From IMG/VR virus record IMGVR_UViG_3300015371_000136, positions 1 to 28,044 of that record: a stretch of 28,044 nt of DNA; one strand, written 5' to 3'. This stretch comes from a virus. Both the position numbers and the translations under genes were made by a program. The notes under the pieces are model-generated. The model was not told the origin of the DNA. It saw nothing but the letters and a program-made list of their open reading frames with translations, and ran no database searches. The first letter of the stretch is position 1. Each line of letters begins with the position of its first letter. This document shows, piece after piece, positions 1-28,044 of this stretch.

Positions 1-171
1 CTCGATTTGCAACATCGCACCACCAGCGGTGTGGTCGACGTTGTTCTCCTCGAGCGTCGGCAACTTCAGTTCGCTGATCTCGAGGTGGGTGGAAATACCA
101 GGCGCTGACGCATCACCTGCGTTACCGCAGATCATGTTCACGGCTTCCATGGTAAGGACTGCTGCGGGCAT
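1..171 (-). CDS. Phage major tail tube protein (P2 FII-like), N-terminal part
   Basis: Only the first 57 codons lie in the window; the gene runs off the left end. The protein would polymerise into the inner tube of a contractile tail, through which DNA passes. The visible residues include ISTHLEISELKLPTLEE followed by an acidic/His stretch and AGGAMLQIE. This matches the opening of P2 FII-type tube proteins, where a KLP(T/K)L strand is followed by a Gly-rich turn. The start is the ATG at 171-169, with an AAAGGAG ribosome site about 8 bases upstream. A second ATG at 178 is out of frame. The tail sheath gene lies directly upstream, which is the usual FI-FII pairing. The family call rests on recognised pattern and neighbour, not on a search. 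Confidence 0.82.
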   Translation of the reverse strand, partial: MPAAVLTMEAVNMICGNAGDASAPGISTHLEISELKLPTLEENNVDHTAGGAMLQIE

Positions 172-198
172 GAGTCATGCTCCTTTCATCGATGGGGC

Positions 199-224
199 GG
201 CGACCCGGCCTAAACCGGGTCGCC
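199..224 (-). other. Perfect 10-bp hairpin upstream of the tube gene
   Basis: Bases 199-208 pair completely with 215-224, leaving a 6-base loop. The stem is almost all G/C. It sits 12 bases before the ribosome site of the tail tube gene and after the sheath stop codon. No T-run follows it on the minus strand, so it is not a textbook rho-independent terminator. It could be a transcript-stabilising or processing structure separating sheath from tube messages. Confidence 0.5.
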
Positions 225-230
225 TAGGCG

Positions 231-268
231 GGGCGAGTTGCACGGGGGAGGGGGACGCTAACTCGCCC
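231..268 (-). other. Hairpin just after the sheath stop codon
   Basis: Bases 231-239 pair with 260-268 (9 bp, including the GGGCGAG/CTCGCCC core), with a 20-base C-rich loop on the minus strand. It begins about five bases after the sheath TAA. With the second hairpin at 199-224 it forms a double hairpin filling the only sizeable intergenic gap of the window (172-272). There is no U-tract, so terminator function is uncertain. Confidence 0.4.
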
Positions 269-272
269 GCCT

Positions 273-2036
273 TTAAGCCGTGTTCAGATTGAGCTGCGCA
301 GCAACGTCGGCAATCATCGCGTCGATTGCATCGCGATACCGTGCAGACTCGATGATCAGCAAGCGCAAGACCGGCGGCTCTTCTGCCTTGAACCCGACGG
401 TCAAATGCCCGAGCCTGATCTGCTCTGCTGAGTTGCCCTCGGTGCGGAACGTCACACGATAACCAAGGATATGCTGGTCAGCGTGCAGGTCACGCAGGAA
501 GTACCGCATCGTCTGAAGGATCGCCACGATCGTATGGCCGACAATGTTGTACCTGCCGAGGAAGAAGCGGAGCGCCTTGATCAATCCCAAGTGGATGTAA
601 TCGCGCCCACGCATGACGTTGTAGAACCTCCACAGCTCATCTTCACCGGCGTTATCCGTGCCGATGAAAACGAAACCGCCAGAGGCGATGGCGAAGTCGT
701 CTCCGACCTCGCCGCGCACGAGCACACCGATATTGAAGCCCAGCAACTCCTGTGCCTCGTTGGCATTGTCGGTCAACGAGAACGGGATGTCGCGGGCCGG
801 GCCGATGATACCCTGCACCGGTTGGTTGGCAGCGCTGTGAAACGGCGCTCCCTTTTCGTGATCACGGCGAACGAGAATGCCAGCAACGCGAGGCGCGAGC
901 GGGCGGAAGATGATGTTCGACGTGACTGGGTCCATGACGCGGCACCCACCACTGATCGGGATCAGGCGCTGACTCTGCATCGTTTCGCGCCAATCCGTAT
1001 CGTTCTGCTGAGACGCGCCAGCGCTTTCGACGATGGCATGACCGAGCATCTGATTGAGGACGGAGGTGAGCGATGCGCAGACCGGGTTAGCACCGACCGA
1101 CAAGACCGCCGTGTACTCGGCAGTCGTTCCACCATCGGCCCACGTGAGGTCGAAGGAGGCGCCAGTACCCGTCCCACTGGTGGATGATTGATCGACGGGG
1201 TTGTCAGGTGGCGTCTGACCAAAGGCAACCTGTCCTGGGTCAGTTACTGTCACTGTAGCCACGCTGTCGCCTGACAAAGTCGCGACGGTCAGCACAATGC
1301 CGTGGTCAAGGACGATGTTGTCACCGACCTCGTACCCAGCGCCACCACCACCGTTGACAGCGGCAGCGGTGACCTCTTGGAACGGTGCGGGTGCTACAAC
1401 GGTCGGGGGATCGTCATACCATGCGCCCGGGGTGTCGAGGATAACCGGCCCGAGTGAACCATCGGGCTGGCCCCAAGCGTGCGCCGTTGCCTGCACGGCA
1501 TTCGGACCACCGCTCGAGAACGTGATCGGGTACGACAGGTCCTGTACATACCCAACGCCGTCGACGGTCTGTGTCAGCTCGCCAACACCCGTCGCCATCT
1601 GCGACGTATAACCTGGAGCGACGATGACGCGCGGCGTAAAGCCGAGCTTGTGCGCGCTCTTGAGGAACGCGAAGATGCCGGTGCCAAGCAACGAGTTGCC
1701 GACGATGTTGGAAATCGTCTGCTGCATATTGAACACCGGATCAGTGCTGTCGCCGTACGGGGTTCGCACGATCACGAGGCGTGCCGCGAACTGCGTCTCG
1801 CCAAGTTGATCATTGATCCCGCGGATGGCGTCAGCGATGTAACCATCTTCACCGATCTGAGACACAATGCTCGTGCGATTGCTATCGACGTGCACCGGGT
1901 CGTTGAGCGGGAAGATGTCCTCGTCTGCGTCACCGGCAGGACCGATGATACCGATGGTCGAGAGGTCGGCCCCGATAACAGGTCGAGGGTCCTCGTCGAT
2001 CCGTCGTATCGCAATACCAAAGACTGGATCGGCCAT
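273..2036 (-). CDS. Phage tail sheath protein with an inserted glycine-rich domain
   Basis: This 587-aa protein is the contractile sheath subunit that surrounds the tail tube and shortens on infection. Residues 1-160 and about 303-587 carry sheath-type sequence. The N-terminal domain has ADLSTIGIIGPAG. The C-terminal region has the NPVCASL helix, a GGCRVMDP segment, a WRFYNVMRGRDYIH stretch and the closing GYRVTF strand. In many P2 FI-like sheaths these parts are nearer each other. Here about 140 extra residues intervene, including a Gly-rich beta module at about 221-300 (AVNGGGGAGYEVGDNIVL, then TGTGASFDLTW). The start ATG is preceded by an AAAGGA ribosome site. The tube gene follows. The sheath assignment is firm; the function of the insert (surface decoration of the tail, or sugar binding) is inference. 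Confidence 0.92.
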   Translation of the reverse strand: MADPVFGIAIRRIDEDPRPVIGADLSTIGIIGPAGDADEDIFPLNDPVHVDSNRTSIVSQIGEDGYIADAIRGINDQLGETQFAARLVIVRTPYGDSTDPVFNMQQTISNIVGNSLLGTGIFAFLKSAHKLGFTPRVIVAPGYTSQMATGVGELTQTVDGVGYVQDLSYPITFSSGGPNAVQATAHAWGQPDGSLGPVILDTPGAWYDDPPTVVAPAPFQEVTAAAVNGGGGAGYEVGDNIVLDHGIVLTVATLSGDSVATVTVTDPGQVAFGQTPPDNPVDQSSTSGTGTGASFDLTWADGGTTAEYTAVLSVGANPVCASLTSVLNQMLGHAIVESAGASQQNDTDWRETMQSQRLIPISGGCRVMDPVTSNIIFRPLAPRVAGILVRRDHEKGAPFHSAANQPVQGIIGPARDIPFSLTDNANEAQELLGFNIGVLVRGEVGDDFAIASGGFVFIGTDNAGEDELWRFYNVMRGRDYIHLGLIKALRFFLGRYNIVGHTIVAILQTMRYFLRDLHADQHILGYRVTFRTEGNSAEQIRLGHLTVGFKAEEPPVLRLLIIESARYRDAIDAMIADVAAQLNLNTA

Positions 2037-2085
2037 GTCCTATTCCTTTCATCTTGTGTGGAGACCAGCGCTGTTGCAGCGCCGA

Positions 2086-2307
2086 TCAGAATTCGAGTTG
2101 AGGTGTCTGGATCTCAAGGCTGTCCTTGCTGTCAGCCGTGAGAGTCAGTTCGATGTCGGGTCTCCGATTGACCGAGTCAAGCGGATCCGTGTAGAAGAGA
2201 ACCTTGCGAACGAAACCACCGTTTACCTCGTCCGCAGCGATGTCACTGACAGTGATGCTGGTCGTACCAGCGAGTGTCAGCGTTTGTCGTGTGATCTCTA
2301 CAGCCAA
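2086..2307 (-). CDS. Small phage protein of unknown function, TTG start
   Basis: This 73-aa protein lies directly upstream of the sheath gene. I do not recognise its family. The sequence alternates hydrophobic and polar residues (TLTLAGTTSITVSDIA, then VRKVLFYTDPLD), which suggests an all-beta fold. It has no membrane segment, signal peptide or Cys. The start codon is TTG at 2307-2305, supported by a full AGGAGG site five bases upstream (2318-2313). No better ATG exists in frame. Position between the fibre cluster and the sheath suggests a small virion or tail-accessory protein, but this is only context. Confidence 0.7.
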   Translation of the reverse strand: MAVEITRQTLTLAGTTSITVSDIAADEVNGGFVRKVLFYTDPLDSVNRRPDIELTLTADSKDSLEIQTPQLEF

Positions 2308-2319
2308 AGTGGCCTCCTA

Positions 2320-3072
2320 TTATCGCGTGTAGTTTTGTGGCAAGAGTAAAGCTTGCCACGCAAATATCGGTATATTCGTCCCAGCCTTTGCAAACGTTGG
2401 GCCGTCACTAATGGAGTCAGCGACGTACGCCTTAGCCAAGCAGTACGCTCGATAATCAGCTACACTACCACCGGATGTTAAAATATCCTGAACATCGGGT
2501 GATACAAAATTCCCGTAGGCACTTACAGTTGTAAAATCAGGGTCCGTGTTGTTGTAATCGAATCCGATTGCAATTGCTAGGAACTCAAGGCCTTGACCAA
2601 CATCACCAGCATTAGCTGACAACGAACCAAGATTATTACTAGAGGTCGCCGTGTTTTGCCCGATGTAGTTTGAGAACACCTGCGGTGACTGAATGTCGTT
2701 GAAGCCCCAAACAAAACCACCGCGATACGTACGCGCAGCACTTAAACTCACGTTCACAGATGTCGCTACACCATCCCACAAACGCGTTGCGAGCGAATAG
2801 TTACCTGTGGTGCTTCCGGTCGGGTAAATCTTGGTCCATGGTGACGGCCATGTGTGAAGTGCCGCTAACCCCTCGTGAATAACAACACCAACGATCAAAG
2901 CATTGCTATCTAACCCTGTGGTAATTCCTGTCAGCGACAACGATATAGTTGAAGAACTGCTACTCACTCCGTTAAGGAAGTCGCTTGCATAAAAAGATGG
3001 AGTAACAAGCTTAGGTGCCGCTGCCAACGACGACCTGATACCAGCACCACCAAAACCAGGAAGGATGCCCAT
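2320..3072 (-). CDS. Putative fibre-tip or receptor-binding protein, unrecognised family
   Basis: This 250-aa protein starts at the ATG at 3072-3070, five bases between stop and start codon arrangement (TAACGATG) after the fibre gene upstream. A longer reading from 3150 would overlap the fibre by 76 bases and is less likely. The composition is rich in Ser, Thr, Asn and aromatic residues. Segments such as SSSSTISLSLTGITTG and SLSAARTYRGGFVWGF suggest beta-sandwich strands. The general pattern (leader, poly-Ser strand, VGVVIHEG strand) loosely resembles the first 210 residues of the 1991-aa fibre protein at 18618-24593. The gene is visibly richer in A/T than its neighbours: three 60-base lines counted by hand gave 40-43% GC, against 63% in one line of the sheath gene. 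That is consistent with exchange of a host-range determinant. Function is inferred from position at the end of a fibre cluster. Confidence 0.65.
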   Translation of the reverse strand: MGILPGFGGAGIRSSLAAAPKLVTPSFYASDFLNGVSSSSSTISLSLTGITTGLDSNALIVGVVIHEGLAALHTWPSPWTKIYPTGSTTGNYSLATRLWDGVATSVNVSLSAARTYRGGFVWGFNDIQSPQVFSNYIGQNTATSSNNLGSLSANAGDVGQGLEFLAIAIGFDYNNTDPDFTTVSAYGNFVSPDVQDILTSGGSVADYRAYCLAKAYVADSISDGPTFAKAGTNIPIFAWQALLLPQNYTR

Positions 3073-3074
3073 CG

Positions 3075-4589
3075 TTACGAGCCTAGCGCTAACTGCTTGC
3101 TGACGACAAAGTGCGTTGTCGTGACGCATTGGATAGTCAACATATACCATTGCGTCGACGTAACATCGTCGATTGGATCATTCACTGGTGCTCCTTGGTA
3201 GACACCATTGAAGAAGAGCGCGCGAAGCGTCGTCGAGTTACCCTTCACGAGGATGGTACGCGTTGTACCTACCTGACCGTTCGTCGGCGCACCGAGCGTA
3301 TGGTTAGCACCGGCGAGTGTCACCTCCGCATTGATGAATGCATCCCAATCAACGGCGATCGTGGTCGCATCTGTAAGCACGACAACAGCAGACGCTGACT
3401 CAAGCGACGATGCTTGCACGTAGCCCGAGCCCGTTGCCGACCGTATCTGTGCGTCTGTTGCAGCAACCGAAGCTGAAACACCAAGCGTCGCTCGTGCTGT
3501 TGCGGCGTCGGCGTCATCGAGCAACGTCTTGATGAAGGACGACACACCTAACGTCGTTTGTGCTGATCCAACATCAGCATCATCGAGCAACGTCTTAATA
3601 AACGTTGAGATACCGAGCGTCGTTTGTGCCGTGCTGGCGTCAGCGTCGTTGAGCAACGTTTGTATGTATGACGACACCCCGAGCGTTGTCAGTGCAGTGG
3701 CAGCGCTCGAGTCATCAAGTAGCGTCTTGATGAAATCGCTAATGTCAGTTGTACTAAGGGTAGAAGTCGACGTGGCATAAATCAACTTGTTCGTCGCCCA
3801 CGTAAGGTTGGCGAGAGCATCGAGTTTTGCTGATTGGTTTTGTTTGCCAGCGACAGCCGAGTTGACGTATGCCGTTGTAGCCTTTGCTCCCAAGTCTGAA
3901 ACGAGGTTGGCGATGTCGCTTTCGACAAGCGTGACTGCGCCCGTCTTACCTGCGACTGACGCGACGGGGCCTGATTGCACAGCATCAATCAGGTCTTGCA
4001 AGTCGCCGATGTCACTTGCTACAGACGCTTGTGCTGCAACAGCGTCATCTCGAGCGTCGACTGCTTGAGAAAGCAAGTCCTGCATCGCCGCGGGCAACGC
4101 TGAGTTGGCGGAGATCGACCATGACGTGCTCGCCAGCGTCTTCGACGCATAAACGCAAATCGTCGAGAGGTCGCCAGTCTCCTTCGTCCAGGTAACGAGG
4201 CTGACAACTCCCCAGTTGGTATCGTCGTCGTTATCGATCGCGAGCAGATAAGGAGTGGGAGTGAACAAGTCAGCGCCGTCAGTAACGTTCACGTCAAAGT
4301 GCTGTCCAACAGTCATTGACGCGCTCGTGCCCACAGCCTGACAAACAAGAAAGCCCAAATCGGCGGCCTCCTGAAGTGTCGTCAAGAGTGGGCTTAGCGT
4401 TTGGTCCAAGCGATCGAGGCCGAGTTGAACAAGCGTCGACTCGGTTTCACCGAATGACGACACGCGGGCATCAAGGTCGTTCAACGCGTCCATGATCGCC
4501 TTAAACCGCCTGTTAAAGAACAGGCGGTCTACTGCCGTTTTGTCGGCCTTAACCTCGAGGTCAGTGCTGTAAGACAGCCCGAGTGTCAT
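3075..4589 (-). CDS. Tail fibre protein with four 22-residue repeats
   Basis: This 504-aa protein has the hallmarks of phage tail fibres. Residues 165-205 are Ala/Asp-rich and probably coiled-coil. Residues 207-220 carry the common fibre motif GPVASVAGKTGAVTL. Residues 286-373 are four exact-length 22-residue repeats of the type FIKTLLDDADAATAQTTLGV. The C-terminus (about 396-504) looks like a compact beta domain with DATTIAVDWDAFINAEVTL. Fibres of this type form trimeric rods attached to the baseplate and contact the host surface. The start ATG overlaps the stop of the preceding small gene (ATGA), so the two are translationally coupled. The next gene downstream may supply the fibre tip or an assembly partner. 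The general class is confident; the receptor is unknown. Confidence 0.85.
   Translation of the reverse strand: MTLGLSYSTDLEVKADKTAVDRLFFNRRFKAIMDALNDLDARVSSFGETESTLVQLGLDRLDQTLSPLLTTLQEAADLGFLVCQAVGTSASMTVGQHFDVNVTDGADLFTPTPYLLAIDNDDDTNWGVVSLVTWTKETGDLSTICVYASKTLASTSWSISANSALPAAMQDLLSQAVDARDDAVAAQASVASDIGDLQDLIDAVQSGPVASVAGKTGAVTLVESDIANLVSDLGAKATTAYVNSAVAGKQNQSAKLDALANLTWATNKLIYATSTSTLSTTDISDFIKTLLDDSSAATALTTLGVSSYIQTLLNDADASTAQTTLGISTFIKTLLDDADVGSAQTTLGVSSFIKTLLDDADAATARATLGVSASVAATDAQIRSATGSGYVQASSLESASAVVVLTDATTIAVDWDAFINAEVTLAGANHTLGAPTNGQVGTTRTILVKGNSTTLRALFFNGVYQGAPVNDPIDDVTSTQWYMLTIQCVTTTHFVVSKQLALGS
3471..3734 (-). repeat. Four tandem 66-bp coding repeats in the tail fibre gene
   Basis: The stretch encodes residues 286-373 of the fibre protein as four consecutive 22-codon units with no indels. 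Each unit reads roughly (F/Y)I(K/Q)TLL(D/N)D, a short acidic/Ala stretch, then TTLG(V/I)S. Shared DNA words such as the run encoding TLLDDAD recur at 66-base spacing. Copy number in such arrays can change by recombination, altering fibre length. Confidence 0.85.
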
Positions 4590-4882
4590 TGCTGCCGTTC
4601 CTCTTCGACCGTTTCACAAAAATCCTTGAACGGCTTACCGTCTTCGATGTTGCCGTTGTAGATCTCGGGCGATACGCGATACGTGACACCGGGGCGGAAC
4701 ACCTCGTTGTGCGCAACGAACAAGCCCTTGATCTTGACCTTGTAATGCTTGACCTCGCCCGACGCGATGGGCATCTCCGCCGGTGAATCTTCATCCGGCG
4801 GGACGTTAATCGGCCCGAAGTCAGGGCCAGCTGCGGGCGGCGTTGCGCGCAGTGCTGGCGTCGTCTTAAGTTTACGTTGCAT
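4586..4882 (-). CDS. Small protein of unknown function between two fibre genes
   Basis: This 98-aa protein starts at the ATG at 4882 and overlaps the end of the 813-aa baseplate/fibre gene by 11 bases. Its own stop overlaps the start of the next fibre gene (ATGA). The first 40 residues are Pro-rich and probably flexible (TPPAAGPDFGPINVPPDEDS). The rest is a small mixed domain with KHYKVKIKGLFVAHNEVFRPGVTYRVS and an acidic C-terminus. The central part (a charged strand, a short loop, then PGVTYRVS) is faintly like the pattern of the two capsid-adjacent paralogs at 14377-15143, where PGET(K/L)EI(E/K)V occupies the equivalent place. The likeness is too weak to assign a family. Confidence 0.65.
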   Translation of the reverse strand: MQRKLKTTPALRATPPAAGPDFGPINVPPDEDSPAEMPIASGEVKHYKVKIKGLFVAHNEVFRPGVTYRVSPEIYNGNIEDGKPFKDFCETVEEERQQ

Positions 4883-7313
4883 AGGCTATCCTTTCCTTGA
4901 CAACGAAGTTTTCCCCCGTACCGTTTGTCACGCCGTCGGTCTTAACGTAAAAGGCCGACACCGACGACACGTTGAACGTGCACGTCCGCATGACTGTACC
5001 ATCAGCAAGAGTCTCGTCTGCTACCACGTCGGCAGCCTTGTTGGTCGAACCATAATGGATCGAGATGGTCCAATCATGGTTCGCTTCTACGAAGCTTTGC
5101 GCCTTCTCGATGACCTTGATCGTGTTCGTAGGCGTTCCGAGCGTGATCGACGTTGAGATGTGATGGTACGTTGTCGCCGCCGCGCGTTCGAGTGTAACCT
5201 GACTGTTCGTCAGGTTCACGCCAGGCATCAAGTCGGTAGTGCCTGTAAACACGGCGCGGAATGGCAGCAACGCATCACTGCCATCAATAAACACCGCGTC
5301 TTGGCGGAAAGCCTGCCACACACCATCAACCTGCACCTCGTAGTTGAAGTCTGTCGCCGCTGGAATGATGCTTTCAGCAATCACGTCAACAGATCCAATA
5401 CCACCAGCGAGCTGCAACGGTGCAAGGTTCACCTCGTAACGCAACAGTCCGCCAGGCGAGGTTTGCTGACCCCACTGGCTCCACGTAGCAAAGTGCGCCA
5501 TGAAGCGCAGCGTGCGGGGGGTGGTTTGATACACAACCAACCTACCACCGACAACGTGCCACAGATGACCTTGGTGAACGGCGAAAGCTGCTCGATCATC
5601 GCAAAAGTGGAACTCGTGATCTGACAGCGAGTGCACGTGAACGCCGAAGTGGTGACCTGCGTGCAGAAACACCGGCGGGAAGTTAATGCGCAACGGATAC
5701 ACATACGTCGGGATATGTCTGTAGATGATGTAGTCTTGGTAACCCGTGCTTGTCTGAGTGACAACTAACTGTGTCGTGATGATGTCACCAGCGAGGATTG
5801 GCGCACCAAAACAAGCACTCACACCAGGACCATCGAGCACAACACGACGTAGTGTATGGTTGTCATGATCAGGCGTGCCATCATCAAGGCACCCACTGAT
5901 GACAAGCGTCAGCGGTTGAGCATAGTTCGCCTTGTTGCTGAAGAGCGTGATACCTGATAACCAACCGTCCTGTGCGTTGTAAAACGTTTGGACGATGTGG
6001 TTGCCGTTGTGCGAGAAGTCGGTGTAGACGCGCGCCCAATGCGGCAGGTTCACCCAGTCGCGCCAGAAGTGGATGAAACGATCATACCCAGCACGCGGGT
6101 AATAGACCGACCATTCAGGCTGCACTACGACGACATTGTTCCCGATCGCCGTCCAAGTCTCACCGACGAACATGAACGTCGCTTGCACAATATCTACTGT
6201 AGCCTGCATCCTCCAGATCTGCGCCTCAGGTTGCGGCAAATAGTGTGGGCCGCAGCGATGTCGCCAGCGAGCAGGCGTGAGGTGGCGAACTGTGAAAGCC
6301 CACCAACCAAAGGTGAGGATACGAACAGGGAGCCACGGCAAGCTCTGGAACGAGCAATCGAAGCGAACACGCGCACCAGAAGGTTTCGGCAACGTGAACC
6401 CTGACCAACTCTGGATTGTTGGCTCAGACGGGTTGAGCAACGCCAGTGGCCCTTGCCATCCAACGCCACCGCCAGGAAAGCGCAAGCCTTCCTCAACGCG
6501 CGCGCTGTAGGCGCCGTCAATGCTGCCTGCCGTAAGCGACTGTGAGGTATCGAGGAAGCGATCGGTGCCGTAGTAAATGAACACACCAGGACGGAACACG
6601 CGATCATAGATCAGCTGCACGAGATCAACGAGTTTGTTGAAGTCCTCGAGCGGGGTGTAGAGCAACAGTTGCCGAGCAAGGTTAGCGAGGTCTGTGCGCA
6701 GCGTGGCAATCATGCCAGCGAAAATTGAATTCTGCGCCTCCAGATCACTAACGCGTTCACCGAGCAATGCCAGGTTGTCAACCTGCGTCTCCGTAGCCTG
6801 GACGAACGAAACGATACCTGTCGGATCGGTCAACACGTAACCAATTAGGAGGACGTTCGCATCGATTACGGGGAACTGCGGGTCAGCACTTTCGATGCCT
6901 GCAACTGAGTTAACGTTGCAATACCGCGTCTCTTGCATCGCTACCGATTGCGGTTCAGACGCACCCGTGTCGGCGTCAATCAAGAACTCGCGCGGCTGAA
7001 TGTCCTCCTCGATCGTTTGCCCCCACGCGACGATGGCGAAGTACTTCTTCGTCGTGACAGGCAACTGATTGAACAGATCAACGTTGACCACCTCGTTCCT
7101 GGCATATACGGCTCCGCTCGAGTACAAGCGCCCGGGCGATGTCGTGATTGTCGTCGAGCCGGTCTTAGACAGAGTGAAGCCCGAGTAGGCTTTGCCTCCG
7201 TGGATCGTATCGAGGACAACGTGATCAAGAGCTTCCTGCGCCCACTCCTGCTGGTTCAGGAAGTCGGCAGCTTGGAGCTCTTGGTTGTCCCTGAAGATAA
7301 CCTTGTTTTCCAT
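4872..7313 (-). CDS. Large baseplate/tail-fibre protein with a His-rich segment
   Basis: This 813-aa protein follows gpI, the usual place for the fibre or baseplate-periphery protein in P2-like order. Residues 1-50 begin with VIFRDNQELQAADFLNQQEW, like the opening of DUF4815-type phage tail proteins that attach to the baseplate. Residues about 170-215 look like a coiled coil (VDNLALLGERVSDLEAQNS). Residues 240-600 are rich in aromatics and beta strands. A segment at 551-586 contains ten His, including a GVHVH motif at 557-561. Residues 620-813 look like further beta domains. The start ATG has an AGGAG site seven bases upstream. The product is probably a trimeric structure linking baseplate and fibres. 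The DUF4815 link is from memory of the pattern and is tentative. Confidence 0.75.
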   Translation of the reverse strand: MENKVIFRDNQELQAADFLNQQEWAQEALDHVVLDTIHGGKAYSGFTLSKTGSTTITTSPGRLYSSGAVYARNEVVNVDLFNQLPVTTKKYFAIVAWGQTIEEDIQPREFLIDADTGASEPQSVAMQETRYCNVNSVAGIESADPQFPVIDANVLLIGYVLTDPTGIVSFVQATETQVDNLALLGERVSDLEAQNSIFAGMIATLRTDLANLARQLLLYTPLEDFNKLVDLVQLIYDRVFRPGVFIYYGTDRFLDTSQSLTAGSIDGAYSARVEEGLRFPGGGVGWQGPLALLNPSEPTIQSWSGFTLPKPSGARVRFDCSFQSLPWLPVRILTFGWWAFTVRHLTPARWRHRCGPHYLPQPEAQIWRMQATVDIVQATFMFVGETWTAIGNNVVVVQPEWSVYYPRAGYDRFIHFWRDWVNLPHWARVYTDFSHNGNHIVQTFYNAQDGWLSGITLFSNKANYAQPLTLVISGCLDDGTPDHDNHTLRRVVLDGPGVSACFGAPILAGDIITTQLVVTQTSTGYQDYIIYRHIPTYVYPLRINFPPVFLHAGHHFGVHVHSLSDHEFHFCDDRAAFAVHQGHLWHVVGGRLVVYQTTPRTLRFMAHFATWSQWGQQTSPGGLLRYEVNLAPLQLAGGIGSVDVIAESIIPAATDFNYEVQVDGVWQAFRQDAVFIDGSDALLPFRAVFTGTTDLMPGVNLTNSQVTLERAAATTYHHISTSITLGTPTNTIKVIEKAQSFVEANHDWTISIHYGSTNKAADVVADETLADGTVMRTCTFNVSSVSAFYVKTDGVTNGTGENFVVKERIAYAT

Positions 7314-7325
7314 CTCGTGCTCCTG

Positions 7326-8969
7326 TTAATTCGGTATGACCTCTCCGACGCTGTATCTGCCTGATGCGTCGAGAAGGTCCCGCACTTGCACAGTGCGCGT
7401 GCTCTTCGTGTAGAGCAGAACCTTGTCGCGTAACGCCATTGACGCGCGCGTCCCACGTCGTAGGCGGTTGACAGCCTCGAGGTTGCGTGGGCGCATGAAG
7501 CCCCACAAGTACCCCGACGTCTTCACGATGAAAGGCGGTAGTTTGCTTTGGATCTTTACGTGAGCCTCCGCCGTATATTTGTGAATACCAAAGCGGCAGT
7601 TGCCCATGTAGACGCTCTTGATGCGAACGTCAGGCACGCGCGCGGGATCGAACAAATACCAGCGCTCGTACATATACCTATAGGCCAGCGACTTCGGTAG
7701 GAACTTGCCATGCAAACAATCGCCACCACCTGAGAACGCTTCGGTGTAGTCGCGACGTTGATGCCTGATTGCGACGTGCTCGGGATAAACGTTGAGAACG
7801 TCGTTATCGGGGAAGATCGTTTGGTATTGCGCCTTCGCTAGTTTGAAATTCAACGAACCATCACGAGGTACAATCACCATGCGCGCACTCGTCGAGTGCA
7901 AGCGACCAAGGAACACCCCGCGCTTTGCATTCGGGAATGGGCGAAGGTATTTGCCTGGCTCCGCTTCGTGATAGATCGACGACTTATGTCCTGGCAGCGT
8001 GATCTGATCCCACGTACGAACCCCGTAAGGTGACAAGTCAACGCTTGTGATCGTACGGAACGTCAGATCAGTTTCAACGCCTGTCATAGGTTCGTACATA
8101 CGAGCGAAGCGCGTGTACTTACCGCCCTGGTTGTAGTTCGTCGGGTACATGCGCCACAATGGGCCAAGGAAAAAACCATTCTTGTTATGTTTCTTCGTGT
8201 GCCCATCGAGTTCAAACTTGTGTCCTGGATAGCATAACCACGGCAGTTGAATGCGTGGCTCGTAAGGGTAAATGCGCAATTGCGGGAAGCGCGCAACATA
8301 AATCGCACGATCAGCGCGCACGAGATCATCCCACTCAGGTTTCGGACGATCATCGAGCCACTGAAAGAACTCCGGGTCCTCATACTTCTCGCGCGTCTCA
8401 ACGCCCGCAGGCGCTGTATATTGAGCATCCGGCACGAGCCAATCTATCGCTGCCGGGATGTCGCCAACCTTTGGCAGTCCAAACGGCAATGCGGGCGGCA
8501 CAATGACACGCTTGACTTCACCACGCACTGCTTTGATGAACTCAATAAGGCCTTGTTTCGTGCCACGGATCGACTTCAACCACCACTGGTTAGCAACCCA
8601 CCAACGCCTGAACTCAACCTGCCAATAAGGCTCCCACAAATTGACGCCCATCGCCCAAGCGAGGAACGGCAGGTTGTGCTCGCTGATCTGCCACGGGTTC
8701 CACTGAACCTTGATGATCTCCGCCGCCATGCGAAGCAGGCGTTCTGCGTCAGTATCAGCGAGCGCCTTCTCAAGCCCCGTTGCCGCGCGATACAAAAGCT
8801 TAGCACCGGGGTTGTCGATCGGCGTTACGTTGAGAACGCGGTACGGGTCGTCAGCGTACTCTTGCGAGAAAATGTCCTTGTCAGGGAACTCAATGACCTG
8901 CAGCGCCTCGGGCGCGCCAATCTCCGGCGCCTCGACTTCGAATGCGGGTTCTATATCAAGGTTTGTCAC
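7326..8969 (-). CDS. Baseplate/tail protein I (P2 gpI-like)
   Basis: This 547-aa protein is a baseplate wedge component that joins the baseplate to the tail fibres in P2-type tails. Residues 55-170 match the P2 gpI pattern: LLYRAATGLEKALADTDAERLL, LPFLAWAMGVNLW, then WLKSIRGTKQGLIEFIKAVRG. P2 gpI itself is under 200 aa. Here about 370 extra residues follow, rich in Pro, Tyr, Trp and basic residues, and probably form additional beta domains. The GTG start overlaps the gpJ stop (GTGA). The order gpV, gp25, gpJ, gpI is conserved among P2-like baseplate clusters and supports the call. The role of the long C-terminal extension is unknown. Confidence 0.85.
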   Translation of the reverse strand: MTNLDIEPAFEVEAPEIGAPEALQVIEFPDKDIFSQEYADDPYRVLNVTPIDNPGAKLLYRAATGLEKALADTDAERLLRMAAEIIKVQWNPWQISEHNLPFLAWAMGVNLWEPYWQVEFRRWWVANQWWLKSIRGTKQGLIEFIKAVRGEVKRVIVPPALPFGLPKVGDIPAAIDWLVPDAQYTAPAGVETREKYEDPEFFQWLDDRPKPEWDDLVRADRAIYVARFPQLRIYPYEPRIQLPWLCYPGHKFELDGHTKKHNKNGFFLGPLWRMYPTNYNQGGKYTRFARMYEPMTGVETDLTFRTITSVDLSPYGVRTWDQITLPGHKSSIYHEAEPGKYLRPFPNAKRGVFLGRLHSTSARMVIVPRDGSLNFKLAKAQYQTIFPDNDVLNVYPEHVAIRHQRRDYTEAFSGGGDCLHGKFLPKSLAYRYMYERWYLFDPARVPDVRIKSVYMGNCRFGIHKYTAEAHVKIQSKLPPFIVKTSGYLWGFMRPRNLEAVNRLRRGTRASMALRDKVLLYTKSTRTVQVRDLLDASGRYSVGEVIPN

Positions 8970-9967
8970 TCGGCCTCACCCTTCCAAGTGATCTTCATGC
9001 TGTCAACCTGCACGAACCCATCGGACCCAACGACCACGTCAGCCGCTGGCGATTTGATGTCGGCGTTGTATACCGCCTGCTGTTTGATAGCAGCGAAGAT
9101 GTCCATACGTGTGTGATCGTTACCGAGCCAACGCCGCGACTCCACATATTTGTCTAGCGCCGTACGCGTGTCGAGCATGACGTCTTGAAAGTCCACACCC
9201 GGGAATGTCCACACATCGATGTCGTATGACGTGTGCACAACCTTGGGCCTAACGACGTGCACAACATCGGTCAACCCTTTGCGTCCTGGTTCGTTGATGT
9301 ACTTGAACGTAGCGAGGCGCTGCGGGCCAGGCGGGATCGGGTGTTGCGTGATCTTGCGCGTCCACACCCATTGCTCTGTGCCGACAGCCTTGAACCAAGG
9401 CGCCGCGTCAATGTCGTCGAGCAGGACGGGAATGAACACGTGCCCTGATGCTGGCTTAGTCAACGCGGCAGCATCACGGTACGTCGGGTCGCTCGACAAC
9501 GCCCAAAACACATACGACTCGTGCACGCCATGCGGCGTTAGTATGTTTGGGCTCAACCAAATGCGACGACGATATTGGTCATCGCTTTCACCTTCCAAGC
9601 GCGGCACACCATACGGGTAACGCGACGCAATGCCGTCGAGGTTCGTGCCATACCCGAATGCGAGCGTGACGTCCTTCGCTGCCTGATTGATACGATTACG
9701 CAACAGCATCTCAAAGTCAGCACTTGCTTCCTGACAGATGCGGATCGGGTCGAACTCCAAGTTCTCGACATCGTACACGGCACCAGCGGGGGGATCGTGA
9801 TCTGTCCATATCTGCTTGAACCGCGCCATACGATTGGTGATGATCGTCTCAGAATCGATGTCCTCGAGCACCGCCATCTTGCCGAGCAATTCGGGCTGAA
9901 TAACAGTAAAACGCGACGGTTGCGGCGTTACAGCGTCAGCGGGAACTGGGGTGTCATCATCAGCCAT
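8966..9967 (-). CDS. Baseplate J-like protein (P2 gpJ / T4 gp6 family)
   Basis: This 333-aa protein is a baseplate wedge component. Family features are the early PELL.K.AVLEDIDSETII region, then FGYGTNLDGIASRYPYGVPRLEGESDDQYRRRI at about residues 103-136. The second of these is the characteristic gpJ segment in which GT.LD is followed by R..GESD..(Y/L)R.RI. Later segments (VHESYVFWAL) fit the oligomerisation domain that follows. The start used here is the ATG at 9967-9965, one base after the gp25 stop codon. An upstream alternative at 10003 would overlap gp25 by 35 bases. The gene lies between gp25 and gpI as in P2. Confidence 0.88.
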   Translation of the reverse strand: MADDDTPVPADAVTPQPSRFTVIQPELLGKMAVLEDIDSETIITNRMARFKQIWTDHDPPAGAVYDVENLEFDPIRICQEASADFEMLLRNRINQAAKDVTLAFGYGTNLDGIASRYPYGVPRLEGESDDQYRRRIWLSPNILTPHGVHESYVFWALSSDPTYRDAAALTKPASGHVFIPVLLDDIDAAPWFKAVGTEQWVWTRKITQHPIPPGPQRLATFKYINEPGRKGLTDVVHVVRPKVVHTSYDIDVWTFPGVDFQDVMLDTRTALDKYVESRRWLGNDHTRMDIFAAIKQQAVYNADIKSPAADVVVGSDGFVQVDSMKITWKGEAE

Positions 9968-9968
9968 A

Positions 9969-10493
9969 TCACACTCCGTACCACGGTCCGTAACCGCGAC
10001 CAACCAGGCCTAGTGAACGTCGACGCTCAGGCGTTGTGTCGCCAACATGCGCGCGCGGGCGATAGACGCCTTCCTGCCGTTGCGTCAGATGACCTGTGCG
10101 AAGCTCTTCCGGACTCGTGAGGTTCGTGTTGTCGCTACGTCGCCAGATGCGCACGCGCTGCACACGATAGTTCGGTTCCCACAAGTCGATTGCCGTAATG
10201 ATCGCGCCGTAGAAGCGGGTGATTGCGAAAGGCGTGGCGCTGTCACCGAGCAAGTGCGGCACAAGCGAACCCACCCAACGACGAAGCACGCGCTCGTGGT
10301 AGCGCGTCACAAGGATCTTCGAAATGGACTGCACCACATGGTTCCACCCAATGATGATCTTGCCAGTCTTATCGTCGACTCCGACGCGTGCTGGTTTGAG
10401 TACGACCCGACCTCGACGCAGGTCAGGCCATGCGTCAAGATCGGGATCATAGAATTTGTTCGTTCGTGAGTCGAACCATTGCGGGCTTGTCAT
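9969..10493 (-). CDS. Baseplate wedge protein, gp25/gpW-like
   Basis: This 174-aa protein has a central region, residues 50-118, that fits the gp25/P2 gpW family of baseplate wedge proteins. It has SISKILVTRYHERVLRRWVG (the initiation helix and the strand with E and R), TPFAITRFYGAIITAIDLWEP, and an ending VQRV strand. These proteins connect the baseplate to the sheath. The C-terminal 50 residues are Arg-rich and unusual for the family. The ATG start overlaps the stop of the 145-aa gene (ATGA). The gpJ gene follows at once. Confidence 0.85.
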   Translation of the reverse strand: MTSPQWFDSRTNKFYDPDLDAWPDLRRGRVVLKPARVGVDDKTGKIIIGWNHVVQSISKILVTRYHERVLRRWVGSLVPHLLGDSATPFAITRFYGAIITAIDLWEPNYRVQRVRIWRRSDNTNLTSPEELRTGHLTQRQEGVYRPRAHVGDTTPERRRSLGLVGRGYGPWYGV

Positions 10494-10927
10494 CGCAGTC
10501 CTTCAATCGTTACTTTACCACGTCGACGACGCATCTGCTCTTGATCGCGTGCTCGATCGTTATCAGTCGTGACACGCGTACCCGTCGCTGGGTGAAAGCC
10601 CTCGGTGAGAGCAGCTGCCATCGTGTTCGGGTCTTGGATTGCGTTGCGTACAAGTTTTGTGCGCCGTCCATCAGCACGTGGGATACGACCACCTGATTGT
10701 TGATGCAGCATCGCACGTTGCGACCCCGCTACTTGATCGAGCGGTACCTTGCCGATCGAACCGTTGACTAACCAATGCGATGCTTGACCATCGGTCATGA
10801 AAACAACCTTCCGACCGTCAGCCTCCGTCTTGACCCGAAACGTGCCGATCTCTGTCTTCACGCCTGGGTCGTAAATGTAAAACTTCTTGATCGCCGCCTT
10901 GGGCGGCATTACGGGACGCCTCGCCAT
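10490..10927 (-). CDS. Unknown protein in the baseplate operon
   Basis: This 145-aa basic protein sits between the spike gene gpV and the gp25 gene, where some phages have a small baseplate component. I do not recognise its family. Residues 12-65 look like a small beta domain (KKFYIYDPGVKTEIGTFRV, then RKVVFMTDGQASHWLV). Residues 75-145 are highly charged with many Arg and probably helical or flexible. It has no Cys cluster or membrane segment. The start ATG has a GAGGAGG site five bases upstream. Given its place it could bind the spike or hub, but nothing in the sequence proves this. Confidence 0.7.
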   Translation of the reverse strand: MARRPVMPPKAAIKKFYIYDPGVKTEIGTFRVKTEADGRKVVFMTDGQASHWLVNGSIGKVPLDQVAGSQRAMLHQQSGGRIPRADGRRTKLVRNAIQDPNTMAAALTEGFHPATGTRVTTDNDRARDQEQMRRRRGKVTIEGLR

Positions 10928-10938
10928 CTGAACCTCCT

Positions 10939-11910
10939 CTATTGGTCGTCGTTCTTTACCTTGGCTTCAGGATCTTTTGACTTGATCTGCCATGGAGTGC
11001 TGACGAAAGGTAGCTTCGACTTGACCCAATATTTTTCCTTCGCCTCGCTGACGAACTCCTTCTCGCACTTCATGTTGATATTGCCTTCCTTACTAATGTC
11101 GTAGTAATTGTTTTCGCCAGCGGTCATCTTCGTGCCGTCTTCGTGTGCACGAATTTGCACCTCTTTACCGACGCGTGCTGTGAACCCATTCTTGCTGTGC
11201 AAGCGAAACTTCATCTTCGCTTTTTCACCGCCGACCTTGCGCTGTCCCCCACCTTGTCCTTGCTGTCCGCCGCTAGAGCTTTCACCGCCGCCAGAACTCC
11301 CGCCGCCGTCGCGCGGATCAGACCATTGCTTGTTCTCAGCGTCTTCAAACCAATAGTCGAAGCCGTAATCATCTTGTTGTCCGCCACCACCTGACGAACC
11401 ACCTGACGAACCACCCGATTGACCGCCTCCTTGTTGACCACCTTGCTGCCCGCTTTGTTGTGAGTCGAAGCCCCAACTCTTGCGCATCGGGCCCATCTGC
11501 TCAGGGTATTCGTCCTTCCCACTTTCGTTAGCGTGATCGGGCGGCCCGTGATTTTTGTTTGGCGACATCGGCATGACGACGCCTTGGTGAGGATCGCCGA
11601 AGGGGCAAATGAACAACACGTTCTGTTGACCGCCCTGACCTTGACCGCTTTCACCGCCGCCACCACTTTGCCCACCTCCTCCTGATTGCCCAGCGCTGTC
11701 AGAGAACGGAGGACGTCCTTTCGCTTGCCCATAGAACTGACCATTCGGCACCCACGGTCCGATGACAGGCTTGCCATCAGGACCATTGCCGAAGTTAAGG
11801 CGTAGCATGTCGCCCTTCACCTCTTTGACAGTGCCCATCCTGAACATGCTGCCAAGCTGGCTCTTCATGTTCATGACCTCTTGGATCAAGCGTTGATAGT
11901 CAGATGCCAT
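10939..11910 (-). CDS. Baseplate spike protein (gpV / Mu gp45-like) with Gly/Ser/Gln-rich inserts
   Basis: This 323-aa protein is the likely membrane-piercing spike at the tail tip. Residues 1-60 start like gpV-type proteins: a short helix, then FRMGTVKEVKGDMLRLNFG and PVIGPWVPN. The OB-fold sequence resumes at residues 97-115 with NVLFICPFGDPHQGVVMPM, equivalent to the V.SP.GDP..GVVLP strands of gpV. Between them lies a Gly/Ser/Gln tract (about 71-96). Two further low-complexity tracts occur at 150-179 and 202-223. The C-terminus (230-323) has short alternating strands typical of the beta-helical needle. It begins the baseplate cluster, just downstream of the neck-type gene. Inserts of this kind are unusual for a rigid spike. 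Confidence 0.78.
   Translation of the reverse strand: MASDYQRLIQEVMNMKSQLGSMFRMGTVKEVKGDMLRLNFGNGPDGKPVIGPWVPNGQFYGQAKGRPPFSDSAGQSGGGGQSGGGGESGQGQGGQQNVLFICPFGDPHQGVVMPMSPNKNHGPPDHANESGKDEYPEQMGPMRKSWGFDSQQSGQQGGQQGGGQSGGSSGGSSGGGGQQDDYGFDYWFEDAENKQWSDPRDGGGSSGGGESSSGGQQGQGGGQRKVGGEKAKMKFRLHSKNGFTARVGKEVQIRAHEDGTKMTAGENNYYDISKEGNINMKCEKEFVSEAKEKYWVKSKLPFVSTPWQIKSKDPEAKVKNDDQ
11242..11700 (-). repeat. Low-complexity Gly/Ser/Gln coding tracts in the spike gene
   Basis: Three tracts encode almost only Gly, Ser and Gln: 11623-11700, 11374-11463 and 11242-11307. At the DNA level they are imperfect short repeats of codons such as GGC, GGT, CAA and TCA. They separate the OB-fold halves and the C-terminal beta needle of the gpV-like protein. 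Confidence 0.8.
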
Positions 11911-11914
11911 GTGC

Positions 11915-12544
11915 TCATGCCTTGATGATGTTGAACGCTATACCAACGCGTGCGGCGACACGATCAGCGAGCGTACGCAACGCGTGCGGGTTGAATTGAA
12001 CTCCTTTCACGTCGCCAGTCTTCTGACTGATCGACTCACGCCCCTGCGGTTTGAACGGGGTGAGAGCGCAGCGGCAGTTCAAATCACGGTTCAGGAAGTG
12101 CGGGTGCACGTCGCGCAAGTGCCGCGTTTCCTCAATCGTGTACGGCCCTTCCTCAGATATGCGCTCGCAAATTGGGCACACGGCACCATCTTGCGCCGTG
12201 ATCACGTTCACGAGCATATCCTGATTGAATACGCCTTCGGCCCTCTTCTGAAAGTCACGCGTCGGGCCGCGTCGTGTTAGTTCATCCTCCATCACGCCTT
12301 GCTTGATCGTCATCTCGTACGTTTGATCACCAAGCGTAGCGCGCGACACCGTGATGAACTTGCCTGCCGCCGACGGGGTGAACCCCGTCTCTTGGATCAA
12401 CACGCGGACAAGTTCGTCGTACATTTCATCGCCAACCTCGTTCACCGTATCGCGCAACATACGCTCGAGTTCCTGCGGTGTGCGGTCGAGCTTACCGATG
12501 AACTTTAGCAGCTCCGATGGGTCGACGACGATTTGGATCGCCAT
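11915..12544 (-). CDS. Neck/tail-completion-like protein with a Mu gpF-type Cys/His motif
   Basis: This 209-aa protein appears to combine two parts. Residues 1-90 are helical with short strands (DRTPQELERMLRDTVNEVGDEMYDEL), resembling HK97 gp10/virion-morphogenesis neck proteins. Residues 112-165 carry a cluster of C123, C126, H147, H149, C157 and C159 in the pattern D..VCP.C...(Y)TIEE...PH..(D)LNCRC.L.P. This is the C-terminal motif of Mu gpF and SPP1 gp7-type minor head proteins and probably binds a metal. The TAATG junction with the upstream gene couples their translation. Minor head proteins normally neighbour the portal, so the location between tail terminator and baseplate is unusual. 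The first part is a weak match and the second is clear. Confidence 0.65.
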   Translation of the reverse strand: MAIQIVVDPSELLKFIGKLDRTPQELERMLRDTVNEVGDEMYDELVRVLIQETGFTPSAAGKFITVSRATLGDQTYEMTIKQGVMEDELTRRGPTRDFQKRAEGVFNQDMLVNVITAQDGAVCPICERISEEGPYTIEETRHLRDVHPHFLNRDLNCRCALTPFKPQGRESISQKTGDVKGVQFNPHALRTLADRVAARVGIAFNIIKA

Positions 12545-13494
12545 TAGTCACCCAATGTCTTCTGATCCTCCGGCGGGAAACGAGGCCAACTGTCATGCGG
12601 CGCCTCGTCAAGCGGGTCGGCAGGGTCCGGGGGCTCGGGAGGTGGCACCACGTCGGTGTCAGCGGCGTTAGGCGTCGTTTGATCATCGAGCGTCACTTTC
12701 AACGCCGTGGGCCCTTCACCGCTGGTTGCCGTGATGTCAGCGTTGATCTCTCCACCCCATAGCGCCGCACCAGGAGCCATGTCAGTGAGAGGTGCCAAAC
12801 CGATGCTCCTAATGCCAGCCTTCCTCATGCCTAACCATTGCTGCGCTACCTGCCATGATGGATACGTCGTGTGACCGAGTACGCTTTGCAGCAACTCTGA
12901 CGCGTCGACGACGCCAGGAATGTTCTTGTCCTGCGCCATCTTGAGGAACCGATTGATCGGATGCGTTTCGGGGAACACAACGCCAGGCGGAGGATCGGAC
13001 ACAACGTCAAGCGTTGCCGTCACTTGACGCGCGGCATAACGCAGGCCCTTCTCCGTTCTACCGCCACGTGGCGACGTGATGCGAATGATCTTGATGCTGA
13101 GGTCGCGAATGAGTTCGCCAAACGCACTCTGCGCATCACCAAACAACGCTGCCATCGCCTGAGCGTGTAAGATGTCGAGCCCAAGCTCCATCGCCTTGTC
13201 TGTGTTCGGAAAGTTGATTTGAACGTTATCGCTTCCCTTAACCAGCATCGCTGACGCAACACCCATCTCGAGCGTGAGTTGGAGGTTACGTGTTGACGAG
13301 TACACCCCGTCGGTAACGTCGACGTGGTTGTCAGCGTCAGTGAAGACCACAATGTATGGTCGTCCCTGCCCATCGGGCTGGAGCGCTTCAATCAATGGCC
13401 TATTGTCGCTGTCGAACACGCGAGCTTCCGCCCACGTTCTCTCTAGCAACGCCGCAACAGCGGCTTGACGAATGACAGCCCGAACAATGCTCAC
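12544..13494 (-). CDS. Putative tail terminator/neck protein
   Basis: This 316-aa protein starts at GTG 13494-13492, which overlaps the previous stop (GTGA). A longer reading to 13563 would overlap 73 bases of the upstream gene. Residues 1-165 fit the size and layout of tail-terminator proteins: an N-terminal helix, then RPYIVVFTDADN, then the strand STRNLQLTLEMGVAS, a long helix with D-A-E positions (TDKAMELGLDILHAQAMAAL), and a final strand KGLRYAARQVTATLDVV. Residues 230-316 are Pro/Asp-rich and probably flexible (VVPPPEPPDPADPLDEAP). Such proteins cap the tail tube and form the head-tail joint. The family call is by layout only, so it is tentative. The context of head-completion genes before it and baseplate genes after it agrees. 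Confidence 0.5.
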   Translation of the reverse strand: MSIVRAVIRQAAVAALLERTWAEARVFDSDNRPLIEALQPDGQGRPYIVVFTDADNHVDVTDGVYSSTRNLQLTLEMGVASAMLVKGSDNVQINFPNTDKAMELGLDILHAQAMAALFGDAQSAFGELIRDLSIKIIRITSPRGGRTEKGLRYAARQVTATLDVVSDPPPGVVFPETHPINRFLKMAQDKNIPGVVDASELLQSVLGHTTYPSWQVAQQWLGMRKAGIRSIGLAPLTDMAPGAALWGGEINADITATSGEGPTALKVTLDDQTTPNAADTDVVPPPEPPDPADPLDEAPHDSWPRFPPEDQKTLGD

Positions 13495-13898
13495 GTAGCC
13501 TCCTTGATACGAATGAGGAACACACGCGAGCGCTTGACGGGCGTATGCGACACGAAGTTGCACTCATAAACACCCGACGGTTGATCCGCGCGAGGGTTCG
13601 TTAGTTCAACGCGATCGCCTTGCGTGAAGTCACACTCGACGAGGTGCTCCTCGTTAATCGAGATGTAGGCGTCACTTTGTGCGAAACGCGTTTCCATATT
13701 CGGCGCGACGTTCGCGGGCATTGCTCGCGTCGTTTTGAATATGGCAAGAACGGGACCAACGACGGGACGGGTCGTGTCAGGACCCGCTTCGTCGAACCCG
13801 CCTTTGCTCCAAGGCATCAACGTCACGGGCTCACCGAACTGAGCGTCGACCGTGTTCAATGCCTGCCGTACTTGTGCCAACCACGCTGCTAAACTCAT
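13491..13898 (-). CDS. Putative head-closure/head-tail adaptor protein
   Basis: This 135-aa protein follows the DUF4054 head-completion gene, which is the usual place of the head-closure (stopper) protein. The sequence has an N-terminal helix (AWLAQVRQALNTVDAQFG). Beta strands follow: EPVTLMPWS, GPVLAIFKTT, and the closing pair DRVELTNPR / GVYECNFVSHTPV, ending VFLIRIKEAT. This order matches small beta-barrel connectors such as SPP1 gp16. No catalytic motif is seen. The ATG start overlaps the upstream stop (ATGA) and the gene ends in a GTGA overlap with the next. Family by position and fold pattern only. Confidence 0.5.
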   Translation of the reverse strand: MSLAAWLAQVRQALNTVDAQFGEPVTLMPWSKGGFDEAGPDTTRPVVGPVLAIFKTTRAMPANVAPNMETRFAQSDAYISINEEHLVECDFTQGDRVELTNPRADQPSGVYECNFVSHTPVKRSRVFLIRIKEAT

Positions 13899-14368
13899 GG
13901 CAGGAAAAACCCTCCAGGTGCGCCGAGCACGGCGAACTTTGGAATGTTTCTGTCACGTAGTTGTGCGAAGAGTAGTCCGTACAACGTCAAGCCCAACACC
14001 GAACTTGCCGACGACCCGGCAGCGTCAGACGATGACGACGATTTCTGTGCCGACGAGGACCCCGAACGAAACTGAACTTGGAAGTCCTCGAACTTGATGT
14101 CGGACAGGTACGTCGACACGGTGTCGCTACCAACACTACCACCTCCACCACCCGATCCGCCACTCGCCGCCAACGCCTTTTGATACAGTGAAAGATAATG
14201 GGCGGCGAGGTACATGATACCGTAGAAGTAGTCTGTCTCGGTCCACTGGATCGTGTCGAGCCAGATCGCTGCGGCAGCAATGAACGGTTGGATGGTTTCA
14301 TCAGCACTGTCAGCGAACTCAGGAAAGCGCTCCTTCAAGTCCGCTGGTGTCGGTTCGGTGTAGGCCAT
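13895..14368 (-). CDS. Head-completion protein, DUF4054-like
   Basis: This 157-aa protein begins ADLKERFPEFADSADETIQPFIAAA, the typical start of DUF4054 and related head-tail connector subunits in which F.EF......I...(I/L)..A is conserved. A helix with YFYGIMYLAAHYLSL follows, as in that family. A long Gly/Ser linker at residues 69-78 and a Ser-rich stretch at 101-120 separate it from a C-terminal segment (LYGLLFAQLRDRNIPKFAVLG). These proteins form the ring under the portal. The start ATG has a GAGGTG site upstream. The position between the capsid and neck genes fits. Confidence 0.75.
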   Translation of the reverse strand: MAYTEPTPADLKERFPEFADSADETIQPFIAAAAIWLDTIQWTETDYFYGIMYLAAHYLSLYQKALAASGGSGGGGGSVGSDTVSTYLSDIKFEDFQVQFRSGSSSAQKSSSSSDAAGSSASSVLGLTLYGLLFAQLRDRNIPKFAVLGAPGGFFLP

Positions 14369-14376
14369 CGCTCACC

Positions 14377-14817
14377 TCACTGGTGTTTCGGCCCCCGTTT
14401 CGGCACGCGCCGAGCGGTTGGCTTCACAGGCTTCTGCAACGCTTCGTCGACGTGGGGCGTTGCCAGCGGAGCCGGTTGCCGCATGAGGTGGTGAGCGGGT
14501 GTCGCGCGCTTCTTCAACTCTTCTATCTCCTCCGTTGAAGGAGGTGCCAGAGCTTTCTTGACCGCTTCCGACGCTTGCTCGTTTTGTTCGTCGATCGCTT
14601 GTTGGGACACGCTTCCGCCGGAGACAACCTCGATGTCGCCGCGCTTCGCGTCGGTCCAATCTTTCAGCTCTTGAGCGAGCGCGGGCGTGACTTTGATTTC
14701 CAACGTCTCGCCCGGCTCGACCTTAAAGATAGCACCATCCGCATCTGTGATGTACCGGGGAGCCGGGCCACGTGACAGGCTGCGGATGGTTAACGTAACT
14801 TTATCTGTCTTCGCCAT
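14377..14817 (-). CDS. Small capsid-adjacent protein, paralog of the preceding gene
   Basis: This 146-aa protein shares its first ~50 residues with the 100-aa product encoded just upstream. Both begin MAK..K, have T(V/L)T(I/V)R......R.Y(I/L)TD.DG, then a PGET.EI.V strand and an A.EL stretch. The second half is helical and charged (EEIEELKKRATPA), with a basic Pro-rich tail. I do not know its function. Being next to the major capsid gene suggests a small head-associated or assembly protein. The start ATG has a GAGGAGG site. The two genes look like a tandem duplication followed by divergence of the C-terminal halves. Confidence 0.7.
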   Translation of the reverse strand: MAKTDKVTLTIRSLSRGPAPRYITDADGAIFKVEPGETLEIKVTPALAQELKDWTDAKRGDIEVVSGGSVSQQAIDEQNEQASEAVKKALAPPSTEEIEELKKRATPAHHLMRQPAPLATPHVDEALQKPVKPTARRVPKRGPKHQ

Positions 14818-14840
14818 GTAAGCCTCCTCTAAGATTGCCG

Positions 14841-15143
14841 TTACTTCACGCCAGCTGCCTTTGCCTTCGCGGCATCGGCTTTCGCTTGCGCCTTATCGGC
14901 CTCGTCCTCGAGCTTCTCGACCTTGGCCGCTTCCTTCTTGGCAGCGGCTTTGGTCGTCAGCTCGAAGCAATCGTCTTCCTTCTCGCTCCGCTCCTCGAGC
15001 TCCTCCGCCGTCACCTCAGAGACTTCGATCTCCTTGGTTTCGCCGGGTTGAAACTCGTGGGCGCTGCCGTCGACGTCCGTGAGGTACGTGCGGGCTTCGC
15101 TGCGGTTACGAACAGTGACCTTCGTCTTCTCGACTTTGGCCAT
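14841..15143 (-). CDS. Small capsid-adjacent protein with a coiled-coil tail
   Basis: This 100-aa protein starts at the ATG at 15143-15141, preceded by AAGGAGG. A reading from 15305 would run deep into the major capsid gene and is rejected. Residues 1-45 form a small beta domain (TVRNRSEARTYLTDVDG, then QPGETKEIEVSEV) shared with the next gene. Residues 46-100 are Glu/Lys/Ala-rich and almost certainly helical or coiled coil (EEREKED-like, then AAKKEAAKVEKLEDEADKA). Possible roles are capsid cement, scaffold-like helper or head-tail linker; none can be shown. Confidence 0.7.
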   Translation of the reverse strand: MAKVEKTKVTVRNRSEARTYLTDVDGSAHEFQPGETKEIEVSEVTAEELEERSEKEDDCFELTTKAAAKKEAAKVEKLEDEADKAQAKADAAKAKAAGVK

Positions 15144-15202
15144 GGTGTATTTCCTCCTTATCCAGAAAGGATCACAAGAAAGTTCAACTCGATCAGACCG
15201 AC

Positions 15203-16150
15203 TTAGATCTGGTCGAGGTAGATCATCGAACCCGGGCGACGGATTTCGAGGCCGCCGGTGCGGAAGATGCCGGGGACATCGAATGCGATCGGGCCGGTCT
15301 GCCACACGGGCAGGAACCGATGCGGCATCGGCAGATGGAACTTCAGGATCTGCGGGTCATTGCGATAAGCAATCATCCGCTGGGTCGAACCCGTTCCTGC
15401 CGTTTCAAGCCCACGCACCGCACGCACCGTCAGGGCCTGGCCCGTCGTGGCGGTGTAGGTGTTGTAGTTCTTGAGCCAATCGAGCACGGTCACGTCGCTG
15501 TAGGTCGTCAAGCGAGTGGTTGCCAACAGCGAGAAGTTGGTCGGCGAAATTAGGATCGTATTCGCCATCTCGATGTTGTTCGTGCCCGAATAGATCGCCG
15601 TCAGCGCGGTCGTGTTGATGTCGCGCATGATCTGATCTGGCGTCTTCGCCGACCAGTTGCGAGACGAGGACGTGCCGTCGTTGATTGCGTCGACACGGGT
15701 AACGAGCGAGCTGTTGATAAGCCCTTCGTATCCCTTCGTCGTATCACCACGGAGTGCGAGGTTGTCGAGGAATTCCTCGGCTGCACGAGACGCGGCTTCC
15801 GCTTTCTCCGCGGAGAGCGGGATGTTTGCCATCATGGCCTGTCCCAACTCTTCCAGAGTGTAGCGATAACCGATGCCTGCCAGCTCGATGGTCTTCTCGA
15901 ACTTCGCCTTCTCGACGTCCGCGTGACGGATGTCGGAAGCCTGATGATGCAACCAATCGGCCTGTCCGACCTTGTCGAGCGAGAAGAAGGTCTTCGATTT
16001 GACCCAATCACCGCCAGACGCGTCGATCGGCACGAGGCTGTGGTACTGAATCTCAGGGTACTGAATACGGTACACCTGAGCCTCAATAACCGAAGCCTGC
16101 TGCACCAGGAAGCTAAGGGCTGCCTGGGCGTCGACATTGAAATATTGCAT
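15203..16150 (-). CDS. Major capsid protein (DUF2184-type, HK97 fold)
   Basis: This 315-aa protein would form the icosahedral shell. Its features match the DUF2184 class of HK97-fold capsid proteins. It has an N-terminal QAALSFLVQQ.S.IE..VYRIQYPEIQY segment, then a DIRHADV region with a strand ELAGIGYRYTLEELGQA. The long helix at about residues 117-135 reads KAEAASRAAEEFLDNLALRGD, with the following GYEGLIN turn. A typical ILISPTNFSLL segment lies in the A-domain, and PMPHRFLPVW lies near the C-terminus. The start has an AAAAGGAG site nine bases upstream. It lies after protease, scaffold and decoration genes, which is the standard order. Confidence 0.88.
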   Translation of the reverse strand: MQYFNVDAQAALSFLVQQASVIEAQVYRIQYPEIQYHSLVPIDASGGDWVKSKTFFSLDKVGQADWLHHQASDIRHADVEKAKFEKTIELAGIGYRYTLEELGQAMMANIPLSAEKAEAASRAAEEFLDNLALRGDTTKGYEGLINSSLVTRVDAINDGTSSSRNWSAKTPDQIMRDINTTALTAIYSGTNNIEMANTILISPTNFSLLATTRLTTYSDVTVLDWLKNYNTYTATTGQALTVRAVRGLETAGTGSTQRMIAYRNDPQILKFHLPMPHRFLPVWQTGPIAFDVPGIFRTGGLEIRRPGSMIYLDQI

Positions 16151-16190
16151 TGCGTGATCTCCTTTTGCTACGCCGTTCCAGGCATCACGG

Positions 16191-16664
16191 TTACGTGGTG
16201 TGGTAGGAGCGCGTGAAGCGCGCCACAGCGAGAGCGCCAGAAGCAGCGGACGTAAGCCAACGACTTCCAGGAATGTTCACGCCGGTAGCCGGAGCGAACG
16301 TCCCATCAGCGGCGAGGTAGGTCACAACTGCGCCTTCCGTCACTGCCGAGTTGACCTGAACCCACATGTCGCCTTCATTCAGGACGCCCATGTTGTCCTT
16401 GTTCTGGTACTTGTCGACGGTCTGACCCGCCTGTGCGACGAGTGTCACGTCGCGCACAGACACGCCAAGCACATCGGCAATCGCACCACCGAGCACGGCA
16501 CCCTTGTGGCCCGTGCCCTTGGACACGACTCGGCCAAAGCCGATACCTGCCGTGCCCTCCACGATGCGGCTCTCAACCTTGCGGTCGACGCCCCACTCAG
16601 TGGCGATCATTCCTTCCAAACCGGCGCGAATGCCGGTCGAGTAGGTCGTTTGAACTGCGGGCAT
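16191..16664 (-). CDS. Capsid decoration (head cement) protein
   Basis: This 157-aa protein lies between the protease/scaffold and major capsid genes, the usual site of the decoration protein in DUF2184-type phages. It is beta-rich with GTAGIGFGRVVSKGTGHKGAV, VRDVTLVAQAGQ, then NEGDMWVQVNSAVTEGAVVTYL, a pattern like DUF2190/structural cement proteins in which a Gly-rich loop precedes a VGV.(L/V)RD strand. Such proteins bind to the outside of the expanded shell and stabilise it. The start ATG has a strong AAAGGAGG site. The call is by pattern and neighbours. Confidence 0.75.
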   Translation of the reverse strand: MPAVQTTYSTGIRAGLEGMIATEWGVDRKVESRIVEGTAGIGFGRVVSKGTGHKGAVLGGAIADVLGVSVRDVTLVAQAGQTVDKYQNKDNMGVLNEGDMWVQVNSAVTEGAVVTYLAADGTFAPATGVNIPGSRWLTSAASGALAVARFTRSYHTT

Positions 16665-16710
16665 GTTTGCCCTCCTTTCAACGAATGGTGAACATTAAGA
16701 TGGAGGGTAA

Positions 16711-16730
16711 CGCGGCGTTACTTCGCCGCG
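16711..16730 (-). other. GC-only hairpin spanning the scaffold stop codon
   Basis: Bases 16711-16717 pair with 16724-16730 (7 bp, all G/C). The stop codon of the protease/scaffold gene lies in the 6-base loop. A T-run is absent. It might slow ribosomes or protect the upstream message, but it could also be chance in a GC-rich region. Confidence 0.3.
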
Positions 16731-17332
16731 CTGTCACCCCGCCAAGCATTCTGCATGCGCTTGGTGCGGTCGGCATAAGCCTGCGCCGCTGCATCCATCG
16801 AGCTGTGGGCCGGACGATTGCTCGTCGTCGCATCGCCAAGCGCCTTCGCGAGCGGGTCGCTGCCCTTGTTGTTGTCGGCAGTCAGCGCAATGAATGCGCC
16901 GGTGACGCCATCATCGGACAGGCTCTTCGCGATCTGCTCGCCATAGCGGGCGGACACGACGGCACGCTTGATCTCGATGTCCGTACGACCATCGCACACG
17001 TACTTGTCGCCCATGATGGCAGTTGCCTTCTGAACGATGTCGAGGCGATCGCGCACGAGCTTGTCGAGCTTCGCCGGGGTGAGTTCCTTCTCCGCAAGCT
17101 CGCGCTTGAGGGCGGTGATCTCACCATCCTTCTGATCGATCAACTTGCGCTGGTCGGACAGGGACTGCGAAGCCGCGTCGTTCTGCTGCTTCACCTGTGC
17201 CTCGAGCGCGTTGATCTTCTTCTCCCGATCCTCGAGAGCGCGGGTGACGAGCTGCGCCGAGAGTTCCGGCACATCTGCACTCACGCCATCGATAACCATC
17301 GGGCGGAGGTTGACGTTTTGAGTATCGGCCAT
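16718..17332 (-). CDS. Nested in-frame scaffold protein
   Basis: Codon 292 of the protease/scaffold gene is an ATG (17332-17330) preceded by AAAGGAG six bases upstream, a ribosome site as good as those of the decoration and capsid genes. The product would have 204 aa beginning MADTQNVNL, with a coiled-coil middle (EDREKKINALEAQVKQ, QKDGEITALKRELAEK) and a charged C-terminus. This is the layout of lambda C/Nu3, where the scaffold is made from an internal start of the protease gene. It would let scaffold exceed protease in number. The site is seen directly; its use is inferred. Confidence 0.7.
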   Translation of the reverse strand: MADTQNVNLRPMVIDGVSADVPELSAQLVTRALEDREKKINALEAQVKQQNDAASQSLSDQRKLIDQKDGEITALKRELAEKELTPAKLDKLVRDRLDIVQKATAIMGDKYVCDGRTDIEIKRAVVSARYGEQIAKSLSDDGVTGAFIALTADNNKGSDPLAKALGDATTSNRPAHSSMDAAAQAYADRTKRMQNAWRGDSAAK

Positions 17333-18205
17333 AGGGTTCTCCTTTCTGCCGAAGTTGGACTTACGAGCGTCATCAGCGGCCTTGCCGCCAGCATTAGACT
17401 CGTCCATGGCCGCCGCTTGACGCTCAGATGCGCGGGCCTCTGGATCAGTTTCATCGGTGTCGTCACCGATGGCTAACTTGTTTCCACCACGAGCACGATC
17501 GACGACCGCAACGTGGTTAGCTCTGATGTCGTGTTGAACAGCGTCATACATCTGACCATCCGGCGCTGTCCCTTGTTCCCATTTCAGGCCTGACGTGTAG
17601 CCTACTGATAATTGCGCCGTGCCCTTCCTGATGGCATCGACCGCAGCCTGATCCATGATAGTCATGGGTACACGAATAAAGTCGCCATCACGCGCGATCT
17701 CACCACCGATCAGGCCGACTGTGTACTCACGCCAGTTCGAACTGTCGACCATTGTCGGAGGGTGATGCAGCGTGACAGGCTTGTGGGCGAGGGCTTTCAT
17801 CGAGTCGATGTGAAACACCTCGGTGTCGGGACGGTACACGCGAATCTCGTCGCGTTCGTCACCTACCTCCCACCCACGGTAAATTTGAATGCCGGTACGC
17901 GCGATGCGCGGCGTGGCAATCAGGTAACCGTCTTTCGTCAGTTGAAGGGTTGCAGCGTCCTCGAGCTCCATCGCCTGCTCAAAGTCGAACTCAGCGTCGT
18001 TGATCTCGGCGGAGTCCTTCGCTACCCACTTCTCGCCTTCCTTTTTGTACTTCTTCTTGACGGCAGACCAGGCGATCGCGCTCGCGCGCGACTCGCTCTG
18101 CGACTGCTTGTAAGCTGCATTGAAGGCGGCAACGAAAATCTTCTTGGCACCCTCGGGCAAACCTTCCTTGCCCTTGCCGAGTTCCTTTGTGTTGCCATAG
18201 GGCAT
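16718..18205 (-). CDS. Prohead protease (ChaB + DUF2213) fused to scaffold
   Basis: This 495-aa protein combines three parts. Residues 1-60 match the ChaB fold: LPEGAKKIFVAAFNAAYKQ, then AIAWSAVKKKYKK and W60. Residues about 85-245 match DUF2213 phage prohead proteases: ARTGIQIYRGWEVGDE, IRVYRPDTEVFHIDSMKAL, then HKPVTLHHPP and LSVGYTSG, ending RANHVAVVDRARGG. Candidate catalytic residues are H147/H148 and S200, as in the His/Ser proteases of the HK97 gp4 type. Residues 292-495 form a scaffold-like tail, with a coiled coil at about 330-375. The protease would cut scaffold and capsid during maturation. The start ATG has an AAAGGA site. An internal strong start is given separately. Confidence 0.87.
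   Translation of the reverse strand: MPYGNTKELGKGKEGLPEGAKKIFVAAFNAAYKQSQSESRASAIAWSAVKKKYKKEGEKWVAKDSAEINDAEFDFEQAMELEDAATLQLTKDGYLIATPRIARTGIQIYRGWEVGDERDEIRVYRPDTEVFHIDSMKALAHKPVTLHHPPTMVDSSNWREYTVGLIGGEIARDGDFIRVPMTIMDQAAVDAIRKGTAQLSVGYTSGLKWEQGTAPDGQMYDAVQHDIRANHVAVVDRARGGNKLAIGDDTDETDPEARASERQAAAMDESNAGGKAADDARKSNFGRKENPMADTQNVNLRPMVIDGVSADVPELSAQLVTRALEDREKKINALEAQVKQQNDAASQSLSDQRKLIDQKDGEITALKRELAEKELTPAKLDKLVRDRLDIVQKATAIMGDKYVCDGRTDIEIKRAVVSARYGEQIAKSLSDDGVTGAFIALTADNNKGSDPLAKALGDATTSNRPAHSSMDAAAQAYADRTKRMQNAWRGDSAAK
17333..17344 (-). promoter_or_regulatory. Internal ribosome binding site for the scaffold
   Basis: On the minus strand AAAGGAG lies six bases before an in-frame ATG inside the protease/scaffold gene. 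It sits at the junction between a low-complexity linker (residues 250-291) and the scaffold part, just where a nested start would be useful. Confidence 0.65.
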
Positions 18206-18219
18206 GAGCGTGTCCTTTC

Positions 18220-18621
18220 TTACGGGCTCGTGAGAGCCGGTGTACCGATGACGGGAGCGCCCACAGCGTATGCAAGCGCAGCAAGCATTGTCCCGAATGG
18301 ACTCTTGGCGACGACGATCTGTCCAGTTGACATGATCTCCTCGCCATTGATGCGACTGAAATCGGTGTATCGCCCAACGGGCACTGATGCTGTCTTCGCC
18401 GCTGATACGACGATAGAAGCGAGGCCACCTGCGGGGTCGGTTTTCGTGATCGTTACATCGCCGGGCTGGTTTAGAACAGGGAGTTGGTTCTTATCGAGCA
18501 AAGCCCACTCAACTGTCTTGCTCGCGATATCCATCACGGCACCGCTCGCTTCATAAAACTTGATGTGGAACTCCCAGCGCGCGGACTGGTACACGTTCAC
18601 GAGTGAATGGGTTGATGTCAC
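18220..18621 (-). CDS. Small beta-domain phage protein ending in an APVIG motif
   Basis: This 133-aa protein starts at GTG 18621-18619, overlapping the stop of the giant fibre gene (GTGA). Residues 1-100 look like a small Ig-like or BppU-N-like domain: ARWEFHIKFYEASGAVMDIA, then VEWALLDKNQLPV, DVTITKTDPAGGLASIVV and a GRYTDFSRINGEEI end. The last 16 residues read AVGAPVIGTPALTSP. This is one complete core of the repeat that fills the three large genes before it, although the rest of the protein is unrelated to them. It may be an accessory that docks to the fibre, or a structural adaptor between fibre and head. Function unknown. Confidence 0.7.
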   Translation of the reverse strand: MTSTHSLVNVYQSARWEFHIKFYEASGAVMDIASKTVEWALLDKNQLPVLNQPGDVTITKTDPAGGLASIVVSAAKTASVPVGRYTDFSRINGEEIMSTGQIVVAKSPFGTMLAALAYAVGAPVIGTPALTSP

Positions 18622-21600
18622 GCTGCTCTTCTCCCAGTGAATAGGGGTGGTTCGTTGCGAGCGTCAAACTCAACTACAGCGCTCGCGCGCCCTACCCAAT
18701 CAGGTGCCTCGTCGGCGCGCCCTACGATAACCTCTAACTCGTCAGCATGCCCCACCCATTCGGGAATGAGGACCCTGCCATCCCATGCCGCTGTCGGTGC
18801 GCCAGCGACGCCCGGCACTTGGATATCGGGCGCGCCTACGGTTAATCCTTGCGCGTGCAGGACTACCCGGACAGCGATCTTTGGGCGACCGATCGTGGGC
18901 CGCTCGAGGAGCACTGCTTGAGCCGACAAGCGATGCGTCTGGGCCAAGGAAGGAGCGCCAAGGACTGGCGCGCCTGTCGTCAATGGCACAGGGTAGTGCG
19001 ATACGAGCGCAGGCGCTCCCAGCGCGGGTACTGCGACCTCTAGCGAACGCGGCACAAGCCGCACCCGGACCTGTATCTGGCCCACGCCAATCGATGGCGT
19101 GCCTACTGCGAACGGAGGGGCGCTAACTTGCACCATTGTTCGCATCGTAGGCACGCCAATCGAGGGCGCGCTCGTTACGAGCGATGCGGGCGTGATGTTA
19201 CGTCCGAAATAACCAACGCCGATTTCAGGGTTCGATTGAACCCTACTCGGCGCTACAAAGTTCGCTTTCGCCAGGAACGCTGGCGTACCGATCGTTGGTG
19301 CACCGACGGTAAACGTCGTAGAGAACGCATGCACCTGCGCGAATGTGCCGACACCTATGAACGGCAACCCCGTTTCGATCGGGACAGCCTGCATCACCCC
19401 TTCGATGCCTATCGTCGCAAGGCCGAAGAAGGGGTGCGTCACTGTCAGGTTCGAAGCCGACAGTATTTGATGCTGATGCAGGACACCAACACCACGGAAC
19501 GGGTTCGCCGTTTCGAAGTTAGGCGCCGTGAAGTGAACGACACGAACAAGCGCCGGTGCACCAATGACGGGCGAGCCCGTCGCAAGCGTCGGCGCTGTCG
19601 CGTTAACGATGACGTTAAGCGCGCGCTGCCCGATGACTGGCGTGCCACCGATGACATCAACCGCCGTCAAATTGACACCGCCGATCATCGATCCGAGGCC
19701 GATGTCGGGCGTGTCAACGTTCAAGTCAGCCGTCAACATCCTGACGATGACGTGCGCCGTTGCCGTACCAATCGTCGGCGCGCTAACCGCAACGTTGACG
19801 CTTGTCAACTTGACAACGCCAACCATTGCTGGCGTGCCGATGACGGGCGCACTTGTCGTCAAGCTTTGCGCTGTCGGATGTGCGACAGCAACGAGTTCGG
19901 GCGTGCCAAACTCAGGACTATTCGTAACCTTGCTTTGGGCGTGAATAACGCGCCCATACGCACCAACACCAATCGACGGCGCTGTGACGGCAAGGCTTGA
20001 CGCTGTCAGATGAGAGATGGCAGCGAACGAACCAACACCGATCGACGGCGCTGTGACAGCGATACTAATCGCCGCCATCACACCTGTCTGACCCAACTGC
20101 CCAGCGTCAATCACCGGCGCTGTGGTCGTGAACCCGACAGGCGTCAGTATATGCTTTTGCGCGAGCGAGCCTTCGCCTATGACAGGCGACGAAACGACAA
20201 GCGCAACAGGAACAGTGCTGACGACGTTCGACGCGTTGACGACGGGCGAGGCCGTGGCAAAACCAATCGGCGTGAGCACATGCGTCTGCGTGATCGGACG
20301 CGAGCCCAGCACTGGCGACGAAACGACAAGCGCAACAGCGGTGAGCCCAACCGCCCCCGTCATGCTACTCATGCCGATTTCAGGCGACGAGTCGTCAAAC
20401 GAGGTTGCGCTCAACACATGCTTTTGCGCGAGCACGCCTGTACCAATGACAGGCGAACTATCGGCAAGCGTAACAGCGCTCAGAACCTGACCAATCGTCG
20501 ACGCGCCAATTACCGGCGAGCTGACGATAAGGTTCGTGGCAGCAAGCACCTTGCCAAGTGCTGGTGCACCAATGACAAGCGAACCAACGTCGATACCCAG
20601 CGCACTAAGCACTTTGCCAAGCGCTGGTGTACCAAACACAGGCGACGTATCAGCGAATGATACGGCAGCAAGGACGTGGGCTTGCGCGATCGTGCCTGAA
20701 CTAATGACAGGCGACCCGACGACCAAGTCAACGGCGGTCAGCGATGTCGCGCCCGTCATACTGCTCGTGCCAATGACAGGCGACGAAACAGTCAGCGACG
20801 TGGCGGTAAGAACGTGTGTTTGCGCGAGCACGCCTGCGCCAATAACCGGGGCGCTGACAGCAAGCGACGTGGCGGTAATGTTGTAACCGCCTTTGGCCGC
20901 GCCAATAACAGGCGACGACGTAGTGAGGTTTGTGGCGGTTAAATTGTATCCGCCTTGTGCCGCACCAATGACCGGCGAACTATCAGTAACCGACGGCGCA
21001 GTCAGGTTGAAGCCGGGCGCTGGCGTACCAATGACTGGTGAGCCAACATTTATACCAACAGGCGTCGGGCCAAGCGTGACAGAACTAAACGTCGGCGCGC
21101 TGTCGTCAACGTTGACGGCAACGAGGACATGCTTTTGCGTGATCGTGCCAACGCCAATGACTGGCGAACTAACCGTGAGGTTGACAGCGTGCAGGCTCGT
21201 GGCGCCTGACAACCCAAAGTCTGGCACGGTCGAAAGGTATGCTGCGCCGACCGTCACGCTCGAAGCGGTGAGATCGATTGCAGCACCACCCATAACAGGT
21301 GCGCCAATCACTGGCGAGCCGACCGCGAGCGAGGTCGCAGATAACACTTTAACTAAAGCACCCTGTCCAATAACAGGCGCGCCGACAGCAAGTGAGGTCG
21401 CAGACAAAACCTTGACAAGCGTAGGCGAACCGATAACAGGCGCACCAACAGCAAACCCAGTTGCCGTCAAGGTCTTAACAAGCGCAGGCGCGCCGATGAC
21501 CGGGCTACCAACCAGCAATTCGGCAATAGTGGCGTCTACGAAGAGTACGTAAGAACCAGTACGAGCAAGCGCCCCAACATTGCCACCCGCGACCAACGCT

Positions 21601-24593
21601 TCGCTACGTTCCTGATACCAAGTACCATAACCGTAGTTAGCGGTAACAATCGGCGGGCCAGACAAGGGCTGCGCACCAATTGTTGTGATGCCTTCGAAGC
21701 CTGCCGTGAGTAACGTCGTCGTGCCCATCTTCGCGGTCACGTCGTCCCACAGCAACTGCGTGTTGCCGCCAGGATTACTCACGAAGTCGCGCACCCGCAT
21801 CGCGCCGAGGAACGCACCGAACGCCCGCTTATCGAAGGGCATATAGTTCGGGTAGTCCAATCGGTACGCGCTCAGATCGATGTTGTCGTTGAGCCCGGTG
21901 CCTTCAACCTGTAAACTTACAAAGTGCCGCGTTGCATAGTTGGCGGTCACTCGTATCCTGTACCAACCGCCTTTAGTTAATGCAGCACTAAGCGAAAGGT
22001 TCTGCCAAGTCCTATCTGTGCTTGGGGTACCGGCTTCTGTCGCTGCCGTACCAACCGCAACGATGACCGCACCCGTCGGCTGGATGCCGACGAAGGCCAT
22101 CCAATCACCACCGCTGTAGTATGCCGGGTTGGACGTGCCGTCATACCATTCGGCGTCGATTGAGATAACAAGGTCGTCCGCCGCGTCAGACGGGACGAAA
22201 ACATAACCTTCAACGTAGCCCGTGCCCGGCGTATCAACCCAAGAGCCGAAGTTGTCGGCGCATATCAGCGACACGGCGGTGCTGAGCCGTGACGGTCGCA
22301 TGTCACCGATCTTTAGCGCGACCGCGACGCTATTTTGCGTCAGCGTGCCCGCTCCGATGACAGGCGATCCAACAGCGAAACCCGTTGGGGCGAGCACGTG
22401 TTTTTGAGCGAACGTACCCGTACCTATGACCGGCGACGAAATAGTCAGCGATGTTGTGAACGCGTGTGCTTGCTTGAACGTTCCAGCGCCAATAACAGGC
22501 GCACCAACTGCGATGTTGGTGCCGACCATGCCCGTCAAGTACGCGCCGACATCAAGCCGGGAGTCTAAGTTCAGAGCAACAAATGTCGGTATCGTCGACG
22601 ACTGCGCCAACACAGCCGTTGCAATGTAAGTTACGAGGCCACTGGCATATGCCGGTGATGCGCCCGACGGCCAGAATTTACCATTAGCAACATCAGCAAG
22701 CAACGGATTAGCATTTTGATCGTTGTCTGCGAACGTGTTCGCGTTCCACGTCGAGATGCTGCTACCATCAACGCCAGCGAGTTGATACCACGTCGCGCTC
22801 GCCGTGTTGTAGAAAATGTTGTTGCGGCTAGTGACGTTCGTGTTGGCGTTTGTATTCGAGTCGAGGTTGATTGCTCGAACCGCCGAACGAGTGGCAACGA
22901 AGATGTTGTTCGCAACGATCAGGTTCGTGACGCTCCCGCTCGCGGTCGCGACAACGTGGAACTCACCAATCGCGTTAGCGTCGAGCGCTGTGTCTACAAC
23001 GTTGCCGTAGGTCGTGTTGTTGTAGACCTTCGCGTCAGCGTCGTCATAGACCGAGATGCCATACGATCGACAGCCCGTGACGATGTTACCGTAGATTTCA
23101 CACTGATCGCAGAAGCGATCAAGGCCAATGCCGCCACCGTCGAACGTCGTGCCTGTTTGATCGACGACGTAATTGTACCGAATGATGTTGTGGTTGCCCA
23201 CGCCATCGTTATCGGTATCACCAGTGAAGCCGGTGAAACAGTGAATACCAATCGACTCTTCGGCCGAATGGTTGTTGTGAACATAGTTGTACTGAACGAT
23301 GTGATAGTTCGCCCGGATGAGGATCGGGCTGGCAGTGTTGCCGTACACCTCATTCTGACTGACTATGTTCTCATTGCCAGCAGTACACGCCGAGTTAATG
23401 TAGGCGTGGAAGCCCCACACGTTGTTGTAGAGCTTATTGCTTAAGAACTGGTTGTTCGCACCAGCGTCAGTAAAAACCAGCAAGCCAGCGTTGCTGTCGT
23501 GGATGTCGCAATTCGACACCGTGACGTGATGCGAAGCTCCACTACCCGTAAGGACAACTGCACCGAGCGTACCCGTTGCGTTCTTAAGCTCAAGGTTGTC
23601 AATGGCAACGTAAGCCTTGACGATGTAAACGCAGTAACGCGTGCCAGTAATGTTAACCGAGTCGATGATCGGCTTCGCGCCCGTGCCGTACGCACTATAG
23701 CCGACAAGATGACCAGCAGTGCCGTCTGACGACGGGACAAGACCCGCTGTCTCTGCCCACGTGTCGCCACGATTGAATAAGATCACATCGCCTGGATTAA
23801 AGGCGGTGTTATTGACCTTGTTCAACGTCTGCCAAGGAGCGCCCGAGCTAAGACCGTTGTTGCTATCAGAACCTGAATTAGCAACGTAGTAAACATTCGG
23901 CCCCATAAGGGGCGTGCCGATGACGGGCGACCCAACAGTGAGGTTCGTCGGTTGACTTGCACCCGATGAAACGACTGCGATCGTGACAGCACGCCACGCG
24001 CCTGTCGACCATGCCGACCATGCGGCAGGATCTTCCGAAGCACCTGCACCCGTCGTCAGAATACGCGAGCCATAACCGCAACTGTATGGGCGCGTCGCAT
24101 TGGCGTTGCCGTCACCGAGCGTATAGTTTGTGACAGTGCCCTTCGACGTGTCAGAGACAGCGCTACACGCCGCGATCAATATGCAATCGGCATTGCGGTT
24201 TGGAATGATCGCTGGCGGATTCGGGTTCGTGCTCGAGCCGTTCGCTGCTACAACCGCAACGTCTTCACCACCCGCAGCGCCAGCAACGATGATTGCGCCG
24301 TAGACAACGCCATCACCAGCAGTACCTGAACCAAGGCATGTCGGCCCAGCTTCACCCGCTGTCAACGTTTTACGCCACACACCAAAGCGACGCGTCGCCG
24401 TAGCGTTGTCGGCGTAAATATTCGTGTAACCGGCGGTCTGTATACCCGGGTTGTTCGCACCCGCTGTACCAAAGCCGCCAAATATGTAGGCGATGTCGCC
24501 GGCTTGAACGCTACCTGACGTCCAAGAGATCGTGACGTTAGCGCCCGCTGTCGAGCCAGCGCCTGAAACTGTTTGTCTGATCGTGATTGCCAT
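18618..24593 (-). CDS. Giant fibre protein: beta-helix plus lectin-like domain plus about 45 APVIG repeats
   Basis: This 1991-aa protein is the largest product here. Residues 1-210 form an N-terminal beta domain (AGANVTISWTSGSVQAGDIAYIF, WRAVTIAVVSS). One repeat core occurs at 215-230. Residues 233-690 are a right-handed parallel beta-helix of the pectate-lyase/NosD type: YYVANSGSDSNNGLS, the N-rich coils HHVTVSNCDIHDSNAG, NEVYGNT, YNYVHNN, YGNIVTG and RNNIFYN. Three repeats follow (about 695-755), then a lectin- or CBM-like segment (757-1023, with DLVISIDAEWYDG, GGWYRIRVTANY and FVSLQVEG). Residues 1024-1925 hold about 41 repeats, and a unique C-terminus closes (AWDGRVLIPEWVGHADELEVIVG). The beta-helix suggests polysaccharide binding or cleavage. 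The start ATG lies two bases after the previous stop. No catalytic residues can be named. Confidence 0.82.
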   Translation of the reverse strand: MAITIRQTVSGAGSTAGANVTISWTSGSVQAGDIAYIFGGFGTAGANNPGIQTAGYTNIYADNATATRRFGVWRKTLTAGEAGPTCLGSGTAGDGVVYGAIIVAGAAGGEDVAVVAANGSSTNPNPPAIIPNRNADCILIAACSAVSDTSKGTVTNYTLGDGNANATRPYSCGYGSRILTTGAGASEDPAAWSAWSTGAWRAVTIAVVSSGASQPTNLTVGSPVIGTPLMGPNVYYVANSGSDSNNGLSSGAPWQTLNKVNNTAFNPGDVILFNRGDTWAETAGLVPSSDGTAGHLVGYSAYGTGAKPIIDSVNITGTRYCVYIVKAYVAIDNLELKNATGTLGAVVLTGSGASHHVTVSNCDIHDSNAGLLVFTDAGANNQFLSNKLYNNVWGFHAYINSACTAGNENIVSQNEVYGNTASPILIRANYHIVQYNYVHNNHSAEESIGIHCFTGFTGDTDNDGVGNHNIIRYNYVVDQTGTTFDGGGIGLDRFCDQCEIYGNIVTGCRSYGISVYDDADAKVYNNTTYGNVVDTALDANAIGEFHVVATASGSVTNLIVANNIFVATRSAVRAINLDSNTNANTNVTSRNNIFYNTASATWYQLAGVDGSSISTWNANTFADNDQNANPLLADVANGKFWPSGASPAYASGLVTYIATAVLAQSSTIPTFVALNLDSRLDVGAYLTGMVGTNIAVGAPVIGAGTFKQAHAFTTSLTISSPVIGTGTFAQKHVLAPTGFAVGSPVIGAGTLTQNSVAVALKIGDMRPSRLSTAVSLICADNFGSWVDTPGTGYVEGYVFVPSDAADDLVISIDAEWYDGTSNPAYYSGGDWMAFVGIQPTGAVIVAVGTAATEAGTPSTDRTWQNLSLSAALTKGGWYRIRVTANYATRHFVSLQVEGTGLNDNIDLSAYRLDYPNYMPFDKRAFGAFLGAMRVRDFVSNPGGNTQLLWDDVTAKMGTTTLLTAGFEGITTIGAQPLSGPPIVTANYGYGTWYQERSEALVAGGNVGALARTGSYVLFVDATIAELLVGSPVIGAPALVKTLTATGFAVGAPVIGSPTLVKVLSATSLAVGAPVIGQGALVKVLSATSLAVGSPVIGAPVMGGAAIDLTASSVTVGAAYLSTVPDFGLSGATSLHAVNLTVSSPVIGVGTITQKHVLVAVNVDDSAPTFSSVTLGPTPVGINVGSPVIGTPAPGFNLTAPSVTDSSPVIGAAQGGYNLTATNLTTSSPVIGAAKGGYNITATSLAVSAPVIGAGVLAQTHVLTATSLTVSSPVIGTSSMTGATSLTAVDLVVGSPVISSGTIAQAHVLAAVSFADTSPVFGTPALGKVLSALGIDVGSLVIGAPALGKVLAATNLIVSSPVIGASTIGQVLSAVTLADSSPVIGTGVLAQKHVLSATSFDDSSPEIGMSSMTGAVGLTAVALVVSSPVLGSRPITQTHVLTPIGFATASPVVNASNVVSTVPVALVVSSPVIGEGSLAQKHILTPVGFTTTAPVIDAGQLGQTGVMAAISIAVTAPSIGVGSFAAISHLTASSLAVTAPSIGVGAYGRVIHAQSKVTNSPEFGTPELVAVAHPTAQSLTTSAPVIGTPAMVGVVKLTSVNVAVSAPTIGTATAHVIVRMLTADLNVDTPDIGLGSMIGGVNLTAVDVIGGTPVIGQRALNVIVNATAPTLATGSPVIGAPALVRVVHFTAPNFETANPFRGVGVLHQHQILSASNLTVTHPFFGLATIGIEGVMQAVPIETGLPFIGVGTFAQVHAFSTTFTVGAPTIGTPAFLAKANFVAPSRVQSNPEIGVGYFGRNITPASLVTSAPSIGVPTMRTMVQVSAPPFAVGTPSIGVGQIQVRVRLVPRSLEVAVPALGAPALVSHYPVPLTTGAPVLGAPSLAQTHRLSAQAVLLERPTIGRPKIAVRVVLHAQGLTVGAPDIQVPGVAGAPTAAWDGRVLIPEWVGHADELEVIVGRADEAPDWVGRASAVVEFDARNEPPLFTGRRAA
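18819..21524 (-). repeat. Main APVIG repeat array (about 41 units of 63-69 bp)
   Basis: The stretch encodes residues 1024-1925 of the giant fibre protein. Each unit has the form (L)TA.(S/N)L.V(G/S)(S/A)PVIG followed by 7-9 variable residues. Two linker types alternate: a Q.HVL type giving 23-residue units, and a short GAAQGGYN or PALVKVL type giving 21-residue units. Toward the C-terminus the core degenerates to APSIG, NPEIG or KPKI-like forms. The DNA units differ by many synonymous changes, though short words recur. Confidence 0.88.
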
Positions 24594-24595
24594 GA

Positions 24596-27028
24596 TCAGA
24601 CTCCCGGCTGCACGATCGTTATGGGATCGAGCGTCCAGGCGATACCATCAGCAGTGGCAGCGTCGCCAGTTAGATCGCCATGCGCGAGCAGGCGCGAGTT
24701 CACCGTATCGATGACAGCCCAACGATGCACTGTACCAACAGACGTCGTCGTCCCGTCCTCGATGGCAGCTGACGATATCTTTCGTCCAATGCCCGTCTCG
24801 GTCTGTGGCGTGCCGAAGACGTTGCTATGCTCACCCAATTGGAAGCTGACCGCTTCCGCGTACGTCGTCGGCGGTGCCGAGCACACGATGATCTTGTCAG
24901 CCTCGGTACGCAACACGTCGAGGCCAGCGTCGCGCACGTGATCATGGAGCCAGAAGTTAATCGACAGCTCCGGCAACGTGAACACAGGCGACGCAACGAT
25001 AAGATCAATCGCAACAGCGTTGACCGTGACTGCTATCGTTGACGCGCCGATGACAGGCGACGAAACAGTCAACGCTGTGGCGGTTATTGCGTACCCGCCT
25101 TGTGCCGCGCCAATGACAGGCGCGCCTACAGCGAAGCCTAACGCTGACAGCACCTTGCCAAGCGCTGGCGCACCAATTTCAGGCGACGTATCAGCGAATG
25201 ATACGGCGGAGAGGTTGTAACCTCCCTGTGCAGCACCAATGACTGGCACACCAACAGCAAGTGAAGTCGCTGTGAGGTTATAACCGCCTTGTGCTGCACC
25301 GATTACAGGTGAACCAACAGCGAGCGACGTTGCCGCTAAATTGTACCCACCCTGTGCAGCGCCAATGACCGGCGAACCGACAGTAAGGTTGACAGCGGTA
25401 AAGTTCGTCGCACCAGAGGTGGTCGCAGCATCTATGACCGGCGACGATAGGACAAGTGCACTCGGGGACAGGACGTGCACCTGTCCTATCGGCGGGCTGT
25501 CTTCAACCGGAGGCCCTGTGATCAGGTGCGCGCCAGAGATGACGTGCCCTTGACCAATGCCAGGAACAGTGAACGCAGGCACAGAGTCAGTGATGCCTGT
25601 CGTCGTCATCGGAACAATGATGACAACAGTGCTCGACCCAATGACCGGCGACGACGTTGTGATACCCACGGGCGCGAGCACGTGCGCCTGAGTGAGCGTG
25701 CCTGTACCAATGACAGGCGACGAAACAGTCAGGCTCGCTGCGCTCAATACCTTGACAAGTGCCGGTGACCCAAGCACCGGCGACGACACAGCAAGGCTGA
25801 CCGCTACCGTATTGATCGCCTCGGGGGTACCGAACACAGGTACGCCAACCGAGAAGCCTGTTGCCGTCAGCGTCTTCCTCAACTCAACCGAGCCAAGGAC
25901 AGGTGACGATACAATCAACGACGCGCCAGGCAACACGTGCGTCTGCGTGATCGCGCTCGTGCCTATGACGGGCACCGATACGGTGAGCGCTGTCGCCGTG
26001 ATGTTGTAACCACCCTGTGCAGCGCCAATGACCGGCGAACTGACAGTGAGGTTCGTTGCTGTCGCGTTGACGATGACCGCCATCGTCCCTGCGCCAATGA
26101 CAGGCGAACCAACGGTGAGGTTCGTCGCTGTCAGATCAGTGCCTGACGAGGCAGCGCCGAGCGTCAGCGACGGCCTTGTCTCTTGGTACGGCGACGCGGT
26201 CGAGTAACCAACAGGCGTCAGCACCGTCACAATGACGACCGACGACGTGCCTATAACAGGCGCGCCCACGGCGAAGCCTGTCGGTGGTAGCACCTTCCGC
26301 AACTCGACAGAACCGAGTACAGGTGAACCAACAGCAAGGCTTGTTGCAACTGTGTTGACGACGTTGGGTGTGCCGAGAACAGGCGACCCAACAGCTAAAC
26401 TATTTCCTGTAAGTGCGTTGACGACAGTAAAGCTAGATGTCGTGATCGCACAATTCGAACCAACACGGAAGTCCGCGTCGGCGTTAGTGTTACCACCCTG
26501 TGTCGTGATTTCCCATTCGCACTGAACGAACAGGTACTCGTTATTCAAACTAAACGCGCCAGGATTGAACGTCGTGTTGCTCGAGTCGCTGTCGGAGCCT
26601 GACGCGAGCGTGATGATCGAACACGATTGCCAGCCGGAGCCTATCTGGGTGGCGTCCGACATATCGGCTTGCGTGCCGCGCCACAACTTGAACTTGACGC
26701 GCCCAGCCTGTGACGACGTGTTGCTAACCGAACGAAGAATGAAGTGGAACGCCCAAGCAGCGCTCGCAAACGTACCCGTGTACGTGTTCTCAGTTCGCCA
26801 GCAATCCTGCAACCCCGCAGCGCCAGGCGCCGATGATGGCTCCGTTGTGGAGAACGTACCGTTCTCCTTGCCATAGTCCATCAACGCGAAGTTAGCGGTA
26901 GCCGTCTTGCCCGGCTTCCACCCAGTGGCTATCGTGGCAGCAGTCGGCGCAGTACCTCCATCCTGCAACGAACCGTTGCCAGCAGGCCCTGCAACAGCGT
27001 CCTTAAGATAGAAAGTAAGCGCGGCCAT
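24596..27028 (-). CDS. Repeat-rich fibre protein (810 aa) with about 22 APVIG units
   Basis: This 810-aa protein starts at ATG 27028-27026, overlapping the previous stop (TGATG). Residues 1-204 form a beta-sandwich-like N-terminal domain (AALTFYLKDAVAGP, VKFKLWRGTQADM, NNEYLFVQCEWEITT) as seen in phage tail proteins. Residues 205-690 hold about 22 units of the SPVIG repeat, including four nearly consecutive units with a GAAQGGYN linker (about 549-645). Residues 691-810 form a C-terminal domain (ADKIIVCSAPPTTYAEA, then WAVIDTVNSRLLAHGDL) that is shared with the partial gene at the right edge. The protein is probably a rod-like fibre or decoration, with capped ends. Host target unknown. Confidence 0.8.
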   Translation of the reverse strand: MAALTFYLKDAVAGPAGNGSLQDGGTAPTAATIATGWKPGKTATANFALMDYGKENGTFSTTEPSSAPGAAGLQDCWRTENTYTGTFASAAWAFHFILRSVSNTSSQAGRVKFKLWRGTQADMSDATQIGSGWQSCSIITLASGSDSDSSNTTFNPGAFSLNNEYLFVQCEWEITTQGGNTNADADFRVGSNCAITTSSFTVVNALTGNSLAVGSPVLGTPNVVNTVATSLAVGSPVLGSVELRKVLPPTGFAVGAPVIGTSSVVIVTVLTPVGYSTASPYQETRPSLTLGAASSGTDLTATNLTVGSPVIGAGTMAVIVNATATNLTVSSPVIGAAQGGYNITATALTVSVPVIGTSAITQTHVLPGASLIVSSPVLGSVELRKTLTATGFSVGVPVFGTPEAINTVAVSLAVSSPVLGSPALVKVLSAASLTVSSPVIGTGTLTQAHVLAPVGITTSSPVIGSSTVVIIVPMTTTGITDSVPAFTVPGIGQGHVISGAHLITGPPVEDSPPIGQVHVLSPSALVLSSPVIDAATTSGATNFTAVNLTVGSPVIGAAQGGYNLAATSLAVGSPVIGAAQGGYNLTATSLAVGVPVIGAAQGGYNLSAVSFADTSPEIGAPALGKVLSALGFAVGAPVIGAAQGGYAITATALTVSSPVIGASTIAVTVNAVAIDLIVASPVFTLPELSINFWLHDHVRDAGLDVLRTEADKIIVCSAPPTTYAEAVSFQLGEHSNVFGTPQTETGIGRKISSAAIEDGTTTSVGTVHRWAVIDTVNSRLLAHGDLTGDAATADGIAWTLDPITIVQPGV
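24958..26416 (-). repeat. APVIG repeat array in the 810-aa fibre gene
   Basis: About 22 coding units of 60-69 bp encode residues 205-690. Identical 31-base stretches occur at 25347-25377 and 26010-26040. A 22-base word starting at 25050 recurs at 25710 and, in the next gene, at 20773. This shows that repeats within and between the two genes are related at the DNA level, not only in protein. Confidence 0.85.
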
Positions 27029-27312
27029 CAATCAACCCAATGGAACTTATAGGTGCAAGAGGGTTTATCAGCGATCAAGTCAGGGTGTGTGGGCCACACA
27101 TTACACCCGCTCATGTAGTACGCGTTCTCCTGTCCCACTGGAACAGCGCCGACATGCCCACGACAAAAGCCCTCCTTGTTCTTCCGCTTCCATTCGAACA
27201 TCGGGCAATAGCCGGGGACCTTCCTCAACTCACCCACCATCGACGGGTGATTAGGATCACCCGTACAACATTCGCCGCAACGGCAGCAAGTACCTTCTCT
27301 GATCCATGCCAT
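27028..27312 (-). CDS. Small Cys-rich protein, YkgJ-like metal-binding motif
   Basis: This 94-aa protein starts at ATG 27312-27310, which overlaps the previous stop (TAATG). A reading from 27438 would overlap the upstream gene by 127 bases. It has nine Cys: C9, C10, C12, C15, C16, C36, C50, C70 and C86. The opening TCCRCGECCTGDP matches the C..CG.CC signature of the YkgJ family of zinc- or iron-chelating proteins, and later Cys lie at spacings compatible with it. The family's biochemical role is poorly defined. Its place between two repeat-fibre genes suggests a role in making or modifying those fibres, for example metal loading, but this is inference. It has no signal peptide or membrane segment. 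Confidence 0.72.
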   Translation of the reverse strand: MAWIREGTCCRCGECCTGDPNHPSMVGELRKVPGYCPMFEWKRKNKEGFCRGHVGAVPVGQENAYYMSGCNVWPTHPDLIADKPSCTYKFHWVD

Positions 27313-28044
27313 TACGACCTCGGTAAGTGAACGATGATCGCAGGTAGCGACCATGCTAGGGTTGTGTCGACGTGCATCGGAGTGGCGATGTAACCTGACG
27401 CAAGCAGGCGAGAGGTGTTCGTGTCGACAGCGGCCCAAGCGTTCACGTCACCATTAGCGTCTATCACTCCATTCGTGATCGCTGTCGACGTTGCCGACCG
27501 ACCATCTGATATGGCGCCCGGCGAACCGAACACCGTGATGTCCTTATGCCCCAATGCCGTTGACGTTGCCGCGCTGTAATCGGCGGGACGATCGGGACAA
27601 ATCAACATCTTGTTGCAAGCAAGCAGCTCTGTCAGCCCTTTGTCGAGCACGTCGCTGCCCAGCACAAATGAAGCGCTCTCGATAAAGAGCTTGCGCGAGC
27701 CGATGACTGGCGAGCTATCAACAAGGCTGACCGGCTTGAGTATCTCCGCGAGCGGAACACCAATAATCGGCGCACTGTCAGCGTAGCTCGTAGGCCCAAG
27801 CGTGTGCTTCTGAGTGAACCCACCTACCGGGATTACTGGCGAGGCAGTAGCCAGGCCTGTAGCTGTAATAGTGACAAAGGATACAGACGGTGCCCGCAAC
27901 GGTTGCCGGAATAAGTACGGCGGAGAGACCGGCGGGTGGTCAGCTACCCTGAGCGGCGCATTAGTCAAAACGCCTAGCGCAAGTGTTGATGCTCCTTTAA
28001 CAAACCAACTTGTTTGAGCCTGCACATCAGGGTCATTAACCAAC
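27312..28044 (-). CDS. Repeat-containing fibre protein, C-terminal part (N-terminus beyond window)
   Basis: The reading frame is open to the right edge, so the true start probably lies outside; the first possible codon inside is a TTG at 28043. In 243 visible residues, about 52-130 hold three or four units of the SPVIG repeat (TASPVIPVGG, SAPIIGVP, SSPVIGSR). Residues 132-243 form a terminal domain: ACNKMLICPDRPADYSAA, then WAAVDTNTSRLLASGYI and a final LAWSLPAIIV strand. This domain is also found at the C-terminus of the 810-aa protein downstream. The domain order (repeat, then this cap) is therefore the same in both genes, indicating duplication. Confidence 0.72.
   Translation of the reverse strand, partial: LVNDPDVQAQTSWFVKGASTLALGVLTNAPLRVADHPPVSPPYLFRQPLRAPSVSFVTITATGLATASPVIPVGGFTQKHTLGPTSYADSAPIIGVPLAEILKPVSLVDSSPVIGSRKLFIESASFVLGSDVLDKGLTELLACNKMLICPDRPADYSAATSTALGHKDITVFGSPGAISDGRSATSTAITNGVIDANGDVNAWAAVDTNTSRLLASGYIATPMHVDTTLAWSLPAIIVHLPRS
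27315..27650 (-). other. Shared C-terminal cap domain of the repeat fibres
   Basis: Residues 132-243 here align by eye with residues 691-810 of the downstream protein (coding 24599-24958). Matching elements are a K(M/I)(L/I)(I/V)C.(D/A)(R/P)P..Y..A segment, a (V)FG(S/T)P turn, then A(A/V)(V/I)DT.(T/N)SRLLA.G and a closing A W(S/T)L strand. It is likely a folding or attachment domain of the fibre. Confidence 0.65.

Follow-up and report, generated by a model that had tools for sequence, protein, structure and literature searches.

The DNA analysed here (the window) comprises positions 1-28,044 (28,044 nt) of the IMG/VR record IMGVR_UViG_3300015371_000136 and derives from an uncultivated contractile-tailed phage known from its DNA alone. 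Four genes carrying a common repeat unit, the SPVIG repeat, were located on the minus strand, and the coordinates of an initial annotation were all confirmed. The features are as follows.

27312-28044, minus strand: partial putative fibre gene, 243 aa within the window, with 3 units followed by an anchor-type C-terminal domain (matrix scan)
27669-27878, minus strand: the 3 units of the partial gene (matrix scan)
27315-27671, minus strand: C-terminal domain of the partial gene, a paralogue of that of the 810-aa protein (sequence comparison)
27028-27312: small Cys-rich ORF separating the partial gene from the 810-aa gene
24596-27028, minus strand: putative fibre gene of 810 aa from ATG (811 from TTG), with an N-terminal domain, 21 detected units and an anchor-type C-terminal domain
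26417-27028, minus strand: N-terminal domain of the 810-aa protein
24956-26419, minus strand: repeat array of the 810-aa protein, 21 detected units, period 21/23 (matrix scan)
24599-24952, minus strand: anchor-type domain of the 810-aa protein, 118 aa, with a predicted fold like the 110-aa Sf14 neck protein (9c39_K) and Bas63 neck chains (9mt4)
18618-24593, minus strand: putative fibre or spike gene of 1991 aa, 42 detected units (matrix scan)
23949-24593, minus strand: N-terminal domain of the 1991-aa protein (aa 1-215), without family match
22554-23924, minus strand: right-handed beta-helix domain (aa 224-680; PF13229, 5.9e-10 at 346-527)
22299-22535, minus strand: 3-unit block between the two globular domains of the 1991-aa protein (matrix scan)
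21528-22298, minus strand: second globular domain of the 1991-aa protein (aa 766-1022)
18804-21536, minus strand: main repeat array of the 1991-aa protein, about 38 units (matrix scan)
18220-18621, minus strand: 133-aa protein with a single unit at its end
18223-18267, minus strand: single C-terminal unit of the 133-aa protein, AVGAPVIGTPALTSP (matrix scan)
16718-18205, minus strand: head maturation protease (DUF2213), the first gene after the putative fibre genes (Pfam, PHROG)
15203-16664, minus strand: cement protein (E217 gp24/Pam3 gp6 family) and major capsid protein (Pfam, PHROG)

The four repeat genes had been described as adjacent; they are not strictly consecutive, because the Cys-rich ORF at 27028-27312 intervenes.

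Repeat units were scored with a 19-column matrix that had been trained on them (cut-off score >= 7). The scan detected 67 units, 42 in the 1991-aa protein, 21 in the 810-aa protein, 3 in the partial protein and 1 in the 133-aa protein, in agreement with earlier counts by eye of about 45, 22, 3-4 and 1; about 0.1 would be expected by chance (200 shufflings of these residues gave a mean of 0.09 and at most 2). Since a few degenerate units are probably hidden in gaps of 46-52 residues, the earlier description of a family of about 70 units spread over four phage genes was correct. The strict motif [SA]P[VTSE][ILV]G occurred 27, 14, 1 and 1 times in the same order of proteins, versus 0.24, 0.10, 0.03 and 0.01 expected. 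Unit spacings in the window were 21 and 23 residues, with a few of 19, 20 or 22; in relatives the 23-residue spacing was the commonest (179/237), and the window has the 21-residue form as well. Codon positions 1, 2 and 3 were identical between units in 52, 67 and 34% of cases, and 63% of identical residues were encoded by different codons, indicating conservation at the protein level and not low complexity at the DNA level. An artefact of low complexity or slippage was ruled out by the codon-position pattern.

In the 1991-aa protein the units do not form a single uninterrupted array: the first stands alone and is followed by the beta-helix, three units, the second domain and about 38 units. 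The Pfam Beta_helix model scored above its cut-off (39.4 versus 25.9 bits) over three stretches, and residues 224-370 matched lacto-N-biosidase chains. The second globular domain exists alone as a 267-aa protein in a relative (44% identity). The N-terminal domain of the 810-aa protein is shared with relatives that carry it on other short repeats (L007, L008) or on the SPVIG repeat (L046, L047). The 133-aa protein is possibly Ig-like; the likeness is weak, with E 0.02 for phrog_1084 and an hhalign probability of 5% for an Ig-like set. In one relative a neighbour gene matched BppU_N at 6e-6.

The repeat region had no match in Pfam, PHROG or PDB; a hit to a described repeat family, which would have spoken against the initial annotation, was looked for and not obtained, and a literature search for the motif returned nothing relevant. 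Relatives were retrieved from viral contigs with a repeat consensus; searches derived from the window gave few, and a DNA motif pattern search gave four hits, all by chance. The family comprised 50 ORFs in 35 clusters, the window included, and the repeat was also present in the Roseobacter podophage CRP-6 and in Octadecabacter virus DB2. In the portions of the relatives' contigs that were retrieved, none of the window's other structural genes had a homologue, indicating that the repeat module itself is what is shared. By these sequence comparisons, the SPVIG repeat is a widespread family, absent from family libraries and PDB, in dozens of otherwise unrelated phages. The initial annotation had linked the repeat to phage-like proteins of some alphaproteobacteria: CRP-6 and DB2 bear this out, although neither of two scans across bacterial and archaeal genomes returned a relative; each scan rested on six exact 8-residue seeds, so absence from prophages is not proven. 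Repeat blocks link beta-helix, LamG and M14 peptidase domains, and the cargo domains of relatives were LamG with M14 peptidase, CBM96, LamG and a weak SPRY. An apparent glycosyltransferase-repeat fusion (L025) was rejected, because the ORF overlaps the repeat gene in another reading frame. The initial annotation had overlooked the neck-type anchor domain, the inserted beta-helix and the occurrence of the module in unrelated phages.

The structure of the repeat was predicted for single chains, with alignment rows from the window and viral contigs only. The AlphaFold model was a regular beta rod with periodic strands (pTM 0.60) and moderate confidence (pLDDT 72; 58 to 72 over five models), and a fold search with it gave no significant structure match. 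These moderate scores, the missing match and a composition with few charged residues (5.5%), mostly V, A, T, G, S, L, P and I, would also suit flexible, largely unstructured spacers that merely lengthen the proteins. Such spacers are very improbable given the strict 23-residue register across phages, the V/L/I content of about 30% with selection at the protein level, and the predicted periodic strands. The repeat likely forms a fibre shaft; a rod built from a repeated beta element, as proposed earlier, fits the predicted periodic beta structure, the spacer role between globular domains and the fibre-anchor-type ends of two proteins. The further suggestion of a new fibre-shaft fold was not established, the monomer model being only moderately confident. 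In the adenovirus-type triple beta-spiral, a strand-turn repeat with Pro/Gly in the turn forms a rod-like fibre, as proposed here; its period is about 15 residues versus 23/21 in the window, and no PDB sequence matched the repeat.

Both the 810-aa and the partial protein end in the C-terminal domain of about 118 aa. Outside the window this domain forms a protein of its own, whose gene often comes immediately after that of the portal. Its profile matched the 110-aa chains 9c39_K (E 0.0014) and 9mt4_I (E 0.027) in hmmsearch. By hhalign it matched the 110-aa neck protein over the last ~47 residues only (E 1.1e-5, probability 82%); the neighbour of the 110-aa neck gene gave nothing. The predicted domain, with pLDDT above 90 over most of its length, matched 9mt4_K, 9c39_K and 9mt4_L over the whole domain in Foldseek (E 5e-5 to 3e-4, TM by target 0.73-0.80). 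PDB 9C39 is the reconstruction of the neck of Shigella phage Sf14 (PMC11821841), and in Sf14 the portal gene gp29 is followed by the whisker genes gp30 and gp31. A homologous 110-aa gene of Sf17 lies between portal and head protease, in agreement with the Sf14 order, and from this gene order 9c39_K is very probably the whisker gp31. The anchor domain is thus related, as judged by profile and predicted fold, to Sf14 and Bas63 neck proteins. Among 16 anchor-domain members, 8 matched phrog_240 ('head protein') and 6, under the Pfam cut-off, the GP4 fibre I model PF23140; both results are in keeping with this relationship. In relatives, a portal-like ORF stood immediately before 38 of 82 anchor genes, and of 80 loci detected through the anchor domain alone, 25 carried the repeat as well. 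In one relative (L047) the order is protease, capsid, anchor, N-domain with repeat, and an Ig-like domain joined to the head-tail adaptor Ad1. In CRP-6 the repeat protein is gp57 and the anchor protein gp62; the corresponding DB2 proteins are gp9 and gp11.

With the repeat, its spread, the domain layout, the likeness of the C-terminal domain to a neck protein in profile and predicted fold, and the usual gene position established, we infer virion location, rod shape, oligomeric state, fibre direction and receptor function. We favour, by a modest degree, the reading that SPVIG units serve as shafts of neck-attached virion fibres and as spacers between their domains, the fibres carrying binding or enzyme domains; a location at the neck is moderately likely. 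Counted against it were the lack of an anchor-domain copy in the 1991-aa protein and the restriction of anchor-repeat fusions to the window (2 of 83 anchor ORFs). CRP-6, moreover, is a podophage, in which neck and tail tip are close together, and this counts against a neck-specific reading.

The repeats could instead be the shafts of tailspikes, or of fibres at the baseplate or tail tip, with the anchor-type domain as a general fibre adaptor at the tail end, which we regard as possible and clearly less probable. The predicted anchor domain also matched 9rkv_A of the 7-7-1 tail-fibre map (E 5e-3, TM by target 0.49), so it may be such an adaptor; PF23140, named for the GP4 fibre I (gp80), was matched by 6 of 16 members, all under the Pfam cut-off (best 20.5 versus 27 bits) and the window copy not at all; beta-helix domains are typical of tailspikes; and in CRP-6 and DB2 neighbouring genes carry the annotation tail fibre or tailspike. 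However, the best profile and fold matches of the anchor were neck proteins, and the anchor-bearing genes belong to the head module, placed after the portal and before protease or capsid genes (the window's own portal gene is outside the record), whereas other, separate fibre-like genes follow the window's baseplate genes.

The head-module position, directly before the protease, cement and major capsid genes, would also suit capsid (head) fibres. Fibres of this kind have a precedent in the alphaproteobacterial myophage 7-7-1, where their protein was not identified (PMC12796354), and phrog_240, matched by 8 of 16 anchor-domain members, is named 'head protein'. Capsid fibres are nevertheless unlikely, as the homologue of known place belongs to the neck and not the capsid, and none of the domains recognised is capsid-binding.

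In the preferred neck-fibre reading, the 21-23-residue beta repeat would build shafts and inter-domain spacers of fibres in the collar region. The C-terminal domain of the 810-aa and partial proteins would bind the neck, with the array as an outward-pointing rod and the N-terminal domain at the free end. The 1991-aa protein would belong with them as a larger spike, in which the array holds the second domain and the beta-helix, probably polysaccharide-binding or polysaccharide-cleaving, away from the particle. Such fibres probably give a first, reversible contact with the host surface, besides the baseplate fibres encoded further downstream. More tentatively, the 23-residue unit may be a new shaft class, either a very regular beta-solenoid or a trimeric beta rod in which every unit adds a standard length. 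It would move among unrelated tailed phages in company with a neck anchor protein, and could supply the missing proteins of neck or capsid fibres that microscopy has shown on alphaproteobacterial phages. A large, regular and widespread family stands without family-library or PDB entry, its members called 'hypothetical protein' even in the cultured phage CRP-6, whose host group is abundant in the ocean. If the units are neck-anchored shafts, the profile would let annotators spot such proteins, together with the cargo domains of the fibres, in many phages from the environment, and the unit would offer a beta repeat of unusual regularity whose length can be tuned.

Among known systems, the Sf14 whisker gp31 (9C39) and its Felix O1-like relatives resemble the window proteins in the profile and predicted fold of the C-terminal domain; their gene lies between portal and head protease, and the window's genes directly precede the protease. 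Identity to the window anchor domain is about 15-20%, and the Sf14 whiskers are short, built from dimers of gp30 and gp31, and no SPVIG shaft is reported for them. The podophage GP4 fibre I shares only the weak PF23140 matches. The neck fibres of A-1(L) (gp80, gp81, gp82) are long, with many repeated elements, as here, but consist of about 14 separate gp81 trimers in a beaded arrangement (PMC10966104), whereas the window repeats lie within a single chain. The trimeric collar spike gp40 of XM1, attached at the neck and bearing a tailspike-like head, is comparable to the neck-attached proteins proposed here; it is anchored through an N-terminal Ig domain and has a coiled coil as its shaft (PMC10457771), in contrast to the proposed beta-repeat shaft and the C-terminal anchor-type domain of another family in the window. 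The window's cement protein is also similar to the XM1 gp53 decoration protein (E 5e-11).

Position-matrix counting, with which strict motifs concurred, identified 67 units of the SPVIG repeat in the four fibre genes of the window, against about 0.1 expected by chance. The units were of two lengths, 21 residues (SPVIGAPALVKVLSATSLAVG) and 23 residues (SPVIGTGTLTQAHVLAPVGITTS), and the repeat contained 5.5% charged residues and neither Cys nor Trp. Identity between units at codon positions 1, 2 and 3 was 52, 67 and 34%, respectively, and most identical residues were encoded by different codons, indicating that the units are old and that their likeness is maintained by protein-level selection.

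No entry in Pfam, PHROG or PDB matched the repeat, which is a member of no named repeat family. The consensus search recovered 22 viral loci with the repeat. Counting those of the window, repeat ORFs totalled 50, which fell into 35 clusters at 80% identity. Spacing in the relatives was exactly 23 residues in 179 of 237 cases, with G-Q-V-H-A-L-T-A-T-S-I-V-T-G-S-P-V-L-G-S-P-A-L as the commonest residues per position. The repeat profile also matched gp57 of CRP-6 (E 7e-33), a podophage of marine Roseobacter (PMC6918029). Among the annotated phages, gp11 of Octadecabacter virus DB2 (L010, 7065-8591) proved to carry a related array; this protein is labelled "ribonuclease E", and the label looks wrong because gp11 belongs to the SPVIG repeat family. 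Seed scans of bacterial and archaeal genomes found no repeat relatives with the seeds used. Homologues of the window's other structural proteins were absent from the fetched flanks of the repeat loci, indicating that the repeat phages have a module in common and not a phage lineage.

The role of the repeat is that of a spacer. The 1991-aa protein consists of its own N-terminal domain, 1 unit, a beta-helix domain (PF13229, the start of which lacto-N-biosidase chains resemble), 3 units, a second domain, about 38 units and a short tail. A viral relative (L020, 7553-10399) has LamG and M14 zinc carboxypeptidase domains set between repeat blocks, in the order 3 units, LamG, 3 units, M14, 4 units, and may possibly be a surface-trimming enzyme on a fibre. 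Other cargo comprised CBM96 in L021, LamG in L017 and a weakly matched SPRY in L033. The N-terminal domain of the 810-aa protein was found on the SPVIG repeat also in L047, whereas in L007 (1368-3797) and L008 (2452-5406) it sits on quite distinct repeats of short period, of the types VAVAETAAATDAQSSTAIKP and AAGTSTAAATG, which suggests that phages have several interchangeable repeat shafts.

The 810-aa protein and the product of the partial gene both end in the same anchor-type domain of 118 residues, which fell below the Pfam Gp80 cut-off and which outside the window is a separate protein of about 122 aa. Its profile matched 110-aa chains from the necks of Sf14 (9c39) and Bas63 (9mt4), and its predicted structure agreed with these chains at TM 0.73-0.80, normalised by target, and more weakly with the 7-7-1 tail-fibre chain 9rkv_A. 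By sequence and predicted fold, the domain is distantly related to the 110-aa neck protein of Sf14. Whiskers gp30 and gp31 attach to the Sf14 neck (9C39). Sf17, a Shigella phage related to Sf14, has two genes between those for portal and protease. The second, which encodes the 110-aa protein, occupies the place of gp31; the first did not match the anchor-type domain. A portal-like ORF, sought with four portal queries, lay directly 5' of the anchor gene in at least 38 of 82 cases, and of the 80 loci retrieved through the anchor alone, 25 also contained the repeat. Anchor and repeat were fused in 2 of 83 anchor ORFs, both in the window. By gene-fusion logic, this points to the free-standing anchor protein of other phages as a probable binder of the shaft at its C-terminal end.

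The neck was linked a second time through a gene of about 105 aa that often lies 3' of the repeat gene. Its L027 copy matched BppU_N (6e-6) and resembled an Ig-like domain of L047; likeness of the latter to the L029 copy was weak (BLASTP E 0.005). In L047 (8032-8637), the Ig-like domain and head-tail adaptor Ad1 are joined in one 201-aa protein (phrog_40, 8e-4). In L033, a single ORF encodes the repeats and, after them, an Ig-like stretch. The 133-aa window protein occupies the same position after a repeat gene, ends in one repeat unit and may be Ig-like.

AlphaFold2 was applied to a segment of eight units from the 1991-aa protein, with an alignment whose 19 rows were drawn from the window and from viral contigs. 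The model (mean pLDDT 71.6, pTM 0.60) contained one 6-residue strand and short strands recurring in most units, and gave no significant match to solved or viral predicted structures. AlphaFold is inclined to draw solenoids for repeat arrays, so the model weakly supports a solenoid-like beta rod.

The repeat is likely to be a virion fibre shaft or spacer. We lean slightly towards a fuller mechanism in which the anchor-type domain, or the separate anchor protein, would bind collar/adaptor proteins at the neck, the array would keep the cargo domains at a distance from the particle, and the cargo would contact or trim host surface polysaccharide. The repeat, its spread, the domain layout, the anchor homology and the gene order are backed by data; we infer the location, orientation, oligomer and receptor. 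By analogy, SPVIG fibres may work like known neck fibres, namely the XM1 gp40 collar spike, the A-1(L) neck fibres and the Sf14 whiskers. The repeat does not have the period of the triple beta-spiral.

The window is a 28,044-base viral contig with structural genes of a contractile-tailed phage, every gene on the minus strand, in the following order:

Four fibre genes
Head protease (DUF2213, 2e-47)
Cement protein (E217 gp24/Pam3 gp6 family, 1e-27; XM1 gp53, 5e-11)
Major capsid protein (6e-85)
Connector-type and baseplate genes
Probable baseplate fibre genes
Tail sheath (phrog_23, 4e-44)

Three further ORFs were observed:

27028-27312, minus strand: small Cys-rich ORF (MAWIREGTCCRCGECC..., about 94 aa) between two fibre genes, starting close to where the partial fibre gene stops; no match in the family search
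10939-11910, minus strand: protein of 323 aa encoded in the region of the baseplate genes, with long Gly/Ser/Gln-rich linkers; no match in the PHROG search
4872-7313, minus strand: probable baseplate fibre protein of 813 aa, with a match (3e-94) to phrog_17470, a family of unknown function
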